This document shows, piece by piece, positions 1 through 64,000 of a stretch of 64,000 nucleotides of DNA (positions are counted from its first letter, which is position 1; each line of letters opens with the position of its first letter). The DNA comes from Azospirillum sp. TSA2s (lineage in GTDB: Bacteria > Pseudomonadota > Alphaproteobacteria > Azospirillales > Azospirillaceae), in the NCBI RefSeq assembly GCF_004923315.1, contig NZ_CP039649.1, forward strand, positions 248,001-312,000. Reading direction: 5' to 3'. The notes beneath the pieces were generated by a model, which worked only from the letters and a program-made list of their open reading frames with translations, was not told the origin of the DNA and did no database searches. Both the position numbers and the translations under genes were made by a program.

Positions 1-1215
1 TTCCAGCGAGTCGCCGCGCACGGCGTCCAGCCCGACGGCGGACCGCACCAGCGCCTTGATGCTCTCGATCTCCTGCTCGCTGCGCGGCTGGTAGGTCGGC
101 CCATTGTCCTTGCTGGTCTGATAGGTGCCGTCGACCAGGACGGCGACCGACATGCGGCGCACCTGACCCGCCTCGCGGACATGCGACTTGGTGGTCTTGG
201 TGATCTCGTAGTTGATCGTCTCTTCGGCGCGGGACGACTTGTTGGAGGACAACGGGCTGGCGCTGCTGCTGGCCTGGGCCGTCGGCAGGTTCTGGTCCAC
301 CGTCACCGGGGCCAGCGGGTCGCGGTCGCTGCTCTCATTCGATTCGTTGACGGTCTGGGTCGAGCGGACGACCTGGCTTTCCGGATCGAAGATTTCCGAC
401 TGGGTGGTGATGCGGTCGAAATCGAGGTCGGCCGACACCTCCGCCCGGACCTTGCCGTAGCCCAGCGTCCGGCCCAGCAGATCCTCGATGGTGCGGGCCA
501 TCCGCCCCTCAAAGGCCTGCTTCTTCTCCTCCGCGCTCGCCATCATCGCTTCGGCGGTGTCGCTGCCGGTGCCGCGCGCCAGCAGGTTGCCCTTGTCGTC
601 GACGATGGAGATGCGGTTGGGGTCCAGGTTGGGGACGGAGGCGGCGATCAGCTGCTGGATGGCCTGGATGTTCTCGCGGCTCAGCTTGGCGCCGGGGCGC
701 AGCTTCAGGAAGACGCTGGCGGTCGCCGGGTTCTGCTGGCGGGCGAACAGCTCGCGCTTGGGCAGCACCAGATGCACGCGGGCCTGCATGACGCCGTTCA
801 GCGTCTGCACCGTGCGTGCCATCTCGCCTTCCAGCGCGCGCAGGTGGTTGATGTTCTGCATGAAGCTGGTGGCGCCGAACCCCTCGCCCTTGTCGAACAG
901 TTCGTAGCCGACCGATCCGCCCGACGGCAGGCCCTGGGCCGCCATGCGCATGCGCATCGGCCCGACCTGATCGGCGGGGACGGTGATCTTGGTGCCGGAC
1001 TTGTCGACGCTGTAGGGGACCTTGGCCTCCTCCAGCTTCTTGGCGATGGCCGCCGCCTCCGACTGCTGGAGGTCGGAATAGAGCAGCTCCATTTCCGGCG
1101 TGGACAGCCGGGTGGTCAGATAGACGAAGAATCCGATCAGCAACAGCCCGACGCCGCCGATCGCCGCAAGGCGTGCGGGTCCGAGATTGCGCAAGGTCTG
1201 CAGCAGGTTGTTCAC
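1..1215 (-). CDS. fliF: Flagellar M-ring protein FliF (C-terminus outside window)
   Basis: FliF builds the MS ring, the inner-membrane base of the flagellar motor and export gate. Reading leftwards from a GTG at 1215 gives VNNLLQTLRNLGP, one membrane segment at about residues 16-36, then the YscJ/FliF ring-building region (TPEMELLYSDLQQ, GSVGYELFDKG, MQNINHLRALEGE, RVHLVLPKRELF). A Ser/Pro/Asn-rich stretch follows, as in the variable periplasmic loop of FliF. About 405 codons are visible; the second membrane segment and the FliG-binding tail lie beyond base 1. A GGGGA Shine-Dalgarno sits about 8 bases before the GTG. A -24/-12 promoter lies about 75 bases upstream. Family assignment is secure; the exact start rests on the Shine-Dalgarno. 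Confidence 0.95.
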   Translation of the reverse strand, partial: MNNLLQTLRNLGPARLAAIGGVGLLLIGFFVYLTTRLSTPEMELLYSDLQQSEAAAIAKKLEEAKVPYSVDKSGTKITVPADQVGPMRMRMAAQGLPSGGSVGYELFDKGEGFGATSFMQNINHLRALEGEMARTVQTLNGVMQARVHLVLPKRELFARQQNPATASVFLKLRPGAKLSRENIQAIQQLIAASVPNLDPNRISIVDDKGNLLARGTGSDTAEAMMASAEEKKQAFEGRMARTIEDLLGRTLGYGKVRAEVSADLDFDRITTQSEIFDPESQVVRSTQTVNESNESSDRDPLAPVTVDQNLPTAQASSSASPLSSNKSSRAEETINYEITKTTKSHVREAGQVRRMSVAVLVDGTYQTSKDNGPTYQPRSEQEIESIKALVRSAVGLDAVRGDSLE

Positions 1216-1288
1216 GCGCGGTCCCCGATCGGAAATCTTCCCGGCATACTCTCCACACGTCTCCGTTTCGCGATTGCGAGACGGTTTG

Positions 1289-1304
1289 TGCAAGTTCCGC
1301 GCCG
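1289..1304 (-). promoter_or_regulatory. Sigma-54 (RpoN) -24/-12 promoter of fliF
   Basis: On the minus strand the site reads CGGCGCGGAACTTGCA. The invariant GG (1303-1302) and GC (1291-1290) are exactly ten bases apart, as RpoN requires, and TTGCA matches the -12 consensus fully. Transcription would start near 1278, giving a leader of about 60 bases before the GTG at 1215. Many flagellar basal-body operons in Proteobacteria are RpoN-dependent, so position and downstream gene agree. It is a sequence match only. Confidence 0.75.
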
Positions 1305-1366
1305 GGCATGCCTATGTTGGGGCATGCTGCGGTGTCTTGATGAAGAGAGGGTTAATCGGCGGCAGT

Positions 1367-1388
1367 TTTTGCCGGGCGCCCGGCAAAA
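1367..1388. promoter_or_regulatory. Perfect 22-base palindrome upstream of the fliF promoter, candidate activator site
   Basis: The half site TTTTGCCGGGC is followed directly by its exact complement GCCCGGCAAAA with no loop, so a dimeric protein site is more likely than an RNA hairpin. It lies about 65-85 bases upstream of the -24 element, the usual position for a sigma-54 enhancer. The CCCGGCAAAA core resembles, as I remember them, the Caulobacter ftr elements bound by FlbD. The proposed binding protein is inference. Confidence 0.5.
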
Positions 1389-1622
1389 TATGCCTAGTGC
1401 CCCGCAAATGTTGCAGCCTTGCGGCGGCTGTGCAACGGCTTCGCTCGCAACCTTGGGTCACAATGCCGCAGCCGGCTCCGGGCGTGAGCGGAGCCGCCCG
1501 GCGGACGCGACTGTGGGTAGGGCGATACCGCTCAATGCGCGAAAAGAGTGCGGTCCTATGACCAACCGGCCGATTCCCGCGAAAACCGCCCTGCCCAAAA
1601 GAGGTAACTGGTCCAGCAGCGG

Positions 1623-1651
1623 TTGACATCGGCAGGTCGCGGTCATAGCTG
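1623..1651 (+). promoter_or_regulatory. Weak candidate sigma-70 promoter for the XRE gene
   Basis: A perfect TTGACA (1623-1628) is followed after 17 bases by TAGCTG (1646-1651). The -35 is ideal but the -10 matches poorly, so this is only a candidate. It would leave a leader of about 140 bases before the ATG at 1801. Confidence 0.25.
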
Positions 1652-1800
1652 AGTTGCATTCCGTCCCCGTAACCGGCCGATTCGTCTTCCCGGCGACGTG
1701 TTCCTAAGCTTCGGCGCCAGTGGAGGCGTTCCGGATGGCGGCGGGAGGAGTCGGCTGCCGGGACCAGTGCGGGCCAGTACAGGATCGAAGGGGAAAAGCC

Positions 1801-2304
1801 ATGAAACGGCGTGGGCGCGAAAAGAAGGAAGGCCTGAACGAGGTCGATGTGTTCGTCGGCCAGCGCCTGCGGGAGCTGCGCATGCTCGCCGGCCTCAGCC
1901 AGAGCGACGTCGCCGCGGCGTTGGGGCTGACCTTCCAGCAATTGCAGAAGTACGAGCGCGGCTTCAACCGCGTGTCCTCCAGCCGCCTGTTCAAGCTGGG
2001 CCAGTTCTTCCGTGTGCCCGTCTCCGTCTTCTTCGAAGGGCTGGAGAACCGCCAGCAGGCGGGCGAGGGCGGCGAGATGCCCGCGGCGGCCGGCGGCGAG
2101 GAGCAGGAGAACACGCTGCAATCGCGCGAGGCGCTGATGCTGGCGCGCTATTTCCAGAGCATCCGCGACCCGCAGATCCGCGCGGCCATCCGCGAGCTTG
2201 CCGAGCGCTGCGCCGAGCAGCAGGCCGACGGCGCCTCCACCGGCGCGGCGCCGGCCCCCAAGCGCGGCCGTGGCCGCCGGGCGGAGCAGGGCGGCCACGC
2301 CTGA
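1801..2304 (+). CDS. XRE-family helix-turn-helix transcriptional regulator
   Basis: A 167-residue cytoplasmic DNA-binding protein. The Cro/C1-type helix-turn-helix is at about residues 20-78 (LRELRMLAGLSQSDVAAALG, then QLQKYERGFNRVSSSRLFKL), with the Q-KYE-G pattern of lambda-repressor-like folds. A helical segment with the sequence LMLARYFQSIRDPQIRAAI follows, and then a basic tail (KRGRGRRAEQ). This layout is common for alphaproteobacterial XRE regulators of unknown target. The ATG at 1801 was preferred because AAGGGGAA precedes it; an earlier in-frame start near 1720 lacks a site. It stands alone, divergent from fliF and convergent with the HD hydrolase gene. A link to flagellar control is suggested only by position. 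Confidence 0.8.
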   Translation: MKRRGREKKEGLNEVDVFVGQRLRELRMLAGLSQSDVAAALGLTFQQLQKYERGFNRVSSSRLFKLGQFFRVPVSVFFEGLENRQQAGEGGEMPAAAGGEEQENTLQSREALMLARYFQSIRDPQIRAAIRELAERCAEQQADGASTGAAPAPKRGRGRRAEQGGHA

Positions 2305-2319
2305 TTCCGACTGGAGGTC

Positions 2320-2928
2320 TCAGGCCGGCTTCAGCCGCCGGTAATGCTCCAGGAAATCGGCCAGCGCCTCCTCCGGGCCGAGCGGCACGATGGCGGCCTC
2401 GTCCGGGTCGGGCAGGTCGCGCCAGTTGACGCGGTGCGGCGCGCAGAGGTCGCGCAGTTCGGTCGCCAGCGCCCGCTGGTCGGCCAGCTTGACCGCCTTC
2501 GGCTCCGGATGGCGGAAGCCGAAGCGCAGGGCGAGCGCGCTCTTGATCGGCTCCACCGCCTGCCGGATGGCGTCGCGGCCGATCCGCACCTTCCACGGCG
2601 TCGGCCAGTCGCCGGTGAAGGCCTCCTCGCAGTCATGCATCAGCGCGTCGTAGGCATAGCCCTGCGGCGCCAGCCGGCTGGCCAGGACGCAGTGCTGGGC
2701 CACGCTGAAGAAGCGTTGGGTGTTGCCGACGAAGCGGCATTGGTAGGCCAGCGGCCGGGCAATGTCCTCGATGTCGAAGGGGCCGAAATCCGGCCGCTCC
2801 AGATCGACGGTGCGACCCGAATAGGTGATCATCACCGCCGTCGGCTCGGGCACGTCGAGCAGATCGAACTGGTCGGGATGGGTGACGCGCGGCGACCCGC
2901 CGCGCCGCTTCGGCGTTGCTTTCTTCAT
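2320..2928 (-). CDS. HD-domain phosphohydrolase (COG1896/YfdR-like)
   Basis: A 202-residue predicted metal-dependent phosphohydrolase. The HD signature is visible as AQHCVLASRL (first His) and YDALMHDCEEAFTGDWPTPWK (the HD pair and a following acidic/aromatic stretch), typical of the nucleotide-type HD hydrolases related to YfdR and YfbR. No membrane segment or signal peptide is seen. The ATG at 2928 (MKKATPKRRGG) is preferred over upstream extension, which would run into a repeat element. The 3' end lies 15 bases from the convergent XRE gene. Substrate is unknown; nucleotides are likely from family knowledge. Confidence 0.75.
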   Translation of the reverse strand: MKKATPKRRGGSPRVTHPDQFDLLDVPEPTAVMITYSGRTVDLERPDFGPFDIEDIARPLAYQCRFVGNTQRFFSVAQHCVLASRLAPQGYAYDALMHDCEEAFTGDWPTPWKVRIGRDAIRQAVEPIKSALALRFGFRHPEPKAVKLADQRALATELRDLCAPHRVNWRDLPDPDEAAIVPLGPEEALADFLEHYRRLKPA

Positions 2929-2993
2929 GGCCCGAGTCTCTAGCAGAAGGCCCGCGGGGCGCTCAACCGCGCGTAATCTCCCTCTCCCCCCGG

Positions 2994-3199
2994 GGCTATG
3001 ACATTCACACATCTCAGCGTCACGTAAGGCATTGGGATAAAGCGATTTTGTCGGCCGTCATTCCCGCGAAGGCGGGAATCCAGCCACATCCGCCGCTGAT
3101 CCGCGGAGTTTCCTGGATCCCCGCCTTCGCGGGGATGACGCAAAGTTCCTTTTGTTCCAGATGCTTAGCAATAGTTGGGATTGTGTGAATGCCATAGCC
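2994..3199. mobile_element. MITE-like element, copy A (206 bp)
   Basis: The ends are 18-base inverted repeats: GGCTATGACATTCACACA at 2994-3011, and TGTGTGAATGCCATAGCC at 3182-3199 (one mismatch). The interior holds a REP-type palindrome pair (3057-3139) flanked by TGTTCCAG and TTTTGTCGGCCGTC blocks. A shorter copy in the opposite orientation is at 37234-37382. No transposase is encoded, so this is a non-autonomous element if it moves at all. It lies between CCTCTCCCCCCGG and CCCGGGGAGAGGG, inside the stem of another repeat. It also supplies the stop codon of the hybrid kinase gene (3165-3167). Confidence 0.7.
3057..3139. repeat. REP-type inverted palindrome pair inside copy A
   Basis: Two palindromes face each other: GTCATTCCCGCGAAGGCGGG plus AATCCAG on the left, and CTGGATCCCCGCC plus TTCGCGGGGATGAC on the right. 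This is the common proteobacterial intergenic unit with CCCGCGAAGGCGGG as its core hairpin. The same unit occurs at 37294-37319 (single) and, split by an insertion sequence, at 37934-39332. Confidence 0.8.
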
Positions 3200-5558
3200 C
3201 CCGGGGAGAGGGTCGGGGTGAGGGGGATGCACAGGGTGGATTTGGTGGGAAGCGGAGAGTGCGCGATTCTTGAAGATCCTCGCCGCGCGACCCCCTCACC
3301 CTAACCCTCTCCCCGGGGGGAGAGGGGATACTTTCTGCCGGGTCGCGCACTAGGCTGCTGGTGGCGGCGACGGTGGTCTCCAGCAGGGGCAGCAATGCCG
3401 CGACCTTCTCGGTGTCGGCCGGGCTGTCGTTGATGGCGCGGGCGATGGCGGCCATGCGCGGGGCGCCGAAATTGGCGGCCAGCCCGGTCAGCGTGTGGGC
3501 CGCCTGCTTCAGCTCCTTCGGCCGTCCGGCCTGCAGGGCGGAGCGGATCGCCGTCAGTTCGCGCAACGCCGTCTCCGGCAGCAGTTGCAGCATGCCGTCC
3601 AGCGCCTCCCCGCCCAGCGCCAGCCGCAGCTCCGCCAGCTTGACCCGGTCGATCAGCGGCAGGGACGAGAACTGGCCGCCCTCCGCCGGCGGACGGCTGG
3701 GCATCGGCACCACCCGCCCGTCCTGCGGCCGGGTCGCCAGATCGATCAGCACGGCGTTCAACTGCTCCCAGTCGATCGGCTTGGTCAGATAGGCGTCCAG
3801 CCCGGCCGCCATATGGCCATCGCGGTGTTCCGGCAGGGCGTCGGCCGACAGCCCGACGATTGGGATGCGCGCCACCGGCCCGTCCATCCGGCGGATCGCC
3901 CGCGCCGTCGACCGGCCGTCCAGCACCGGCATCTCCATGTCCAGGATCAGCGCGTCGTAATCGGCCGCCGTCACCGCGGCCAGCGCCGCCCGCCCGTCGG
4001 TCACCGCGTCGATCTGGTGGCCGATGCGGGTCATCATGGCGACGATCAGCATGCGGTTGATGTCGTTGTCCTCGGCCAGCAGAAGCCGCAGCGGCACCCG
4101 CGTCGGCTCCGGCATCTCCGCCGCCGACAGGGCCGGCCGGGAACCGAGGTCGGCGGCCGGCTGCGCCTCCGCCAGCCGGCTGCGGATCGAGAAGCGGAAG
4201 GTGGACCCGCGGCCGGGCGCGCTGGAGACGGTGATCTCGCCGCCCATCGCCTCCACCAGCCGCTTGCAGATCGCCAGCCCCAGCCCGGTGCCGCCATATT
4301 TGCGGCTGGTCGACACGTCGGCCTGGACGAAGGCATCGAACAGGCGGGCGCGCTGCTCCGCCGTCATGCCGATGCCGTTGTCCTGCACCTCGAACCGCAG
4401 GATCACGGAGCCATCCGGCGCGCCCAAGTCGCTCGACGGGCCAACGGGAGGGTCGGGCGACCACACGGCGATCTCGATGGCGCCGCGGTCGGTGAACTTG
4501 ATGGCGTTGGACACCAGATTGAACAGCACCTGCCGCAGCCGGGTCGGGTCGCCGCGGATGTGGCGCGGCGTGTCCTCGGCGATGGAGGCCGACAGGCTCA
4601 GCCCCTTGGCCGCCGCCCGCACCAGGAACAGCTGGACCACGTCCTCCACCAGCCGGGGCAGCGAGAAGTCGATCTCCTCCAGCGTCAGCTGTCCCGCCTC
4701 GATCTTGGAGAAGTCGAGCACGTCGTTCAGGATCGTCATCAGCGTGTCGGCCGACGAGCGCAGCGTCTTGACGAAGGCCTTCTGCTGGTCGTTCAGCCCG
4801 CTGCCCATCAGCAGGTCGCCCATGCCGATCACCGCGGTCATCGGCGTGCGCAGCTCGTGGCTCATCATCGCCAGGAAGCGCGACTTGGCGCGGCTGGCGT
4901 TCTCCGCCGCGATGCGGGCGGCCTCCGCCTCCTCCCGCGCGCCGTCCAGCTTCTCGGCCAGGGCGAAGGTCTCGGCCGCCAGCTTGGTCAGCTGCTCCTC
5001 GGCGGCGCGCAGTTCTTCCTGCGACCGGCGGCTGTGGGTGACGTCGGCGCAGGAGGCGGCGATCCAGCGCGTCGAACCATTAGGCCCCGGCACCGGCCGC
5101 AGGCTCAGCGCGTTCCAGAAGGCGGTGCCGTCCTTGCGGTAATTCAGCACCTCCACCGACAGCGGCCTCGCCTCGGCCAGCGCGGCGCGGATGGCCGACG
5201 CCGTCTCCGGGTCGGTGGCCGGCCCCTGCAGGAAGCTGCCGTCCTGGCCGATCACCTCGTCGGCCGCATAGCCGACCATCTCCAGGAAGGCGCGGTTGCA
5301 ATAGACGATGGGGTGGTTGGGGAGGGTGGCGTCGGACACGGCGATGCCGCCGCCGCTGGCCTCCACCACGGCGGCGAACATCGCTGCGTCGGGCGAACTG
5401 CCGAAGGGGGACAGGGGGGCGGCGGGCGGCGGGGTCAAGGGATGAGCGGTCCTGATCGGTTCGGAAGGGCTGGCCTTGCGGCGGGAGGCAAGGATAGGAC
5501 GTTGCGTGCCCGATTGCCATTCCCCGTCGGCGGGATCCGGGTGTCCGTCGTCCGGCAA
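3165..5558 (-). CDS. Hybrid histidine kinase: cysteine-less LOV-like PAS, HisKA, HATPase, receiver, HPt
   Basis: A 797-residue cytoplasmic phosphorelay kinase. Residues 60-175 are a LOV-type PAS (IVYCNRAFLEMVGY, FLQGPATD, NYRKDGTAFWN), but the flavin-adduct cysteine position is Gly107 and the usual late glutamine aligns with Cys170. Then come HisKA (phospho-His234 in SHELRTP), HATPase (N-box NLVSNAIKF, GIGM, GGTGLGLAI), a receiver (Asp540) and an HPt domain (His688 in AAHTLTG). The last 55 or so residues, from IPSPPGERVRVRG on, are translated repeat DNA. The longest frame begins with TTG at 5558; ATG 5381 would start at the PAS edge. The start is uncertain. It is divergent from a receiver-only gene, a possible partner. 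Confidence 0.9.
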   Translation of the reverse strand: MPDDGHPDPADGEWQSGTQRPILASRRKASPSEPIRTAHPLTPPPAAPLSPFGSSPDAAMFAAVVEASGGGIAVSDATLPNHPIVYCNRAFLEMVGYAADEVIGQDGSFLQGPATDPETASAIRAALAEARPLSVEVLNYRKDGTAFWNALSLRPVPGPNGSTRWIAASCADVTHSRRSQEELRAAEEQLTKLAAETFALAEKLDGAREEAEAARIAAENASRAKSRFLAMMSHELRTPMTAVIGMGDLLMGSGLNDQQKAFVKTLRSSADTLMTILNDVLDFSKIEAGQLTLEEIDFSLPRLVEDVVQLFLVRAAAKGLSLSASIAEDTPRHIRGDPTRLRQVLFNLVSNAIKFTDRGAIEIAVWSPDPPVGPSSDLGAPDGSVILRFEVQDNGIGMTAEQRARLFDAFVQADVSTSRKYGGTGLGLAICKRLVEAMGGEITVSSAPGRGSTFRFSIRSRLAEAQPAADLGSRPALSAAEMPEPTRVPLRLLLAEDNDINRMLIVAMMTRIGHQIDAVTDGRAALAAVTAADYDALILDMEMPVLDGRSTARAIRRMDGPVARIPIVGLSADALPEHRDGHMAAGLDAYLTKPIDWEQLNAVLIDLATRPQDGRVVPMPSRPPAEGGQFSSLPLIDRVKLAELRLALGGEALDGMLQLLPETALRELTAIRSALQAGRPKELKQAAHTLTGLAANFGAPRMAAIARAINDSPADTEKVAALLPLLETTVAATSSLVRDPAESIPSPPGERVRVRGSRGEDLQESRTLRFPPNPPCASPSPRPSPRGLWHSHNPNYC
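3200..3327. repeat. Palindromic repeat pair overlapping the 3' end of the hybrid kinase gene
   Basis: Two inverted arms are visible: CCGGGGAGAGGGTCGGGGTG on the left, and CCCCCTCACCCTAACCCTCT followed by CCCCGGGG on the right. This resembles intergenic units elsewhere in the window (37.1, 43.0 and 45.9 kb). Here the unit is read as protein by the kinase gene. The left arm's partner CCTCTCCCC is at 2981-2989, on the far side of the inserted MITE-like element. Confidence 0.65.
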
Positions 5559-5659
5559 TGGCGATTCCGTTAACGACTGCGCAACAATACATCCAGAAAA
5601 CTGTGTCGTCCGGCCGCGCGGCCAGCGTCCGGGTGAACACAGGCGGAGCGGAGAGCGTC

Positions 5660-6094
5660 ATGGTGGTGGAGGCAGGTGGGCGGACCCGCCAGGTCCGGAC
5701 GATACATGATCTCGGTGTGCTTCTGGTCGAGGACGACGACTTCACCCGCAAGCTGATCTACCGGCTGCTGCACGACATCGGGCTGCGGACGGTGTTCGAG
5801 GCGGCGGACGGCGTCCAGGCGCTCGACATCCTGCGCAAGAACGGCGAGGACGTCGACGTGGCGATCTGCGACCTGGAAATGCCGCGGATGACCGGGCTGG
5901 ACCTGCTGCACGCCCTGCGCACCGCCACCGGCAACCCGCTGGCCGACCTGCCGGTGCTGGTGCTGACCGGCCACCGCGAGGCGGATGTGGTGAAGCGCGC
6001 CATCGCCTATGGCATCTCCGGCTACCTGGTGAAACCGGTCTCGAAGGCCGACCTGACGAAGCGCCTGGCCTTCGTCATGCAGAAGCGCCAATAG
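5660..6094 (+). CDS. Receiver-only response regulator (CheY-like)
   Basis: A 144-residue single receiver domain. The core is LGVLLVEDDDFTRKLIYRLL (acidic pocket), DVAICDLEMPRMTG (phospho-acceptor Asp), LTGHR (switch Thr) and GYLVKPVSK (invariant Lys). There is no output domain, so it acts by protein contact or as a phosphate shuttle. It is divergent from the hybrid kinase, which has an HPt domain that could phosphorylate it. The frame is open back to an ATG at 5558. The ATG at 5660 (MVVEAGG) was chosen because GGAGCGGAGAG precedes it and the receiver fold begins soon after. Partner assignment is inference. Confidence 0.85.
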   Translation: MVVEAGGRTRQVRTIHDLGVLLVEDDDFTRKLIYRLLHDIGLRTVFEAADGVQALDILRKNGEDVDVAICDLEMPRMTGLDLLHALRTATGNPLADLPVLVLTGHREADVVKRAIAYGISGYLVKPVSKADLTKRLAFVMQKRQ

Positions 6095-6274
6095 CCTGGA
6101 CGGGCAGGGCGCGCCCTACTGTCCGTTCCCCGGTCTGACCTCAACCGGCGCTGGCGCTTTCTCCGCCCTTCCTGTAGAAGGGAGATCGCTACCGCCGCGA
6201 CGCGAAAGGTCCATGGGTTCCTGCCATCCTTCGCCCGGCCCGCTCCGATCCCGTTTCCGGCATCGGGGAGAGCC

Positions 6275-7036
6275 GTGAGCAAAGATCGACCTCCCGGGTC
6301 GTCCCCCAGGTCGTACGACGCACCCCATCCCAGTCCGGAAAGGGCCAGTGCGGAAGGGAGTTGTGCGCGCGTTTCGGACCTGCTGGACGACTTCCTGACG
6401 CGCGGCGCCGCCACCGGGGCCGCCACCGGCGATCCCCTTTCCAACGATCCGGCCGTACCGTCCCGCATCCCGCCCGGCGAGACGTCTTCGCGAATCTCGC
6501 TCGGCGAGATTATGGACGCGCTGGGCGACCGTGCCTTCGGCGCGCTGCTGCTGATCCTTTCCATTCCCAACGTGCTGCCGGTTCCCGGCCTGTCGACCGC
6601 CACCGGCGTGCCGATGATCCTGCTCGGCGCCCAGATGGCGCTGGGCCGGCATGGCCCCTGGCTGCCGCGCCGCATGCTGGCGGCCAGTTTCGACCGCAAG
6701 GCCTTCCTGGGCGTGATCCGCCGGGCCAAGCCCTGGGCGGAGCGGGTGGAGCGCCATTTGCGCCCACGCATGCCGGCGCTGGCCGGTCCCACCGCCGAAC
6801 GGCTGCTGGGGCTGGCGGTGATGGTTCTGGCCGGCATCCTGTCCCTTCCCATCGTTTTCGGAAACCAGCCCCCTGCCTTCGCCATCGCGCTGATCGCGCT
6901 GGGGCTGATGGAATCCGACGGTGCCTTCGTCTCGGCCGGCCTGATCGCCGGCCTTCTGTCCATCGCCATCATCGCCGCCGTCCTGCTCGGTCTCGGGCAG
7001 GCGGCGGTCGCCGTGGCGCAACAATTGATCGGTTGA
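6275..7036 (+). CDS. exoD: ExoD-family membrane protein (exopolysaccharide-associated)
   Basis: A 253-residue inner-membrane protein of the ExoD family, first linked to exopolysaccharide production and alkaline tolerance in rhizobia; its biochemical function is not settled. After a long Pro/Ser-rich N-terminus, the family core begins at ISLGEIMDALGDRAFGALLL. It continues through LSIPNVLPVPGLSTATGVPM, the usual ExoD signature, and ends with hydrophobic segments (GILSLPIVFG, FAIALIALGLMESDG, IIAAVLLGLG). It starts with GTG at 6275 behind a GGGGAG Shine-Dalgarno. The CNNM/CorC gene follows after 26 bases and may be cotranscribed. Confidence 0.85.
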   Translation: MSKDRPPGSSPRSYDAPHPSPERASAEGSCARVSDLLDDFLTRGAATGAATGDPLSNDPAVPSRIPPGETSSRISLGEIMDALGDRAFGALLLILSIPNVLPVPGLSTATGVPMILLGAQMALGRHGPWLPRRMLAASFDRKAFLGVIRRAKPWAERVERHLRPRMPALAGPTAERLLGLAVMVLAGILSLPIVFGNQPPAFAIALIALGLMESDGAFVSAGLIAGLLSIAIIAAVLLGLGQAAVAVAQQLIG

Positions 7037-7062
7037 GGGAGCGCCCCAAAGGGCACAACGCC

Positions 7063-8367
7063 ATGATCTGGGAACTGTTGGTCATCGTCTTGCTGATCCT
7101 GCTCAACGCCTTCTTCGCGATGTCGGAGATGGCGCTGGTGTCGGCGCGCCGCGCCCGGCTTCAGCAGATGGCCGAGGAGAAAGGCGGCGCGGGCGCCCGC
7201 GTCGCGCTGGAGCTGTCGGAGGATCCGAGCCGCTTCCTGTCCACCGTGCAGGTCGGCATCAGCCTGACCGGCATCATCGCCGGCGCCTATGGCGGCTCCA
7301 CCCTGGCCGAACGGCTCGGCGGCGTGCTGGACGAACAGGTCGCCTGGATCGCCCCCTACGGCCACACCGTCGCGTTCGCCCTGGTGGTTGCCGCCATCAC
7401 CTATTTCTCCCTCATCATCGGCGAACTGGTGCCCAAGCGCGTCGCCCTGATCTCGTCGGAGCGGATCGCCGCCATGGTCGCCGCCCCGATGCGGACGGTG
7501 TCGCGCCTGTCAGCCCCGGTGGTCTGGCTTCTCGGCGTGTCGAGCGACGCGGTGCTGAAGCTTCTGCGCCTGCCGACCTCGCGCGAGCAGACGGTGACGG
7601 AGGAGGAGGTCAAGACCCTGATCGCCGAAGGCACCCAGAGCGGCGTCTTCGAGCCGGCCGAGCGCCAGATGATCGAGGGGGTGATGCATCTGTCCGACCG
7701 CACGGTGCGGTCGATCATGACGCCGCGCCCCGACCTGATCTGGCTCGACATCGACGACAGTCCCGACGCCATCGGCCGCGAGATCTGCGACAGCGGCTAT
7801 TCCCGCTTCCCGGTCTGCCGCGGCGACGTCGACGAGCTGCAGGGCATCGTCGCGGCCAAGGCGCTGCTCGACCAGTCGCTGAAGGGGGTTTCCTTCGACA
7901 TCCGGGCGGCGATGGTCCAGCCGCTGGTCGTCCATGACGGCACGCCGGTCTTCCGCCTGCTCGACCTGTTCAAGCAGGCCAGCGTCCACATGGCGGTGGT
8001 GGTGGACGAGTACGGCAGCGTCGAGGGTCTGGTCACCATGACCGACATCCTGGAGGCGATCGCCGGCGAACTGCCCGACAGCAGCCACGAAGGCGACACC
8101 GCCGCCGTCCAGCGCGAGGACGGCAGCTGGCTGGTCGACGGCATGACCCCGGTCGAGGAGGTCGAGGCGCTGGTCGGCGTCAAGAACATGAAGGGGGAGG
8201 GCGATTTCCACACCATCGCCGGCTTCCTGCTCGATCATTTCGGTCACGTTCCGACCGCGGCGGAGCATTTCCACTGGAACGGCATCCGTTTCGAGGTCGT
8301 CGACATGGACGGCCGCCGCATCGACAAGGTGCTGATCCAGCTGAACCCGGAGGTTTCGGAGGGGTAG
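7063..8367 (+). CDS. CNNM/CorC-family membrane protein (hemolysin-like, CBS pair)
   Basis: A 434-residue inner-membrane protein of the CNNM/CorC (HlyC/TlyC) family, associated with magnesium or cobalt efflux in characterised members. The N-terminal CNNM domain (residues 1-190) has hydrophobic segments starting WELLVIVLLILLNAFFAMSE, plus the conserved SRFLSTVQVGISLTGIIAGA and IIGELVPKR. A CBS pair follows (IMTPRPDLIWLDIDDS; VDEYGSVEGLVTMTDILEAI), then a C-terminal CorC_HlyC domain (TIAGFLLDHFGHVP). Length and order fit the family. The ATG at 7063 starts the first membrane helix directly. The link to haemolysis in older annotation is not supported. Confidence 0.9.
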   Translation: MIWELLVIVLLILLNAFFAMSEMALVSARRARLQQMAEEKGGAGARVALELSEDPSRFLSTVQVGISLTGIIAGAYGGSTLAERLGGVLDEQVAWIAPYGHTVAFALVVAAITYFSLIIGELVPKRVALISSERIAAMVAAPMRTVSRLSAPVVWLLGVSSDAVLKLLRLPTSREQTVTEEEVKTLIAEGTQSGVFEPAERQMIEGVMHLSDRTVRSIMTPRPDLIWLDIDDSPDAIGREICDSGYSRFPVCRGDVDELQGIVAAKALLDQSLKGVSFDIRAAMVQPLVVHDGTPVFRLLDLFKQASVHMAVVVDEYGSVEGLVTMTDILEAIAGELPDSSHEGDTAAVQREDGSWLVDGMTPVEEVEALVGVKNMKGEGDFHTIAGFLLDHFGHVPTAAEHFHWNGIRFEVVDMDGRRIDKVLIQLNPEVSEG

Positions 8368-8386
8368 GGGGTGGGATTCTTGCGAC

Positions 8387-8562
8387 GTTAGACCCCCACC
8401 TAACCTCCCCCGCTCTCAGCGGACCTGCGGTCCGCCTGCCGCGTCAGCACAAAGCGAAGCTTTGTGCGAGAGCTGGGCGGGGGAGGGACTGCCGCCACTC
8501 TCCCGAACAAGCACTTATCCCCTCCCCCGCCCAGCGGGGGAGGGTTAGGGTGGGGGTCTAAC
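8387..8562. repeat. Palindromic repeat family X, copy 1 (176 bp)
   Basis: The outer arms are inverted repeats: GTTAGACCCCCACCTAACCT at the left, and AGGGTTAGGGTGGGGGTCTA plus AC at the right. Inside are two hairpins: GCGGACC/GGTCCGC (8419-8435) and GCACAAAGC/GCTTTGTGC (8447-8467), joined by TGCCGCGTCA. Related copies are at 26252-26423 and, inverted, at 42861-42956. It lies between two convergent genes. Confidence 0.85.
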
Positions 8563-8587
8563 TCTCCCCGGCGACAAACGCCCCCCC

Positions 8588-8854
8588 TCAATGCACCACC
8601 ATCTCCCCATCCCCGAACGCGCCCCCGAACGCCCCATCGTCCGCATTGGTCGTCCGCACAGCCTCCACCAGATCGCGGACTTCCTCCGACAGGTCGTCGG
8701 CGTCCCAGCCATGGCCGTCGGCGCCGGCAACCACCAGCAGGCGCAGCGTGGTGCGCAGCAGGTCGCCGGCTTCCCAGCCGTTGGAGCGTTCCGCCTCGCG
8801 CGCCATGTGCAGCAGGCCGGTGGCGCAATTCAGGACCTCGGGGTCGACCTTCAT
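8588..8854 (-). CDS. Small acidic protein of unknown function (88 aa)
   Basis: I do not recognise a family. The protein starts MKVDPEVLNCATGLLHMARE, is acidic and alanine-rich, and reads as mostly helical, with no membrane segment or signal peptide. It ends GAFGDGEMVVH. The ATG at 8854 follows a strong GGGGAGGAG Shine-Dalgarno, the main argument that this is a real gene. The upstream neighbour on the same strand is the DUF1636 gene, 76 bases away, so cotranscription is possible. The stop lies 26 bases from repeat copy X1. Confidence 0.6.
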   Translation of the reverse strand: MKVDPEVLNCATGLLHMAREAERSNGWEAGDLLRTTLRLLVVAGADGHGWDADDLSEEVRDLVEAVRTTNADDGAFGGAFGDGEMVVH

Positions 8855-8930
8855 CGGGCGCTCCTCCCCGCCCGTAAGGGCGAAAAATCGTTGGTCTTGC
8901 CAACAATAATTGGACCGCCGCCCCGATGTG

Positions 8931-9320
8931 TCAAACCCGACCGTCCGGCTCCTCCAGCGGCGGGAGTCGGGAAACGAAACGACCCTTGACGCCCTGCGGC
9001 CATTGCTTGAACGGAACGATCCCGTCATCGGTGGCGGCATAGGCGCGCAGATAGGCGGTCAGCGTCTCCACCGTCATCTCGTCCGGGGCGAAGTCGCCCA
9101 GCACATAGCTCATCCGAGCGGCGGAGCGCACCGCGACGGCGCAAGGGCGCCGGCAGCTCATCAGGCAGCGCATCGGCCGCAGCCGCACCAGCGCCGCCAG
9201 ATCGGGCTGGTCGGCCAGCGCCCGCTCCATCAGCGCCACCAGTTCCGCCCCCGGCCGCGTGGCGTCGGGCGGGTCTTCCGGCCGGCGGCAGGTTTCACAA
9301 ACGACAAGCTCGACGGTCAT
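8931..9320 (-). CDS. DUF1636 family protein (cysteine-rich, metal-binding type)
   Basis: A 129-residue cytoplasmic protein matching DUF1636, described as predicted metal-binding and resembling thioredoxin-like 2Fe-2S ferredoxins. Visible cysteine motifs are VVCETCRRP near the N-terminus and CLMSCRRPCAVAV in the middle, followed by a conserved YVLGDFAPDE. The C-terminus ends IVPFKQWPQGVKGRFVSRLP, also typical. In other alphaproteobacteria this family often sits near cobalamin genes; none are visible here. The ATG at 9320 (MTVELVVCETC) was chosen because the family begins there and GGAAG lies upstream. Confidence 0.8.
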   Translation of the reverse strand: MTVELVVCETCRRPEDPPDATRPGAELVALMERALADQPDLAALVRLRPMRCLMSCRRPCAVAVRSAARMSYVLGDFAPDEMTVETLTAYLRAYAATDDGIVPFKQWPQGVKGRFVSRLPPLEEPDGRV

Positions 9321-9469
9321 GCTTGGGCTTCCAGAGATTTTCCGGGTCATGGGGTTGGACAGCTAGAGGGCGGCTCCGGTGCTGTCAACGCGCTTGCACC
9401 TTGCCAAGCACCGGGAAACTCCCGACGATGCGGACCACCACAGGCGACGGGCGGGAACGGCGGACGGGC

Positions 9470-12400
9470 ATGAGCGCGAGGCAACGGATCGTCCGTGAAC
9501 GCCGGCAATACAACCAGCTCGCCGCCGACCAGACGCTGGAGGACTACGCGCTCCGCTACACCGCGGAACGGGCGCGGCGCTGGAGCGCGTGGCGGGTCGC
9601 CAACACCGCGCTCGGCGCCATCTCCTTCCTGGCCTGCGAGGCGCTGGGCGCCGCCGTTACCCTGACCTACGGCTTCGAGAACGCCATGGCCGCCATCCTG
9701 GCGGTGGCGGTTCTCAGCATCCTGGTCGGACTGCCGATCACCTATCACGCGGCGAAGGCCGGGGTGGACATCGACCTGCTGGCCCGCGGCGCCGGCTTCG
9801 GCTATCTCGGCTCGACCATCACCTCGCTGGTCTACGCCTCCTTCACCTTCATCCTGTTCTCGATCGAGGCCAGCATCATGTCGGCCGGGCTGACCATGGT
9901 GCTGGGCATCCCGGCCTCGGTCGCCCATGTCATCAGTTCGCTGGCGGTGATCCCCATCGCCGTCTACGGCATCCGCTTCATCAGCCGCATGCAATGGGCG
10001 ACGCAGCCGGTGTGGATCCTGCTGCAATGCGTGCCGCTGGCCTATTTCTTCCTGCTCGACCGCGAAACCCTGGCGCAATGGACCTCGCTGCCCGGCGTCT
10101 ACGCCCCCGACGGCGGGCTGTCGCTGCTGCCTTTCGGCATGGCCGCCTCCGTCCTGCTCTCGCTGCTGCCGCAGATCGGCGAGCAGGTCGACTATCTGCG
10201 CTTCCTGCCCTCGCAGTCCCGCATCGGCAAGGTGCGCTGGTGGACGGCGCTGCTGGCCGGCGGACCGGGCTGGGTGGTGATCGGCAGCCTGAAGCTGGCG
10301 GCGGGGTCGCTGCTGGCCTTCCTCGCCATCAAGCACGGGCTGGCGGTGGAGGATGCGGTGCAGCCCAACAGCATGTACCACATGGCCTTTCTCGACGTGT
10401 TCGGCTCCCCCGTCGCGGCGCTGGCGCTGACCGGCATCTTCGTCGTCGTCTGCCAGATGAAGATCAACGTCACCAACGCCTATGCCGGCTCCATCGCCTG
10501 GTCGAACTTCTTCTCCCGCCTGACCCGCAGCCACCCCGGCCGCGTCGTCTGGCTGGTGTTCAACGTGCTGCTGGCCCTGCTGCTGATGGAGATCGGCATC
10601 CTCGGCGTGATCGAGAGCATCCTTGGCCTCTACGCCAACGTTGCGGTCGGCTGGCTGGGCGCCGTCGCCGCCGATCTGGCGGTCAACAAGCCTCTGGGCT
10701 TCAGCCCGCCGGGGATCGAGTTCAAGCGCGCCCATCTCTACGACATCAACCCGGTCGGCACCGGCGCCATGGGCCTGTCGGTTCTGTGCTCGACTACCGC
10801 CTTCTTCGGCCTTCTCGGTCCGGTGGCCCAGGCGCTGGCCCCCTTCATCGGGCTGGTCGTCGCCTTCGCCGCCGCCCCGCTGATCGCCTGGAGAACCGGG
10901 GGCCGCTATTACATCGCCCGCAAGTCCACTCAACTGCCCGGCGAGGGCGCCACCGTCCGCTGTTCGATCTGCGAGAACCAGTTCGAGCGGCCGGACATGG
11001 CCTTCTGCCCGGCCTACGACGCGCCGATCTGCTCGCTCTGCTGCACGCTGGAGGCGCGCTGCCACGATCTGTGCAAGACCGACAGCCGCTTCGCCGACCA
11101 GATCGCCCACAGCCTGCAACGGGTCCTGCCCAAGCGCATGGCTGCCGGGGTCCACACCCGCACCGGCCATTTCATCGGGGTGATGACGCTGTTCTCGCTG
11201 GTGCTGGGCGGGGTGCTGCTGGTCATCGACTTCCAGTACGCCAATGCCGACGCGGCGGAGCGGGCGGCGATCCACACCGCGCTGGTCACCGTCTTCGTCT
11301 GCCTGTTCATCCTGTCCGGCGTCGCCGCCTGGCTCTTGGTGCTGGCCCATGAAAGCCGCCGCAAGGCGGAGGAGGAGACCGGCCGCCAGACCGCCATGCT
11401 GATGGACGAGATCGCCGCCCACGAACGCACCGACGCGGCCCTCCAGAAGGCCAAGGAGGTGGCGGAGGCCGCCAACGCCGCCAAGAGCCGCTACATCATC
11501 GGCGTCAGCCACGAAATCCGCGCGCCGCTCAACGCCATCTCCGGCTATGCCCAGCTTCTGGAGAGCAACAGCACCCAGCGTCCGCAGGACGCCGTCCGAG
11601 TCATCCGCCGCAGCGCGGAACATCTGTCGAACCTGATCGACGGGCTGCTCGACATCTCCAAGATCGAATCGGGCCTGCGCCGGCTCAGCCGCGACAAGGT
11701 GCAGCTGATCGACTTTCTCGACCAGCTGGCCGACATGTTCCGCATCCAGGCCTCGGCCAAGGGGCTTGAGTTCCGCTATGCCCGCGTGCCGCACCTGCCG
11801 GTCTGGGTCCACACCGACAGCAAGATCCTGCGCCAGATCCTGATCAACCTGCTGTCGAACGCGGTGAAATACACCGAGAGCGGCCATGTCGCCCTGACCG
11901 TCCGCTACCGCAGCCAGATCGCCGAGTTCGAGATCGCCGACAGCGGCATCGGCATCCGCGCCGAGGATCTCGACCGCGTCTTCGAACCGTTCGAGCGCGG
12001 GCGGGGGGCGGCGGTGCGGGCGGTGGCCGGCACCGGACTCGGCCTGACCATCACGCGGGTGCTGACCCGGATCATGGGCGGCGACATCGCCGTGCGCAGC
12101 GAAGCCGGGCGGGGCAGCGTGTTCACCGTCCGCCTGCTGCTGTCGGAGGCCATGCACCGGCCGGGCGAGCAGGTGGAGCGCCGCGCCATCACCGGCTATG
12201 CCGGGCCGCAGATCACCATCCTGCTGGCCGACGACGACCGCGACCATCTGGCGCTGATGACCGACATCCTGCGCCCGCTGGGGTTCGTGCTGTTCACCGC
12301 GTCGGACGCCTCCTCCTGCCTGGAACTGGCCGCGCAGTGCAAGCCGGACGTCGCCATGCTCGACATCTCGATGCCCGGTGAGAGCGGCTGGGATCTGGCG

Positions 12401-12939
12401 GAGGAGCTGCGCCGCCAGTTCGCCGACCGCATCCGCATCATCATGGTCTCCGCCAACGCCTACGAGGCGCAGGGGCCGGGCGACGGCCGGGCGCCGCATG
12501 ACGCCTTCGTCGCCAAGCCCATCGAGATCCACGCGCTGCTCGACCGCTTGCAGGCGCTGACCGGCCTGGAATGGCTCCATGCGGCGGAAAAGCCGGCGGA
12601 ACCGCTTGCCCCGCCGCCCGCGCCGGCCGATCAAACCCCGGACCCGTCCAATCAAACGCCGTCCAATCAAACGCCGGAGTCGGCGCTGCGTCATCTCGAC
12701 GACCTGCGCCAGCTTGGCCGGATCGGCTATATTCGCGGGATCGAGGCCAAGCTGCGCGAGATCGAGGCGGAGGATGCCGCCGCCCTGCCTTTCGTCGAGC
12801 GGCTGCGAACGCTGGTGCGCGCCTTCGACCTGAAGGGCTATATGCGTGCGGTGGAAGAGGCGTCGGCACAGCGAGACGCCGCGCGGAGCGACAATGATCG
12901 GGCGGAAGATGATCTGGAAGAAGACGGGGCCGTGACGGG

Positions 12940-12943
<4 letters not shown>
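9470..12943 (+). CDS. NCS1 permease-fused hybrid sensor histidine kinase
   Basis: A 1157-residue inner-membrane protein. Residues 40-490 resemble an NCS1-type purine/cytosine permease with about twelve membrane segments (LEDYALRYTAERARRWSAWR, GFGYLGSTITSLVYASFTF). Next is a cysteine cluster (residues 498-536: CSIC, FCPAYDAPIC, CC, C, C), two more membrane helices, HisKA (His about 681 in VSHEIRAPLN), HATPase (NLLSNAVKY, GTGLGLT) and a receiver (Asp about 965). A tandem SNQTP linker and a conserved helical tail close it. It is a transporter-as-sensor design like CbrA, but with an NCS1 rather than an SLC5 module. The response regulator gene overlaps by four bases (ATGA). A ligand such as a nucleobase, allantoin or hydantoin is inference. 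Confidence 0.9.
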
Positions 12944-13872
<929 letters not shown>

Positions 13873-13906
13873 AGGCGGCGAAGGCGTGGTGGGGGAGGCG
13901 CGGCGT

Positions 13907-14371
13907 TCAGACCTCGACGGTCTGCGGCCCGCCCCGTCCGGCGATGATGTGGTTCATGATGCAGGTCATCACCGGCTCGCCGCGCTGGTTCACCGTGGTG
14001 TAGGCCAGCCGCACCGTGCCGCGCCCGCCGCGGCGCGACGGGATGGTCTCCACCACCTCGACCCGGGCGCGGATGGTGTCGCCGGGCCGCACCGGCCGCA
14101 GCCAGCGCAGTTCGTCCATGCCGGAGCCGCCAAGGCTGGTGCCGGTGATGATGCCGGTGTCGCGGATCAGCCGGAAGGTCAGCGACAGGGTGTGGAAACC
14201 GCTGGCGATCAGCCCCTGGAACGGCCCGTCGGCCGCCGCCGCCGCGTCCATATGGAAGGGCTGCGGGTCGAAGCGCAGGGCGAAATCCATGATCTGGCTG
14301 TCGGTCAGGGTCGCCCCTTCCGATTCGATCACGTCGCCGATGCGGAAGTCCTCGAAATAGCGGCCGGCCAT
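13907..14371 (-). CDS. MaoC-family hotdog dehydratase
   Basis: A 154-residue hotdog-fold protein of the MaoC/(R)-enoyl-CoA hydratase type. The hydratase signature is DPQPFHMDAAAAADGPFQGL followed by IASGFHTLSLTFRL, with the Asp and His of the catalytic pair. Such enzymes hydrate trans-2-enoyl-CoA, for example in polyhydroxyalkanoate supply or acyl-CoA degradation. The ATG at 14371 (MAGRYFEDFRIGD) matches the usual family start and follows AGAGAAGAG. It is convergent with the response regulator gene and divergent from the chemosensory operon. The substrate cannot be told from sequence. Confidence 0.85.
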   Translation of the reverse strand: MAGRYFEDFRIGDVIESEGATLTDSQIMDFALRFDPQPFHMDAAAAADGPFQGLIASGFHTLSLTFRLIRDTGIITGTSLGGSGMDELRWLRPVRPGDTIRARVEVVETIPSRRGGRGTVRLAYTTVNQRGEPVMTCIMNHIIAGRGGPQTVEV

Positions 14372-14521
14372 CGTCTCTTCTCTCCCTGGTCCCGGTTTAT
14401 CCTTGCCGCAACAGAGTAGCCCGCCCGATCCATCCGGCAAAGGGCAGGGACGATCGCGGCCGGGGCATAGGCCCTACGGCGTAAACCATTGGCGTAATTC
14501 GCATTCCGGTCGTGATGGGGC

Positions 14522-15136
14522 ATGTTCCCGGTCGGATTCCAGACCATCGACGGACGGATGTCACCAAACCCTGCGCAAACTGCCTCCACCCCGTCGCCAT
14601 TCCGTTGCGTCGTGTTTTCGGTTGCCGGCCGGGCGCTGGCGCTGCCGGTGGAGTCCGTGCGGCGTTTTTTGCCGTTGCCGCGTCTCGACCGGCTGCCGAC
14701 GGCGCCGCTGCCGGTGGAGGGCGTTTTCCGCTATCAGGGGGAGGTGGTTCCGGTCCTGCGCCTGGACGTGCTGCTGGATCTGGCCGGGGAGGGCGCCGGG
14801 GCCGCCGAGCCGAACCTCTATTCGCCGCTGCTCCTCGTCACCTGGCAGGGGCGGCCGGCGGCGCTGCTGGCCGACCGGGTCCATGGCGATACCGCGGTCG
14901 ATCCCGCCGAGCGCACCCCCTCCGACCCGTCGCTGACCTTCAACGGCTGTGCCGCCGGCGCCTTTCCGGACCGGATGACCGGCCGCGGCGGCACCGTGAC
15001 CCTGCTGGATCCCGACCGGCTGCTCAGCGAGGCGGAAGGCCGGCTGCTCGACGCCTTCCGCGCCGTGGCGGAGCGCAGGCTGGCGCAGTGGCAGCACGCT
15101 CAGGACCCGGCCTCTTCCGCGGGCGGTGCCGCATGA
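14522..15136 (+). CDS. CheW-like adaptor, first gene of the chemosensory operon
   Basis: A CheW-domain scaffold protein that would link chemoreceptors to the CheA kinase (WspB-like position). The CheW fold is visible in FRCVVFSVAGRALALPVESV, PLPVEGVFRYQGEVVPVLRL and LLLVTWQGRPAALLADRVHG. The protein has 204 residues from the ATG at 14522; an alternative ATG at 14558 (MSPNPAQ) would also keep the whole domain, and neither has a strong Shine-Dalgarno. It overlaps the cheR start by four bases. The operon appears to begin here, about 150 bases from the divergent MaoC gene. Confidence 0.85.
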   Translation: MFPVGFQTIDGRMSPNPAQTASTPSPFRCVVFSVAGRALALPVESVRRFLPLPRLDRLPTAPLPVEGVFRYQGEVVPVLRLDVLLDLAGEGAGAAEPNLYSPLLLVTWQGRPAALLADRVHGDTAVDPAERTPSDPSLTFNGCAAGAFPDRMTGRGGTVTLLDPDRLLSEAEGRLLDAFRAVAERRLAQWQHAQDPASSAGGAA

Positions 15137-16548
15137 TGCCGAACGCCGTCGCCGCCGGGATCGAGAAGATCCGCCGCGATCCGAATTTCCTGCGCCTGAA
15201 GGCGATGGTGATCGACGCCACCGGGCTCGCCTATTATGCCGACAAGGATGCCGCCTTCGCCGAGCGGATCAACCGCCGGCTGCCCTTCGGCCGCGTCACC
15301 ACGGTCGGCGGCTATCTCGCCGCGCTGGAGGCGGAGGGGCCGACCGGCGCCGAATATCAGGGACTCATCAACGAGCTGGCGGTGGGGGAGACCTTCTTCT
15401 TCCGCTACATCGAGCAGTTCGACGCGCTGCGCGCCGTCGCCATCCCCGAATGCCTGCGCCGCAACCAATCGAGCCGGCTTCTGCGGATCTGGAGCGCCGG
15501 CTGTTCCATCGGGCCGGAGGCCTACACGCTCGAAATCCTGCTGAAGCAGCATTTCGCCGCCCAGCTGGAAGGCTGGCAGGTCCACATCGTCGGCACCGAC
15601 ATCAACGGCGCCTTCCTGGAACAGGCGCGGCGCGGTGCCTATGGCGACTGGGCGGTGCGCGGCCTGTCGCCGGAAACGCTGGAGGCCTGCTTCGACCGCC
15701 AGGACAAGCTGTGGTCGGTGAAGCCGAAATTCCGGCAATGGACCAGCTTCATGCCCTTCAACCTCGTGGATGGAGCGATCCCCTCCTATCCGCACGGGAT
15801 CGGGCATTTCGACATCATCCTGTGCCGCAACGTCATGATCTATTTCGACGAGGCGACGCGGCACCGGCTGCTGGGCAACCTGCACAAGGCGCTGGCCGAC
15901 GGCGGCTGGCTGGTGGTCGGCCATGCCGAGGCCGGTCCGCAGATGAACGAGCTGTTCATTCCGGTCTCGGTCCCCGGCGCCACCCTCTACCGCAAGCAGG
16001 CCGAAGCGGCGGCCCCGGCAGCGGCGGTTCGCAGCCCGTCCCCCGGCCCGGCAGCGCCGGCGCCGGCCCCTGTGCTCAAGTCCCGCCGTGCGACCGGACC
16101 GGCGCCGGAAGCCGCGCCCGCTCCGCGCGCCCGCAAGTCCGCGCCGGCGGCGACGCCTCCCGCAGCACCGACCCCGCCGGAGCCCGCCGAAACCAACGAG
16201 CGCTCGACCGTTCTGGAAGCCTGTCTCGCCCGGGTGGAGGCGAGCCGGCTCGACCCCGGCGCCCATTACCAGCTGGGACTGGTGGAGGAGGAACTGGGCG
16301 TCGGCGATCCGGTGGCGGCCTTCAAGCGCGCGCTGTATCTCGACCCGCGATTCGTTCTGGCCGACTATCATCTGGCGCTGGCCTATTGGCGGCGCGGCCG
16401 GCTGCTCCCGGCGCAGCGCCATTTCCGCAATGCGCGCGAGGCGCTGGAAAGCCGTCCCGACGACGAGGCGGTGGCGGAGGGCGGCGGCCTGACCGTCCAG
16501 GAACTGCGCGGCATGCTGGACCTCTGGCTGACCGGTGAGGAGGGCTGA
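15133..16548 (+). CDS. CheR-type methyltransferase with C-terminal TPR region
   Basis: A 471-residue S-adenosylmethionine-dependent methyltransferase that would methylate receptor glutamates. The helical CheR N-domain is at residues 10-80, followed by VGETFFFRYIEQFDALR and the SAM site WSAGCSIGPEAYTLEILLK. Then come GTDINGAFLEQARRGAYGDWAVRG and FDIILCRNVMIYFD, all CheR landmarks. The SAM loop reads SIGPEAY rather than the common STGEEPY. A Pro/Ala-rich linker (about 290-360) leads to a TPR-like tail (HYQLGLVEEELG, YHLALAYWRRGRL), as in WspC and FrzF. It overlaps its neighbours on both sides, indicating tight translational coupling. Confidence 0.92.
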   Translation: MMPNAVAAGIEKIRRDPNFLRLKAMVIDATGLAYYADKDAAFAERINRRLPFGRVTTVGGYLAALEAEGPTGAEYQGLINELAVGETFFFRYIEQFDALRAVAIPECLRRNQSSRLLRIWSAGCSIGPEAYTLEILLKQHFAAQLEGWQVHIVGTDINGAFLEQARRGAYGDWAVRGLSPETLEACFDRQDKLWSVKPKFRQWTSFMPFNLVDGAIPSYPHGIGHFDIILCRNVMIYFDEATRHRLLGNLHKALADGGWLVVGHAEAGPQMNELFIPVSVPGATLYRKQAEAAAPAAAVRSPSPGPAAPAPAPVLKSRRATGPAPEAAPAPRARKSAPAATPPAAPTPPEPAETNERSTVLEACLARVEASRLDPGAHYQLGLVEEELGVGDPVAAFKRALYLDPRFVLADYHLALAYWRRGRLLPAQRHFRNAREALESRPDDEAVAEGGGLTVQELRGMLDLWLTGEEG

Positions 16549-17249
16549 TGGACGACACGCTTGCCGGCGCCGGGGCAGGGGCGGTGACGGGTGCCGCACC
16601 GCTGATCGCCGCCCTCGAAAGCGCCTCCCCCGACCGCGCCGCCGCCCGTGCGGCGATCGACTGGGATGAGGTGCACAGGAAGCTGGCCCGCCGCAACGCC
16701 GACCTGGAGGCGACCTTCGCCGGCCAAGGCCCCTGGGCCGACGCCGTGCTGGCCCGCCGGGCGGAGGATCTGGCCGAAATCCCGCAACTCCACGGGGAGG
16801 AGAGCGTCGGCATCCCGATGCTGGTCGCCCGCGGGGCCGAAACGCACTATGGGCTGGAGCTGCGCCATCTCGGCCATATCGTGCCGATGCCGCGGCTGGC
16901 CCGCGTGCCGGGGGCACCGCCCACCGTCCTGGGGGTGATCGCCGTCGCCGGCCGGGTGATGCGGCTGTTCGACCTCGACCGGCTGTGCAGCGGTCCGTCG
17001 GCCAGTGTATCCGCCGCCCTGCTGTCCAGGACCGATGCCGGGACCGACCCGTCCGGCTACGCCATCGTGCTGCGCACCGGCACCGGCCGTCCGGCGGCCT
17101 TGCGCGTGCGGGATGTGGAGCGGGTGGCCGACATCGTGCCGCCGCGCGGCTCCGCCCCGGTGGAGGCCGGGCCGCTGGTCAGGGCCATCGCCGCCGACCG
17201 CATGGCGATCCTCGACATGGTGGCACTGCTCGACCTCGTGAAGACCTGA
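16548..17249 (+). CDS. Second CheW-like adaptor (WspD-like)
   Basis: A 233-residue CheW-domain protein. The first 90 residues form a helical extension (WDEVHRKLARRNADLEATFA) often found in CheW proteins that work with CheR-TPR, as in WspD. The CheW domain is at residues 95-230 (YGLELRHLGHIVPMPRLARV, GVIAVAGRVMRLFDLDRLC, RDVERVADIVPP). It begins one base inside the cheR stop codon. Two CheW proteins flanking a CheR is the Wsp arrangement and marks an alternative-cellular-function system rather than a flagellar one. Confidence 0.88.
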   Translation: MDDTLAGAGAGAVTGAAPLIAALESASPDRAAARAAIDWDEVHRKLARRNADLEATFAGQGPWADAVLARRAEDLAEIPQLHGEESVGIPMLVARGAETHYGLELRHLGHIVPMPRLARVPGAPPTVLGVIAVAGRVMRLFDLDRLCSGPSASVSAALLSRTDAGTDPSGYAIVLRTGTGRPAALRVRDVERVADIVPPRGSAPVEAGPLVRAIAADRMAILDMVALLDLVKT

Positions 17250-17295
17250 AACCGACCGATCCACCTGAAGAGCCGTCCGGGGCTGGAGTCCAAGA

Positions 17296-18984
17296 ATGAA
17301 CATGAAAGTCGCGCACAAGCTGGTCCTGGGATTCGGCGTGGTCTGTGTCCTGACGGCGCTGCTGGCGCTCTATCAGATGTCGCGCTTCTCCGACGCGCTG
17401 GACGTCATCATGGCGGTGTCGACCTACGACAACGAAGCCGCCAAAATGGTGACGGACGTCGGCAACATGCAGGCGGAACTGCGCAGCACGCGCGAGACGG
17501 CGCTGAACGCCGTGTCCATCGCCAATGCCGAAGGGCGGGTCGCCGAAATCCCGGCCCTGCTGGCGCCGGTGCGCCGCCATTACGACGAGGTCGGCGTCCA
17601 GCTGCGCGACCGGCTGGGCCAGCTGCGGGCGATGGTGGCTGAACGGTCCTCGACCGGCGTGACCGACAGCCGCCGCCGGGGTTGGGTCGAACTGGACACC
17701 TCCGTCAACGAGATGAGCCGCGCCATCACCCTGGTCGGCGACGAGGCGCGGACCATCTACACCATGCTGGAGCGCAACCAGATCGCCGACGCGCTGCAGC
17801 GCCGTCAGCGGGTGGACGAACTGCGCAAGAACATGGAGGCGCGCATCGCCCAGGCCCAGACCGCCATCGACCATCTGACCACGGCCGGCCGCAGCGAAAT
17901 CCGGTCGATCTACAACTCCGCCATCCAATCGTCGGTCATCGCGCTGGTCGTCGTCTTCCTGATCGCGGTGGCGGTCGCCTATCTGATCGGCAGCTCGATC
18001 ACCCGGCGGCTCGGCCGCGCCATCGACTTCGTCACCAAGGTCGGCCACGGCGACCTGACCCAGGAGATCGCCATCGCCGGCAAGGACGAGCTGGCGATCC
18101 TCGGCCAGCATCTGAACGAGATGGCCGGCCGGCTGAAGTCGATGGCCCGCACCACCCGCGAGACGGCGGAGAGCGTCCACGCCGCCACCGCCCAGATCCG
18201 CGCCTCGACCCAGCAGCAGTCGGCCAGCGTCGCCGAACAGCTGGCGGCGGTGGAGCAGACCACGGCGACGCTGTCGGAGATCACCGAATCCGGCGCCCAG
18301 ATCAACCGCCGCGCCCAGGACGTCTCGCACGGCGCCCAGACGGTGGCGGCCTCCAGCCATTCCGGCATGAAGGCGGTGGACGACACCATCCAGGCGATGG
18401 ACGCCATCCGCGAACAGGCCGAGGCGGTGGCCGAGAACATCGTCATGCTGTCCGAGCGCACCCAGGCGATCGGCGAGATCATCGTGACGGTCAACGACAT
18501 CGCCGAGCGCTGCCACCTGCTGGCGCTGAACGCCGCCATCGAGGCGGCGGCGGCCGGCGAACATGGCCGTACCTTCTCCATCGTTGCGGGCGAGATCAAG
18601 AGCCTCGCCGACCAGTCGAAGGAGGCGACCGCCCAAGTCCGCTCCAACCTGTCGGAGATCCAGCACGGCATCAACGCCTCGGTCATGCTGACGGAGGAGG
18701 CGGTGAAGCGCGTCGCCGCCGGCAAGCGCCAGACCGACGCCACCCAATCGACCATCCGCACCATGGCGGAGAACATCCAGGAGAGCGTGCTGGCCTTCCA
18801 GCAGATCGTCGCCGGCACCAACCAGCAGCAGATCGGCCTGGAGCAGGTGATCCAGGCGCTGCAGAACATCCGCGAGGCCAGCAGCCAGACGGCGGCCGGC
18901 ACCCGCCAGCTGGAAGGCGCCGCCGCCAACCTGAACAACCTCGGCCAGGGTCTGGTCGAGGCGGTGCGGAACTACCGGGTGTGA
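17296..18984 (+). CDS. Methyl-accepting chemotaxis protein of the Wsp-like operon
   Basis: A 562-residue chemoreceptor. An N-terminal membrane helix (LVLGFGVVCVLTALLALYQM) is followed by a periplasmic four-helix-bundle-type sensor (about 35-200). A second membrane helix (VIALVVVFLIAVAVAYLIGS), a HAMP domain (RAIDFVTKVGHGDLTQEIAI) and a cytoplasmic signalling hairpin complete it. The tip reads IAERCHLLALNAAIEAAAAG, close to the canonical sequence, with RCHLL where other receptors have QTNLL. It starts with ATG 46 bases after the second cheW. No CheR-tethering pentapeptide is present; the C-terminus is VRNYRV. A 161-bp palindromic repeat separates it from cheA. Confidence 0.93.
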   Translation: MNMKVAHKLVLGFGVVCVLTALLALYQMSRFSDALDVIMAVSTYDNEAAKMVTDVGNMQAELRSTRETALNAVSIANAEGRVAEIPALLAPVRRHYDEVGVQLRDRLGQLRAMVAERSSTGVTDSRRRGWVELDTSVNEMSRAITLVGDEARTIYTMLERNQIADALQRRQRVDELRKNMEARIAQAQTAIDHLTTAGRSEIRSIYNSAIQSSVIALVVVFLIAVAVAYLIGSSITRRLGRAIDFVTKVGHGDLTQEIAIAGKDELAILGQHLNEMAGRLKSMARTTRETAESVHAATAQIRASTQQQSASVAEQLAAVEQTTATLSEITESGAQINRRAQDVSHGAQTVAASSHSGMKAVDDTIQAMDAIREQAEAVAENIVMLSERTQAIGEIIVTVNDIAERCHLLALNAAIEAAAAGEHGRTFSIVAGEIKSLADQSKEATAQVRSNLSEIQHGINASVMLTEEAVKRVAAGKRQTDATQSTIRTMAENIQESVLAFQQIVAGTNQQQIGLEQVIQALQNIREASSQTAAGTRQLEGAAANLNNLGQGLVEAVRNYRV

Positions 18985-19032
18985 TGCGGATGACGAGGTT
19001 TTCCGAAGCAGCGTCCTCTCCCCCCGGAAAAT

Positions 19033-19193
19033 GCCCTCTCCCGCCCCGGGAGAGGGAGGGGACCCACGCCGTAGGCGTGGGGAGGGTGAGGGGTAGGGCA
19101 AGAATTCAGAACCGTATGGTTCCTTGGATGACCCCTCACCCTTCCCATGCTCCGCATGGGCCCCTTCCCTCTCCCGGGGCGGGAGAGGGAGCT
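19033..19193. repeat. Palindromic repeat family Y, copy 1, inside the chemosensory operon
   Basis: Two long inverted arms begin and end with CCCTCTCCCGCCCCGGGAGA and each carries a further hairpin: CCCACGCC/GGCGTGGG on the left and CCCATGC/GCATGGG on the right. A small central hairpin GAACC/GGTTC lies between them. Copy 2 (33060-33216) is in the same orientation. The unit is transcribed between mcp and cheA, ending about 15 bases before the cheA ATG, so the cheA Shine-Dalgarno (GCGGAG) follows the hairpin directly. Confidence 0.85.
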
Positions 19194-19207
19194 TTGCGGA
19201 GCCCCTG

Positions 19208-21454
19208 ATGGACATCCGCCAGCGCCTGCTCGCCGCCTTCGATCTGGAGCACAAGGACCATCTCGCCGCGATCCGCAACGCGCTCCGCGATGCGGAGGCG
19301 ACGGGCGACGCGCCGGATCTCGTCGACATCCACCGGCGCGCCCACAGCCTGAAGGGCGCCGCCCGCGCCGTCGACCTGCCGGAGGTGGAGGCGATCTCCC
19401 ACCGGCTGGAAGCCGCCTTCATCGCCGTGCAGAAGGGCGAGATCCCGCTCGACGCCGCCAATGTCGGCGTGTTCCGCCGCGCGCTCGACGCCATCGAGGA
19501 TCTGGTCGCCTGGTCGCTCCAGGGCGGCGGGGCGGTGGAGACGGCCGGCGTGCTCGCCGACCTCGACGCGCTGGCCGCTGGCGGCAACCATGGCCGTTCT
19601 CCGGCTCCCGCTCCGGCATCCCCCGCCCGTACCGCCGGGAACCGGCCACCCCGCCAGCGCGAGCGCACCGTCGACGCCGATTCCGCCGCCCTGGTCCGCA
19701 TCGCCGCCCAAGGTCTGGAGCGTCTGTCGGAAACCGCATCGGCCCTGCTGCCGGAGGTGGAGGCGCAGGCGGGGCTCGGCGAGCAGCTCCGGGCGATGCG
19801 GCAGGAATGGCGGGCGCTCGACCGCGCATGGCGTCATCTGCGCGTGCAGCTCGGCCGCGGCGCCCGGCTGGAGGCCCGGCCGGAGGATGGAACCGACGCG
19901 CTCGACGGCCGTGGCGCGCTGCCCGCCCTGATGGCTTTCGAGCGCCGCTTCCGGTCGCTGGGCGGCGCGCTCGACAGCGCGCACCGCAGCCATGACCGGC
20001 TGCTGTGGTCGATGCGGCGCTGGGGCGGCGGCTTCCAGCAGGACATGCGGCGCCTGCGCATGCTGCCGGCCGAAAACCAGCTGAGCGGCCTCGGCCGCAT
20101 GGTCCGCGACATCAGCCGGGCCGAGGGCAAGGAGGTCGAGGTCGACGTCCGCGGCCTGGAGGTGGAGGCCGACCGCAACGTCCTGCAGCGGTTGAAGGAC
20201 CCCATCCTCCACATCGCCCGCAACGCCATCAGCCACGGCATCGAAACGCCGGCGGAACGGCTGGCGCTGGGCAAGCGGCCGGCGGCGCGCGTCACCATCG
20301 CCGCCTCGGTGGAGGGGGCGCGCCTGCTCCTGCGCATCGAGGATGACGGTCGTGGACTGGACCGCGCGGCGATCCTGCGCAAGGCGGCCGAACGCGGCCT
20401 GATCGACGCCGACGAGCTGTCCGGCGCCGAAGAGATACCGCTGGAGCGGCTGACGGAGTTCCTGTTCCATCCCGGCTTCTCCACCGCCTCGCGCACCACC
20501 GAACTGGCCGGGCGCGGCATGGGCCTCCCCATCGCCCGGCGGGAGGTGGAGCGGCTGCAGGGCAACCTGACCATCGCCGACCGGCCGGAGGGCGGCACCG
20601 CCGTCACCATCGAGGTGCCGCTCAGCCTGCTCAGCCAGCGTCTGGTCTTCGTCGCCGTGCAGGATCAGATCCTGGCGATCCCGTCCGCCGATGTGGTCCG
20701 GCTGCGCACCGCCACCGCCGAATCGCTGTTCTCCGGCGTCGGCACCCCGATGATCCGCATCGGCGAGGAGGAGACGCCCGTCACCTCGCTGGCCGCCCTG
20801 CTGGGCATGGAGGCGCCGGTGGTGCCCACCGCCGAACGCTCGCTGGCCCTGGTGGTCGTCCGCGCGGCCGACCGGCGGCTGGCGCTGGCGGTCGACCGCT
20901 TCGTCGCGACGCGCGAGACGGTGGTGACGGCGGCGGAGGAGACCGGGCTCGACAGCGGCCGCTATCTCGGCACCGTGCTGATGGACGATGGCGGGCCGGC
21001 GCTGGTGCTGAACATCTCCGGCCTGATGCCGCTGCCCGGCAGCGTCCTGCCGCCCCCGGCACGACCTGCGGAAGAGGTTACCCCTGCCCGGGCGCATATC
21101 CTGGTCGTCGATGACAGCATCACCACCCGCACGCTGGAAAAGAGCATCCTCGAAGCCCATGGTTATCGGGTGACGCTGTGCGTGGATGGGCGCGAGGCCC
21201 TGGAGCGCCTTTCGGAAGGGATGGAGGTTGGCCTGATCATCAGCGACGTCGAGATGCCCCGGATGGACGGTTTCGCCCTGCTGCAGGCGGTGAAGGCCGA
21301 CAAGCGGCTGGAGGAGATTCCGGTGATCCTCGTCACCTCGCGCGCCAGCGACGAGGACCGCGAGCGCGGCTTGCGGCTGGGGGCGGACGCCTACATCGTC
21401 AAGACGCGGTTCGACCAGAACGAGCTTCTGGCCGGCATCCGGCGGCTGCTGTGA
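19208..21454 (+). CDS. CheA-type hybrid histidine kinase with receiver (WspE-like)
   Basis: A 748-residue chemosensory kinase. The HPt/P1 domain has phospho-His46 in RRAHSLKGAARAV. No P2 docking domain is apparent; a Pro/Arg-rich linker leads to the dimerisation and ATPase region (N-box HIARNAISHGIETP, G1 DDGRGLD, G2 GRGMGLP). A CheW-like P5 domain follows (LVFVAVQDQILAIPSADVV), then a C-terminal receiver (ILVVDDSITTRTLE, DVEMPRMDG, Lys in YIVKTRF). The fused receiver is the WspE/FrzE arrangement. The ATG at 19208 has GCGGAG upstream. The stop overlaps the cheB start (GTGA). Confidence 0.93.
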   Translation: MDIRQRLLAAFDLEHKDHLAAIRNALRDAEATGDAPDLVDIHRRAHSLKGAARAVDLPEVEAISHRLEAAFIAVQKGEIPLDAANVGVFRRALDAIEDLVAWSLQGGGAVETAGVLADLDALAAGGNHGRSPAPAPASPARTAGNRPPRQRERTVDADSAALVRIAAQGLERLSETASALLPEVEAQAGLGEQLRAMRQEWRALDRAWRHLRVQLGRGARLEARPEDGTDALDGRGALPALMAFERRFRSLGGALDSAHRSHDRLLWSMRRWGGGFQQDMRRLRMLPAENQLSGLGRMVRDISRAEGKEVEVDVRGLEVEADRNVLQRLKDPILHIARNAISHGIETPAERLALGKRPAARVTIAASVEGARLLLRIEDDGRGLDRAAILRKAAERGLIDADELSGAEEIPLERLTEFLFHPGFSTASRTTELAGRGMGLPIARREVERLQGNLTIADRPEGGTAVTIEVPLSLLSQRLVFVAVQDQILAIPSADVVRLRTATAESLFSGVGTPMIRIGEEETPVTSLAALLGMEAPVVPTAERSLALVVVRAADRRLALAVDRFVATRETVVTAAEETGLDSGRYLGTVLMDDGGPALVLNISGLMPLPGSVLPPPARPAEEVTPARAHILVVDDSITTRTLEKSILEAHGYRVTLCVDGREALERLSEGMEVGLIISDVEMPRMDGFALLQAVKADKRLEEIPVILVTSRASDEDRERGLRLGADAYIVKTRFDQNELLAGIRRLL

Positions 21455-22596
21455 GCGGGGCGGCGCACTCCGGACCTCCCGCCGTCGGAACCCCCACCGT
21501 CGGACACCGTCGCATCCGTGTGCTGGTGGTGGAGGACAGCCCGGTCATCCAGCAGCTTCTCAGCCACGTCATCGGCGCCGACCCTCGGCTGGAGGTGGCG
21601 GGCATCGCCTCCAGCGGCGAGCAGGCGCTGCGCATGATCGAGAAGAACGCCCCCGACGTGGTGTCGCTCGACATCCGCCTGCCGGGCATCGACGGCTTCG
21701 AGGTGACCAGCCGCATCATGCGGCAGAATCCGCTGCCGATCGTGGTGGTGGCGTCCGATGTGCGCGACCTCGACATCCCGATGCGGGCTCTGCAGGCCGG
21801 CGCCCTGGCGGTGGTGGAAAAGCCGGGCAGCATGGCGCGCGCCGACTACCAGACGGTGGCGCACCATCTCTGCACCCAGCTGGTCATCATGAGCCAGGTG
21901 AAGGTCATCCGCCACCGCATCACCGCGCGGGCCGCCCGTTCTTCCAGCGTCCCCGGCGAAACCCCATCGCCGGACGGCCGCCTGCCCGAGGCGGCGGTGA
22001 CGGCCGACGGCCGCATCCGCCGCTTCCGCGGGCTGGGCCTCGTCGCCTCCACCGGCGGGCCGGCGGCGCTGGCGAAAGTCCTGAAGGAGCTGCCGGCCGC
22101 CTTTCCGCTGCCGGTCTTCGTCGTCCAGCATATGGGCGCCCCCTTCATGGAGGGCTTCGCCAACTGGCTGGGCACCGTTTCCCCGCTGCCGGTGCAACTG
22201 GGCGAGGCGGGGGTGAAGCCGCGGCCCGGCACGGTTTATGTGGCGCCGGGCGACCGGCACATGCTGGTGGACAACGGCGGCATCCGCCTGTCCGGCGACC
22301 CGATGGTGTGCGGCCAGCGCCCGTCGGGCGAGGTGCTGTTCCAGTCGATGGCGCGCGCCTATGGCGCCTCCGGCATCGGCGTGCTGCTGACCGGCATGGG
22401 AGAGGATGGAGCGAGGGGACTGGTGGACATGTATCGGGCGGGGGCCTACACGATTGCCGAACACGCCTCCACGGCGGTGATCCACAGCATGCCGGGCACC
22501 GCCGTGCGCCTGGGCGGCGCCGTGGAGGAACTGCCTCTCGACCGGGTGGCCGGACGGCTGCTGCAACTGACCTCCGACGAGAAGATGGCGCCATGA
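21451..22596 (+). CDS. CheB-type receptor methylesterase (WspF-like)
   Basis: A 381-residue protein-glutamate methylesterase that would reset the receptor. The receiver has Asp74 in VVSLDIRLPGIDG. The C-terminal methylesterase carries the catalytic triad: Ser200 in VASTGGPAAL, His227 in VVQHMGAPF, Asp319 in GMGEDGARGL. It starts with GTG at 21451, overlapping the cheA stop codon. The domain linker (about 150-190) is Arg/Pro-rich. Paired with the CheR-TPR, it gives the operon a full adaptation system. Confidence 0.93.
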   Translation: MSGAAHSGPPAVGTPTVGHRRIRVLVVEDSPVIQQLLSHVIGADPRLEVAGIASSGEQALRMIEKNAPDVVSLDIRLPGIDGFEVTSRIMRQNPLPIVVVASDVRDLDIPMRALQAGALAVVEKPGSMARADYQTVAHHLCTQLVIMSQVKVIRHRITARAARSSSVPGETPSPDGRLPEAAVTADGRIRRFRGLGLVASTGGPAALAKVLKELPAAFPLPVFVVQHMGAPFMEGFANWLGTVSPLPVQLGEAGVKPRPGTVYVAPGDRHMLVDNGGIRLSGDPMVCGQRPSGEVLFQSMARAYGASGIGVLLTGMGEDGARGLVDMYRAGAYTIAEHASTAVIHSMPGTAVRLGGAVEELPLDRVAGRLLQLTSDEKMAP

Positions 22597-23360
22597 ACGG
22601 ACTCCGCAGCCTGGTGGTCATGGGTTCCCAGACGCAGGGGCTTCTGCTGAAGCTTCTGCTGGAGGAACGCGGCGTCGAGACCGTCTGCGTCGACGGCGTG
22701 GAACCGGCCCTGGCCGAGATCGCCGGCAATCCGCAGGATCTGCTGATCGTCGAGGGCGAGCTTGCCCGCCCCACCGGCCTCGCCGACCTGCGCGCGCGCA
22801 GCGACGCCGCCGTCATGGTGCTCGGCCGCGGCGAGGGGGAGCACGACCCCTCCGACCCCAAGGCGCTGGTGGTGGAGGCCTGCGCGCTGCTGGAGCGGCG
22901 CAGCGCACCGCCGACCGTGCCGGAGATCTTCCGCCGCGCCCATATCCTGATCGTCGACGACAGCGCGACCTACCGCGAGTTCCTGCGCGCCGAACTGGAG
23001 CAGGAGGGCTGCACCGTCACCGCCGCCCGCAATGCCGACGAGGCGGTGGCGGCGCTGGCCGGCGGCGGGCTCGACTGCGTCATCCTCGACCTCGTGATGC
23101 CGGGCACCAGCGGCACCCAGCTCTGCGAACGATTCGACAGGTTCCGGCGCCAGCGCGGCCTGTTCTTCCAAATCGTCATCCTGACCAGCCAGGACGACGA
23201 GGAACAACTGATGATCAGTTTGAACGCCGGTGCCGACGATTTCGTCGGCAAGGCGCAGGAGATGGATGTCCTGAAGACCCGGCTGATGGCGCTTCTGCGT
23301 CGGAAATACTTCGTGGAGGATCATCTGATGCGGCGACCTCGGCCAGCACCTTCCGCATAG
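22593..23360 (+). CDS. Tandem receiver protein without output domain (REC-REC)
   Basis: A 255-residue protein at the position where Wsp operons encode WspR. The first receiver (3-105) is degenerate: the acceptor position reads LIVEGEL (Glu54 in place of Asp) and the acidic pair is missing. The second (116-245) is intact: ILIVDDSATYRE, Asp166 in VILDLVMPG, Thr in ILTS and Lys in DFVGKAQ. It ends RRKYFVEDHLMRRPRPAPSA. In related proteins the RRKYF-E segment leads into a kinase or GGDEF domain; here it stops. It overlaps cheB by four bases. The output must be through protein contact or the next gene's kinase; that is inference. Confidence 0.88.
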   Translation: MNGLRSLVVMGSQTQGLLLKLLLEERGVETVCVDGVEPALAEIAGNPQDLLIVEGELARPTGLADLRARSDAAVMVLGRGEGEHDPSDPKALVVEACALLERRSAPPTVPEIFRRAHILIVDDSATYREFLRAELEQEGCTVTAARNADEAVAALAGGGLDCVILDLVMPGTSGTQLCERFDRFRRQRGLFFQIVILTSQDDEEQLMISLNAGADDFVGKAQEMDVLKTRLMALLRRKYFVEDHLMRRPRPAPSA

Positions 23361-23380
23361 GAAGGGAGTAGAGCCATCGT

Positions 23381-25138
23381 GTGATTTCGGAAGCCGCTTT
23401 GTCCGTTTATTCTCTGCGGGATTTTCGAAACTGTCCGACGGTCTATCCGGTGCCGGTGCCGATTACGATGGCGATCAGCCTCCAGCCGTTCCACGACACT
23501 CCGATCCCCGCCCCGATCTCCGGCGACACCGATGTGAGAGACTCCGACGCGATGCACCGATCTTCGGCCACCCCAATGTCTCCGACCGATCTGCGCTATC
23601 GCGAGTGTCTCGACAACGCACGGCGCGTCTGCGCGGCCGGGACGGTGCCGACCATGCTGGTGATCGGCGGGCCGGAGATGGCCGCCGTCCGCTGCAACGA
23701 GGCGCTGGCCTCCCTGCTCAACCATCCGCGCGCCGCCACCCGCGACGAGAGCGGGCCGACCCTGCTGCCCGGCGGCTGGCCGGCGGTGGCCGACGCGCTG
23801 CGCCCGCTCTACGGGGTAGGAGGCGCCGACGGCCCTGCCACGCCGCCCGACGGCGCCGCGCTGCAGTTGCCGACCGAACCGCCGCTGAGCCTGCGCGCCA
23901 CGCCGCTGCTGGTCGACGGCCGCGTGGTCGGGGTGCTGGCGACGGCGACGCTGGACGGCGCCATCGCGAAGCTGGAGGAGGCGATGCGGGCGGAAGTGGC
24001 GCGCACCACGGCGGCGCGCTCCCGCTTCCTCGCCTCGGCCAGCCACGACCTGCGCCAGCCCTTCCAGGCGATGCGCCTGTTCCTCGACGCGCTGACCACC
24101 CAGGTGGAGGGCAACGCGCGGGCGACCCGCACCGCCGGCATGCTGGCCAACGCGATGACGGCGGGCGAGCAGCTGCTGAACGCCCTGCTCGACATCTCGA
24201 CGCTGGATGCCGGCACGGTGGAGGCCGACCTGCAGCCGGTGTCGCTCGACGCGCTTCTGCAATCGCTGGCCGATGAATTCCGTCCCCAGGCGGAGGAGAA
24301 GGGGCTGCGCCTGCGCGTCCATCTGCCCTGTCGGGCATTCACCCGCAGCGACCCGATCCTGCTCGGCCGCATCGTCCGCAACCTGCTGGCCAACGCCATC
24401 CGCTACACCCAGCGCGGCGGCATCCTGCTGGGATTGCGCAAGCGCGACGGGCACTGGCGGATCGAGGTGTGGGACACCGGCTTCGGCATTCCGCAGGACA
24501 AGCTGGACGTCATCTTCGACGAGTTCCACCAGCTGACCAACCCGGCCCGCGACCCGACGCGCGGTCTCGGCCTCGGCCTCGCCATCGTGCGGCGCCTGTC
24601 GGTTCTGCTGAGCGCGCCCATCGACGTGCGGTCGCGCTCCGGCCGCGGCTCGGTCTTCGCCGTCACCGTCGACCGCCTGGAGGGGGAGGAGGCGCTCGCC
24701 GACACCCAGTCCGCGACGGCGTCGGCCGATCAGGCGGCGGCAGTCCCGTTGGACGGCATGCGCATCCTGGTGGTGGACGACGACAGCATGGTGCTGTCCG
24801 GCCTGCTGCTGACCCTGGAAAGCTGGGGCTGCGCCTTCGTCTCCGCATCCAACATGCGCGAGGTCTTCGCCGCGGTCGATGGGCTGGAGGGTCCGCCCGA
24901 CGCCATCCTGACCGACCTGCGCCTGCCGGGAAAGGTCTCCGGCTTCGACGTGATCGACCGTGTGCGCAAGCTGTTCAAGGCCGACATCCCGGCGGTGGTC
25001 CTGACCGGCGAGACGGCGCCCGAATCCCTGCTGGAGGGCCAGCGCCGCGGCTGCGCCTTCCTGCACAAACCGCTCCACCCCGGGGAGTTGCGCCGCGTGC
25101 TGGAGGAGGTCAGGCGGGACGGGACGGCGGGCTGCTGA
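23381..25138 (+). CDS. PAS-type hybrid histidine kinase, last gene of the chemosensory operon
   Basis: A 585-residue soluble kinase. A PAS-like domain spans about residues 75-195 (MLVIGGPEMAAVRCNEALAS). HisKA has His222 in SASHDLRQPFQAMRLFLDAL, the DLRQP variant typical of NahK/HnoS-like kinases. HATPase (VRNLLANAIRY, GFGIP, GLGLGLAI) and a C-terminal receiver (ILVVDDDSMVL, ILTDLRLPG, FLHKPLHP) complete it. It starts 20 bases after the REC-REC gene; the GTG at 23381 has AAGGGAGTAG upstream, and ATG 23468 is an alternative. The Rhodospirillum centenum Che3 cluster also includes a separate hybrid kinase, so a phosphorelay with the REC-REC protein is plausible. Confidence 0.9.
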   Translation: MISEAALSVYSLRDFRNCPTVYPVPVPITMAISLQPFHDTPIPAPISGDTDVRDSDAMHRSSATPMSPTDLRYRECLDNARRVCAAGTVPTMLVIGGPEMAAVRCNEALASLLNHPRAATRDESGPTLLPGGWPAVADALRPLYGVGGADGPATPPDGAALQLPTEPPLSLRATPLLVDGRVVGVLATATLDGAIAKLEEAMRAEVARTTAARSRFLASASHDLRQPFQAMRLFLDALTTQVEGNARATRTAGMLANAMTAGEQLLNALLDISTLDAGTVEADLQPVSLDALLQSLADEFRPQAEEKGLRLRVHLPCRAFTRSDPILLGRIVRNLLANAIRYTQRGGILLGLRKRDGHWRIEVWDTGFGIPQDKLDVIFDEFHQLTNPARDPTRGLGLGLAIVRRLSVLLSAPIDVRSRSGRGSVFAVTVDRLEGEEALADTQSATASADQAAAVPLDGMRILVVDDDSMVLSGLLLTLESWGCAFVSASNMREVFAAVDGLEGPPDAILTDLRLPGKVSGFDVIDRVRKLFKADIPAVVLTGETAPESLLEGQRRGCAFLHKPLHPGELRRVLEEVRRDGTAGC

Positions 25139-25160
25139 CCATCCCCCTCAATCCCGCCCC

Positions 25161-26219
25161 TCAATCCCTGGGCGGGCTCTGCAGGTACAGCACCAGCAGC
25201 CGCACCAGGCTTTCCAGCGCGTCGGCATGGATGCGCTCGTAGCCGTGCGAGGCGTCGATGCCGAAGCAGACCAGTGCGGTGCGGATGTCGTTGCCGGCCT
25301 CGATGGCCGATGCGCTGTCGCAGCGGTAATAGCGGAAGACGTCGCGCTGGTGCGGGATGTTCTGCGCTTGGCACAGCGCGATCAGCGAATGGGTCAGCGC
25401 CATGTCGAAGGGGCCGGTGCTGTCGGCCATGGCGATGGTGACGCCGAATTCGCTGCTGTTCTGGCCGGGGGCGGTGGTGCCGTTGTCGATGGTCACCATC
25501 TCCGCCACGTCCTGATGCAGGATCGACGAGGCGCCCGACCCGACCTCTTCGGAGATCGTGAACAGCAGGTGGCAATCGACCGGCAGGGCGGCCCCGGCAT
25601 CGACCACCGCCTTCGCCGCGCCCAGCATCACCGCCACCCCCGCCTTGTCGTCGAGATGGCGGGAGACGATGTAGCCGTTCTCCAGGAATTCCGGCTGCGG
25701 GTCGATGGCGACGATGTCGCCGATGTTGAAGCCGCGCTCCTCCAAATCCTGCCGGCTGGCGACCGGGGCATCGACGCGCAGTTCCACCTGTTGCCAGGTG
25801 ACCGGCTGGGTGTCGACCTCCTTGTTGAAGGTGTGGCCAGACGCCTTCAGCGGCAGGATGGTGCCGCGCCACGGGCCGCGGTCGGTCAGCACGGTGCAGC
25901 GCGCCCCCTCGGCGAAGCGCGACGACCAGTGGCCGATCGGCACCAGCTCCATCCGGCCATTGTCCTTCAGCATCTTCACCTGGGCGCCCAGCGTGTCGAC
26001 ATGGGCGACCAGCGCCCGGTCCGGGCTGGCCCGCACCCCCTTCAGGTCGGCGCGGATGGCGCCGCGCCGCGTCAGCTCATAGGGGATGCCGATCCGCTCC
26101 AGCTCGGCACAACACAGCCGCACCACGTCGGTGGTGTATCCGGTCGGGCTCGGCGTGGTCAGCAGCCGGTAGAGGACGTCGGTGACATAGCCCATGTCGA
26201 TGGGCAGCGGCACGGCCAT
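25161..26219 (-). CDS. M42-family peptidase of the NAGGN osmolyte operon
   Basis: A 352-residue dinuclear-metal aminopeptidase-like enzyme (M42/PepM42), the type always found with N-acetylglutaminylglutamine amide synthesis. Metal-site landmarks are ALVAHVDTLGAQV (His-Asp), RHLDDKAGVAVML (Asp), FTISEEVGSGAS (Glu-Glu base and ligand), VTIDNGT (Asp) and a late His in GIDASHGYERIHADALESL. The ATG at 26219 begins MAVPLPIDMGYV. It is the last gene of asnO-ngg-M42 and is separated from ngg by repeat copy X2. It may recycle or process the dipeptide; its exact role is not established. Confidence 0.9.
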   Translation of the reverse strand: MAVPLPIDMGYVTDVLYRLLTTPSPTGYTTDVVRLCCAELERIGIPYELTRRGAIRADLKGVRASPDRALVAHVDTLGAQVKMLKDNGRMELVPIGHWSSRFAEGARCTVLTDRGPWRGTILPLKASGHTFNKEVDTQPVTWQQVELRVDAPVASRQDLEERGFNIGDIVAIDPQPEFLENGYIVSRHLDDKAGVAVMLGAAKAVVDAGAALPVDCHLLFTISEEVGSGASSILHQDVAEMVTIDNGTTAPGQNSSEFGVTIAMADSTGPFDMALTHSLIALCQAQNIPHQRDVFRYYRCDSASAIEAGNDIRTALVCFGIDASHGYERIHADALESLVRLLVLYLQSPPRD

Positions 26220-26251
26220 GGTTGGGTTTTCCTCCTGCTGGTGCCAGCACT

Positions 26252-26423
26252 TGCCCCCACCCCAGCCCTCCCCCGCTCTCAGCGGACCTATGGTCCGCCT
26301 GCCGCGTCAGCACAAAGCATAGCTTTGTGCGAGAGCTGGGCGGGGGAGGGGGTTGGTGCTGATGCGGGAGAGCGGCGGAAGTCCCTCCCCCGCCCAGCGG
26401 GGGAGGTTAGGTGGGGGTCTAAC
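26252..26423. repeat. Palindromic repeat family X, copy 2, inside the NAGGN operon
   Basis: Same layout and orientation as copy X1. The hairpins are GCGGACC/GGTCCGC with loop TAT and GCACAAAGC/GCTTTGTGC with loop ATA, so loops differ from copy 1 while stems are identical. The right arm GGGGGAGGTTAGGTGGGGGT ends in CTAAC, and its TTAG complement is the stop codon of ngg. The repeat is transcribed between ngg and the M42 gene. Confidence 0.85.
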
Positions 26424-28191
26424 TCCCCCTCAAAGCACCCCCCCGCGTCTGGGGAAACAGCAGATCGACGAATCGTTCCGCCGTCGGCTGCGGTTCGTGG
26501 TTGGCGAGGCCCGGCCGCTCGTTCGCCTCGATGAAGACGTAGCCCGGCCGGTCGGGCGATTCGACCAGCAGGTCGAACCCCACAACCGGAATGTCCAGCG
26601 CGCGGGCGGCCACCGTCGCCACCTCCACCAGTTCCGGGTGCAGGCAGTCGGTCACGTCGTGGATCGTCCCGCCGGTGTGCAGGTTCGCCGTCTTGCGCAC
26701 CGGCAGCACCTCGCCGGCCGGCAGCACGTCGTCCAGGCTCTTGCCGGCGGCGGCGAGGCAGCGGTCGGTCTCCGCGTCCATCGGGATGTGGCTTTCCCCG
26801 CCGGTGGCGGCGGCGCGGCGGCGGCTTTGCGCCTCGATCAGTTCGCGCACGCTGTGGGTGCCGTCGCCCGTGACCTCGGCCGGGCGGCGCACCGCGGCGG
26901 CCACCACCCTCTTGTCGATGACGATGATCCGCAGATCCTGCCCTTCGCAGAACCGCTCCAGCAGCACCGTGTCGCAATGCTGGCGGGCCGCCGCGATGGC
27001 CTGCTCCATCGTCTCGGCGTCGCGCACGTCGACCGTGATGCCGCGTCCCTGCTCGCCGCGCGCCGGCTTGACCACGACGCGGCCATGCGTCGCCAGGAAT
27101 GCGGCGTTCTCCTCCGCGCTTCCCGCCACCACCTGGGCCGGCACCTTCAGCATGGCGCGCTCCAGCACGCGCCGGGTCACCGCCTTGTCGTCGCAGCGGC
27201 TCATGGCGACGGCGCTGGTCAGCTCGCTCAGCGATTCGCGGCAGACCACGCTGCGCCCGCCCCAGGTCAGGCAGAAATAGCCGGCCTCGGCATCCACCAC
27301 ATCGACGCCGATGCCGCGCCGCCGCGCCTCGTTGACGATGATGGTGGCATAGGGGTTCAGCCGCTCGCCCGGCTGCGGGCCGGTGAACAGCCGCTCGTTG
27401 ATCGGGTTCTTGGTCTTCAGCGCGAAGGTCGGAATCCGGCGGAAATTCAGCTTCTCGTACAGCGCGATGGCGTTCTCGTTGTCATGCAGCACCGACAGGT
27501 CGAGGAAAGCCCGCCCGCGCGCCTGCACATGCTCCGCCACCGTGCGGACCAGCGTCTCTCCGATCCCCGGAAACGACGCCTGCGGATCGACCGCCAGGCA
27601 CCACAGCGAGCTGCCGTTCTCCGGATCGCCATAGGCGTGGGCGTGGTCGACCGCCGTCACCGATCCGATCACCTCGCCGGTGGCATCGTCGCAGGCGACG
27701 AAATGGGTCAGCACCCGGCTGTTGCGCGACGCCACCAGGAAGGAGGAGGAGACCGGGACCATCCGCCGCCGGGCATAGATGCGCTGCACCCCCTCGGCGT
27801 CCTCGCGCGTGCGCAGCCGGCGGACGCTGTAGCCCTTCGGCCGCCGCCGCGACGGCCGGTAATCGGTCAGCCACAGGCGGAAGGTGTGGGAGGGGTCGAG
27901 GAACAGTTCCTGCGGCGCGCGCGACAGGGCGACATGCGGGTCCTGCAGATAGAACACGATGTCGCGGGTGCCCGGCGCCTCCTGCCGCAACGTCTCGATC
28001 ATGCGGTCGAGATCGTCGAAGGTGTGGGCGAAGATCAGCCGGCCCCACCCGCAATCCACCACCACGTCGGCGCGCGGCGCGTCGGCCTCCGTCTCTCCCG
28101 CCGGCGGACGGCCGGTATAGCGCCGGGTGTGGCGCAGGGTGGCGCTGGCGGCGCGTTCCAGCCGGTGCGGTTTCACGCGGGCGTAGCTCAT
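26419..28191 (-). CDS. ngg: N-acetylglutaminylglutamine synthetase
   Basis: A 590-residue two-domain enzyme that makes the NAGGN backbone from two glutamines. The N-terminal half is a GNAT acetyltransferase (VRRLRTREDAEGVQRIYARR, LWCLAVDPQASFPGIGETLV, LDLSVLHDNENAIALYEKLNF). The C-terminal half is an ATP-grasp ligase (GRVVVKPARGEQGRGITVDV, RIIVIDKRVVAAAVRRPAEV, GFDLLVESPDRPGYVFIEAN). The length and fusion match the family. It lies 112 bases after asnO. The stop codon is contributed by the edge of repeat X2. NAGGN is an osmoprotectant in Sinorhizobium, Pseudomonas and Azospirillum relatives. Confidence 0.93.
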   Translation of the reverse strand: MSYARVKPHRLERAASATLRHTRRYTGRPPAGETEADAPRADVVVDCGWGRLIFAHTFDDLDRMIETLRQEAPGTRDIVFYLQDPHVALSRAPQELFLDPSHTFRLWLTDYRPSRRRPKGYSVRRLRTREDAEGVQRIYARRRMVPVSSSFLVASRNSRVLTHFVACDDATGEVIGSVTAVDHAHAYGDPENGSSLWCLAVDPQASFPGIGETLVRTVAEHVQARGRAFLDLSVLHDNENAIALYEKLNFRRIPTFALKTKNPINERLFTGPQPGERLNPYATIIVNEARRRGIGVDVVDAEAGYFCLTWGGRSVVCRESLSELTSAVAMSRCDDKAVTRRVLERAMLKVPAQVVAGSAEENAAFLATHGRVVVKPARGEQGRGITVDVRDAETMEQAIAAARQHCDTVLLERFCEGQDLRIIVIDKRVVAAAVRRPAEVTGDGTHSVRELIEAQSRRRAAATGGESHIPMDAETDRCLAAAGKSLDDVLPAGEVLPVRKTANLHTGGTIHDVTDCLHPELVEVATVAARALDIPVVGFDLLVESPDRPGYVFIEANERPGLANHEPQPTAERFVDLLFPQTRGGALRGS

Positions 28192-28303
28192 GGAATCCCC
28201 CTGATCGTCGGATGCGGCTCCTCGCTCGGAAAACGCCGCCGGACGCGGATCGGTCCCGCGCCCGGTCGGTACCGGCGGAGCGTTCTTCGTTTGGAATGGC
28301 CGC

Positions 28304-30079
28304 TTACAGGCCCTGTTCCTGGAACCAGAATTCCAGGAGAGCGACCTGCCACAGCTTCGACCCGCGCAGCGGCGTGATGTGGCTTTCCGGATCGGCCAGC
28401 AGCCGGTCGAGATACTCGCGCCGGAACAGGCTGCGTTCGCGCGCCGCCGGGGCGTTCAGCACGTCCCGCACCCGCTCCAGGAAGGGGCCGCGCAGGTATT
28501 TCAGCGCCGGCACCGGGAAATAGCCCTTGGGCCGGTCGATCACCGCCGCCGGCACCACGCGCCGCGCCGCTTCCTTCAGGACATATTTGCCGCCGTCCGG
28601 CAGCTTCATCTCCGCCGGGATGCGGGCCGCCAGTTCCACCAGCTCGTGGTCGAGGAAGGGCACGCGCGCTTCCAGCCCGGCGGCCATGGTCATGTTGTCG
28701 ACCCGCTTCACCGGATCGTCCACCAGCATCACCGTGGTGTCGAGCCGCAGCGCCTTGTCCACCGGCCGGTCGGCGCCGGGCATGGCGAAGCGCTGTTCCA
28801 GCCAGCGGCGGGAATGGTCCTCGCCGACCAGCCGCGGGTCCAACGCCTCCGCCATCCCGGCATGGTCGCGGTCGAAGAAGACGCGGGCGTAGTCGCCCAC
28901 CGCGTCCTTGCTGTCCAGCAGCGGCGGATACCAGTGATAGCCGCCGAACACCTCGTCGGCGCCCTGGCCCGACTGCACCACCTTCACCTGCTTGGCGACC
29001 TCCTGCGACAGCAGGAAGAAGCCGATGTTGTCGTGGCTGACCATCGGTTCCGACATGGCGCGGACGCAGTCGGTCAACTCCGGCAGGGCGCGGGCGCTGT
29101 CGACGAAGATGCGGTGGTGGTCGGTGCCGAAATGCTTGGCGACGATGTCGGAATACTGGAACTCGTCACCGCGCTCGTCGCCCACCGTCTCGAAGCCGAT
29201 GGAGAAGGTCTTCAGTCCGCTCTGTCCGTTTTCGGCCAGCAGCGCGGTGATCAGCGAGCTGTCGAGCCCACCCGACAGCAGCACGCCCACCGGAACGTCG
29301 GCGACCAGCCGGCGGCGCACCGCGCGGGTCAGCGTCTCCAGCACCAGTTCGCGCCAGTCGGCGAAGTCGCGCCCCTCGTCGCCGGACTGCGGCCCGAAGG
29401 TCAGCGACCAATAGGTGTTCTCGCGCCGGGTGCCGTCCGGTTCCACGATCAGGACCGTGGCGGGCGGCAGCTTCCGCACGCCCTTCAGGATGGTGTAGGG
29501 CGCCGGGACGACGGCGTGGAAGCTCATGTAATGGTGCAGCGCCACCGGATCGACGTCGGTGTCGATCCCGCCGGACGCCACCAGGGCGGGCAGGGTGGAG
29601 GCGAAGCGCAGGCCGCCGGGAATGTCCGCCAGATACAGCGGCTTGATGCCCAGCCGGTCGCGGCCCAGCACCACCCGGCCGCTGTCGCGCTCCAATATGG
29701 CGAAGGCGAACATCCCGTTCAGGCGCTTGACGAAATCAGGCCCCCAGGCGTGATAGGCCTTGATCAGGACCTCGGTGTCGCCGTCGGAGAAGAAGCGGTA
29801 GCCGAGCCCGACCAGCTCCTCGCGCAGTTCCCGGTGATTGTAGATGCAGCCGTTGAAGACGATGGCGAGCCCGAGGGCTGCATCCACCATCGGCTGCTGC
29901 GATGCCTCGCTGAGATCGATGATCTTCAGCCGGCGATGTCCTAAGGCGACGCGCCCATGGGCGAACAGGCCGTGGCCGTCCGGCCCGCGCGGCGCCAGCC
30001 GGTCGCACATGGCCTGGACCGCCACCGTGCTGGCCGCCTCGCCGGCCTTGAAACGAATTTCACCACTCAGTCCGCACAT
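28304..30079 (-). CDS. asnO: N-acetylglutaminylglutamine amidotransferase (AsnB-like)
   Basis: A 591-residue class II glutamine amidotransferase that amidates the dipeptide to NAGGN. The N-terminal nucleophile is Cys2 in MCGLSGEIRF. The glutaminase domain runs to about residue 200 (GHRRLKIIDLSEASQQPM, FNGCIYNHRELR), followed by the ATP-pyrophosphatase domain with SGGLDSSLITALL. Later landmarks are SGQGADEVFGGYHWY and LEARVPFLDHELVELA. The ATG at 30079 is fixed by the catalytic Cys. It is the first gene of the osmolyte operon; GAGGAGG lies 11 bases before the ATG. About 296 bases separate it from the upstream channel gene on the same strand. Confidence 0.94.
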   Translation of the reverse strand: MCGLSGEIRFKAGEAASTVAVQAMCDRLAPRGPDGHGLFAHGRVALGHRRLKIIDLSEASQQPMVDAALGLAIVFNGCIYNHRELREELVGLGYRFFSDGDTEVLIKAYHAWGPDFVKRLNGMFAFAILERDSGRVVLGRDRLGIKPLYLADIPGGLRFASTLPALVASGGIDTDVDPVALHHYMSFHAVVPAPYTILKGVRKLPPATVLIVEPDGTRRENTYWSLTFGPQSGDEGRDFADWRELVLETLTRAVRRRLVADVPVGVLLSGGLDSSLITALLAENGQSGLKTFSIGFETVGDERGDEFQYSDIVAKHFGTDHHRIFVDSARALPELTDCVRAMSEPMVSHDNIGFFLLSQEVAKQVKVVQSGQGADEVFGGYHWYPPLLDSKDAVGDYARVFFDRDHAGMAEALDPRLVGEDHSRRWLEQRFAMPGADRPVDKALRLDTTVMLVDDPVKRVDNMTMAAGLEARVPFLDHELVELAARIPAEMKLPDGGKYVLKEAARRVVPAAVIDRPKGYFPVPALKYLRGPFLERVRDVLNAPAARERSLFRREYLDRLLADPESHITPLRGSKLWQVALLEFWFQEQGL

Positions 30080-30360
30080 CGGCTGTCGAGCCTCCTCGTT
30101 GGTTCAGGACGAAGGGGCGCTCGACCCGCAAGAAGGGCCAAACACCGGGGGCGCCGGCTGCGGAATGCGGCCGCCACCCGTTGCGAGCGATAGACGATGC
30201 TCCGATCGAAAAATCGTTGCCGGCACCCGCGCGCCATAACGGCCCGCACCGCCCGAGGTTCCATATTGAAGGACCTGGGGCACGCCGCTCGCAGCCGGCC
30301 GCTATGGGCCGGGACTGCTTAGATAGGGATGGAATGCCAATTTTGCCACCGGCAGGGGGC

Positions 30361-30374
30361 GGCGCAATTGCGCC
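30361..30374. repeat. Short perfect palindrome just downstream of the channel gene
   Basis: GGCGCAATTGCGCC, with flanking G/C runs that extend the pairing, sits directly after the stop codon of the MscS-type gene. There is no T-run, so it is not a standard intrinsic terminator. The rest of the 296-base gap up to asnO shows no coding sequence; it presumably carries the asnO promoter, but I could not pick a convincing site. Confidence 0.45.
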
Positions 30375-30375
30375 C

Positions 30376-31812
30376 CTACAGCCCGAAGAAGCCCCGCAAC
30401 CGTGCCAGCAGCGCCTGCGATTCCGCCGGCGGCGGCGGGGTGGCGCCCTGCTGGCGCTTGGACTGGCTGACGTTGCGGGTCTGGCGTTCGGCCATCAGTT
30501 CGGCCAGCCGTTCCGCCAGTTCCGGACGGCGCCGCAGCACCGGGTCCAGATGGCCGCGCGACAGTTCGAACACCACGGCGTCGGTGCAGGCGACGACCGA
30601 CGCGCTGCGCGGCTGCCCGGTCAGCAGCGACATTTCGCCGAACAGGTCGCCCGGCCGCAGCCGCGTCAGATGGACCACGCCGGGGCGCTGCCCGTCCTCC
30701 GTGTCAGGGACGGTGGGAGCGGCGATCTGGACATCGAACACGCCCTCGGCGATGACGAACAGCGATTCTCCGGCGTCGCCCTGGCGAACGGCGGCGGTGC
30801 CGGCGGGGATGTGGAACTGGCGCATCGCCTGGGCCAGCGCGTCGACCTCCTTGTCGTCGAAAGCGTCGAACAGCTCCAACTGGCGCAGCAGCCCGCGCCG
30901 CAGCAGGCCGGTGTCGTGCGCCCCCGTCTGGCGTCGGCGGACCTCCTGCTTGGGGCGGGCCGGCTCGATTCCGGCGTGGGCGAGGTTGGACAGCACCGCC
31001 GTCAGCACGGCATCGCGCACCAGTGACACCCGGCCGCCGTCGTCGGTCCAGAAGCGCGCCAGATAGGAGATGCCGTTGGGCGTCACCGCCTCGACGATCA
31101 CGTCCGGGCGCGGCGTGGGCAGCACGCCGTCGGCGCAGAGCATCGCCGACAGCAGGATGCGCTTGGCCCGCTCCACCGGCACTTCCTGGTCCAGCAGGAC
31201 CGGGACGGCGGCGCGGAAGGCCGGGTTGGGGCGGCTGTAATTGACGAAGCGGCTGCCGGCGACGATGCCGTTCGGCACGACGATGGCGGTGCCGTCGCTG
31301 GCGATCAGCCGGGTCGCGCGCCAGTTGATCTCGTCCACCCGCCCGGCGACGCCGGGGGACAGCTCCAGCCAGTCGCCCAGCCGATAGGGATGTTCGATGT
31401 TCAGGGCGATGCCGGCGAAGATGTCGGCGATCATGTTGCGCAGCGCGAAGCCCAGCACGGCGATGGCGACGCCCGACGTCGCCAGCAGCCCGGTCACCGG
31501 CTGTTCCAGCACGAAGGCCAGGATCGCCAGCACCGCGACGCCATAGACGAAGAAGCGCAGCAGGTCGGCCAGCAGCCGGGGGATGCGCGGCGGCCGGCCG
31601 CCGTTGCCCGCCGCCAGCATGTCGATCACCCGCGCCCCGCCCCAGGCGGCGGCAAGCCACGCGGCCGACGCGACGGCGATGTCGAACCCGCCGCTCAGCG
31701 GCAGCCCGACGAAGGGTTCCAGATGGCCGTGCAGCCAGGGCTTGGCGGCGACCAGCGCGGCCAAAAGGGCCAGGACCAGGGCAGGGGCGGACAGACGCCG
31801 CAAGGCGTTCAT
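30376..31812 (-). CDS. MscS-family channel with C-terminal cyclic nucleotide-binding domain (bCNG type)
   Basis: A 478-residue inner-membrane protein. Hydrophobic helices at the N-terminus (LVLALLAALVAA, IAVASAAWLAAAWGGA, FFVYGVAVLAILAFVL) lead into the MscS pore region, LLATSGVAIAVLGFALRNMI and IALNIEHPYRLGDWLEL. The beta domain follows (GRVDEINWRATRLIASDGTA, IVVPNGIVAGSRFVNYSRP). Residues 320-450 are a cNMP-binding fold (FVIAEGVFDVQ, LRPGDLFGEMSLLTGQPRSA) with the Glu and Arg of the phosphate cassette. This combination is the bacterial CNG subfamily, gated mainly by nucleotide in tested members. It is upstream of the osmoprotectant operon on the same strand, fitting an osmotic-response role. 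Confidence 0.9.
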   Translation of the reverse strand: MNALRRLSAPALVLALLAALVAAKPWLHGHLEPFVGLPLSGGFDIAVASAAWLAAAWGGARVIDMLAAGNGGRPPRIPRLLADLLRFFVYGVAVLAILAFVLEQPVTGLLATSGVAIAVLGFALRNMIADIFAGIALNIEHPYRLGDWLELSPGVAGRVDEINWRATRLIASDGTAIVVPNGIVAGSRFVNYSRPNPAFRAAVPVLLDQEVPVERAKRILLSAMLCADGVLPTPRPDVIVEAVTPNGISYLARFWTDDGGRVSLVRDAVLTAVLSNLAHAGIEPARPKQEVRRRQTGAHDTGLLRRGLLRQLELFDAFDDKEVDALAQAMRQFHIPAGTAAVRQGDAGESLFVIAEGVFDVQIAAPTVPDTEDGQRPGVVHLTRLRPGDLFGEMSLLTGQPRSASVVACTDAVVFELSRGHLDPVLRRRPELAERLAELMAERQTRNVSQSKRQQGATPPPPAESQALLARLRGFFGL

Positions 31813-31921
31813 CGACGGGCTTCTCCTCGGCGGCCGGCCATCCGTGGCCGGGCGAGGTGCGACGATGGCACGAGCACGCGCCGTCCAGTCAAGGGCTCAA
31901 TTGAATCAGATGTTTGACGGT

Positions 31922-32413
31922 TCAGACGGTTACCGGACCCGGCAACGCCCGCGGGTATCCCATCACGAAGCCGCCGATCACCGGATCGGCCCCCGCGACC
32001 ATGCTGGCGAAGGCATAGGCCCGGCACAGCACCGCCAGCGCGGTGTCGGCATCGCTGCTCTTGCGCCGGAAGGCGTCGCCGTCGCGCAGATCGGCGAACT
32101 CCCCCTGCCAGAAGGACGGATCGTCCAGCGGGCCGAAATTCATCGCCCAGAAGCCGAAGGACCGTCCCTTCCGTTCCCACCGCCCCAGCACCGCCATGTT
32201 GCAGTGCCGCTCGTCATGCGAGATGCGATGGAAGAGTTCGTTCACCGCCTTCGGCTCACCCTCCAGAACCTGAAGAAAGGTGCCCTCATGTTCGATAAGG
32301 AAACCGGTGATGCCCAGACGCCGATTGTTTGTGGAGCTTCGCACACAAATGTCCGCCAAAGCCGAAAATGGCAGAAGAGAGACCGCATCGCTGCGATAGA
32401 GCAGGGTCAGCAT
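31922..32413 (-). CDS. BLUF-domain blue-light photoreceptor
   Basis: A 163-residue soluble flavin photoreceptor. The BLUF fold (residues 1-95) keeps every key residue at AppA-like spacing: Tyr6 (LLYRS), Asn30 (STNNRRLGITG), Gln48 (FLQVLEGE), Trp89 and Met91 (FGFWAM). Tyr6, Asn30 and Gln48 are 24 and 18 residues apart, as in AppA, so light sensing is very likely intact. The C-terminal 60 residues (DADTALAVLCRAYAFASMVA) form a short helical cap with no enzymatic output, as in small BLUF proteins such as PixD. The ATG at 32413 has GGGAGG upstream, immediately preceded by a hairpin. The partner is unknown. Confidence 0.93.
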   Translation of the reverse strand: MLTLLYRSDAVSLLPFSALADICVRSSTNNRRLGITGFLIEHEGTFLQVLEGEPKAVNELFHRISHDERHCNMAVLGRWERKGRSFGFWAMNFGPLDDPSFWQGEFADLRDGDAFRRKSSDADTALAVLCRAYAFASMVAGADPVIGGFVMGYPRALPGPVTV

Positions 32414-32423
32414 GGCGTTCCTC

Positions 32424-32445
32424 CCATTTTTACTTATGAAAATGG
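32424..32445 (-). promoter_or_regulatory. Inverted repeat abutting the BLUF gene ribosome binding site
   Basis: CCATTTT (32424-32430) and AAAATGG (32439-32445) form a 7-bp stem with an 8-base loop. In the BLUF mRNA the 3' arm runs into the GGGAGG Shine-Dalgarno. It could be an operator or an mRNA element controlling translation; sequence alone cannot separate these. Confidence 0.4.
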
Positions 32446-32542
32446 CGAGGAAACCGGCATGTGGTAACCCTTTCTTTCGTAGAGTCGATGTCGCAGCCGC
32501 CGGGCATATCCCGAACCGGATGGGTCTCGGCGGCAGGCGCCG

Positions 32543-33037
32543 TCAGCGGTCGAGCAGCCCGTGCCGCCGGTGCCAGTCCTCCAGCGATTCCTCCGGATAA
32601 CGGGCGAAATGCACGTCGTTCGGCCCCGTCGGCACCTCCACCCACGGCGCCTTGAAGTCCAGCATGATGTGCACCCGCTCCGGCGGTGTCGGCAGCGGCG
32701 TGTCGATGGCCGAGGCGAAGGGATGGACCAGCTCCGGCCAGGCCGGGTCCTCCGCCCACAGCGCCGTGCCGCAGTGCTTGCAGAAATGCCGGTGCGACGG
32801 GCCGAGGTGGGTCTGTCCCGGATGGTCGGGGTCCTCCATCGGCGCCCGCCACATCGCCACCGCGTCGCGCCCCTCGACCTCCAGCGTGTCGGCGTCGCCG
32901 CCCAGATTGATGGCATATCCGCCGCCGCCGGCGCTCTTGCGGCAAATGGTGCAATAGCAGCGCATGTAGGGCACCGGCGTCGGCGAGTTCAGCGTGAAGC
33001 GGACGGCGCCGCAGCGGCAGGAACCGGAAAGCTTCAT
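32543..33037 (-). CDS. GFA/CENP-V family zinc protein
   Basis: A 164-residue protein of the glutathione-dependent formaldehyde-activating (GFA/CENP-V) family. The zinc-binding cysteines are visible as SCRCGAVRF, YCTICRKSAGGGG and FCKHCGTALW. Characterised relatives bind zinc, and one accelerates S-hydroxymethylglutathione formation, but most have no assigned reaction. The ATG at 33037 (MKLSGSCRCGAVRF) is the family start; upstream codons would run into repeat copy Y2. It is followed on the same strand by the BLUF gene after 130 bases; cotranscription is possible. Confidence 0.88.
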   Translation of the reverse strand: MKLSGSCRCGAVRFTLNSPTPVPYMRCYCTICRKSAGGGGYAINLGGDADTLEVEGRDAVAMWRAPMEDPDHPGQTHLGPSHRHFCKHCGTALWAEDPAWPELVHPFASAIDTPLPTPPERVHIMLDFKAPWVEVPTGPNDVHFARYPEESLEDWHRRHGLLDR

Positions 33038-33059
33038 GGCAGCGGTCTCCGTAAAAAAC

Positions 33060-33216
33060 GCCCTCTCCCGCCCCGGGAGAGGGAGGGGACCCACCGAAGG
33101 TGGGGAGGGTGAGGGGGAATCCAAGAATCCCGAACCGCATGGTTTCTCGGATCACCCCTCACCCTTCCCATGCTCCGCATGGGCCCCTTCCCTCTCCCGG
33201 GGCGGGAGAGGGAGCT
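33060..33216. repeat. Palindromic repeat family Y, copy 2
   Basis: Same layout as the copy at 19033-19193: outer arms around CCCTCTCCCGCCCCGGGAGA, left inner hairpin CCCACC/GGTGGG (changed from CCCACGCC/GGCGTGGG in copy 1), right inner hairpin CCCATGC/GCATGGG, and a central GAACC/GGTTT hairpin. It fills the gap between the divergent GFA and molybdo-enzyme genes. Confidence 0.85.
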
Positions 33217-33307
33217 GAGCATCCCCCGTCGACGGAACGCAGCGGAAGGGCGGCTGTTACCCCCGGCAGTCATTCGCGGAACCCACCTGCCAGCAGTCGG
33301 AGCGGTT

Positions 33308-33853
33308 ATGTCCCAGCCAACAGGTCCAGCGTCCCAGGGCCACATCCACAAACAGCCGGTGCCTCCTCCCGAAGCGATGGACGTCACCCTGACCATCAAC
33401 GGCAGCCGCAAGACCCTGCGCGTCGCCCCCTGGACCAGCCTGCTCGACGCGCTGCGCCTGCATCTCGACATGACCGGGACCAAGAAGGGCTGCGACCATG
33501 GCCAATGCGGCGCCTGCACCGTTCTGGTGGACGGCCGCCGCATCAACTCCTGCCTGACCCTGGCGGTGATGGCGGAGGGGCGGACCGTCACCACCATCGA
33601 GGGGCTGGCCAGCGGCGACGCGCTCCACCCGCTGCAGGAGGCCTTCGTCGAGCATGACGCCTTCCAGTGCGGCTACTGCACGCCCGGCCAGATCTGCTCC
33701 GCCGTCGGCATGCTGGAGGAGGGCCACGCCAGGACCGACGACGACATCCGCGAACTGATGAGCGGCAACCTGTGCCGCTGCGGCGCCTATCCCAACATCG
33801 TCGCCGCCATCCGTCAGGTCATGGACGCGCAGAAGGACGGAGGCACGCCATGA
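33308..33853 (+). CDS. paoA: 2Fe-2S subunit of a PaoABC-like aldehyde oxidoreductase
   Basis: A 181-residue small subunit of the xanthine oxidase family carrying two 2Fe-2S clusters. The plant-type ferredoxin cluster uses Cys62, 67, 70 and 82 (GCDHGQCGACTVLVDGRRIN). The second uses Cys121, 124, 156 and 158 (CGYCTPGQICSA, LCRCGAYPNIVAAI). Unlike E. coli PaoA there is no twin-arginine signal peptide, so the enzyme should be cytoplasmic. ATG 33308 gives a 23-residue Pro-rich lead; ATG 33377 (MDVTL) is also possible. The next gene overlaps by four bases. Substrates are probably aldehydes, by similarity only. Confidence 0.88.
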   Translation: MSQPTGPASQGHIHKQPVPPPEAMDVTLTINGSRKTLRVAPWTSLLDALRLHLDMTGTKKGCDHGQCGACTVLVDGRRINSCLTLAVMAEGRTVTTIEGLASGDALHPLQEAFVEHDAFQCGYCTPGQICSAVGMLEEGHARTDDDIRELMSGNLCRCGAYPNIVAAIRQVMDAQKDGGTP

Positions 33854-34860
33854 GGGCCTTCTCCTACCACCGTCCCGACAGCGTCGACGCGGCGCTCCGC
33901 GGCGTCGCCGGCCAGTCCGGCACAACGACCGAGGCGGCGGTGAAGTTCGTCGCCGGCGGCACCAACCTGCTCGACCTGATGAAGGCCGACGTGATGCGGC
34001 CGGAGCGGCTGGTCGACATCTCCCGCCTCAACCTCGACAGGATCGAAGAGGTGGACGGCGGCGGCCTGCGTCTCGGCGCACTCGCCCGCAATGCCGACAC
34101 CGCCCATGACGCGCGGGTGCAGGCGCGCTACCCGATGCTGTCGAAGGCGATCCTGGCCGGGGCGTCTGCACAGCTGCGCAACATGGCGACGAATGGCGGC
34201 AACCTGCTGCAGCGCACGCGCTGCTATTACTTCTACGATACCGGCACGCCCTGCAACAAACGGGAGCCGGGGACCGGCTGCGGCGCGCTCACCGGCGTCA
34301 ACCGCATCCACGCCATCCTGGGCGCCAGCGACCATTGCATCGCCGTCCACCCGTCGGACATGTGCGTCGCCCTTGCCGCTCTTGAAGCGGTCGTCCGCGT
34401 CACTGGGTCGAGGGGCGAGCGCACCATCCCCTTCGCCGACTTCCACCGCCTGCCCGGCGACACCCCGCACATCGACAGCACTTTGGCCGCCGACGAACTC
34501 ATCACCGCCATCGACCTGCCGGCCCAGGGCTTCGCCAAGCACTCGACCTACCTGAAGGTCCGCGACCGCGCCTCCTACGCCTTCGCGCTGGTGTCGGTGG
34601 CCGCCGCGCTGGAACTGGACGGCCAGACCGTCCGCACCGCCCGCCTCGCGCTCGGCGGCGTCGCCCACAAGCCCTGGCGCGACCCGGCGGCCGAAGCCGA
34701 ACTGGCCGGCAAGCCCGCCTCGCTGGAAAGCTTCCGCGAGGCGGCGCGCGTCCTGCTGCGCGGGGCCAAGGGCCATTCGCATAACGCCTTCAAGATCGGA
34801 CTTGCCGAGCGCGCCATCGTCCGGGCGCTGGCCGAAGCCGCCGGAGTGGAGCACCCATGA
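33850..34860 (+). CDS. paoB: FAD-binding subunit of the PaoABC-like enzyme, with 4Fe-4S motif
   Basis: A 336-residue medium subunit. The FAD-binding PCMH fold has VKFVAGGTNLLDLMKADVM and NMATNGGNLLQRTRC. Between the FAD loops it carries the PaoB-type insertion with Cys125, 135, 144 and 163 (CYYFYDTGTPCNKREPGTGC), expected to hold a 4Fe-4S cluster as in E. coli PaoB. The C-terminal CO-dehydrogenase flavoprotein domain follows (YLKVRDRASYAFALVSVAAA). It starts with ATG 33850 overlapping the small-subunit stop, and its own stop overlaps the large-subunit start. Confidence 0.9.
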   Translation: MRAFSYHRPDSVDAALRGVAGQSGTTTEAAVKFVAGGTNLLDLMKADVMRPERLVDISRLNLDRIEEVDGGGLRLGALARNADTAHDARVQARYPMLSKAILAGASAQLRNMATNGGNLLQRTRCYYFYDTGTPCNKREPGTGCGALTGVNRIHAILGASDHCIAVHPSDMCVALAALEAVVRVTGSRGERTIPFADFHRLPGDTPHIDSTLAADELITAIDLPAQGFAKHSTYLKVRDRASYAFALVSVAAALELDGQTVRTARLALGGVAHKPWRDPAAEAELAGKPASLESFREAARVLLRGAKGHSHNAFKIGLAERAIVRALAEAAGVEHP

Positions 34861-37133
34861 TCGCCAAACCGACCATCCCCGATCCTCTGGACCGCCCCGG
34901 TTCGCAGATCGGCAAGCCCGTCAGCCGCGTCGACGGCCGGCTGAAGGTGACCGGCGGCGCCAAATACGCGGCGGAGTTCAACACCCCCGGACTCGCCCAC
35001 GGCTACATCGTCTCCAGCGCCATCGCCCGTGGCCGCATCCTCGGCATCGACACCGCCAAGGCGCTGGCCCTGCCCGGCGTGTTCCAGGTCTTCACCCACC
35101 TGAACCGGCCGAGCCTCCCCTGGTTCGACCGCAAGTGGAAGGACGACGACGCGCCGAAGGGTTCTCCCTTCCGCCCGCTCTACGACGCGACCATCCACCA
35201 TGCGCTCCAGCCCGTCGCGCTGGTGGTGGCGGAGAGCTTCGAACTGGCGCGCTACGCCGCCCGCCTGATCCACGTCACCTATGAGGCCGACGAGCACCAG
35301 ACCGACCTGCATGCGGCCAGTACCAGCGCCTTCACCCCCGGCAAGGACAAGGGCGGCTTCCAGCCCCCGCCCAAGCCGCGCGGCGACGCCGACAAGGCGC
35401 TGGCCGAGGCGGAGGTCAGCATCGACCTCAACTTCACCCAGGCGGTCGAGCATCACAACCCGATGGAGATGCACGCCTCCACCGTCATCTACCACAATGA
35501 CGGCACGCTGACCGTCCACGACAAGACGCAGGGGCCGATCAACACCCAGACCTATGTCTGCAACGTCTTCGACCTGTCGAAGGACGCGGTGCGGGTGATC
35601 TCCCCCTTCGTCGGCGGCGCCTTCGGCTCCGGCCTGCGTCCGCAGCACCAGCTGTTCATGGCGGTGCTGGCGGCGACCACGCTGAAGCGCTCCGTCCGGG
35701 TGGAGTTGACGCGCCCGCAGATGTTCAGCTTCGGCCACCGCCCGGAAACCCTCCAGCGCGTGGCGCTCGGCGCGAAGAAGGACGGCACCCTCACCGCCAT
35801 CATCCACGAGGCGGTGCAGGAATCCTCGCAGACCGAGAATTACGTCGAGGTCGTGGTCAACTGGTCTGGCCAGCAATACGCCTGCGACAATGTCCGGCTC
35901 GACTACAAGCTGGCGCGCATGGACACCCACACCCCGCTCGACCAGCGCGCCCCCGGCGCCGCCACCGGCGTCCCGGCGCTGGAGATCGCCATGGACGAGC
36001 TGGCGGCCAAGCTGGGCATAGACCCGCTGGAGCTGCGGCTGAAGAACTACACCGAGGTCGATCCCAACACCGGAAAGCCCTTCTCCAGCAAGGAGCTGCG
36101 CGCCTGCTTCCAACAGGGCGCCGAGCGCTTCGGCTGGCACAAGCGCACCCATGCCCCGCGGTCGATGCGCGAGGGGCGCCAGTTGATCGGCTGGGGCATG
36201 GCGACCGGCGTGTGGGACGCCATGCAGGGTCAGGCTGCGGCCTCCGCCCGGCTCGGCATCGACGGCAGGCTGACGGTCGGCAGCGCCACCGCCGACATCG
36301 GTCCCGGCACCTACACGGCGATGACCCAGATCGCCGCCGACATCCTGGGATTGCCCATCGACAGGGTGTCCTTCCAGCTCGGCGACACCAACCTGCCGAT
36401 GGCGCCGCTGGAAGGCGGCTCCTGGACGGTGTCCTCGGTCGGCTCGGCGGTGAAGGCGGTGTGCGACCGGCTGCGCGACAAGCTGGCCGGCCTCGCGGTC
36501 GGGCTGAACGACGGTCCGCTGAAGGGGTTGAAGGCCGACGACCTGACCTTCGCCGACGGCTGCCTGATCGCCAAATCCGACCCGTCCTGGCGCATGTCGA
36601 TCACCGAGGTAATGCGCGCCAACGACCTGCTGGTGCTGGAGGACGAGGCGCGCTCGATCCCCAATTACAAGTCGCAGATGCAGCACGCGCTCGGCACCCA
36701 CTCCGCAATCTTCGCGGAGGTGCGGGTGGACGAGGATCTCGGCACCGTGCAGGTGACCCGCGTGGTCAGTGCGGTGGCCGCCGGCCGCATCATCAACCCC
36801 AAGACGGCGCGCAGCCAGGTTCTGGGCGCGGTGGTGTGGGGCATCGGCATGGCGCTGGAGGAGGAGACGATGACCGACCAGCGCCTCGGCCGCTTCATGA
36901 ACCACGATTTCGCCGAGTACCACATCCCGGTGAACGCCGACGTCCACGACATCGACGTCATCTTCGTCGAGGAGCATGACGACATCGTCAACCCGCTGGG
37001 CGCCAAGGGTGTCGGCGAAATCGGCATCGTCGGCGTCCCCGCCGCCATCGCCAACGCCATCCACCACGCGACCGGCAAACGCCTCTGCGACCTGCCGATC
37101 ACGGTGGATAAGATTTTGGCGAGCGATTCTTAA
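34857..37133 (+). CDS. paoC: Molybdenum-cofactor subunit of the PaoABC-like enzyme
   Basis: A 758-residue catalytic subunit of the xanthine oxidase family. Landmarks are GKPVSRVDGRLKVTGGAKYA at the N-terminus, NPMEMHASTVIYHNDGTLTV, ISPFVGGAFGSGLRPQHQLF near the cofactor, GSWTVSSVGSAVKAVCDRL, and the terminal GAKGVGEIGIVGVPAAIANA with the conserved catalytic Glu. There is no signal peptide. The three subunits form one translationally coupled operon. The dedicated cofactor chaperone (PaoD/XdhC-like) usually found next to such genes is not in this window. Aldehyde oxidation is inferred from subunit architecture. Confidence 0.9.
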   Translation: MIAKPTIPDPLDRPGSQIGKPVSRVDGRLKVTGGAKYAAEFNTPGLAHGYIVSSAIARGRILGIDTAKALALPGVFQVFTHLNRPSLPWFDRKWKDDDAPKGSPFRPLYDATIHHALQPVALVVAESFELARYAARLIHVTYEADEHQTDLHAASTSAFTPGKDKGGFQPPPKPRGDADKALAEAEVSIDLNFTQAVEHHNPMEMHASTVIYHNDGTLTVHDKTQGPINTQTYVCNVFDLSKDAVRVISPFVGGAFGSGLRPQHQLFMAVLAATTLKRSVRVELTRPQMFSFGHRPETLQRVALGAKKDGTLTAIIHEAVQESSQTENYVEVVVNWSGQQYACDNVRLDYKLARMDTHTPLDQRAPGAATGVPALEIAMDELAAKLGIDPLELRLKNYTEVDPNTGKPFSSKELRACFQQGAERFGWHKRTHAPRSMREGRQLIGWGMATGVWDAMQGQAAASARLGIDGRLTVGSATADIGPGTYTAMTQIAADILGLPIDRVSFQLGDTNLPMAPLEGGSWTVSSVGSAVKAVCDRLRDKLAGLAVGLNDGPLKGLKADDLTFADGCLIAKSDPSWRMSITEVMRANDLLVLEDEARSIPNYKSQMQHALGTHSAIFAEVRVDEDLGTVQVTRVVSAVAAGRIINPKTARSQVLGAVVWGIGMALEEETMTDQRLGRFMNHDFAEYHIPVNADVHDIDVIFVEEHDDIVNPLGAKGVGEIGIVGVPAAIANAIHHATGKRLCDLPITVDKILASDS

Positions 37134-37136
37134 AAC

Positions 37137-37233
37137 TCCTTCTCCCCCGGGGAGAAGGTTGGGATGAAGGGGTTCGGCGTAGCCGAAGAGATCCATGAAG
37201 CGGATCCCCATCACCCTGACCCTCTCCCCGGGG
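37137..37233. repeat. Palindromic repeat after the molybdo-enzyme operon
   Basis: Two opposed units are visible: CTTCTCCCCCGGGGAGAAGG followed by TTGGGATGAAGGGG, and CCCCATCACCCTGACCCTCT followed by CCCCGGGG. A GGCGTAGCC-type spacer lies between. The right unit is interrupted by MITE-like copy B: its other half, AGGAGAGGG, resumes at about 37388. Confidence 0.6.
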
Positions 37234-37382
37234 GGCTATGGCATTCACACAGTTTCAAGTATTGCTAAGCGTCTGGAACAAAAGGAACTTTGCGTCATTC
37301 CCGCCTTCGCGGGAATGACGGCCGACAAAATTGCTTTATTCCAATGTCTTACGTGATGCTGAGATGTGTGAATGCCGTAGCC
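37234..37382. mobile_element. MITE-like element, copy B (149 bp, inverted relative to copy A)
   Basis: Terminal inverted repeats are GGCTATGGCATTCACACA (37234-37251) and TGTGTGAATGCCGTAGCC (37365-37382). The interior matches the complement of copy A: TATTGCTAAGC, TCTGGAACAAAAGGAACTTT, GACGGCCGACAAAAT and CTTACGTGA. Copy B holds one REP hairpin (37294-37319) where copy A has an inverted pair, which accounts for the 57-bp length difference. No coding capacity. Confidence 0.7.
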
Positions 37383-37438
37383 GGTTCAGGAGAGGGCAAC
37401 AAACAAGCGCTCCCGCCAAGCGGCGGCAGCGGTACGCA

Positions 37439-37585
37439 TCACCCCATGATGTTCTCGTCCGCGATGCGGCGCGGCATGTCGGTTTGATGCTGGCGGTCCT
37501 GCTTCGGCGTCTTGGTGATGCTGAAGCCGATGCCCGACAGCAGAAGGACGCCCAGCGAGGCGACGGTGACGATGTTGCAAAGCAT
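37439..37585 (-). CDS. Putative small membrane protein (48 aa)
   Basis: A short frame starting with ATG 37585: MLCNIVTVASLGVLLLSGIG, then FSITKTPKQDRQHQTDMPRR. It has one predicted membrane helix (residues 4-24) and a basic, polar tail, a typical layout for small single-pass proteins. GGGAAAGGG lies 9 bases before the ATG. I do not recognise a family and there is no operon partner. The gap between the molybdo-enzyme operon and the insertion sequence (37134-37950) otherwise holds only repeats; about 365 bases between this gene and the insertion sequence show nothing clear and presumably include its promoter. Existence is moderately supported. Confidence 0.45.
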   Translation of the reverse strand: MLCNIVTVASLGVLLLSGIGFSITKTPKQDRQHQTDMPRRIADENIMG

Positions 37586-37942
37586 AGCGACTGACCCTTT
37601 CCCTAACCTCTTTCGGCCGTCCACCTTGGGACGACCAGACCTTTTTCCGCGGTCTCCTGCGCAATAGACGCCAAGAGCCGCTTCTTTCTTCCGTGAGCCG
37701 CGCCGGGATGAGGGAAAATAATCGTCCGTTACCCGAACTGTATTTACTTCCAACACCTTGCCGGCACAGTCTGCGCGGAGCGGTCAGATAGTCCTGCAGC
37801 TGCGAACTGGCAACCGAAGGCAGCGAAATATCCGCGCAGCTCAGGTTAACAAAATTGTCATGGCAGAGGTTGGGGCGGGGAAGGGCGGCCATCTGAATGT
37901 CGCCCTATCGGCTTTGAGCCGCCTCTCTCGGCCGTCATCCCC

Positions 37943-37950
37943 GCGAAGGC
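37943..37950. repeat. Target site duplication, left copy
   Basis: GCGAAGGC precedes the left end of the insertion sequence and recurs exactly at 39259-39266. Eight-base duplications fit some IS4-family members. The boundary base G is shared with the element end, so 8 or 9 bases are both readable. Confidence 0.85.
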
Positions 37951-39258
37951 GCACTGCTGTCCGGGATTTTCAGGGCTCGGCCAGTTTGAGGCTGAGTTGG
38001 CGGTCTGGCGGTCGTTTTTGCGGTGGCCGTGGCCTTGTCGGACAGCGATTGGTGGTGTTGAAAGGTTCGAAGAGTGCAACCTTGAGCCTGACCTTGAGGG
38101 CCTTCGCACCGCCAACGTGGTTTTTGGCGTAGGTGTTCTGGAATAGCCGCAACAAGCAGAAGGCAATCAATGCCGTGTAGATCTGAATTCTGACGGCATT
38201 CTCTGAGCGACCGAAGAATGTCTTCAGCTTGAGGTTCTGTTTGATCCACTTGAAGAACAACTCAATCTGCCAGCGTTCCTTATAGAGATTGGCGATCTCC
38301 TGGGCAGACCGGTCAAGATCATTGGTGATCAGATGGAGTGGCTCCTTATCCGGGCGCGCCACCACCACTTCACGAAGTTCGGTGTCATAGAGCGGGTTGG
38401 TCGCGCCGCCACGTGGCTTCCTGTGGCCGATCTTCACCCGGCGGTCCGCTTCGATGTTGTCGCCAACCGCCTCGACGCTTCGCTCCACCCGGCGGCGGGC
38501 ATTGCTCTTCAGCCGGGTCACGAACAGCGCCCCTGCCATGGTGATCTCATGCCACCAGCAATAATCCGTGTATCCCTTGTCGAAGACGTAGGTGGTCCCG
38601 GCAACGAACGGCAGACGCCGCGCGACCTTGATTTCGCTAAGCTTAGGCGTTTCCACGGCAAAATGGACCGGCGTGGCCGCCCGCGGATCGTAGGCCAGAT
38701 GCAGCTTCAGGCCACGGCAGCGAGAATCAGCTTCGGCCCAGTTGAAGCGGCGGTCCCGCAACATGATCGGAGAGCCGTCGATCAGCCGCACCAACTCCCG
38801 ACTTTCCTGACGCACCGATCGGGCCAAGCCGCCCATGACTAGATCGGCAATCTCCCGGAACACCGCCGCAGGCCGTGCCGCCGAGGCATCGCTGAGCGTG
38901 CTCTTGCTCACCGGACGCAGGCCGGTGTGGTACAGGCCCGCCGGCTGGGCCGCCAAGCCCTCCGCAATCTCGCGAAGGCTCTTCAGCCCGGCGAACTGGG
39001 CGAAAAGCATCGCCTTGAGGTGCCGCTGGCACGTCCAGCCCTTGTCCCCCGTCCCGACCCCATGATTGCCCCGGTGCCGCACGACAATCCTGTTCACCGC
39101 ACGACGGTCCAGAGGTTCCACAAGGCGCAAAAATCCGCTAGCTTGGAACGGCACGGCAGACCTCAAAATCTATGTTTGGCGACTGCGATTTTGGGCCAGA
39201 ACTCTGGCTTTGTCTGCCGTGCAGCTGCAATCCATCATAAAATCCCGGACAGCAGTGC
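37951..39258. mobile_element. Intact IS4-family insertion sequence (1308 bp)
   Basis: The ends are perfect 20-base inverted repeats, GCACTGCTGTCCGGGATTTT at 37951-37970 and its complement at 39239-39258. An 8-base target duplication, GCGAAGGC, flanks it (37943-37950 and 39259-39266). It encodes a single full-length transposase on the minus strand. Undamaged ends, duplication and frame suggest a recent insertion. The target is the loop of a REP palindrome. Confidence 0.92.
37970..39166 (-). CDS. IS4-family transposase
   Basis: A 398-residue DDE transposase. An N-terminal region (TCQRHLKAMLFAQFAGLKSL, REIAEGL) precedes the RNase H-like core. The acidic triad is visible as Asp in VRLIDGSPIML, Asp in YVFDKGYTDYCWW and Glu in LYKERWQIELFFKWIKQNLK; the last is the Y-(2)-R-(3)-E-(6)-K signature of IS4. 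The frame opens at TTG 39166 directly after an in-frame stop; GTG 39154 is an alternative. The stop codon overlaps the left inverted repeat by one base. The C-terminal tail is Pro/Arg-rich. No frameshift is seen. Confidence 0.93.
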   Translation of the reverse strand: MRSAVPFQASGFLRLVEPLDRRAVNRIVVRHRGNHGVGTGDKGWTCQRHLKAMLFAQFAGLKSLREIAEGLAAQPAGLYHTGLRPVSKSTLSDASAARPAAVFREIADLVMGGLARSVRQESRELVRLIDGSPIMLRDRRFNWAEADSRCRGLKLHLAYDPRAATPVHFAVETPKLSEIKVARRLPFVAGTTYVFDKGYTDYCWWHEITMAGALFVTRLKSNARRRVERSVEAVGDNIEADRRVKIGHRKPRGGATNPLYDTELREVVVARPDKEPLHLITNDLDRSAQEIANLYKERWQIELFFKWIKQNLKLKTFFGRSENAVRIQIYTALIAFCLLRLFQNTYAKNHVGGAKALKVRLKVALFEPFNTTNRCPTRPRPPQKRPPDRQLSLKLAEP

Positions 39259-39387
39259 GCGAAGGCGGGGATCCAGGAAGCTCCGCAATGAAACGGCTAA
39301 AACGGCTGGATTCCCGCCTTCGCGGGAATGACGCTGAAAAAGTGGTGGATGATCCTGCGGCGTGTCGGAACAACTCGGTCATTGCCT

Positions 39388-40857
39388 TTACGGCGTATGC
39401 CCCCCCTCCGCCGCCCGCAGGATCACCGTTACCTTCAGCCCCCGGCCGTCCTGCCCGGCATCCAGCCGCACGGCCGCCCCCAGCCGGTCGGCGAGGGCGC
39501 GGACGATGGCGAGCCCCAGCCCGCTGCCGGTGCGCGGCGGCTCGCCCGGACGGTCCAGGCGATAGAAACGCTCGAACACCCGCTCGCGCTCGGCCTCCGG
39601 GATGCCGGGGCCGTCGTCCTCCACCTCCAGGACAGGCCCGCTCCCCAATCCGGGGCCAACCCGCACCGTCACCGTTCCGCCCGGCCGGTTGTAGCGGATG
39701 GCGTTGTCCAGCAAATTGCCCAGCAGTTCGCCCACCAGCACCGGGTTGCCCACGGCCCGCAGGCCGGCGTCACCGTCCTCCGGTGCTTCGAATCGCACCT
39801 CGACATCCTGGGCCAGCGCCGCCGGCACCTGCTCCGCGGCGACCTCCATCGCCACCTGCCGCAGGTCGGTCACCTCCGGCGCTGCCGGTATCGCCGGCGC
39901 GTCCTCGTCGGCGCGGGCCAGCGCAAGCAGCTGGACCAGCAGCCGTTCCAGCCGCTTCACCGCCCCCTCGACATCGTCCAGCGCCGCGCGCCCTTCCGCG
40001 CTGTCGGTGCCGAAGCGGCGCAGCAGAGCCAGATGGGTGCGCAGCACCGCCAGCGGCGTGCGCAACTGGTGCGAGGCGTCGGCGGTGAAGCGGCGCATGG
40101 TGCCGATGGACTGGTCCAGCCGCGCCAGCAGCCCGTTGATGGCGATCACCAGCGGCAGCACCTCCACCGGCACCACCGCCAGCGGCAGCGGCACCAGCGC
40201 CATCCCGCCGCGCGCCGACCGGCTGTCGATCACCCGCCGCAGCCGCCCCAGCGGCGCCAGACCGCGCCCGACCGCCCCCCACACCAGCAGCCCGCTGCCG
40301 CCGACCAGCGCCACCTCCAGCAGGGTCAGCCACAGCAGCAGATCGACCTCCACCGCGCGCCGGCCGGCCGTGGTCTCCGCCACCTGGACCAGCACCGGCT
40401 GCGGCACGCCATAGAGCCGCCGGATCTGCGCCGCCACCCGCACCGCATGGCCGCGATAGGTCGCGTCGCGGAACACCGTGACGTTGGTCGGCATCTTCGA
40501 GATGTCCGGCAGCGGCAGATCGAGATAACCGGTGATGACCCCGCCTTCATGGGCGACGTTGTAATAGATGCTGTCGCGCGCCTGGCTCTCCAGCATGCCG
40601 AAGGCGACGGCGGGAAGGTCGACCGTCACCTCGCCATTCTCGTCGTCCACCGCCAGCCGCTCGGCGATGGCGAGCGTCGAGCCGGCCAGCAGCCGGTCAT
40701 GGGTGGACTGGACGAAGCCATGGATCAGCGCCGATCCGCCGACGCCCAGCCCGACCGCCAGCGCCCCCAGCGGCACCAGCAGCCGGGTCAGCAGCCGGCG
40801 CCGCAGCGACGGCACGCGCTCCCGCCGTTCCGCCGGCGACACCGCCATCAGCCGCAT
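39388..40857 (-). CDS. TctE/QseC-like sensor histidine kinase
   Basis: A 489-residue inner-membrane kinase. A membrane helix at 25-50 (LLVPLGALAVGLGVGGSALI) and a periplasmic sensor of the two-component N-terminal (2CSK_N) type follow (LESQARDSIYYNVAHEGGVI, GYLDLPLP). A second helix (WLTLLEVALVGGSGLLVWGA), HisKA with His in FTADASHQLRTPLAVLRTHL, and HATPase (GNLLDNAIRY, DDGPGIP, GSGLGLAIV) complete it. It lies 4 bases after its response regulator gene. The pair is divergent from a periplasmic binding protein gene, the arrangement of TctD/TctE-type systems controlling solute importers. Confidence 0.92.
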   Translation of the reverse strand: MRLMAVSPAERRERVPSLRRRLLTRLLVPLGALAVGLGVGGSALIHGFVQSTHDRLLAGSTLAIAERLAVDDENGEVTVDLPAVAFGMLESQARDSIYYNVAHEGGVITGYLDLPLPDISKMPTNVTVFRDATYRGHAVRVAAQIRRLYGVPQPVLVQVAETTAGRRAVEVDLLLWLTLLEVALVGGSGLLVWGAVGRGLAPLGRLRRVIDSRSARGGMALVPLPLAVVPVEVLPLVIAINGLLARLDQSIGTMRRFTADASHQLRTPLAVLRTHLALLRRFGTDSAEGRAALDDVEGAVKRLERLLVQLLALARADEDAPAIPAAPEVTDLRQVAMEVAAEQVPAALAQDVEVRFEAPEDGDAGLRAVGNPVLVGELLGNLLDNAIRYNRPGGTVTVRVGPGLGSGPVLEVEDDGPGIPEAERERVFERFYRLDRPGEPPRTGSGLGLAIVRALADRLGAAVRLDAGQDGRGLKVTVILRAAEGGHTP

Positions 40858-40861
40858 TCCA

Positions 40862-41527
40862 TCATGTGACTTCCATCAGGTAACCCAGCCCGCGGATGGT
40901 GCGGATCTGCGGCCCGTCGGGCTCCAGCTTCTTCCGCAGCCGGGCGACATACAGCTCGATGGCGTTGGGGGCCACCGGCTCGTCGAAGCCGAACACCTCC
41001 CCCGCCAGCCGCTCCTTCGGCACCACCTTGCCGGCTCGCGTGATCAGCCCCTCCAGCACCGCCAGCTCGCGCTTGCGCAAATCCAGCACCCGCCCGTTCA
41101 GCGTCACCGTCGCGGTGGAGCGGTCGTAGCGCAAGGCCCCGCACACCAGCTCCGGCACCGGCGTGCCCTGGCCGCGCCGCATCAGGGCGCGCACCCGCGC
41201 CTCGAACTCCGCCGGGTCGAAGGGCTTCAGCAGGTAATCGTCGGCGCCGAGATCCAGCCCCTTCACCCGGTCGGCCACCGCCTCGCGCGCGGTCAGGATC
41301 ATCACCGGCACGGTGGAGCCGCGGCGGCGGATTCGCGTCAGCACCTCGAACCCCGACAGGTCGGGCAGGCCCAGATCCAGCACCACCAGCCCATAGGGCT
41401 CAGCCCGCTCCAGCCGCGCCGCCTCTTCTCCCGACGCGACATGGTCGACGGCATAGCCGGCCAGCTTCAGCGACGCGGTCAGCCCGCGCGCCAGGGCCGC
41501 GTCATCCTCCACGATCAGGATGCGCAA
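40862..41527 (-). CDS. OmpR-family response regulator (TctD-like)
   Basis: A 221-residue response regulator. The receiver has acidic residues at 7-9 (ILIVEDDAAL), phospho-acceptor Asp51 (LVVLDLGLPD), Thr in ILTAREA and Lys in YLLKPFDP. The winged-helix OmpR output is at about 125-220 (LDLRKRELAVLEGLITRAGK, PNAIELYVARLRKKL, IRTIRGLGYLMEV). The start is TTG at 41527: GGAGG sits nine bases upstream, and translation there gives the canonical (M)RILIVEDD. An upstream in-frame GTG abuts the Shine-Dalgarno with no spacing and is unlikely. It probably activates the divergent ABC transporter. Confidence 0.92.
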   Translation of the reverse strand: MRILIVEDDAALARGLTASLKLAGYAVDHVASGEEAARLERAEPYGLVVLDLGLPDLSGFEVLTRIRRRGSTVPVMILTAREAVADRVKGLDLGADDYLLKPFDPAEFEARVRALMRRGQGTPVPELVCGALRYDRSTATVTLNGRVLDLRKRELAVLEGLITRAGKVVPKERLAGEVFGFDEPVAPNAIELYVARLRKKLEPDGPQIRTIRGLGYLMEVT

Positions 41528-41709
41528 GGGCGGCACCCTCCGTCCGACCGGGCCATCATCCGAACGCCCCTGTTCCGTTCCGCCAACTATTTCAACCCGC
41601 GACAGATTGACGACAGGTTGGCCGCCTATAGTCACGACAAAGTCGCTTGTAAGCCCAACCAACCCGGCCCGCAACGGCGCCGTGGGAACCAACCGCAGGA
41701 GAGGAAGAG

Positions 41710-42825
41710 ATGCGCACCAAACTGGCCCTTCTGGTCGCGACCGCCCTGACCGTCACAGTGTCCATCACCGTTCCGGCCTTCACCGCCGGCACCGCCCAGG
41801 CGCAGTCGGTCCCCGCCGGCTACGACCCGTCCTATGCCAAGATCATCGAGGCGGCGAACCAGGAAGGCGCGCTCAGCATCTATTCCGCCACCGACGCGGC
41901 CGCCGTGTCGGAACTCCTGAAGGGGTTCGAGGCGCTCTATCCCAAGATCAAGCTGGAATACGCCGACCAGAACTCGACCGAGATGTACAACCGTTTCATC
42001 AGCGAGGCGGCGGCCAACACCGGCACCACCGACCTGATGTGGTCGTCGGCGATGGACCTGCAGATGAAGCTGGTCAACGACGGCTACGCCCAGTCCTATA
42101 CGTCGCCGGAAACCAAGAACATCCCCGACTGGGCCAACTGGAAGAACGAGGCCTTCGGCACCACCGCCGAGCCGATCGTCTTCGCCTACAACAAGCGCGT
42201 CGTCCCCGCCGCCGACGTGCCGAAGACCCACGCCGACCTCGCCAAGCTTCTCGCTGAGAAGCCCGACGCCTACAAAGGCAAGGTCACCTCCTACGATCCG
42301 GAGCGCAGCGGCGTCGGCTTCCTCTACATCACCCAGGACGTGCAGGCCAGCAAGGGCACCTGGGATCTGGTGAAGGCGATGGGCCAGACCGGGGTGAAGC
42401 TCTACACCTCCTCCGGCGCGATGATCGAGCGCCTGACCTCGGGCGAGCACACCATCGGCTACAACATGATCGGCTCCTACGTCTTCGAGCGGCAGAAGAA
42501 GGACCCGGACTCGCTGGGCGTCGTGCTGCCGTCCGACTACACCATCGTGATGTCGCGCATCGCCTTCATCCCGAAGGGCGCCAAGCACCCGAACGCCGCC
42601 AAGCTGTTCCTCGACTATCTGCTGTCGAAGGACGGCCAGCAGGCGATGCAGGCCCGCTACATGGGCTCGATCCGCACTGACTTGGCGAGCGCCAACCCGA
42701 CCGCCGGCATTCCGGAAAGCACGCTGCGCCCGATCCATGTCGGCCCGGAGCTGCTGACCTACCTGGATCAGGTGAAGCGCCTGAAGTTCCTGAAGGACTG
42801 GCAGAAGGCCCTGCAGGGGAAGTGA
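41710..42825 (+). CDS. Periplasmic substrate-binding protein (Fbp/Afu type)
   Basis: A 371-residue extracellular solute-binding protein with a Sec signal peptide (MRTKLALLVATALTVTVSIT, cleavage near AQA-QS at about residue 32). The mature fold resembles the iron(III)/sugar-phosphate/phosphonate-type family 1/6 binding proteins (ALSIYSATDAAAVSELLKGF, DLMWSSAMDLQMKLVNDGYA, YDPERSGVGFLYITQDVQAS). A strong GGAGAGGAAGAG Shine-Dalgarno precedes the ATG. It is the first gene of the importer operon, separated from the permease by 283 bases of repeats. Iron, hexose phosphate or 2-aminoethylphosphonate are all possible; the family does not decide. Confidence 0.88.
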   Translation: MRTKLALLVATALTVTVSITVPAFTAGTAQAQSVPAGYDPSYAKIIEAANQEGALSIYSATDAAAVSELLKGFEALYPKIKLEYADQNSTEMYNRFISEAAANTGTTDLMWSSAMDLQMKLVNDGYAQSYTSPETKNIPDWANWKNEAFGTTAEPIVFAYNKRVVPAADVPKTHADLAKLLAEKPDAYKGKVTSYDPERSGVGFLYITQDVQASKGTWDLVKAMGQTGVKLYTSSGAMIERLTSGEHTIGYNMIGSYVFERQKKDPDSLGVVLPSDYTIVMSRIAFIPKGAKHPNAAKLFLDYLLSKDGQQAMQARYMGSIRTDLASANPTAGIPESTLRPIHVGPELLTYLDQVKRLKFLKDWQKALQGK

Positions 42826-42860
42826 TTTAACGCCTCCTCTCTCTCACCCGCGTACAGTCC

Positions 42861-42956
42861 CCTCTCCCCCCGCTCACGCGCAAACTTCGTTTGCGCTGAC
42901 GCGACAGGCGGATCAAAGATCCGCCGAAAGCGGGGAGAGGGTTAGGGTGAGGGGGA
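42861..42956. repeat. Palindromic repeat family X, copy 3 (inverted, diverged)
   Basis: Read on the minus strand, this has the same order as copies X1 and X2: hairpin GGCGGATC/GATCCGCC (42907-42925), spacer TGTCGCGTCA, hairpin GCGCAAAC/GTTTGCGC (42878-42896). Both stems differ in sequence from the other copies, yet pair perfectly. It lies inside the transporter operon between the binding protein and permease genes. Confidence 0.8.
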
Positions 42957-43022
42957 CACAGAGCGAGGGTCTTCAAGAATTGCGAACCTCGCGCTCCCCC
43001 TAAAATCCACCCCACGCCTCCC

Positions 43023-43058
43023 CCTCACCCCGGCCCTCTCCCCGGGGGGGAGAGGGGG
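43023..43058. repeat. CCTCTCCCC/GGGGAGAGG hairpin repeat before the permease gene
   Basis: CCCTCACCCCGGCCCTCTCC followed by a G-run and GAGAGGGGG forms a strong hairpin of the short C/G-rich type also seen at 3.2, 37.2 and 45.9 kb. It ends about 50 bases before the permease ATG. Confidence 0.6.
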
Positions 43059-43108
43059 AATCCCCCACGGGGAGGGCGCCAAAGCCGCCGAATTCAAGGA
43101 AATCCCCC

Positions 43109-44776
43109 ATGAACCGCGCGACGCGCATCGCGGTGATCGTCGCCATGGCGATCGCCGTGCTGGCCCCGATCGGGCTGGTCGTTTACCAGAGCTTCCTCGA
43201 CGGGCCGTTCTTCCAGCCCAAGATCTCCTTTACGCTCAGCGCCTACGAGTTCGTTCTGGACGACGAGGATTTCTTCGACGCCCTCTACAACTCCTGCATC
43301 ATCGCCTTCGGCATGACCGCCATCGCGGTGCCGGTCGGCGCGCTGCTCGCCTTCCTGATGACCCGCACCGACCTGCCGGGCCGCCGCTGGATCGAGCCGG
43401 TGATCCTGGTGCCGATGTTCGTGTCGTCGGTGGTGCTGGCCTTCGGCTTCGTGGTCAGCCTCGGCCCGGCCGGCTTCGTCACGCTGTGGTTCAAAAGCAC
43501 CTTCGGCTATGTCCCCTGGTATCTCTATTCCAAGTGGATGCTGATCGTCATCGCCGGCCTGACCCACGTCCCGCACATCTTCCTCTACACCTCTTCGGCG
43601 CTGCGCAGCCTCGGCTCCGACGTGGAGGAGGCGGCGCGGATGACCGGCGCCGGCCCGCTGCGCACGGCGATGACCGTCAGTCTGCCGATGGTGATGCCGA
43701 ACATCCTCTACTCGGCGGTGCTGGTCTTCTTCCTGGGCTTCGAGCTGTTCGGCCTGCCGCTGGTGCTGGGCGACCCCGAAGGCATCCTGGTTCTCGCCAC
43801 CTACCTCTACAAGCTGACCAACAAGCTCGGCACCCCGTCCTACCAGCTGATGGCGGTGGTCGTGGTGGCGATCATCTGCATCGCCCTGCCGCTGGTGGCC
43901 TTGCAGCGCTTCCTGTTGCGCGCCGCCAACCGCTATGTCTCGGTCAAGGGCAAGGCCGCGGCGCAGAAGCCGGTGTCGATCGGCGTCTGGCGCTGGCCGG
44001 CTGCGGCGATGATCACCGCGTGGCTTCTGTTCACCGTCGTCGTCCCACTGAGCGGCCTCGTGCTCCGTGCCTTCGTGTCGAGCTGGGGCGAGGGCGTCAA
44101 CCTGCTGGACGTGCTGACGCTGGACCATTTCCGCGAGCTGATGGAGTTCCCCAACCTGACCCGCGGCATCGTCAACACGCTGCTGATCGCGTCGGTCGGC
44201 GGAGCGCTGTCGGTCGGTGTCTACACCGTCCTCAACCTCGCCGCCCACCGCTGGCCGTCGGGCTGGACGAAGCTGATGGACTATCTGGTGCTGCTGCCGC
44301 GCGCTATGCCGGGCCTCGTCGCCGGTCTGGCGATCTTCTGGGTCTTCCTGTTCACGCCCTTCCTGGCCCCGCTGCGCCAGACCATGATCGCCATCTGGGT
44401 CGCCTACACGCTGGTCTGGCTCGCCTACGGCATGCGTCTGGTCAGCGGCGCCCTGCTGCAGATCGGCCCCGAGCTTGAGGAAGCCGGCCGCATCGTCGGC
44501 GCCAGCCCCGGCCGGGTGTCGCGCGACCTGACGATCCCGCTGATCAAGGTCGGCCTGTTCTCCAGCTGGCTGCTGATCTTCGTCACCTTCATGCGCGAAT
44601 ATTCGACCGGCGTCTATCTGCTGGCCCCCGGCACCGAGGTGATCGGCTCGCTGCTGGTCTCGCTGTGGGGAACCGGCGCCGTCGATCTCGTCACCGCGCT
44701 GTCCACCATCAACATCGCGATGATCGGCGGCGGCCTGCTGCTGATGTCGCTCTTCGGGAAACGCTCCCATGGCTAA
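43109..44776 (+). CDS. ABC transporter permease with two fused MetI domains (FbpB type)
   Basis: A 555-residue inner-membrane protein with about twelve helices, formed of two binding-protein-dependent permease domains in tandem. Each carries an EAA coupling loop: EEAARMTGAGPLRTAMTVSL (about 173-195) and EEAGRIVGASPGRVSRDLTI (about 455-475). The first helix is VIVAMAIAVLAPIGLVVYQS. Fused permeases of this size are standard for the Fbp/Afu-type importers. The ATG at 43109 follows AAGGAAATCCCCC. The stop overlaps the ATPase start by 8 bases. Confidence 0.92.
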   Translation: MNRATRIAVIVAMAIAVLAPIGLVVYQSFLDGPFFQPKISFTLSAYEFVLDDEDFFDALYNSCIIAFGMTAIAVPVGALLAFLMTRTDLPGRRWIEPVILVPMFVSSVVLAFGFVVSLGPAGFVTLWFKSTFGYVPWYLYSKWMLIVIAGLTHVPHIFLYTSSALRSLGSDVEEAARMTGAGPLRTAMTVSLPMVMPNILYSAVLVFFLGFELFGLPLVLGDPEGILVLATYLYKLTNKLGTPSYQLMAVVVVAIICIALPLVALQRFLLRAANRYVSVKGKAAAQKPVSIGVWRWPAAAMITAWLLFTVVVPLSGLVLRAFVSSWGEGVNLLDVLTLDHFRELMEFPNLTRGIVNTLLIASVGGALSVGVYTVLNLAAHRWPSGWTKLMDYLVLLPRAMPGLVAGLAIFWVFLFTPFLAPLRQTMIAIWVAYTLVWLAYGMRLVSGALLQIGPELEEAGRIVGASPGRVSRDLTIPLIKVGLFSSWLLIFVTFMREYSTGVYLLAPGTEVIGSLLVSLWGTGAVDLVTALSTINIAMIGGGLLLMSLFGKRSHG

Positions 44777-45821
44777 GCTCATCATCGACGACCTGCACCT
44801 GTCCTACGGCAACACCGAGATCCTGAAGGGCATCACCGCCACCTTCGCCCAGGGCGAGATCGTCGCCCTGCTCGGCCGGTCGGGCAGCGGCAAGACCACG
44901 CTGCTGCGCTCCATCGCCGGGCTTGAGGAGCCGAAGCGCGGCGTCATCTCCATCGGCGACCAGCCGGTCTTCGACGCCGCCGCCGGCCTCAACGTGCCGT
45001 CGGAAAAGCGCGGGCTCGGTCTGGTCTTCCAGTCCTACGCGCTGTGGCCGCATAAGACGGTGTTCGAGAACGTCGCCTACGGCCTGCGCCTGCGCAACGT
45101 GCCGAAGGCCGACCTCCAGCAGCGCGTGGCATCCGTTCTGGAGGGCGTCGGCCTCGGCCATCTCGGCGAGCGTTACCCGCACCAGATGTCGGGCGGCCAG
45201 CAGCAGCGCGTCGCCTTGGCTCGTGCCCTGGTCTACAACCCGCCGGTCATCCTGCTCGACGAGCCGTTGTCGAACCTCGACGCCAAGCTGCGCGAAGAGG
45301 CCCGCATCTGGATTCGCAGCCTGATCAAGCGGATGAACCTGACCGCCGTCTTCGTCACCCACGACCAGATCGAGGCGATGGCGATCGCCGACCGCATCGT
45401 TCTGCTCGACGGCGGCCGTATCGTCCAGGCCGGCACTCCCGAACAGCTCTACACCGAGCCGGTCAGCCTGTTCGCCTCGGAGTTCATGGGCGTCAACAAC
45501 CAGATCCGCAGCCGCGTGCAGGACAAGCGCGGCGGCTACGCCCGCATCGACCTGTCCGGCATCCCCCTGTGGGGCAAGGACCGCGCCGGCAAGTCCGTGT
45601 CGGACGAGGCGACCGGCGTCATCCGCCTGGAACAGGTCGAGGTGGTCGACGGACACGGCGAGAACCGCATCCCGGCCGAGCTGGAGACCTCGGTCTATCT
45701 CGGCAGCCATTGGGAGCATGTTTTCCGCTGCGGCGACCAGACCCTGCGCGCGTTCGGGCGGCCCTTGGCGGCCGGGACGCATTGGCTGCATTTGCCGCCG
45801 GAGCAGCTCTGGGTGTTCTGA
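44769..45821 (+). CDS. ABC transporter ATP-binding protein (FbpC type)
   Basis: A 350-residue ATPase that powers the importer. It has Walker A (LLGRSGSGKTTLL), Q-loop (LVFQSYALWPHKTV), signature (HQMSGGQQQRVALARAL), Walker B (VILLDEPLSNLD) and H-loop (FVTHDQ). The C-terminal 110 residues form a TOBE-like regulatory domain (FASEFMGVNNQIRSRVQ, GVIRLEQVEVVDGHGENRIP). It is translationally coupled to the permease. The operon is binding protein, permease, ATPase, opposite the TctDE-like two-component genes. Confidence 0.94.
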   Translation: MAKLIIDDLHLSYGNTEILKGITATFAQGEIVALLGRSGSGKTTLLRSIAGLEEPKRGVISIGDQPVFDAAAGLNVPSEKRGLGLVFQSYALWPHKTVFENVAYGLRLRNVPKADLQQRVASVLEGVGLGHLGERYPHQMSGGQQQRVALARALVYNPPVILLDEPLSNLDAKLREEARIWIRSLIKRMNLTAVFVTHDQIEAMAIADRIVLLDGGRIVQAGTPEQLYTEPVSLFASEFMGVNNQIRSRVQDKRGGYARIDLSGIPLWGKDRAGKSVSDEATGVIRLEQVEVVDGHGENRIPAELETSVYLGSHWEHVFRCGDQTLRAFGRPLAAGTHWLHLPPEQLWVF

Positions 45822-45848
45822 GGGCGTACTATTTCACTGCAGCTCTTT

Positions 45849-45953
45849 GCCCCCTCCCTAACCCTCCCCCTCTTCGAGGGAGAGGGCACTGCCGCTGAAC
45901 TCCCGCAAAGCTCCTACCCCCTCTCCCGCGCCAGCGGGGGAGGGATGGGGAGG
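45849..45953. repeat. Palindromic repeat after the transporter operon
   Basis: CCCCCTCCCTAACCCTCCCC and CTCTTCGAGGGAG form one hairpin unit. The right part, TCTCCCGCGCCAGCGGGGGA followed by GGGATGGGG, matches the right arm of family X without its two central hairpins. It lies between convergent genes and may act as a bidirectional transcription stop. Confidence 0.6.
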
Positions 45954-45971
45954 GGGCATCATCCGAACACC

Positions 45972-46691
45972 TCAAACTTCGATCAACGCATAAGGCCGCC
46001 CCGTCTCCTTCGGAATCGTCTGCGCCACATTGTACACCGGCGTCCCCCGCAGCGTTTTCCCGGTATAGCTCCCGTGATGCGCATGTCCATGCGCCACCGC
46101 CCGGACAGTGTCGAAGCGGTCTATCGTCTCCGCCAGCCGCGACGATCCCAGGAAGGGGAAGATCTCCGTCGGCTCCCCCTCCACCGTCGCGGCGATCGGG
46201 GCATAGTGCAGCACGACGAACACCCGCTCGGTGTCCAGCTGCCGCAGCGCGCTCTCCAGCCGCATCGCCTCGTTCACCGCCTCGTGGACGAACTGCTTGA
46301 TCGCCGGCTCGCCGAAGCTGTCGAGCATGCGGTTGCCGAAGCCGCCGCCGAAGCCCTTTACCCCGGCGAAGCCCACCCCACCGATCTCCTGCGGCGCGCC
46401 ATCCAGGAACCGCACGCCGGCCTGGGCCAGGATATGCTCGATCTCCTCCAGATGGCCGCATTCGTAATCATGGTTGCCGAACACTGCGACCACCGGGATG
46501 CCGATGGAGCGCAGGGCGTCGGCGAGGATCTCCGCCTCGCGCGGTTTGCCGTGGTTGGTCAGGTCGCCGCACAGCGCCAGCACGTCGGCCTTTCCGGCGA
46601 TCTCCTGGAACAGATCGCGATAGGGATACTGCGTGGTCTCGCCGACATGGATGTCGCCGATGGCGGCGACGGTCAGCCTGCGCTCATCCAT
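45972..46691 (-). CDS. Calcineurin-like metallophosphoesterase
   Basis: A 239-residue cytoplasmic dimetal phosphoesterase. All five motifs are present: GDIHVGE, CGDLTNHG, FGNHDYE, LHYAP (motif IV) and AHGHAHHG. ATG 46691 (MDERRLTVAAIGD) was chosen because AAGGAG lies seven bases upstream; a GTG six bases earlier overlaps that site. The start overlaps the 3' end of the nucleotidyltransferase gene by 8 bases, so the two are coupled. Substrate is unknown; relatives act on nucleotides, nucleic acids or phosphoproteins. Confidence 0.88.
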   Translation of the reverse strand: MDERRLTVAAIGDIHVGETTQYPYRDLFQEIAGKADVLALCGDLTNHGKPREAEILADALRSIGIPVVAVFGNHDYECGHLEEIEHILAQAGVRFLDGAPQEIGGVGFAGVKGFGGGFGNRMLDSFGEPAIKQFVHEAVNEAMRLESALRQLDTERVFVVLHYAPIAATVEGEPTEIFPFLGSSRLAETIDRFDTVRAVAHGHAHHGSYTGKTLRGTPVYNVAQTIPKETGRPYALIEV

Positions 46692-47469
46692 TTCCACTCT
46701 CCTTCAGGCTCTCCTTCGTGCCTTCCTCTCCGACCACGTCGGCGAAGCCCCACTGGGTGACGTCGATCAGGTAATCCTCGCGAGAGAACAGCCGGCCCCG
46801 GCAGATGCGGGTCTGGGCGACCGGCAGCTTGGCGCGCTCCTGCATCCGTTCCAGCAGCTCCGCCACCAGCCAGTCGGGGATGCGGTCGCGCTCGGTCGGG
46901 TAGATGAAGCGGAAGTTCAGCAGGTGGATCAGCAGCACTTCCCAATACTGCTCCATGTGGGCGAGCAGCCGTTTCCAGTCGATCTTGTCATGCTGTTTCA
47001 AAATCATGTGGGCCACGTCCGGCCCGTCGTACTTGTGGCGCATCTGGACGAATGATTTGGAGAAGATCATCTCCGTCGGCGCCACCAGCCGCACATCGGC
47101 GCCGCAGATCACCGCGCGGTGTTCCTCCTTGAACCAGCGGTCGTTGACCGGGTTGATGGCGACGGCGGAATTGAAGATGACGTCGAAGAACAGCTCGCCA
47201 TGCTTGACCTTGCCGATCCAGCGTTCGTCCTCGATCTCCGTTTCAAAGCCATGGTCCTGGAAATGGGAGAGGATGCGCGGGAAATCGCCGCCGCAGCAGA
47301 AGACGTCGATGTCCTTGGTCGGCCGGTTGATCCCGGTATAGGCGCTGACCGCGTATGTCCCGCCCAGCAGGAACGGGATGCCCGACTGGGTCAGCAGCTT
47401 CAGGCTTTCGGTATAGAAGGCCTCGGCCTCCGCGGTGACGGTGGCGCTGCCCTCACGGAGTTCGCTCAT
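46684..47469 (-). CDS. Nucleotidyltransferase-fold protein (Pol beta superfamily)
   Basis: A 261-residue protein. The minimal nucleotidyltransferase motif is IPFLLGGTYAVSAYTG (GG-hairpin) followed by RPTKDIDVFCCGG (the D-x-D metal pair), with a third acidic position likely in LFFDVIFNSAVAI. The C-terminal half is helical (MILKQHDKIDWKRLLAHMEQ, YWEVLLIHLLNFRFIYP). ATG 47469 has GGGGAG seven bases upstream. It is co-translated with a metallophosphoesterase. Such folds transfer NMP to proteins, RNA or antibiotics; the target here is unknown. Confidence 0.78.
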   Translation of the reverse strand: MSELREGSATVTAEAEAFYTESLKLLTQSGIPFLLGGTYAVSAYTGINRPTKDIDVFCCGGDFPRILSHFQDHGFETEIEDERWIGKVKHGELFFDVIFNSAVAINPVNDRWFKEEHRAVICGADVRLVAPTEMIFSKSFVQMRHKYDGPDVAHMILKQHDKIDWKRLLAHMEQYWEVLLIHLLNFRFIYPTERDRIPDWLVAELLERMQERAKLPVAQTRICRGRLFSREDYLIDVTQWGFADVVGEEGTKESLKESGNG

Positions 47470-47653
47470 GGACCACTCCCCCATTGCGTGCCGGCGTGAC
47501 ACGTCGCCCGGATACAACAGGGCAGGGCGGGAAGCGTTGCGGGAAAGGCGTTTGCCGCTCCCCCGCGGCGCCCGGCCGTATGTCAGACTTTCCTTGCCGC
47601 GCGCCGGGTAATTTGATCTGGTGCGGCCGGGTGGCCTTACCGGGGGTTGAGCC

Positions 47654-49261
47654 ATGGAGCTGTCGGCGGGAAATTCCGCGGATGTCGTCGCCGCGCTCTG
47701 CCGCGCCATGCTGCGGCCGGTCGAAAGCGCGTCCGCCTTGCGGGAGATCGAGGCGTCGCTGGAGCGTCTCCGCCATGCCCCGCCGGACGAGCGTGCCGCT
47801 TGCGCCTTGCAGGTGGGCCGCCTGACCCGCGATGCCGATCCGGTCCTGCGTCTGTCGGCGATGGCCGCGATCACCGGCGACCTGCGCCACTATGACGACC
47901 TGCTCGACCTGCTCGACCTGGAGTTTGAACGCCCGGATCTCGACCGTTTGCTGCACATCTATTGCTGCATGGGCCGCCAGCTTTTCCTGATGCGCATGGA
48001 CGGGGCGAGCCGGCCCGGCTTCTTCGAGGACAGCCTGTTCCCCTACTACACCCGCCTGATCGCGGCGATCCGCGACCGGCTCGGCCTCGCGCCGCGGCCC
48101 CGCCCGGCAGGCAACCCGGCCACCGGCCGGGTCGTGCTGGTGACGAACCAATTTCTTTCCCTGCGCCACCAGCCGTCGCGCGACCTGCTGTCCTATGCCA
48201 CGGTCCTGGAAGAGCGCTGCGGCCGGGAGGTGGTGATCCTCAACACCAACATCATGCCCACCGACATCCACAGCCTGTTCGTGCCGTCCTTCGCGTCCAG
48301 CGTGGAGCCCGCCTTTGACGGCAAGCAGGTGATCGAGGCGGACGGCCGCTCCTTCCGGATGCTGTCCTCGACCGGCCGCGGGCTGAGCCGGGAAAAGATC
48401 GATTGGTTCCTGCGCGCGGTCGAATGGCACGACCCGGACGTGGTGGTGTCGCTGGGCGGATCGGTCATCATCGCCGACTTGCTGGCTGCGGCGCGACCGA
48501 CCCTGTGCATCCCCACCACCAGCGGAGCCGTTCCGTCGCTGGCCGACATCGTGCTGGATTTCGGCGGTGGCGGCCGGCTGGCAAGCGGTCCGCTCGCTGC
48601 GTCATGGCGGCCCTTCCGCTTTCTGCATTCGCTGATCGGTGCATCGGAACCGGACAGGCCGGCAGCCACCTCCAAGGCGGCAAGCAGGGCCGGCCACGGT
48701 TTGCCGCACGATGCCTTCCTCTGTCTGGTCATCGGCAACCGGCTGGACGAGGAGGCCGACTGTGCCTTCCTCGCGATGCTGGAATCCCTCATCGACCGTG
48801 TTCCCCGGGCGGCGGCGGCGTTCGCCGGTGAAGCGGCGGCGCTTCCTGAGCGCCTGCAAGGGTCACGACATGCCGGACGCCTGTTCCACCTGGGCTATGT
48901 AACCGACATGGCGATGTTGATGCAAACGGCAGACGCCTATGTGAATCCGCTGCGCACCGGCGGCGGGGCGAGCGCCGCCGAGGCGCTGGCCGCCGGCGTG
49001 GTTCCGGTTTCGCTGCCGGTCGGCGACGTGTCGGCGGTTATCGGCCCCCGGTTCGTCGTTCCTGATTATGCCGCCGCCGTGGACCGGCTTGCCCTGCTGG
49101 CCAACGATCCGGCTCGCTTCGCCGAGGCGGCGGCCGAAGCGTGGTCCCAGAGCACCGGGCGAAGCAACCCGGCCGAGGCCGCGGCGGCGCTGTCGCGTTA
49201 TCTGGACGAAGCGGTCGAATTGCATGGGCGCGGCGGCATGGAAGAGCGAATTTGCAAATAA
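47654..49261 (+). CDS. GT-B type glycosyltransferase with N-terminal helical region
   Basis: A 535-residue cytoplasmic protein. Residues 1-130 are helical and of unknown role. From about 150 on there is a GT-B-like arrangement (RVVLVTNQFLSLRHQPSRDL, DPDVVVSLGGSVIIADLLAA). A C-terminal glycosyltransferase-4-like domain follows (LVIGNRLDEEADCAFLAMLE, GYVTDMAMLMQTADAYVNPL, RTGGGASAAEALAAGVVPVS), with the Gly-rich and E-A-L-A motif of nucleotide-sugar enzymes. The donor and acceptor are unknown. It is divergent from the nucleotidyltransferase gene. Confidence 0.75.
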   Translation: MELSAGNSADVVAALCRAMLRPVESASALREIEASLERLRHAPPDERAACALQVGRLTRDADPVLRLSAMAAITGDLRHYDDLLDLLDLEFERPDLDRLLHIYCCMGRQLFLMRMDGASRPGFFEDSLFPYYTRLIAAIRDRLGLAPRPRPAGNPATGRVVLVTNQFLSLRHQPSRDLLSYATVLEERCGREVVILNTNIMPTDIHSLFVPSFASSVEPAFDGKQVIEADGRSFRMLSSTGRGLSREKIDWFLRAVEWHDPDVVVSLGGSVIIADLLAAARPTLCIPTTSGAVPSLADIVLDFGGGGRLASGPLAASWRPFRFLHSLIGASEPDRPAATSKAASRAGHGLPHDAFLCLVIGNRLDEEADCAFLAMLESLIDRVPRAAAAFAGEAAALPERLQGSRHAGRLFHLGYVTDMAMLMQTADAYVNPLRTGGGASAAEALAAGVVPVSLPVGDVSAVIGPRFVVPDYAAAVDRLALLANDPARFAEAAAEAWSQSTGRSNPAEAAAALSRYLDEAVELHGRGGMEERICK

Positions 49262-49284
49262 TCCTGCAAACTGGATAATATACC

Positions 49285-49290
49285 TATAAT
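49285..49290 (+). promoter_or_regulatory. Candidate -10 element before the HTH-protein gene
   Basis: A perfect TATAAT lies in a short AT-rich patch (ATAATATACCTATAAT) about 37 bases before the ATG at 49327. No good -35 is seen at the usual distance, so the call rests on the -10 alone. Confidence 0.35.
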
Positions 49291-49326
49291 CTCCGACGGA
49301 ATCCCTCATTTCTGCGGAGCCTCCCG

Positions 49327-50013
49327 ATGCCCGTCGATCCCCGTACTCTGAAAGACGACCATTTCCCCTGCTGGGCGGAGGAGCCGCCGGTTCCTGCCGA
49401 CGGCTCGCTCGTTCCCGGCTCGCAGTTCCATGAGGAGCAATGGGTCATGGCCGCCGGCATGCTGGCGCGCGGCAGCAGCTTCCTCAATGTTGCCCGCGCC
49501 ATGGGCTGCAGTCGCACCACGCTTTGGCGCGCCTATTACGGCTCCAAGGATTTCCGCATCCGCGTCTGGTGGGAGCGTGAAGCCCTGAACCGCGAGGCCG
49601 AACTGCGCCTGTCTTCTCTCCGCGCCCTGGTGGCGGAGCAGATCGAACGGCTGGTCTCCGCCGGTGATCCCTCCACCGTCCGCTGGCTGGCCGAACGCCT
49701 CGGCCTCTTCGCCGGTCTCGATACTCCCAGGGATCTTCCCGACGCCAAGTCGCAATCGCCCGGCCTACAACCGCCCCGCCCCGAAGACCCGCCCGCCGTC
49801 ACCGTCCCCGAACTCGACGATGACATCCCCGGTGCGTTGCGCGAACGCACGCCGCCCGATCCGCGGGCCGTCGCCGCGATCCTCGCCCGCCCGGAATCGG
49901 CAGGCCCGAAGGGAGTCTATCCCTGGACCGTCAACCCCGACGATCCCTATCCCAACCTCCCGCCCTTTCCGCGGCTGCGCGGCGGAGCGGGGCCGTTCAC
50001 CCGCCGCCCCTGA
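49327..50013 (+). CDS. Helix-turn-helix protein of unknown function
   Basis: A 228-residue soluble protein. A predicted helix-turn-helix is at about residues 48-75 (GSSFLNVARAMGCSRTTLWR, AYYGSKDFRIRVWWE). A helical stretch follows (AELRLSSLRALVAEQIERLV, DPSTVRWLAERLGLF), then a long Pro-rich tail ending in LPPFPRLRGGAGP. The HTH-plus-helix layout recalls terminase small subunits and transposase N-terminal domains, but no other phage or transposon gene is nearby. It follows GGAG in TGCGGAGCCTCCCG before the ATG. No operon partner is evident. Confidence 0.6.
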   Translation: MPVDPRTLKDDHFPCWAEEPPVPADGSLVPGSQFHEEQWVMAAGMLARGSSFLNVARAMGCSRTTLWRAYYGSKDFRIRVWWEREALNREAELRLSSLRALVAEQIERLVSAGDPSTVRWLAERLGLFAGLDTPRDLPDAKSQSPGLQPPRPEDPPAVTVPELDDDIPGALRERTPPDPRAVAAILARPESAGPKGVYPWTVNPDDPYPNLPPFPRLRGGAGPFTRRP

Positions 50014-50102
50014 CTCCGGCGCCCCAGAGCCCGGCAGGATGGAACAGCACCGGAAAAACGTTCCACGCCGTTCCACCCCACCGCAACCACAAGCAGCCCT
50101 GG

Positions 50103-51371
50103 TCAAACCCCGAAATTCGGCTTCCCGGCCAGGATGTTGGAGGTCACGTCCTTGATATCGCGCAGGCCGCACATGGCCATGGTCACGTCCATCTCCTTGC
50201 GGATGATCTCCAGGCATTGGGCCACGCCGGCCTCGCCGCCGGCGCCCAGCCCATAGAGGAAGGCGCGGCCGATGAAGGTCCCCTTGGCGCCCAGCGCCAG
50301 AGCCTTGACCACGTCCTGGCCGGAGCGGATGCCGCCGTCCATCAGCACCTCGATGCGGTCGCCCACCGCCTCGACGATGGCCGGAAGCGCCGCGATGGAC
50401 GAAATCGCGCCGTCCAACTGCCGGCCGCCATGGTTGGAGACGATCAGCGCGTCGGCCCCGGTCTCCGCCGCCATCACCGCGTCTTCCGGATCGAGGATGC
50501 CCTTCAGGATCAGCTTGCCGCCCCAGCGGTCGCGGATGCGGCGCACGTCGTCCCAGTTCAGCGTCGGGTCGAACTGCTCCGCCGTCCAGGAGGACAGCGA
50601 CGACAGGTTGCTCACTCCCGTCGCGTGACCGACGATGTTGCGGAAGGTACGGCGGTGGGTGCGCAGCATGTTGATCGACCAGCGCGGCTTGGTCGCCATG
50701 TCCAGGATATTGCCGATGGTCAGCTTCGGCGGGGTCGACAGCCCGTTCTTGATGTCCTTGTGCCGTTGGCCCAGGATCTGCAGGTCCAGCGTCAGCACCA
50801 GCGCCGAGCAGCCCGCCGCCTTGGCGCGGTCGATCAGCTTGTCGATGAAGGCGCGGTCGCGCATGACGTAGAGCTGAAACCAGAAGGGCTTGTCGGTGTT
50901 CTCCGCCACGTCCTCGATGGAGCAGATGCTCATGGTGGACAGGGTGAAGGGCACGCCGGCCTTGGCGGCGGCGCGCGCTGCCAGGATCTCGCCGTCGGCA
51001 TGCTGCATGCCGGTCAGGCCGGTCGGGGCCAGCGCCACCGGCATCGCCACCGGCTGGCCGACCATGGTGCTGGCCAGCGTCCGGTTGGTCATGTCCACCG
51101 CCACGCGCTGGCGCAGCTTGATCCGGCCGAAGTCGGACTCGTTGGCGCGGTAGGTCGACTCGGTGTAGGAGCCGGAATCCGCGTAATCGTAGAACATCCG
51201 CGGCACGCGCCATTCCGCCAGCTGCCGCAGATCCTCGATGCAGGTGACGGGCCGGTCGGTGAACAGGTTCGCCCAGCGCGACGGCGGCCGCGACGAAGGC
51301 ATGCGAACGGAGGTCATGGGGCGTGTCTCGAACGGTTGCGCGTGAAACGGAAGGGGGGTGGATTTGGCCAT
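50103..51371 (-). CDS. lldD: FMN-dependent L-lactate dehydrogenase (alpha-hydroxy acid oxidase family)
   Basis: A 422-residue flavoenzyme oxidising L-lactate (or another 2-hydroxy acid) to the keto acid. Landmarks are PRMFYDYADSGSYTESTYRA (substrate Tyr), MPVALAPTGLTGMQHADGE (FMN), FWFQLYVMRDR, LTLDLQILGQRHKDIKNGLS, GADALIVSNHGGRQLDGA with the catalytic His, and LMDGGIRSGQDVVKALALGA. A second start at ATG 51317 (MTSVRMPSSRPPS) would still give the full family core and may be the true one; ATG 51371 has GGAGG only two bases away. Transcribed alone. Confidence 0.92.
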   Translation of the reverse strand: MAKSTPLPFHAQPFETRPMTSVRMPSSRPPSRWANLFTDRPVTCIEDLRQLAEWRVPRMFYDYADSGSYTESTYRANESDFGRIKLRQRVAVDMTNRTLASTMVGQPVAMPVALAPTGLTGMQHADGEILAARAAAKAGVPFTLSTMSICSIEDVAENTDKPFWFQLYVMRDRAFIDKLIDRAKAAGCSALVLTLDLQILGQRHKDIKNGLSTPPKLTIGNILDMATKPRWSINMLRTHRRTFRNIVGHATGVSNLSSLSSWTAEQFDPTLNWDDVRRIRDRWGGKLILKGILDPEDAVMAAETGADALIVSNHGGRQLDGAISSIAALPAIVEAVGDRIEVLMDGGIRSGQDVVKALALGAKGTFIGRAFLYGLGAGGEAGVAQCLEIIRKEMDVTMAMCGLRDIKDVTSNILAGKPNFGV

Positions 51372-51431
51372 TCCCTCCGCGCACCGTCAAGCCATGGCTG
51401 CGGCAACGCTGCCCTTTGGCCGGCCCGCCGC

Positions 51432-51638
51432 TCAGCGCGCCGGCTTGGATTTCCGCTTCGGCTTGGAAGCGGAGTTGCCTTGCCCGGACTTCGGCGGCGT
51501 CATCATGGCCTTGAGCATCGCCGATTGGGCCGCCGCCTGGTTGCGCCTGGCCGCCGACATCGCGGCGGAGGTCCACATGCCGCTGGCGCGGTTGGCCCAG
51601 GAGAGCCAAGCGCTCATGAACGGGTTCTTGGTCATCAT
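51432..51638 (-). CDS. Small basic helical protein (68 aa), phasin-like character
   Basis: A short protein beginning MMTKNPFMSAWLSWANRASG and ending KPKRKSKPAR. The middle is an amphipathic helix rich in Ala, Met and Gln (MWTSAAMSAARRNQAAAQSA), followed by a Lys/Arg-rich tail. This layout recalls small phasin-related proteins of alphaproteobacteria that coat polyhydroxyalkanoate granules, but the match is by character only. A CGGAG site lies 8 bases before the double ATG. It is upstream of lldD on the same strand. Confidence 0.55.
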   Translation of the reverse strand: MMTKNPFMSAWLSWANRASGMWTSAAMSAARRNQAAAQSAMLKAMMTPPKSGQGNSASKPKRKSKPAR

Positions 51639-51799
51639 GGGAGCGACTCCGAAACGGGGAAACTCTCTTACAACAGCTCCGAACCCTTCGATGTTGCTCT
51701 GCACATCTTCGCGCCAACTGTCCGCCCATTTTTCCGGCAACGCCTCTGGACTCTCGCGCAAAAGCCGCATTCCCGCCCGGTCCGCGGGCGCGTTCAAGC

Positions 51800-51815
51800 T
51801 GGCATATCCATTGCG
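51800..51815 (+). promoter_or_regulatory. Sigma-54 (RpoN) promoter of the NIT-ANTAR gene
   Basis: TGGCATATCCATTGCG has the invariant GG (51801-51802) and GC (51813-51814) exactly ten bases apart, with TGGCA and TTGC matching the -24 and -12 consensus. Transcription would start near 51826, about 32 bases before the ATG at 51858. The product is a nitrate-type antiterminator, so nitrogen (NtrC) control is plausible. Confidence 0.75.
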
Positions 51816-51857
51816 TATGGACCCGTGGGGCAGGGCGATGTCGGGGGAACGGGTCGC

Positions 51858-53201
51858 ATGGATATCGAGCAGCAGAGTCGGGGAAGCGGGGCCGAAAGCG
51901 GGACCAGCGCCGCCGCGACGCGATTTCTTCGCGCCGCCAAGCTGTGCCGCATCCGCGACGTCGAACAGCTTCTGGTGGTCAGCGCCCTGGTTCGCGATCT
52001 CAGCGCCCTCATCCACGCCCTGCAGAAGGAACGCGGCGCCTCCTCCATCTATCTGGGCTCCAGCGGCAGCCGCTTCGCCGACGACCGCGCCCGCTGGCAA
52101 TCCGATGCCAAGGCGCTGGAGGCTGTGCTGCGCGACCGGCTGGATCTGGTGGACGAACAGCTCGACCGCCTCAGTTCGGGCGCGCAGTTCTACAGCCGCG
52201 TCGCAATCGCGCTCCACGCGCTGGACGGTCTGCCGGCCCTGCGCGGTCAGGTGTCGTCGCTGGCGCTGGTGCCGCAGGATTCGGTGAAGGCCTTCACCGA
52301 CATCATCGGCCATCTGCTGTCCGTGGTGTTCGAGGCCGCCGACATCGCCGCCGACCCTGCGATCTCCCGCGCCCTGGTCGCCCTGTTCAACATCGTCCAG
52401 GGCAAGGAATTCGCCGGTCAGGAGCGGGCGACCGCCAGCGCCGGCTTCTCGCGCGGGCGCTTCGACGGGGCGGAACATGCGCGCCTCGCCCAGTTGATCG
52501 ACGCGCAGAACCGAGCCTTCCGCATCTTCGCGGAGTTCGCCGATCCCGCCCACACCGCCGCCGTCCGCACCGCCCTGGCCGACCCTGCGGTGGCGGAGGT
52601 GGAGCGGATGCGTGCGGTGGCGCTCGCCGACGATGCCCGCCATGGCGAGTTGTCGGGCATCACGCCGGAGGTCTGGTTCGAACGCTCCACCCGCCGCATG
52701 GACCTGCTGAAGACGGTGGAGGACCGCCTGACCGAGGATCTCCGCCGGCTGTGCGAGGCGAAGCTTGCCCAGGCCCGCGCCGATCTGGAACAGGCCGACG
52801 GCCGCGCCCCCGATGCGGTGATGCCGGTCGCCATGGTGCTGGTCGATGCCGATCCGACCCTTGCAGGACAGGACGCCTCCGGTCTCTACGCCCCCGACGG
52901 GCTGCGGCCGAAGCTGATGCGCTCCGTCCTCGATGTCGTCCAGGCACAGTCCCAGCGCCTGCGCGACGTCAGCCTGGAACTGGAGACCGCCAAGGCGGCG
53001 CTCAACGAGCGCAAGGTGATCGACCGCGCCAAGGGCCTGCTGATGTCCACCCGCAACCTGTCGGAGGAGGAAGCCTACAAGCTGATCCGCAAGACTGCGA
53101 TGAACCAGAACAAGCGCATCATCGAGGTGGCGGATGCCATCCTCAGCATGTCCGACATCCTCCGCGGCGTCACTGCCGGTGCCACGGCGGGAGGAGGCTG
53201 A
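51858..53201 (+). CDS. nasR: NIT-ANTAR transcription antiterminator (NasR-like)
   Basis: A 447-residue RNA-binding regulator. Residues about 40-340 form a NIT nitrate/nitrite-sensing domain (LIHALQKERGASSIYLGSSG, SRALVALFNIVQGKEFAGQE, FEAADIAADPAI). The C-terminal ANTAR domain (about 375-435) is clear: NERKVIDRAKGLLMSTRNLS, EEEAYKLIRKTAMNQNKRII. In Klebsiella NasR, nitrate binding lets ANTAR bind paired hairpins in the nas leader and prevents termination. No nitrate-reductase genes are in this window. A -24/-12 promoter lies just upstream. GGGGGAACGG precedes the ATG. Confidence 0.9.
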   Translation: MDIEQQSRGSGAESGTSAAATRFLRAAKLCRIRDVEQLLVVSALVRDLSALIHALQKERGASSIYLGSSGSRFADDRARWQSDAKALEAVLRDRLDLVDEQLDRLSSGAQFYSRVAIALHALDGLPALRGQVSSLALVPQDSVKAFTDIIGHLLSVVFEAADIAADPAISRALVALFNIVQGKEFAGQERATASAGFSRGRFDGAEHARLAQLIDAQNRAFRIFAEFADPAHTAAVRTALADPAVAEVERMRAVALADDARHGELSGITPEVWFERSTRRMDLLKTVEDRLTEDLRRLCEAKLAQARADLEQADGRAPDAVMPVAMVLVDADPTLAGQDASGLYAPDGLRPKLMRSVLDVVQAQSQRLRDVSLELETAKAALNERKVIDRAKGLLMSTRNLSEEEAYKLIRKTAMNQNKRIIEVADAILSMSDILRGVTAGATAGGG

Positions 53202-53206
53202 CCCGA

Positions 53207-54433
53207 TTACTGCACCGTCCGCACCGGCGAGAAGGGCAGCCCCGCCTGATCCAGCGCCCGGTCGATCACCTCGTCGGACTTCTGGTCGAACAGCTGCAGC
53301 AGCAGGTCGTCGACCATCCAGTCGTTGGTGGGCGTGCAGGCGGTGAACAGCTCACTGATGACCTCCGACTGGAAGTCCTCGCGCTGGGCGTCGCCGCCCT
53401 CATACTCCATGCGCTTGGCGACGCCGACCGCGACCTGGAACGGCTGGGTCAGGCCGGGAGCAACGGTCGCCTTCTTCATCAGCGCCGCCATGCCCAGCTC
53501 GCCGTCATCCCAGGCCAGCCGGCGGGCATTCTCCTGCGGGATGCCGGCGCGCAGCGCCATGCCGGCGACGAACAGCCCGAGGTCGCCGGCACACAGCGCG
53601 CGGAACAGCAGGACCGGCGTCAGGCGGCGGTTGGTGTGCAGCCACTGGATCACCGCGTCGATGTCTTCCGCCCCGCGCAGCACCGGGCGCAGCATGCGCA
53701 TGGTCGCGGCTTCCCGCCCGCGCTCCACCAGCCGTTCGACCAGCTCGCGCGACAGGCCGTGCGCCTGCATCAGCGTGGTGCGCATGCTGTCGGAGACGAA
53801 GGCGACCACCCGCTCCACCATTGCCAGCGACAGGCCGGGACGGGTCGCCGCCGCCTCGCTGACCATGCGGACCCGGCCGAAGCGGTCGAGCGCGCGGCTC
53901 ATCGCGCTGTCCGGCACCTCGGCGCCGTCATTGCGCAGCAATGCCGTCACCGCGATCACGTTGCCGCGCTCGGCGATCGCTCCGGAGACACGGGCCGAAA
54001 CCTTGGAGCGGCTGGCGACCGCCACATGTTTGCCGGCATCGGGATCGGACAGCACGTCCAGCAGCAGATCGTCGGTCAGGCCGGCGGCGTCGCGCAGGAT
54101 GGGGAAGGCCACCCGGCCGACGTCGCGCACCAGCCGCTCCGCCAGATCCTCGGTCAGCAGCGGGCTGTTGCGCAGCTGCCAGGCCACCGCCTCGCGCACC
54201 GCCACCTGGGCGTCGCCGGCAAAGCAATGCACCACCTCGATCGCCAGCGACCGTTCGGCCGGGCTGAGCGCGCCCGCCTCCAGGTCGTGGAACAGCTTGT
54301 TCATCGTCTCGATCCGCGTTTCCGCGTTCGGCGAGACGAGCAGCCGCTCCACGTCCTTGGACGACAGGCCGTTGGGGTGGGGGGCGTCGGGGTGGGCGGC
54401 GGCGTGTGGCATCATGGCACCCGGCTGCGGCAT
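53207..54433 (-). CDS. DUF2336 domain protein
   Basis: A 408-residue soluble protein of the alphaproteobacterial DUF2336 family, with repeated helical pairs resembling HEAT repeats (AVREAVAWQLRNSPLLTEDL, AERLVRDVGRVAFPILRDAA, RELVERLVERGREAATMRML). No enzymatic motif is visible. Related proteins occur near motility and regulatory genes, but no function is established. The ATG at 54433 lies 16 bases after the MarR-type gene's stop, so the two are cotranscribed. An alternative ATG at 54415 is possible. The convergent NIT-ANTAR gene ends 5 bases away. Confidence 0.8.
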   Translation of the reverse strand: MPQPGAMMPHAAAHPDAPHPNGLSSKDVERLLVSPNAETRIETMNKLFHDLEAGALSPAERSLAIEVVHCFAGDAQVAVREAVAWQLRNSPLLTEDLAERLVRDVGRVAFPILRDAAGLTDDLLLDVLSDPDAGKHVAVASRSKVSARVSGAIAERGNVIAVTALLRNDGAEVPDSAMSRALDRFGRVRMVSEAAATRPGLSLAMVERVVAFVSDSMRTTLMQAHGLSRELVERLVERGREAATMRMLRPVLRGAEDIDAVIQWLHTNRRLTPVLLFRALCAGDLGLFVAGMALRAGIPQENARRLAWDDGELGMAALMKKATVAPGLTQPFQVAVGVAKRMEYEGGDAQREDFQSEVISELFTACTPTNDWMVDDLLLQLFDQKSDEVIDRALDQAGLPFSPVRTVQ

Positions 54434-54449
54434 CGGAGAAAACCTTCGC

Positions 54450-55019
54450 TCAATCGAAATCGAGGCAGGAATAGCGGACCATGTCGCCCCAAAGCCGGTC
54501 GAGCCGGCGGAGCGTGCGGTAGCTGGCCTTCAGGTCGCGGACCTCGGTCTCGTTGCGCACCAGCGCCTCGGCCTGCGCCTGCTCCATCCGCCGCAGCCCC
54601 TCCCACAGCTCCCGCCCCTTGTCGGTCAGTTGGAGGCGGGCGGTGCGGCGGTCGCGCTGGTTGGCGGCCCGGTTGATGTATCCGGCGTCGACCAGGATCT
54701 TCAGGCTGTAGGACGCGTTCGAGCCCAGGTAATAGCCGCGCTCCATCAGGTCGCGGACCGACAGCTCGTCCTCGCCGATCAGCATGATCATCAGCGCCTG
54801 CACCGGTCCGATGTCCTCGATGCCCTGCTTGGACAGCCCGACACGGACGACGTCGAGGTACCGGCGGTGCATCCGCTCGATCAGGCGCGCCATGCCGTGG
54901 AAGTCGGCGAGGTCGAGAGCCTCGCCGGGCTTGCCGCCGGTCCGGTCCCCGGAGTTGTCGTCCGATCCCGGTTCGGGCGCGTCGTCATCGTCCCAGTTCA
55001 GGTTGCTCATCGCGTCCAT
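54450..55019 (-). CDS. MarR-type winged-helix regulator
   Basis: A 189-residue DNA-binding protein. After an acidic Asn/Asp-rich N-terminus (about 1-35) comes a MarR-like winged helix (LARLIERMHRRYLDVVRVGL-type helix, then LSVRDLMERGYYLGSNASYS, LKILVDAGYINRAANQRDRR) with the wing TARLQLTDKGRELW. This long-N-terminus form is the LdtR-like group of alphaproteobacteria. It lies 39 bases downstream of galE and just before the DUF2336 gene on the same strand, so all three may form one operon. The inducer is unknown. Confidence 0.82.
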   Translation of the reverse strand: MDAMSNLNWDDDDAPEPGSDDNSGDRTGGKPGEALDLADFHGMARLIERMHRRYLDVVRVGLSKQGIEDIGPVQALMIMLIGEDELSVRDLMERGYYLGSNASYSLKILVDAGYINRAANQRDRRTARLQLTDKGRELWEGLRRMEQAQAEALVRNETEVRDLKASYRTLRRLDRLWGDMVRYSCLDFD

Positions 55020-55058
55020 GATCCCGGCTCTACCATTGCCGTCGTCCTTCCTGCTGAC

Positions 55059-56072
55059 TCACTCCGCCGCGGCGGCAAGGCCGCGGAAGCCGTTGGGATG
55101 TGCGCTGCGCCATGCCCAGGCGCTGCCGATGATGCTGTCCAGTTCCGGGAAGCGCGGCTGCCAGCCGAGGTCGCGGCGGATGCGCTCCGACGAGGCGATC
55201 AGCACGGGCAGGTCGCCGGGGCGGCGCGGGCCGACCTTCACCGGCACGGTGCGGCCGGTGATGCGCTCCACCGACGCGATCACCTCGCGCACGCTGTAGC
55301 CGGTGCCGTTGCCGAGGTTGTAGCGGACCGACCGCTCGTCCAGCGCGTCCAGCACCCGCAGATGGGCGTCGGCCAGATCGCAGACATGGATATAGTCGCG
55401 GATGCAGGTTCCGTCGCGGGTATCATAGTCGTCGCCGAAGATCTCGATATGCGGACGCTTGCCGGTGGCGGCGTCCATCACCAGCGGGATCAGATGCGTC
55501 TCCGGGCTGTGATCCTCGCCGAGCTGGCCGTTCGGATGGGCGCCGGCGGCATTGAAGTAACGAAGGCAAGCGGAGCGCAGGCCATGGCAGCGGTCGGCCC
55601 AATGCAGGGCGCGCTCGATCATGAACTTCGATTCGCCATACGGGCTGCCGGGATCGATCGCCTCATCCTCGTCGATCGGGATCCGCTTGGGCGAGCCGAA
55701 CAGGTTCGCGGTGGAGGAGAAGACCAGCTTCATCACCCCTGCCTTCACCGCGGCGCGGATCAGGTTCAGCGAGGTAACGGTATTGCCGTGCAGATAGGCG
55801 TGCGGGTCGCGCATCGATTCGCCGACGACCGACAATGCCGCGAAGTGGAACACCGCGTCGAAGCGCCATTGCCCGAACACGCGGGCCAGCGCCGCCTCGT
55901 CTGCCAGATCGGCCTGGACGAAGGTCGCCTCGGCCGGAACGGCTGCGGCATGGCCCTGGCGCAGATTGTCGAACACCACGACCCGGTGGCCGCGGTCGAG
56001 AAGTTCCGTCACGCAGTGGCTGCCGACATAGCCGGCGCCGCCGGTAACGAGAATGGTTTTCGAGGTCGTCAT
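55059..56072 (-). CDS. galE: UDP-glucose 4-epimerase
   Basis: A 337-residue short-chain dehydrogenase-type enzyme interconverting UDP-glucose and UDP-galactose. Visible are the NAD site VTGGAGYVGSHCVTELLDRG, VFDNLRQGH, VFSSTANLFG (catalytic Ser), and the YGESKFMIE Tyr-Lys pair. Further landmarks are RYFNAAGAHPNGQLGEDHSP and RDYIHVCDLADAHLRVLDAL. Length and motifs are standard. It would feed surface polysaccharide synthesis, in keeping with the glycosyltransferase cluster that starts beyond the divergent type I secretion genes. Confidence 0.95.
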   Translation of the reverse strand: MTTSKTILVTGGAGYVGSHCVTELLDRGHRVVVFDNLRQGHAAAVPAEATFVQADLADEAALARVFGQWRFDAVFHFAALSVVGESMRDPHAYLHGNTVTSLNLIRAAVKAGVMKLVFSSTANLFGSPKRIPIDEDEAIDPGSPYGESKFMIERALHWADRCHGLRSACLRYFNAAGAHPNGQLGEDHSPETHLIPLVMDAATGKRPHIEIFGDDYDTRDGTCIRDYIHVCDLADAHLRVLDALDERSVRYNLGNGTGYSVREVIASVERITGRTVPVKVGPRRPGDLPVLIASSERIRRDLGWQPRFPELDSIIGSAWAWRSAHPNGFRGLAAAAE

Positions 56073-56610
56073 GGAGCGTGGGTTTCCTTGAACCGGTCTT
56101 TGGGCCGCAGCCTGAAACGGGCGGCCGGCATGGTGGAAGGAAAGCGGGGGGCGGTGCAGGGCAGGCCGGATGGGGGGATCACGGCGCCTTGCGCAAATTC
56201 ATCGCGTCGCAGCATGCACGATGTCGGCTGCGTCTGACCAGATGGCTGCAAAATACGCCACCAACGGCCTAAGACCTTCGGTGAAGCGCTGTTTTCCCGT
56301 TTTTTATCAGAGGCTTATAGAGGCGAAGATACCCCTTTTTCGGATGCTGGAAAGGAGTGCTGTCCGAAACTTGTCACACGTCTCTAAAATGTCCCCGGTG
56401 TAAAGCTTAAGCGTGCCAAGTCCGCCGACGCCTCCCCCCGCGTCAGGATCTGTCCATCCATAGGCGACCTCCCGTTCCCGGGCCGGCCGCATCCGGCATC
56501 CCCCCAGCCGGCTTCCTGTCCCGCGTGTCGTCGCCGCCGGCAGCTTTTTGTGTTTTCCCGATTTCAAGCGCCGCGCGAGCCGGCGAGTCCTCCATCAGGA
56601 AGGATCGAAG
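56073..56610. other. AT-richer control region between galE and the secretion operon
   Basis: This 538-base gap has no convincing gene. Its middle (about 56270-56420) is clearly AT-richer than the surrounding genes, with T-runs such as GTTTTTTATCAGAGGCTTAT. It must hold the divergent galE and secretion-operon promoters. I looked for -24/-12 and -35/-10 pairs and found none strong enough to report. Confidence 0.5.
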
Positions 56611-58335
56611 ATGAGTTCCGTGGATCGGCCCCTGCTGACCCAAGCCTACCGGAAGATCGGACAGGGCCTGTTGCTGGCCGGCGTCCTCAGCCTGTTCGTG
56701 AACGTCCTGATGCTGGTGCTGCCGCTTTTCACCATGCAGGTCTACGACCGGGTGATGAGCAGCCGCAGCCTGGAAACGCTGACGATGCTGGCGATCATCG
56801 CGGTGGGGGCGCTGGCGCTGTACGGCGTGCTGGACTTCATCCGCGCCCGCGCCTTCCTGGTGACCAGCGCCGTGATCGCGCACCGCTTCAACGTCCCGGC
56901 GCTGGAGGCCTCCATCGTCGACGCGCTGTCGGGCGGGCCGCGCAACGCGGCGCAGACCATGCGCGACCTGAACGACCTGCGCAGCTTCATGACCAGCAGC
57001 GCCGTGACCGCCCCGCTGGAACTGGCCTGGGCGCCGATCTTTCTGGCGATCCTGTTCCTGCTTCACCCGGTCTATGGCGTGCTCGCCATCATCTCGGCGC
57101 TGGTGCTGCTGGTGATGGGCGTGCTGACCGACATGCTGACCCGCCGGCCGATGGCCCAGGCGAACGAGGCCTCGGCCCGCGTCTTCGCCGACATCGCCGG
57201 CACTGTCCGCCATGCCGAAGCCATCGAGGCGATGGGCATGCTGCCGGCCCTGGCCCGGCGCTGGCAGGCGGCGCAGAGCGGATCGGCCGGGATGATCGAC
57301 CGCGGCGCCACCCTGTCGCGCGGGCTGGCGGCATCCTCCCGCTCGCTTCGGATGATCCTTCAAGTCGGCGTGATCGCCGCCGGTGCGACGCTGGTGATCG
57401 ACAATCTGGTGACCCCTGGCAGCATGATGGCCGCCGGCCTCATCACCGGGCGGCTGCTGCATCCCTTCGAACAGCTGGTGGACGGCTGGCGCCAATGGGT
57501 AAAGGCGCTGGAGGCGCACCGCCGCATCCGCGACCTGCTGAACAACGGCGCTTCGGCCCGTTCCACCATGCCGCTGCCGCAACCCACTGGCGCTCTGACC
57601 GTCGACCGCGTCAGCCATGTGCCGGCCGGGCTGAACCGCCCGGTGCTGCGCAACGTCTCCTTCGCGGTCCAGGCGGGGGAGGTGCTGGGGGTCATCGGCC
57701 CATCGGGAGCGGGAAAATCGACGTTGGCCCGCCTGCTGGTCGGCGTCTGGCAACCCACGGCCGGCGGAATCTATCTCGACGGCACCAGCACCTATCTGTG
57801 GGAGCGCGAGAGCTTCGGCAAATATGTCGGCTACGTGCCGCAGTCGGTGGCTCTGCTCGACGGCACAATCGGCGAGAACATCTCCCGCATGGCCAGCGCC
57901 GATCCGGCGGAGATCGTCCGCGCCGCCCGGCTGGCCGGCGTGCACGAGATGATCGGCCGCTTGCCCTTCGGCTACGACACGCCGGTGGGCGACAGTGCCT
58001 TTTCCCTGTCCGGCGGCCAGCGGCAACGCATCGCACTGGCCCGCGCCCTATTCGGCCGTCCGCGCCTGCTGGTGCTGGACGAGCCCAACTCCAACCTCGA
58101 CCATGAGGGCGAGCAAGCGTTGCTGAACGCCGTTCACAAGGTGAAGGCCGACGGCACGACGGTGGTGATGATCGCCCACCGCCCCTCCATCGTCGCCATC
58201 GCCGACAAGCTGGTGGTGATGAAGGAGGGCGCCGTCGAGCATTTCGGCGCCCGCAGCGACGTCCTGAAACTGGTGCAGCCGGGCGGCGTACCCGCCGGCG
58301 TCACCCGCCTCGTCCGCAGCGGAGAACAGCGATGA
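56611..58335 (+). CDS. Type I secretion permease/ATPase (PrtD/RsaD-like)
   Basis: A 574-residue inner-membrane ABC exporter. The membrane domain (about 1-300) has helices such as GLLLAGVLSLFVNVLMLVLP and LAWAPIFLAILFLLHPVYGV and the motif NDLRSFMTSSAVTAPLELAW. The ATPase has Walker A (IGPSGAGKSTLARL), signature (FSLSGGQRQRIALARAL), Walker B (LLVLDEPNSNLD) and H-loop (IAHRPS). No N-terminal C39 peptidase domain is present, which is typical for RTX exporters of the PrtD/RsaD group. The ATG at 56611 has AGGAAGGA upstream. The fusion-protein gene overlaps by four bases. Confidence 0.93.
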   Translation: MSSVDRPLLTQAYRKIGQGLLLAGVLSLFVNVLMLVLPLFTMQVYDRVMSSRSLETLTMLAIIAVGALALYGVLDFIRARAFLVTSAVIAHRFNVPALEASIVDALSGGPRNAAQTMRDLNDLRSFMTSSAVTAPLELAWAPIFLAILFLLHPVYGVLAIISALVLLVMGVLTDMLTRRPMAQANEASARVFADIAGTVRHAEAIEAMGMLPALARRWQAAQSGSAGMIDRGATLSRGLAASSRSLRMILQVGVIAAGATLVIDNLVTPGSMMAAGLITGRLLHPFEQLVDGWRQWVKALEAHRRIRDLLNNGASARSTMPLPQPTGALTVDRVSHVPAGLNRPVLRNVSFAVQAGEVLGVIGPSGAGKSTLARLLVGVWQPTAGGIYLDGTSTYLWERESFGKYVGYVPQSVALLDGTIGENISRMASADPAEIVRAARLAGVHEMIGRLPFGYDTPVGDSAFSLSGGQRQRIALARALFGRPRLLVLDEPNSNLDHEGEQALLNAVHKVKADGTTVVMIAHRPSIVAIADKLVVMKEGAVEHFGARSDVLKLVQPGGVPAGVTRLVRSGEQR

Positions 58336-59687
58336 CCGGCGATACACCCCTTCTGGCGTCCCAGCCCGTCTGGACCGCCACCATCGACATGGCGCCCGTC
58401 GAACCGTCGCTGCGCGGCACCGCGCTTGCGGGCGCACTGGCCGTGCTGGTCGGATTCGGCGGCTTCCTGACCTGGGGCTTCACCGCCAGCCTGGACAGCG
58501 CCGCACTGGCCGCCGGCACGGTGATGGTGGAAAGCCACCGCAAGACCGTCTCCCATCTGGAGGGCGGAATCCTGCGCGACCTGCTGGTCAAGGACGGCGA
58601 CCTAGTGCAGGCCGGCCAGGTGCTGCTGCGGATGGACTCCACGCAAAGCCAGGCCGTGGTCGCGCAGTTGCAGGGACAGTATTGGACCGCGCTGGCGAAG
58701 TTGGGACGTCTGCGCGCCGAACAGTCGGACGCGCCGAATCCTCTGTTCGCCGAGGAACTGGTGAAGGCCGCCCGCGACAATCCGGTGGCGGCCGAGGCGA
58801 TGTCTGTGGAGGAGCGGCTGTTCCGCTCCCGCCATGACAGCTACGAGGCCCAGCTGGGAATCCAGCGCAAGCAAATCTCCCAGCTGCGCGACGAGATCGT
58901 GGCGCTGGAGGCCCAACGCGTCGCCACCGCCGACCGTCTGCGCTACACCCAGGACGAGTTGCGGGTGGTGCAGGGCCTGCTGGCGAAGGGATACGAGCGC
59001 AAGCCGCGGATGCTGGAGCTTCAGCGGAATGTCGCCGACTCCGAAGGCCGGCTGGGCGAGCTGATGGCGAACAAGTCCAAGGCGGAGCAGGCCATTGCCG
59101 CCGCCGAGCTGACCATGATCAACATCGGCAACACCCGCCGGTCGGAGGTCTCGACCGACCTGCAGGCAGCCCAGGCCAGCGTTTCCGACCTGTCGGAACG
59201 GCTGCGAAGCGCCGATGACGTGCTGCTGCGCCAAGCGATAACCGCACCGCAGGCCGGGCGGGTGACCGGTCTGAAATTCTTCACCCCAGGCGGCGTGATC
59301 CCCACCGGCGCCGGCATCCTCGATATCGTGCCGCAGGACGACGCCATGATCGTGGAGGCGCGCGTCTCCCCGCACGACGTCCAGAATGTGGAGGTCGGCA
59401 GCAAGGCCATGGTGAAGCTGACCGGCTATCGGCAGCGCGCCGTGCCGCCGGTCGCCGGGCAGGTGGTTTCGCTGTCGGCCGACCAGCTGGAGGACGAGCG
59501 CACCGGCGCCTATTACTTCGCGGCGCGGATCAGCATGGATGCGGCGGAGCTGAAGGCCCTGCCGAATGTCGAGCTGCATCCCGGCATGCCGGCCGAAGTG
59601 ATGATCCACGGCCACGCCCGCCGCGCCATCGATTATTTCCTGACACCGCTGACCGACGGCCTTCAGAAAGCCTTCCGCGAGAAGTAG
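58332..59687 (+). CDS. Type I secretion membrane fusion protein (HlyD/PrtE-like)
   Basis: A 451-residue periplasmic adaptor that bridges the ABC exporter and an outer-membrane TolC channel. A short cytoplasmic lead precedes the membrane helix (GALAVLVGFGGFLTWGFTAS), then the HlyD signature VMVESHRKTVSHLEGGILRD. Long coiled-coil hairpins follow (VEERLFRSRHDSYEAQLGIQ, ELQRNVADSEGRLGELMANK). The C-terminal barrel has ITAPQAGRVTGLKFFTPGGV and ELHPGMPAEVMIHGHARRAI. No TolC gene is in the window. A strong terminator follows about 100 bases later. Confidence 0.92.
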   Translation: MTGDTPLLASQPVWTATIDMAPVEPSLRGTALAGALAVLVGFGGFLTWGFTASLDSAALAAGTVMVESHRKTVSHLEGGILRDLLVKDGDLVQAGQVLLRMDSTQSQAVVAQLQGQYWTALAKLGRLRAEQSDAPNPLFAEELVKAARDNPVAAEAMSVEERLFRSRHDSYEAQLGIQRKQISQLRDEIVALEAQRVATADRLRYTQDELRVVQGLLAKGYERKPRMLELQRNVADSEGRLGELMANKSKAEQAIAAAELTMINIGNTRRSEVSTDLQAAQASVSDLSERLRSADDVLLRQAITAPQAGRVTGLKFFTPGGVIPTGAGILDIVPQDDAMIVEARVSPHDVQNVEVGSKAMVKLTGYRQRAVPPVAGQVVSLSADQLEDERTGAYYFAARISMDAAELKALPNVELHPGMPAEVMIHGHARRAIDYFLTPLTDGLQKAFREK

Positions 59688-59783
59688 GCGGAGCCGCGAT
59701 CCCCCCGGCCCTCCCCCGTTCGGGCCGGTGCGGGCTGGGGTCCTTGCATGGGCGTTCAATCCCTGGCAAGCGGCCCCGTGGAA

Positions 59784-59812
59784 GGGCCGGCGTCCCCCAC
59801 GCCGGCCCTTTT
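59784..59812 (+). terminator. Intrinsic terminator after the secretion operon
   Basis: A 10-bp stem GGGCCGGCGT/ACGCCGGCCC (59784-59793 with 59799-59808) with loop CCCCC is followed by TTTT. It closes the ABC/MFP operon and separates it from the RTX gene, which must therefore have its own promoter. Confidence 0.88.
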
Positions 59813-60342
59813 GCATGTCCGGGTCCGGACTTTTGCGGAATTACTGGAACCGATTCGGTCGTTACTTGCATACTGGAGTACTGAGGCATGGGTTCTGTGA
59901 CCTGTTTCCGAATTCGTTCCTTATTCATTGGTCCGCGTCTGCATCTGCGGTGCCGGCGGTGAACCGTAGGGGTTTGCCGCTGTGGCATCGGATGGATCAT
60001 CGGTTTTTAAAAACCTTCCTTTAACGATTTCGGATTTTTTCTGGGATTCCAGCCGGTCCGCGGCCTTTCCGTGGTGGAAAGGTGGGATAGACCATCATTT
60101 TTTAAAACGTAAACTGCTTAGAAATTCGATGCAAATCAGACTAACTGTCTTTTTGAAAATATCGACAATGCGTTCTACTGCAAGAATCCGTTGTCTTGAC
60201 TCAACTTTCTCTTCCATGTGCCCGAGTTTTATCACACTATCCCCTCGATAGATTTGGTTACACCGAAAGGCGAGCTCAGCCTTTTGAGCGAGGCCGAAAG
60301 AAGGCCCAACAATCCTAATCACATCGCAAGGAGACACCTACG
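59813..60342 (+). promoter_or_regulatory. Long AT-rich leader region of the RTX gene
   Basis: About 530 bases without a gene and strikingly poorer in G+C than the rest of the window, most of all around 60000-60260. It includes a perfect palindrome GGTTTTTAAAAACC (60002-60015). Near the gene are two mutually exclusive hairpins: AAAGGC/GCCTTT (60266-60271 with 60279-60284, followed by a T) and GCTCA/TGAGC (60274-60278 with 60285-60289). A strong AAGGAG Shine-Dalgarno (60328-60333) precedes the ATG. Promoters could not be assigned with confidence. Confidence 0.55.
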
Positions 60343-61161
60343 ATGGCTACGGTTCCTGGGGGCAGCTACGACGTGCATGTCGGCACGAATCATGACGATC
60401 TGCTGGTTGGCGGGCAGGGGAACGACCTGGTGCTGGGGGGCAACGGGAGCGACACTCTGCTCGGCGGTGATGGACATGACGCTCTGTTCGGGGGGAACGG
60501 GGCGGACGTGATCCATGGCGGTACTGCCGCGGACGTGCTGCTGGGGGGTAACGGCAACGACATCATCGACGGCGGTTCGGGCGACGACATCATCCTGGGG
60601 GGGAGTGGTGACGACGTTCTGATTGGCGGCGCCGGTCGTGACGTGCTGGATGGCGGCAACGGCAATGACGTGCTGTCCGGGGGGGACGGCAACGACATTC
60701 TGACCGGCGGCAAGGGTGACGACATCCTGTCCGGCGGCGGCCACGACGACATCCTCGACGGCGGCAAGGGCAACGACATCCTGCATGGCGGCACCGGCAA
60801 CGACGTGCTGTCCGGCGGCGATGGCAACGACGTGCTGTTCGGCGACGACGGCAACGACATCCTCGAAGGCGGCAAGGGCAACGACATCCTGTCCGGCGGC
60901 GCCGGCCACGATGTCTTCATCTTCTCCGGCGGTGGTGGCCAGGACGTGGTCCTGGACTTCAAGGCCGGCGAGGACGTCCTGCAGATCTCCCGCAACATCA
61001 ATGGTCTGAAGGTGACCGACGCCGCCGATCTGGCCGCCCGCGTCACCGACCAGCATGGCGACGCCGTGATCGACCTCGGCCATGGCGACAGCATCACGCT
61101 GAAGGGTGTCTCCGCTGCGGACATCCACAACCACCCGAACGACTTCTTCGTCATCCACTAA
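60343..61161 (+). CDS. Calcium-binding RTX-repeat protein, probable type I secretion substrate
   Basis: A 272-residue protein made almost entirely of about 19 tandem nonapeptides of the GGxGxDxLx type ([40 protein letters not shown]). They should fold into a calcium-bound parallel beta roll. No catalytic or adhesion domain precedes the repeats. The C-terminal 80 residues ([40 protein letters not shown], ending DFFVIH) resemble the type I secretion signal region of serralysins and S-layer proteins. There is no Sec signal. It follows the ABC/MFP exporter genes directly, its likely route out. A role as surface-layer or matrix protein is inference. Confidence 0.93.
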
Positions 61162-61208
61162 CCGGGCACTGATCGGACGACGCTTCTTAAGCGACGCCTG
61201 AGAAGGAC

Positions 61209-61239
61209 GGACCGGTGGTGTCAAAGCCGCCGCCGGTCC
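61209..61239 (+). terminator. Hairpin between the RTX and glycosyltransferase genes
   Basis: GGACCGGTGG (61209-61218) pairs with CCGCCGGTCC (61230-61239) through ten positions, one a G-U wobble. It is followed only by CCCTTTG, so termination would be weak. It could instead protect the 3' end of the RTX mRNA while letting some transcripts read on. Confidence 0.4.
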
Positions 61240-61302
61240 CCCTTTGCCCGAAGTTCGCCTTTACAGCTTTCAAATCCATCGACGCTGCCGGAATCCCAAT
61301 CA

Positions 61303-63594
61303 ATGACCGTCATCGCCGTCCTGCCGAATTCGGTGTCGATCGCCCCCGCCCAACGTCTGGCGCTGGGCCGCCGCTTCCTCCTCGTCTCCTGGACGATGGA
61401 CGGGAAGGCGGACGGCACGACCGACCCTGTCGGTTCGATCACGCCGAGCGTCGACAGCGAGCCGGTGCGTCCGCCCTTCACCACGCTGACCGTCGAGACC
61501 GGCTGGGGCGGGCGGCGTGTTTTGTCGATCCTGCCGGCACCGCGTGACCCGCGGATGCCCATCCATTTCATCGCCAACAACCGCGTGATCGCCGAGCTTC
61601 GCACCGAATCCGGCGCCGCCGATCTGGACCCCACCGGGCTGCTCGGCAGTCTGGACGGTGCGGCCCGGCTGCGGGTGTTGCGCTTCCTGTTCGACTTTGC
61701 CTGCTCCACTCCGACCCTTCGTCGCGATGCGGCCTTCGCAGCATTGTGCCGCCGGCTGGTGCTGGACCGTGCAGTGGAGCCGGCCGATCTGGCGGTCCGC
61801 GCGACGGCGGGCGGTGGACTTCTGCTATGTGCCGGCGCGCTGTCCGGTCGCTTCGGCGCCATCAGCGGTCTGGTCGTGCTGTCGCCGAACGGGCTGGCGC
61901 GGGCGCCCTTCGATGCCTGCATCGGTGCCGATCCGGCGGGGAAGGGGCGCATCGCCTTCGACCTGCTGATCGACCGTGGGCTGTGCGCGCCGGGCAACCT
62001 GCTGGTGGTGCTGGGCGCCAACGGCGTCGCCTGCCGCCGCTTCCCCGAGGAGTCGGTCGGCCTGCCGACCCTGACCGACCGGCTGAACGCCCGTCCCGAC
62101 ACGCCGGCCACCCTTCGCCATTATCTGTTGACCAGCCTTGCCCAACGCGGCCGAAGCGATGCGTCCGCCGCATCGGCGGTCAGCGAGCTGCAGGCGCTGG
62201 CCCCGCTGCCGCGCCGGCAGGCCGCCGACGCCAAGCGGCCGATCGGCGCCTCGCTCGACCTCGCGGTTCCCACCTGGGACGGTGGGCTGTTCCTCGCCGG
62301 CTGGCTGCATGATCCGCATGGTCTGGCGTCGGAGTTGGTGGTGCGCACTCCCTTCGGCGGCGAACGCCGTGTGGAGCGCTTCGGCAACCGCTTTCCGCGC
62401 GAGGATGTGGCCAAGCTCTACGGCGCCAACGGCATCGACCGCAGCGGCTTCGTCCTGCATCTGCCCGGCAATCCGGAACCGGCGGAGGCGCTTCAGGTGA
62501 CGGCGGAGCTTCGGCTGGCGTCGGGCGGCGCCCTGCGCCTCGTCCCGCCGCCGCGGCCGCGCGCCCATGCCGACGCCCGTGCCGCCGTGCTGGGCAGCCT
62601 GCCGCCGCGCTTCGCCACGCCGGAGTTGCTGGAGGCCGTCATCGGCCCGGCCGTCGCCCCGCTGCACGCCGCCCATCTCGCCACCCGTGGCGAACCGGAA
62701 CTGGTCGTCTACGGCGAGCGCAAGTCCAAACCCGCGGTATCGGTCATCATCCCGCTCTACCGCACGCTGGAATTCCTGCGCTTCCAGATCGCTTGCTTCG
62801 CCACCGACCTGGCGATGGCCGATGCCGAACTGGTCTTCGTGCTCGACAGCCCGGAGCAGCGCGACGAGGTGGTGCATCTGCTGCGCGGCTTCCATGGCCT
62901 CTACGGGCTGCCGATGCTGCTGCTGGTGCAGAGCGCCAATTACGGTTATTCGGCCGCCAACAACGCCGGCGTCGCGGTCGCCCGCGGCAACCGCCTGCTG
63001 TTCCTGAACTCCGACGTGGTGCCCGACCGCGCCGGCTGGCTGCCGCAGTTGATCGCGGCGCTGGAGGAGCGTCCCGGCATCGGCGCCGTCGGGCCGAAGC
63101 TGCTGTTCGACGACGACAGTCTCCAGCATGCCGGCCTCTATTTCGACCGCGACCTGCAGGGCGCCTGGTACAACCATCATTACTTCAAGGGCCTGCCGCG
63201 CGACTTCGCCGCCGCCTGCCGTCCGCGCTCGGTGCCCGGCGTTACCGGCGCCTGCCTGCTGACCACGCGCGCCGCCTACACCGCCGCCGGCGGCTTCTGC
63301 GAGGACTACATCATCGGCGACTTCGAGGATTCGGACCTGTGCCTGCGCATCCGCGGCCATGGTCTCGACATCCGCTATGCCCCGTCGGTCGAGCTGTACC
63401 ATCTGGAGCGCCGCTCCATCGGCCGGCACCAGGGCTACACCCGCGGGGTCGCCTCCGAATACAACCGCTGGCTCCATGGCCGCCGCTGGGCCGACCGCAT
63501 GGACGAGCTGATGGCGCGCGACTGGTGCGCCGACGACGAGGTGCGGTCCTCCAAGGCCGGCCGCACCCGCAAGACAGCACAGGTGACTCGATGA
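61303..63594 (+). CDS. Two-part glycosyltransferase with C-terminal GT2 domain
   Basis: A 763-residue cytoplasmic protein. The C-terminal part (about 480-740) is a GT2 family GT-A domain: KPAVSVIIPLYRTLEFLRFQ, QSANYGYSAANNAGVAVARG, LFLNSDVVPDRAGWLPQL (the acidic metal site) and GACLLTTRAAYTAAGGFCED. The N-terminal 440 residues include a possible beta-rich carbohydrate-associated region (SLDLAVPTWDGGLFLAGWLH), otherwise unrecognised. The ATG at 61303 has only a weak CCGGAA site. It overlaps the methyltransferase start by four bases. It probably decorates a surface glycan or the RTX protein; that is inference. Confidence 0.82.
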   Translation: MTVIAVLPNSVSIAPAQRLALGRRFLLVSWTMDGKADGTTDPVGSITPSVDSEPVRPPFTTLTVETGWGGRRVLSILPAPRDPRMPIHFIANNRVIAELRTESGAADLDPTGLLGSLDGAARLRVLRFLFDFACSTPTLRRDAAFAALCRRLVLDRAVEPADLAVRATAGGGLLLCAGALSGRFGAISGLVVLSPNGLARAPFDACIGADPAGKGRIAFDLLIDRGLCAPGNLLVVLGANGVACRRFPEESVGLPTLTDRLNARPDTPATLRHYLLTSLAQRGRSDASAASAVSELQALAPLPRRQAADAKRPIGASLDLAVPTWDGGLFLAGWLHDPHGLASELVVRTPFGGERRVERFGNRFPREDVAKLYGANGIDRSGFVLHLPGNPEPAEALQVTAELRLASGGALRLVPPPRPRAHADARAAVLGSLPPRFATPELLEAVIGPAVAPLHAAHLATRGEPELVVYGERKSKPAVSVIIPLYRTLEFLRFQIACFATDLAMADAELVFVLDSPEQRDEVVHLLRGFHGLYGLPMLLLVQSANYGYSAANNAGVAVARGNRLLFLNSDVVPDRAGWLPQLIAALEERPGIGAVGPKLLFDDDSLQHAGLYFDRDLQGAWYNHHYFKGLPRDFAAACRPRSVPGVTGACLLTTRAAYTAAGGFCEDYIIGDFEDSDLCLRIRGHGLDIRYAPSVELYHLERRSIGRHQGYTRGVASEYNRWLHGRRWADRMDELMARDWCADDEVRSSKAGRTRKTAQVTR

Positions 63595-64000
63595 ACGCGA
63601 TCGTGCCGACTCCGCAGCTTGCCGTCCTGCGCCGCCAGACCGATCCGCGGCTGGAATGGCTCTGCGCCCAGATCGCGCGCAACCGCTTCCTGCCGGTGCC
63701 GCCGCCGGAGCTGCATTTCATCGGCGACGGCGATTTCCGCGCCATCGGGGCGGAGTTCCTGCGCCATTTCGTCCGGCTGGGCGGCCTGCGTCCCGACCAC
63801 AAGGTGCTGGAGATCGGCTGCGGCGTCGGCCGCATGGCGCTGCCGCTGACCCAGTATCTGAACTCGTCCTACGATGGCATCGACATCGTGCTGGACGGCA
63901 TCCGTTGGTGCGCCTCGACCATCACGCCGGCCTATCCGGAGTTCCGCTTCCACCATCTCGATGTCGCCAACGGCCTCTACAATCCCGACGGCCGGATCGA
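63591..64000 (+). CDS. SAM-dependent methyltransferase (3' end outside window)
   Basis: The first 136 codons of a class I methyltransferase. The SAM-binding motif is VLEIGCGVGRMALPLTQYL, followed by YDGIDIVLDGIRWCASTITP. It starts with ATG 63591 inside the stop codon of the glycosyltransferase gene, so the two are coupled and probably modify the same surface glycan. The end of the gene lies beyond the window. Confidence 0.85.
   Translation, partial: MNAIVPTPQLAVLRRQTDPRLEWLCAQIARNRFLPVPPPELHFIGDGDFRAIGAEFLRHFVRLGGLRPDHKVLEIGCGVGRMALPLTQYLNSSYDGIDIVLDGIRWCASTITPAYPEFRFHHLDVANGLYNPDGRI

Follow-up and report, generated by a model that had tools for sequence, protein, structure and literature searches.

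The window analysed here, a 64,000-nucleotide stretch of the genome of Azospirillum sp. TSA2s, encodes a hybrid histidine kinase with a sensor domain of NCS1 fold. We propose, with a probability of about three in four, that this transporter-derived kinase responds to urea and controls urea uptake and urease in trans, and that its sister clades serve formamide-type amides. The components of this proposal are not equally firm. That the kinase family serves the use of urea and amides is very probable, and control of urt and ure by the window kinase in its own genome is likely; we lean towards the sensor domain itself binding urea. The broadest formulation, in which a large family of NCS1-derived receptor kinases forms a dedicated sensor of urea and short amides, with a novel two-zinc linker relay and clades specialised for urea or for formamide, is an evenly balanced proposition.

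The kinase is read as a single chain, its start codon backed by an N-terminus conserved among orthologues, and its gene occurs once in the 8.1 Mb genome, whose closest relatives are Azospirillum. The first-pass annotation had described permease, cysteine cluster, two helices, kinase and receiver as one protein coupled to a LuxR-type regulator; the uninterrupted reading frame and the ATGA overlap, by which the regulator gene starts within the kinase stop codon, uphold both statements. The features are as follows.

9470..12943, + strand: hybrid histidine kinase with NCS1-fold sensor, an open reading frame of 1157 aa, single copy in the genome
9542..10912, + strand: NCS1/LeuT-fold membrane domain, residues 25-481, 12 hydrophobic segments
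10961..11074, + strand: linker with eight cysteines, C498 to C535, all of them invariant in 53/53 fused kinases; possible two-zinc module
11171..11347, + strand: two further membrane helices, residues 568-626, running into the signalling helix
11486..11674, + strand: HisKA dimerisation/phosphoacceptor domain (Pfam), residues 673-735, with H681 at 11510-11512
11816..12142, + strand: HATPase_c catalytic domain (Pfam), residues 783-891
12218..12550, + strand: C-terminal receiver domain (Response_reg, Pfam), residues 917-1027, with D965
12940..13872, + strand: partner response regulator, receiver plus LuxR-type DNA-binding domain, overlapping the kinase stop codon

The two extra hydrophobic helices span about 568-586 and 608-626, after the cysteine cluster. 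All catalytic features are present (H681, N box, G box and receiver D965), and domains, catalytic residues and adjacent regulator together identify a hybrid histidine kinase with a LuxR-type partner. The two proteins are kept as an orthologous pair throughout the family, in which the regulators also show good conservation of their DNA-recognition helix.

Assignment of the sensor to NCS1 is correct in the sense of fold and remote homology. An AlphaFold model computed from 18 sequences (mean pLDDT 67, moderate confidence) finds its best PDB fold matches in Mhp1 and CodB (Foldseek E 2.7e-6 to 4.8e-6, the lower value for Mhp1; VIA Z of 25.2 for CodB and 24.6 for Mhp1). Other LeuT-fold families score close behind, so that fold alone is insufficient and the assignment relies on a sequence match: a profile of 18 diverse family members, searched against PDB sequences, gave a single match, CodB, at E 2.1e-5. 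Identity to Mhp1 and CodB is about 14-18%. The cytosine permease model of NCBIfam recognises stand-alone relatives lacking the kinase (E 3e-4 and 1.6e-16). A 12-helix LeuT-type fold nearest Mhp1 and CodB, together with the significant sequence match, thus places the sensor in the NCS1 superfamily. The permease sensor named in the first-pass annotation holds in this distant sense but not as a classical NCS1 transporter. The Pfam model PF02133 (Transp_cyt_pur) gave no match to the first 510 residues up to E 10 and none in a search of the whole genome, annotation of the N-terminal domain with Pfam and NCBIfam matched nothing, and the aromatic pair of the classical transporters is absent.

The regulated pathway is indicated by gene neighbourhoods across the family. 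In the window itself the surroundings of the kinase contain no urea gene. In Methylosinus and Methylovirgula the kinase gene is found together with urease and urtABCDE, and on Klebsiella plasmids and in Burkholderia vietnamiensis with urtABCDE and formamidase. In an even, class-wide sample, urt genes lay within about 10 kb in 15 of the 18 loci outside the genus. A phylum-wide sample drawn evenly over Pseudomonadota contained the family in 52 of 398 genomes, and all 39 fused kinases examined from it had fmdA, urt or urease genes no further than about 10 kb away (23 formamidase and urt, 7 urease, 4 urease and urt, 3 urt, 2 formamidase). Given one to a few such loci per multi-megabase genome, we estimate chance proximity, by reckoning rather than simulation, to be in the region of one per cent. 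The sole sampled locus without urea or amide genes (L269) encodes a 552-residue permease of 26% identity and was excluded as not being a family kinase. For amide-type urt clusters beside formamidase, short amides and not urea had earlier been suggested as the transported compounds (PMC3098086).

Several other features of these loci were recorded. A conserved protein of ~390 aa, without Pfam match, is encoded between kinase and urtA in several of them (L023:10262-11452, L060, L061, L062). The amide-linked form (urtABCDE, formamidase and kinase) is common on Klebsiella plasmids (L025 and about 340 plasmid records), and in L025 it shares a stretch with sul2, TEM-1 and CTX-M-15 genes. Kinase-less relatives with a four-cysteine tail occur in Acinetobacter (L026:9953-11560), immediately 5´ of a urease operon, and in Streptomyces (L212:4417-6138), with no urease or urtA matches within about 6 kb; annotated as hypothetical or unannotated, these proteins are possible urea/amide permeases. 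In the window, a DUF1636 gene (8931-9350, - strand) is divergent from the kinase, and a gene for a xanthine dehydrogenase-type molybdopterin subunit (34857-37118, + strand) lies ~21 kb from it; in A. lipoferum 4B the same subunit gene adjoins the kinase pair. This divergent DUF1636 arrangement recurs in most of the Azospirillum copies situated away from urt genes and nowhere else in the family. Both neighbours accompany Azospirillum copies only and were rejected as family-wide partners.

In a tree of 47 members, which has long branches in other parts, the window protein falls in an alphaproteobacterial clade of 16 rows (support 99), and all nine clade members with informative context are of urea type. 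An orthologue of 79% identity in Azospirillum SYSU D00513 (L043) is divergent from urtA, as is the window-type kinase of Azospirillum G291, and the G317 copy adjoins urtE. The G291 gene (L172:9164-11069) is apparently broken in two, perhaps through a frameshift or an error of assembly. Many Azospirillum genomes carry a second kinase, 56% identical, and at all 12 loci examined the urt cluster around this paralogue is of amide type, 11 of these loci containing fmdA and/or amiF; urea and amide duties are therefore divided within the genus. The amide-linked branch (L162-L175, L063-L069, L243-L282) has palindromes of its own, e.g. ATACGTGGATTTGCGTAT in Azospirillum. A formamidase search of the TSA2s genome, run without a positive control, found none.

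A candidate operator would connect the kinase to its presumed, distant targets. A palindrome, about ATACGTCAnnTGACGTAT, is common to the regions upstream of family kinases; its exact form, ATACG-N8-CGTAT, occurs in 8 of 22 such regions from lineage representatives and in 0 of 200 dinucleotide shuffles. A matrix was derived from 14 sites picked by eye, all outside Azospirillum; in a held-out test on the 39 phylum-wide loci, fetched later, it returned a site of at least 14 bits within 600 bases upstream in 27. Scanned over 102 kb of TSA2s sequence, the matrix gave its top matches upstream of urtA (ATGTGTCATTTGACGTAG, 18.9 bits) and upstream of ureA (GTGCGTCGTATGACGTAG, also written CTACGTCATACGACGCAC, 15.8 bits), scores at which about 0.7 and about 6 sites, respectively, are expected by chance per 8.1 Mb. 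The core of the urtA site, TGTCATTTGACGTA, occurs exactly once in the genome. By contig coordinates urtA is 587 kb away on the same replicon as the window, and urease is on a different contig; the kinase's own upstream region yielded no operator-like site. The site of this clade is a variant of the palindrome, detected by footprinting and matrix. The exact form was rejected as an operator in this genome, where it has three matches, fewer than the reversed-pattern control and none before urea genes. By linkage and by operator-like sites before urt, ure and fmd genes, both read from DNA, the family classifies as a proposed regulator of urea and amide use.

Comparison of 30 Azospirillum genomes reveals a rewiring of the urtA promoter (L093, L104-L132), which carries box or palindrome according to the presence of the kinase. 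Among the 18 genomes with a window-type kinase, 17 have the palindrome and none has a sigma-54-like box in front of urtA, whereas all 12 without such a kinase have the sigma-54-like box TGGCAT-N5-TTGCG and no palindrome. The ureA site is present in 16/17 genomes with the kinase and 0/13 without. The exceptions are G316, in which the kinase is present and the ureA site absent, and G317, in which only a degenerate urtA site is present. On the genus tree kinase and site change together about twice, with one independent pair, and the co-distribution is therefore essentially one clade-wide event. Its Fisher p of 1.5e-7 was rejected as independent statistical proof after this tree test, and the split is a consistent pattern, not a test.

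Which compound is sensed is a separate question, approached here through the ligand pocket. CodB holds cytosine between Trp108 and Phe204, reported to be conserved across NCS1, and its Gln105 forms hydrogen bonds with the base (PMC9379551). By profile alignment these positions are Leu/Phe129, Leu232 and Thr126 in the kinase, and the structural Arg216 of TM6 is kept as R244. The alignment ends before TM8, where the register is taken from spacing; there Tyr285, the partner of Arg216, corresponds to Y338, and the sodium-site Thr278/Thr279 to K331/I332. The replacement of the ring-stacking aromatics disfavours a stacked heterocycle as ligand, and K331/I332 at the sodium-site positions probably disfavour sodium coupling. 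Judged from its residues, the pocket would suit a small amide without a ring, for example urea. Metformin is reported as an NCS1 substrate that has no ring (PMC13390362).

The first-pass annotation had suggested a nucleobase or hydantoin signal, and a sensor retaining the ligand class of the transporters, i.e. nucleobases, allantoin or hydantoins, would agree with the NCS1 fold, with CodB and Mhp1 as nearest solved relatives, and with a remote stand-alone Rhodococcus relative adjoining hydantoinase/oxoprolinase-type genes. We regard it as very unlikely in view of the lost aromatics, the predicted operators and the neighbourhoods of orthologues, a check that annotation had itself proposed: all 39 loci are of urea or amide type, and no purine, pyrimidine or hydantoin pathway pattern was seen.

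Neighbourhoods tell the regulated pathway rather than the ligand, and the sensor could read another nitrogen signal. Ammonium, the general nitrogen or energy state, or docked, ligand-loaded UrtA might be what the NCS1 domain perceives as it governs urea and amide genes; the kinase is frequently divergent from urtA, and transporter-kinases can sense indirectly. Against this, the existence of distinct urea and amide clades in one genus suggests substrate-specific sensing, and the pocket, unlike that of base-binding relatives, nonetheless retains many invariant polar residues. We consider such an indirect signal unlikely and prefer direct sensing of urea. A doubtful variant, which would only refine this preferred explanation, is that the protein is a transceptor, which would still transport urea or amides and would drive its kinase by the transport cycle. 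CbrA transports as well as signals (PMC7096432), and the Acinetobacter protein directly upstream of the urease operon resembles a permease; K331/I332 speak against sodium coupling, and Ks-Amt5 shows that domains of this kind can lose transport (PMC5764959).

In the linker between sensor and kinase the first-pass annotation had suggested a possible zinc site. All eight cysteines there, C498, C501, C513, C521, C524, C525, C531 and C535, are shared without exception by the fused kinases compared (53/53, from alpha-, beta- and gammaproteobacteria), which removes the objection of non-conserved cysteines; the cluster may bind metal. The kinase-less relatives of Acinetobacter and Streptomyces end inside this stretch and retain its CxxC and CSLC pairs, four cysteines in all. 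Modelled on its own, the linker shows strands and a helix, and a fold search with this model gave no significant match (best E 0.22, best Z 3.6), the weak matches being mostly to RING, PHD, FYVE and other two-zinc domains of this sort. The linker is a plausible candidate for a structural two-zinc module. One may ask instead whether the cluster senses nickel, zinc or redox state and so gates urease expression. Urease is a nickel enzyme, and eight invariant cysteines would suit such a role. We find it improbable: the cluster is equally invariant in clades with formamidase and amide transport only, where nickel has no obvious part, and the four cysteines kept in kinase-less relatives fit a structural role.

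Our preferred reading of urea as the signal leads to the following model, in which ligand identity, zinc and the direction of signalling are what we infer. Most likely, urea would bind the NCS1 domain and cause a conformational change, which would be relayed to the kinase via the cysteine-rich, probably zinc-stabilised linker and the two-helix membrane hairpin. The LuxR-type regulator would then receive the phosphoryl group of H681, either directly or via the C-terminal receiver, bind the palindrome (about ATACGTCAnnTGACGTAT) and switch on urtABCDE for urea uptake and ure for urease. In TSA2s these presumed targets are remote from the kinase, urtA on the same replicon and urease on the other contig. 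Sister clades would serve formamide-type amides in the same way.

Urea is of major importance as a fertiliser and as a source of nitrogen. The family offers a concrete candidate for a urea sensor, with a predicted operator and a predicted regulon, in alpha-, beta- and gammaproteobacteria. Its hosts include plant-associated Azospirillum and rhizobia as well as methanotrophs, and amide-use clusters with the kinase are found on Klebsiella plasmids. The presence of urea and amide branches in one genus constitutes a natural experiment on ligand change in a transporter pocket, and one more transporter fold joins the small set of transporter-derived kinases.

A literature search, largely without subscription journals, returned no account of an NCS1 kinase or of a direct urea-sensing kinase. 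AmiC/AmiR, NtrC/sigma-54 and other systems likewise control genes of urea and amide transport and hydrolysis, and no transporter-kinase takes part there. With Mhp1 and CodB the window kinase shares the fold, the 12 helices and the conserved TM6 Arg; it differs in standing outside PF02133, in having lost the ring-stacking aromatics and in the attached kinase. The closest functional parallels are CbrA, CrbS and RpuS (SLC5-STAC), in which a LeuT-fold transporter, a histidine kinase and a partner regulator govern the use of a compound (PMC7096432, PMC9100948, PMC13022988). The CbrA-like logic anticipated by the first-pass annotation, in which gene control is tied to a transporter-like domain, is supported. 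In contrast to these proteins, the sensor is NCS1-like and not SLC5, an eight-cysteine linker and two helices follow it, and the pathway is that of urea and amides; Pfam and NCBIfam detect no SLC5, STAC or PAS domain in the window kinase, whose fold is nearest NCS1, and it is accordingly no SLC5-STAC member. Ks-Amt5 is similar in that a transporter domain was recruited as a histidine kinase's sensor of a nitrogen compound (PMC5764959), but it has the Amt fold, is trimeric and not a hybrid kinase, and has neither a cysteine linker nor a described link to urea genes. By analogy, the signalling logic of the window kinase would be that of CbrA and Ks-Amt5, realised with another fold, another linker and another pathway (PMC13022988, PMC5764959).

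What the first reader, a model, noticed from the sequence alone, without database searches (positions are those of the whole stretch)
14522..25138. Wsp-like chemosensory operon whose output is a tandem receiver and a hybrid kinase, not a GGDEF enzyme
The core (CheW, CheR-TPR, CheW, receptor, CheA-REC, CheB) matches Wsp, but WspR is replaced by a REC-REC protein with a dead first receiver and no effector, followed by a PAS hybrid kinase. Its tail stops where relatives continue into an output domain. This suggests a phosphorelay output, as for the cyst-controlling Che3 of Rhodospirillum centenum.
Basis: partly seen in the sequence, partly recalled or inferred. Interest (0 to 1): 0.7.

Follow-up and report, generated by a model that had tools for sequence, protein, structure and literature searches.

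The report
Azospirillum Che3 with severed receiver module
This is the known but unstudied Che3 signalling operon of the soil bacterium Azospirillum; comparing relatives shows that the part which in other bacteria is one protein (two receivers fused to a kinase) has here become a free double receiver, with its working site in the opposite domain from the best-studied relative, next to a different kinase.

Summary
Window 14522-25138 is an eight-gene Azospirillum operon (the che3 operon of the literature): CheW, CheR-TPR, CheW, receptor, CheA-REC, CheB, REC-REC, hybrid kinase. The order recurs in 41 of 45 genomes of the genus. Calling it Wsp-like with WspR replaced is misleading. In bacteria of several phyla the slot after CheB holds one fused protein, REC-REC-kinase; 49 of 49 intact fusions found have both receivers phosphorylatable. 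R. centenum CheS3 keeps receiver 1 and has lost receiver 2. Azospirillum did the reverse: receiver 1 is dead and partly deleted, receiver 2 is intact in 41 of 41, the kinase half is gone, and a separate NahK/ErcS-like HisKA hybrid kinase follows. The CheS3 HWE kinase and its CheY3 partner are absent from these clusters. So the output is kin to R. centenum Che3 but not built from the same parts. Most likely CheA phosphorylates receiver 2 and the free double receiver controls the neighbouring kinase in trans (inferred; 0.45). New variant of a known kind; cyst or flocculation control is untested here.

The parts
14522..15136 (+). CheW (first)
   Evidence: Pfam CheW 68 bits; conserved first gene of the operon
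15133..16548 (+). CheR methyltransferase with C-terminal TPR
   Evidence: Pfam CheR 156 bits, TPR weak; start overlaps CheW stop as ATGA
16548..17249 (+). CheW (second)
   Evidence: Pfam CheW 55 bits
17296..18984 (+). Chemoreceptor (HAMP, MCPsignal)
   Evidence: Pfam MCPsignal 107 bits
19208..21454 (+). CheA-REC: Hpt H46, HATPase, CheW, intact REC (D635, D680, T710, K732)
   Evidence: Pfam; residues; trees
21451..22596 (+). CheB (REC, methylesterase), GTGA overlap with cheA
   Evidence: Pfam CheB 181 bits
22593..23360 (+). Free double receiver, 255 aa: REC1 dead (E54; pocket, Thr, Lys and alpha4-beta5 lost), REC2 intact (D166), truncated end helix; ATGA overlap with cheB
   Evidence: dN/dS REC1 0.31, REC2 0.065
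23468..25138 (+). Hybrid kinase, 556 aa: alpha/beta (PAS-like) domain, HisKA H193 in SHDLRQP, HATPase, REC D483; NahK/ErcS-like
   Evidence: Pfam; NCBIfam NF041832 350 bits, below its 400-bit cut-off; residues conserved 41/41; start by dN/dS

Best explanation
This is the Azospirillum che3 operon, a descendant of a widespread chemoreceptor cluster in which a REC-REC-kinase is encoded right after CheB. In this lineage the kinase half was lost from that protein, leaving a free double receiver, and a separate soluble HisKA hybrid kinase took its place next door. Proposed working: receptor and CheW gate CheA autophosphorylation at H46; CheA passes phosphate to its own REC, to CheB (adaptation) and to D166 of REC2; the dead REC1 is kept as a structural or docking half; phosphorylated REC-REC binds the neighbouring hybrid kinase and sets its activity in trans, doing between two proteins what receiver 1 of CheS3 does within one. 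Shown here: gene content, the dead and live receivers, the truncation, the fused state in relatives, the constant pairing with the hybrid kinase, absence of the CheS3/CheY3 branch. Inferred: every phosphotransfer step, the trans contact, and the target of the hybrid kinase.
For: Same eight genes in 41 of 45 Azospirillum genomes. REC-REC and hybrid-kinase orthologues occur together 41/41 and are both missing in G011, G016, G041 and G023; G023 has CheS3 instead. In 49 of 49 intact fusions from several phyla both receivers are complete, and in the five CheS3 clusters the fused receiver 1 is complete: receiver 1 is alive wherever it is tied to a kinase and dead where it is free. Azospirillum REC1 is the counterpart of the fused REC1 (hhalign E 5e-12 against 5.6e-6 for REC2), and its REC2 groups with fused REC2s. 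In the CheA tree the split group is one clade (support 91) among fused ones, including a MAG (L151) with the same split and the same kinase. REC2 (dN/dS 0.065) and the kinase's REC (0.074) are the most constrained pieces. In R. centenum CheA3 phosphorylates CheS3 receiver 1 and so controls the kinase (PMC3868531).
Against: No biochemical data. Joint loss of the two genes could be loss of one operon. A 107-base gap parts the kinase gene from REC-REC, while cheB and recrec overlap. If receiver 1 was the ancestral CheA target, its death could mean that CheA no longer signals through this protein. In R. centenum CheA3 targets receiver 1, not 2.
Confidence: 0.45

Rival explanations
1. REC-REC is the terminal, CheY-like output: CheA and/or the neighbouring hybrid kinase phosphorylate REC2, and REC-REC~P acts by binding an unknown target, as CheY3 does for CheS3.
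For: No stand-alone CheY was found in the split clusters, whereas all five CheS3 clusters have one upstream; REC2 is complete and strongly constrained.
Against: REC2 belongs with the fused REC2s (CheY3 itself was not in that tree); a dead receiver would have no obvious purpose; no target is known.
Confidence: 0.3
2. The hybrid kinase is an independent two-component system that merely lies next to che3; the CheA output goes elsewhere.
For: 107-base gap with no overlap; the kinase has its own sensor-like domain and REC, and many NahK/ErcS-like paralogues in the genome.
Against: Adjacent in all 41 genomes and in a distant MAG with the same split; absent wherever the split REC-REC is absent.
Confidence: 0.15
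3. CheA signals to a distant GGDEF regulator, so the system is functionally Wsp-like.
For: Nitrospirillum clusters of a related type have a REC-PAS-GGDEF gene in this slot.
Against: None of the 41 Azospirillum clusters has one here, and fused REC-REC-kinase is the common state.
Confidence: 0.1

Closest known systems
Rhodospirillum centenum Che3 (CheA3-CheS3-CheY3)
   Same: Same core genes and order, same CheA-REC type, double receiver encoded right after CheB
   Different: CheS3 is one protein, REC(live)-REC(dead)-PAS-HWE kinase, with a FAT-GUY CheY3 upstream; here REC(dead)-REC(live) is free, the kinase is a separate HisKA hybrid and there is no CheY3 in the cluster
Clusters with REC-REC-HisKA after CheB (Magnetospirillum, Verrucomicrobia, Planctomycetes, Acidobacteria and others)
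   Same: Same core and slot; homologous double receiver
   Different: Fused kinase, both receivers complete
Pseudomonas Wsp
   Same: CheW, CheR-TPR, CheW, receptor, CheA-REC, CheB (from general knowledge)
   Different: Output WspR is REC-GGDEF; no GGDEF here, and the receptor is not the first gene
Azospirillum brasilense che3 operon (PMC8561660)
   Same: Almost certainly the orthologous operon: eight genes, two CheW; L031 from A. brasilense has it
   Different: Function reported as unknown; a part in flocculation suggested

Membership tests
R. centenum Che3/CheS3 system | Core CheW-CheR-CheW-MCP-CheA:REC-CheB | tested here: met
R. centenum Che3/CheS3 system | CheS3 = REC(live)-REC(dead)-PAS-HWE in one protein | tested here: not met
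   REC(dead)-REC(live), no kinase fused
R. centenum Che3/CheS3 system | FAT-GUY CheY3 in the cluster | tested here: not met
   CheY3 near CheA in 5 of 5 CheS3 clusters by similarity search; no such motif in the six split loci scanned and no listed one search hit beside a split cluster
R. centenum Che3/CheS3 system | Controls encystment | not testable with these tools
   needs mutants
Wsp | REC-GGDEF output (WspR) in the operon | tested here: not met
Wsp | CheA-REC, CheR-TPR, two CheW, CheB, receptor | tested here: met
Chemosensory cluster with REC-REC-kinase after CheB | Homologous double receiver directly after CheB | tested here: met
Chemosensory cluster with REC-REC-kinase after CheB | Double receiver fused to a histidine kinase | tested here: not met
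   stop at 23358-23360 in the window; free in 41 of 41
NahK/ErcS hybrid kinases | NCBIfam NF041832 above curated cut-off | tested here: not met
   best hit, 350 bits against a cut-off of 400: like it, not filed as a member

The most novel reading that the evidence does not exclude
A chemoreceptor array whose built-in kinase was cut away: the severed receiver now steers a different (NahK/ErcS-like) kinase in trans, after the phosphate-accepting site was kept in receiver 2 instead of receiver 1, so that two related lineages control kinases through opposite halves of the same module. CheA's Hpt domain may even take phosphate back from the hybrid kinase's receiver.
Probability: 0.25. Interest if true: 0.7.

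Novelty: new variant of a known kind. Interest (0 to 1): 0.5.

Why it matters
It gives a natural before-and-after experiment on how a CheA pathway reaches a second kinase: fused with two live receivers (common state), fused with receiver 1 only (R. centenum, biochemistry known), free with receiver 2 only (Azospirillum). It also gives Azospirillum Che3, whose function is listed as unknown, a specific and testable output, and warns against carrying the R. centenum model over unchanged.

Tried and rejected
Wsp relation as WspR replacement: rejected, the fused kinase is the common state. The hybrid kinase as the cut-off half of the ancestral fusion: not supported; its HisKA region is closer to NahK/ErcS-type paralogues than to the fused kinases, though no kinase tree was built. 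L151 as a second independent split: rejected; it carries the same kinase and groups with Azospirillum. Kinase start at 23381: rejected on dN/dS. Promoter or terminator between REC-REC and the kinase: none found by a consensus scan. Structure search added only that REC-REC matches tandem receivers such as 3luf and PleD and the kinase ordinary HisKA kinases. Bible et al. 2015 and Mukherjee et al. 2016 are not held.

Full report
What is there. The window lies in an Azospirillum genome (nearest record A. oryzae, 96% in REC-REC). Start-stop overlaps couple cheW-cheR-cheW, cheA-cheB and cheB-recrec; the kinase gene follows after 107 bases if it starts at ATG 23468, which is where codon-like evolution begins (dN/dS 1.2 before it, 0.41 after). 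The genome has four CheA-type Hpt/CheW clusters, matching the Che1-Che4 described for A. brasilense, and the eight-gene one with two CheW is che3 (PMC8561660). That paper says che3's function is unknown and that a part in flocculation was suggested; the primary paper is not held.

Conservation. 42 of 45 genomes of the genus have this type of CheA. In 41 of them the same eight genes follow in the same order (in two draft loci, G019 and the contig ends, only the downstream part is on the contig); G008's REC-REC and G018's kinase carry frameshifts. The exception, G023, has CheB followed by REC(live)-REC(dead)-PAS-HWE, that is CheS3. G011, G016 and G041 lack the CheA, the REC-REC and the kinase orthologue.

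What the relatives have. Within the family, G065, G053, G045 and G076 also carry CheS3. G076 is almost certainly R. centenum: a single contig of 4,355,543 bases, and its CheS3 has D54 and A191 at the published positions when the sequence is counted against PMC3868531. G047, G050 and G073 have REC-REC-HisKA-REC-Hpt; Nitrospirillum (g10) has REC-REC-kinase and a hybrid kinase upstream of CheW and a REC-PAS-GGDEF after CheB. A scan of named genomes found the order CheR-CheW-MCP-CheA:REC-CheB-REC-REC-kinase in Verrucomicrobia, Planctomycetes, Acidobacteria, Elusimicrobia, Magnetospirillum and others. Of 51 REC-REC loci without the split, 51 have both receivers complete; two of these (L129, L178) do not show the kinase in frame, because of a probable frameshift or a contig end, which leaves 49. 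The scan pattern demanded an intact REC2, so only the REC1 count is unbiased.

The reciprocal loss. CheS3 (5 of 5): REC1 E/D/D/T/K intact, REC2 lost (Ala at the phosphosite). Azospirillum (41 of 41 sequences): REC2 D/D/D/T/K intact, REC1 lost (Glu at the phosphosite in 38, Asp in 2, Asn in 1, but the pocket and Lys gone in all). REC1 is still the homologue of the fused REC1, still under selection (dN/dS 0.31) but far weaker than REC2 (0.065), and its model lacks alpha4-beta5. Receiver 1 is thus intact in every fusion and dead in every free copy seen. In R. centenum receiver 1 is the site through which CheA3 restrains the attached kinase (PMC3868531), which would explain why it could decay once the kinase was gone.

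Phylogeny. In CheA trees the split form is one clade, beside or within fused forms; support for including the MAG L151 is 91 and its branch is long. One origin of the split is the simplest reading. The HWE kinase and the FAT-GUY CheY3 (Sma0114, of the same receiver family, is described as HWE-kinase associated; PMC5898713) are both absent from the split clusters examined.

How it works. A classical phosphorelay beyond the kinase would need an Hpt partner; few stand-alone Hpt proteins are reported in Azospirillum (PMC4618731), and most of the 21 Hpt matches in this genome lie in large open frames. I therefore do not adopt 'phosphorelay' as shown.

Verdict. Observation confirmed; interpretation partly supported; a new variant of a known kind, in an operon already on the map.

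Noticed in passing
window 9470-12940 and 12940-13872: A long membrane protein with about 500 residues of transporter-like sequence (no Pfam match) and a Cys-rich patch fused to HisKA-HATPase-REC, followed by a LuxR-type regulator; it lies upstream of che3 in many near relatives and recalls the CrbS/CrbR layout.
   Followed up: partly
window 25161-30079 (- strand): NAGGN osmoprotectant genes (M42 peptidase, synthetase, amidotransferase) directly downstream of che3 in most near relatives but not in the A. brasilense group.
   Followed up: no
window about 3387-3593 (- strand): Hpt domain in an 830-residue open frame 11 kb from che3; possible hybrid kinase.
   Followed up: no
L075 (G002:C3): A second, different Che cluster in one Azospirillum: CheB followed by a multi-REC-HisKA protein.
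   Followed up: partly
L163: A Stygiobacter MAG whose CheA falls inside Magnetospirillum: transfer or binning error.
   Followed up: no
L151 9455-11920: Uncultured Rhodospirillaceae MAG with the same split and an even more decayed REC1.
   Followed up: yes
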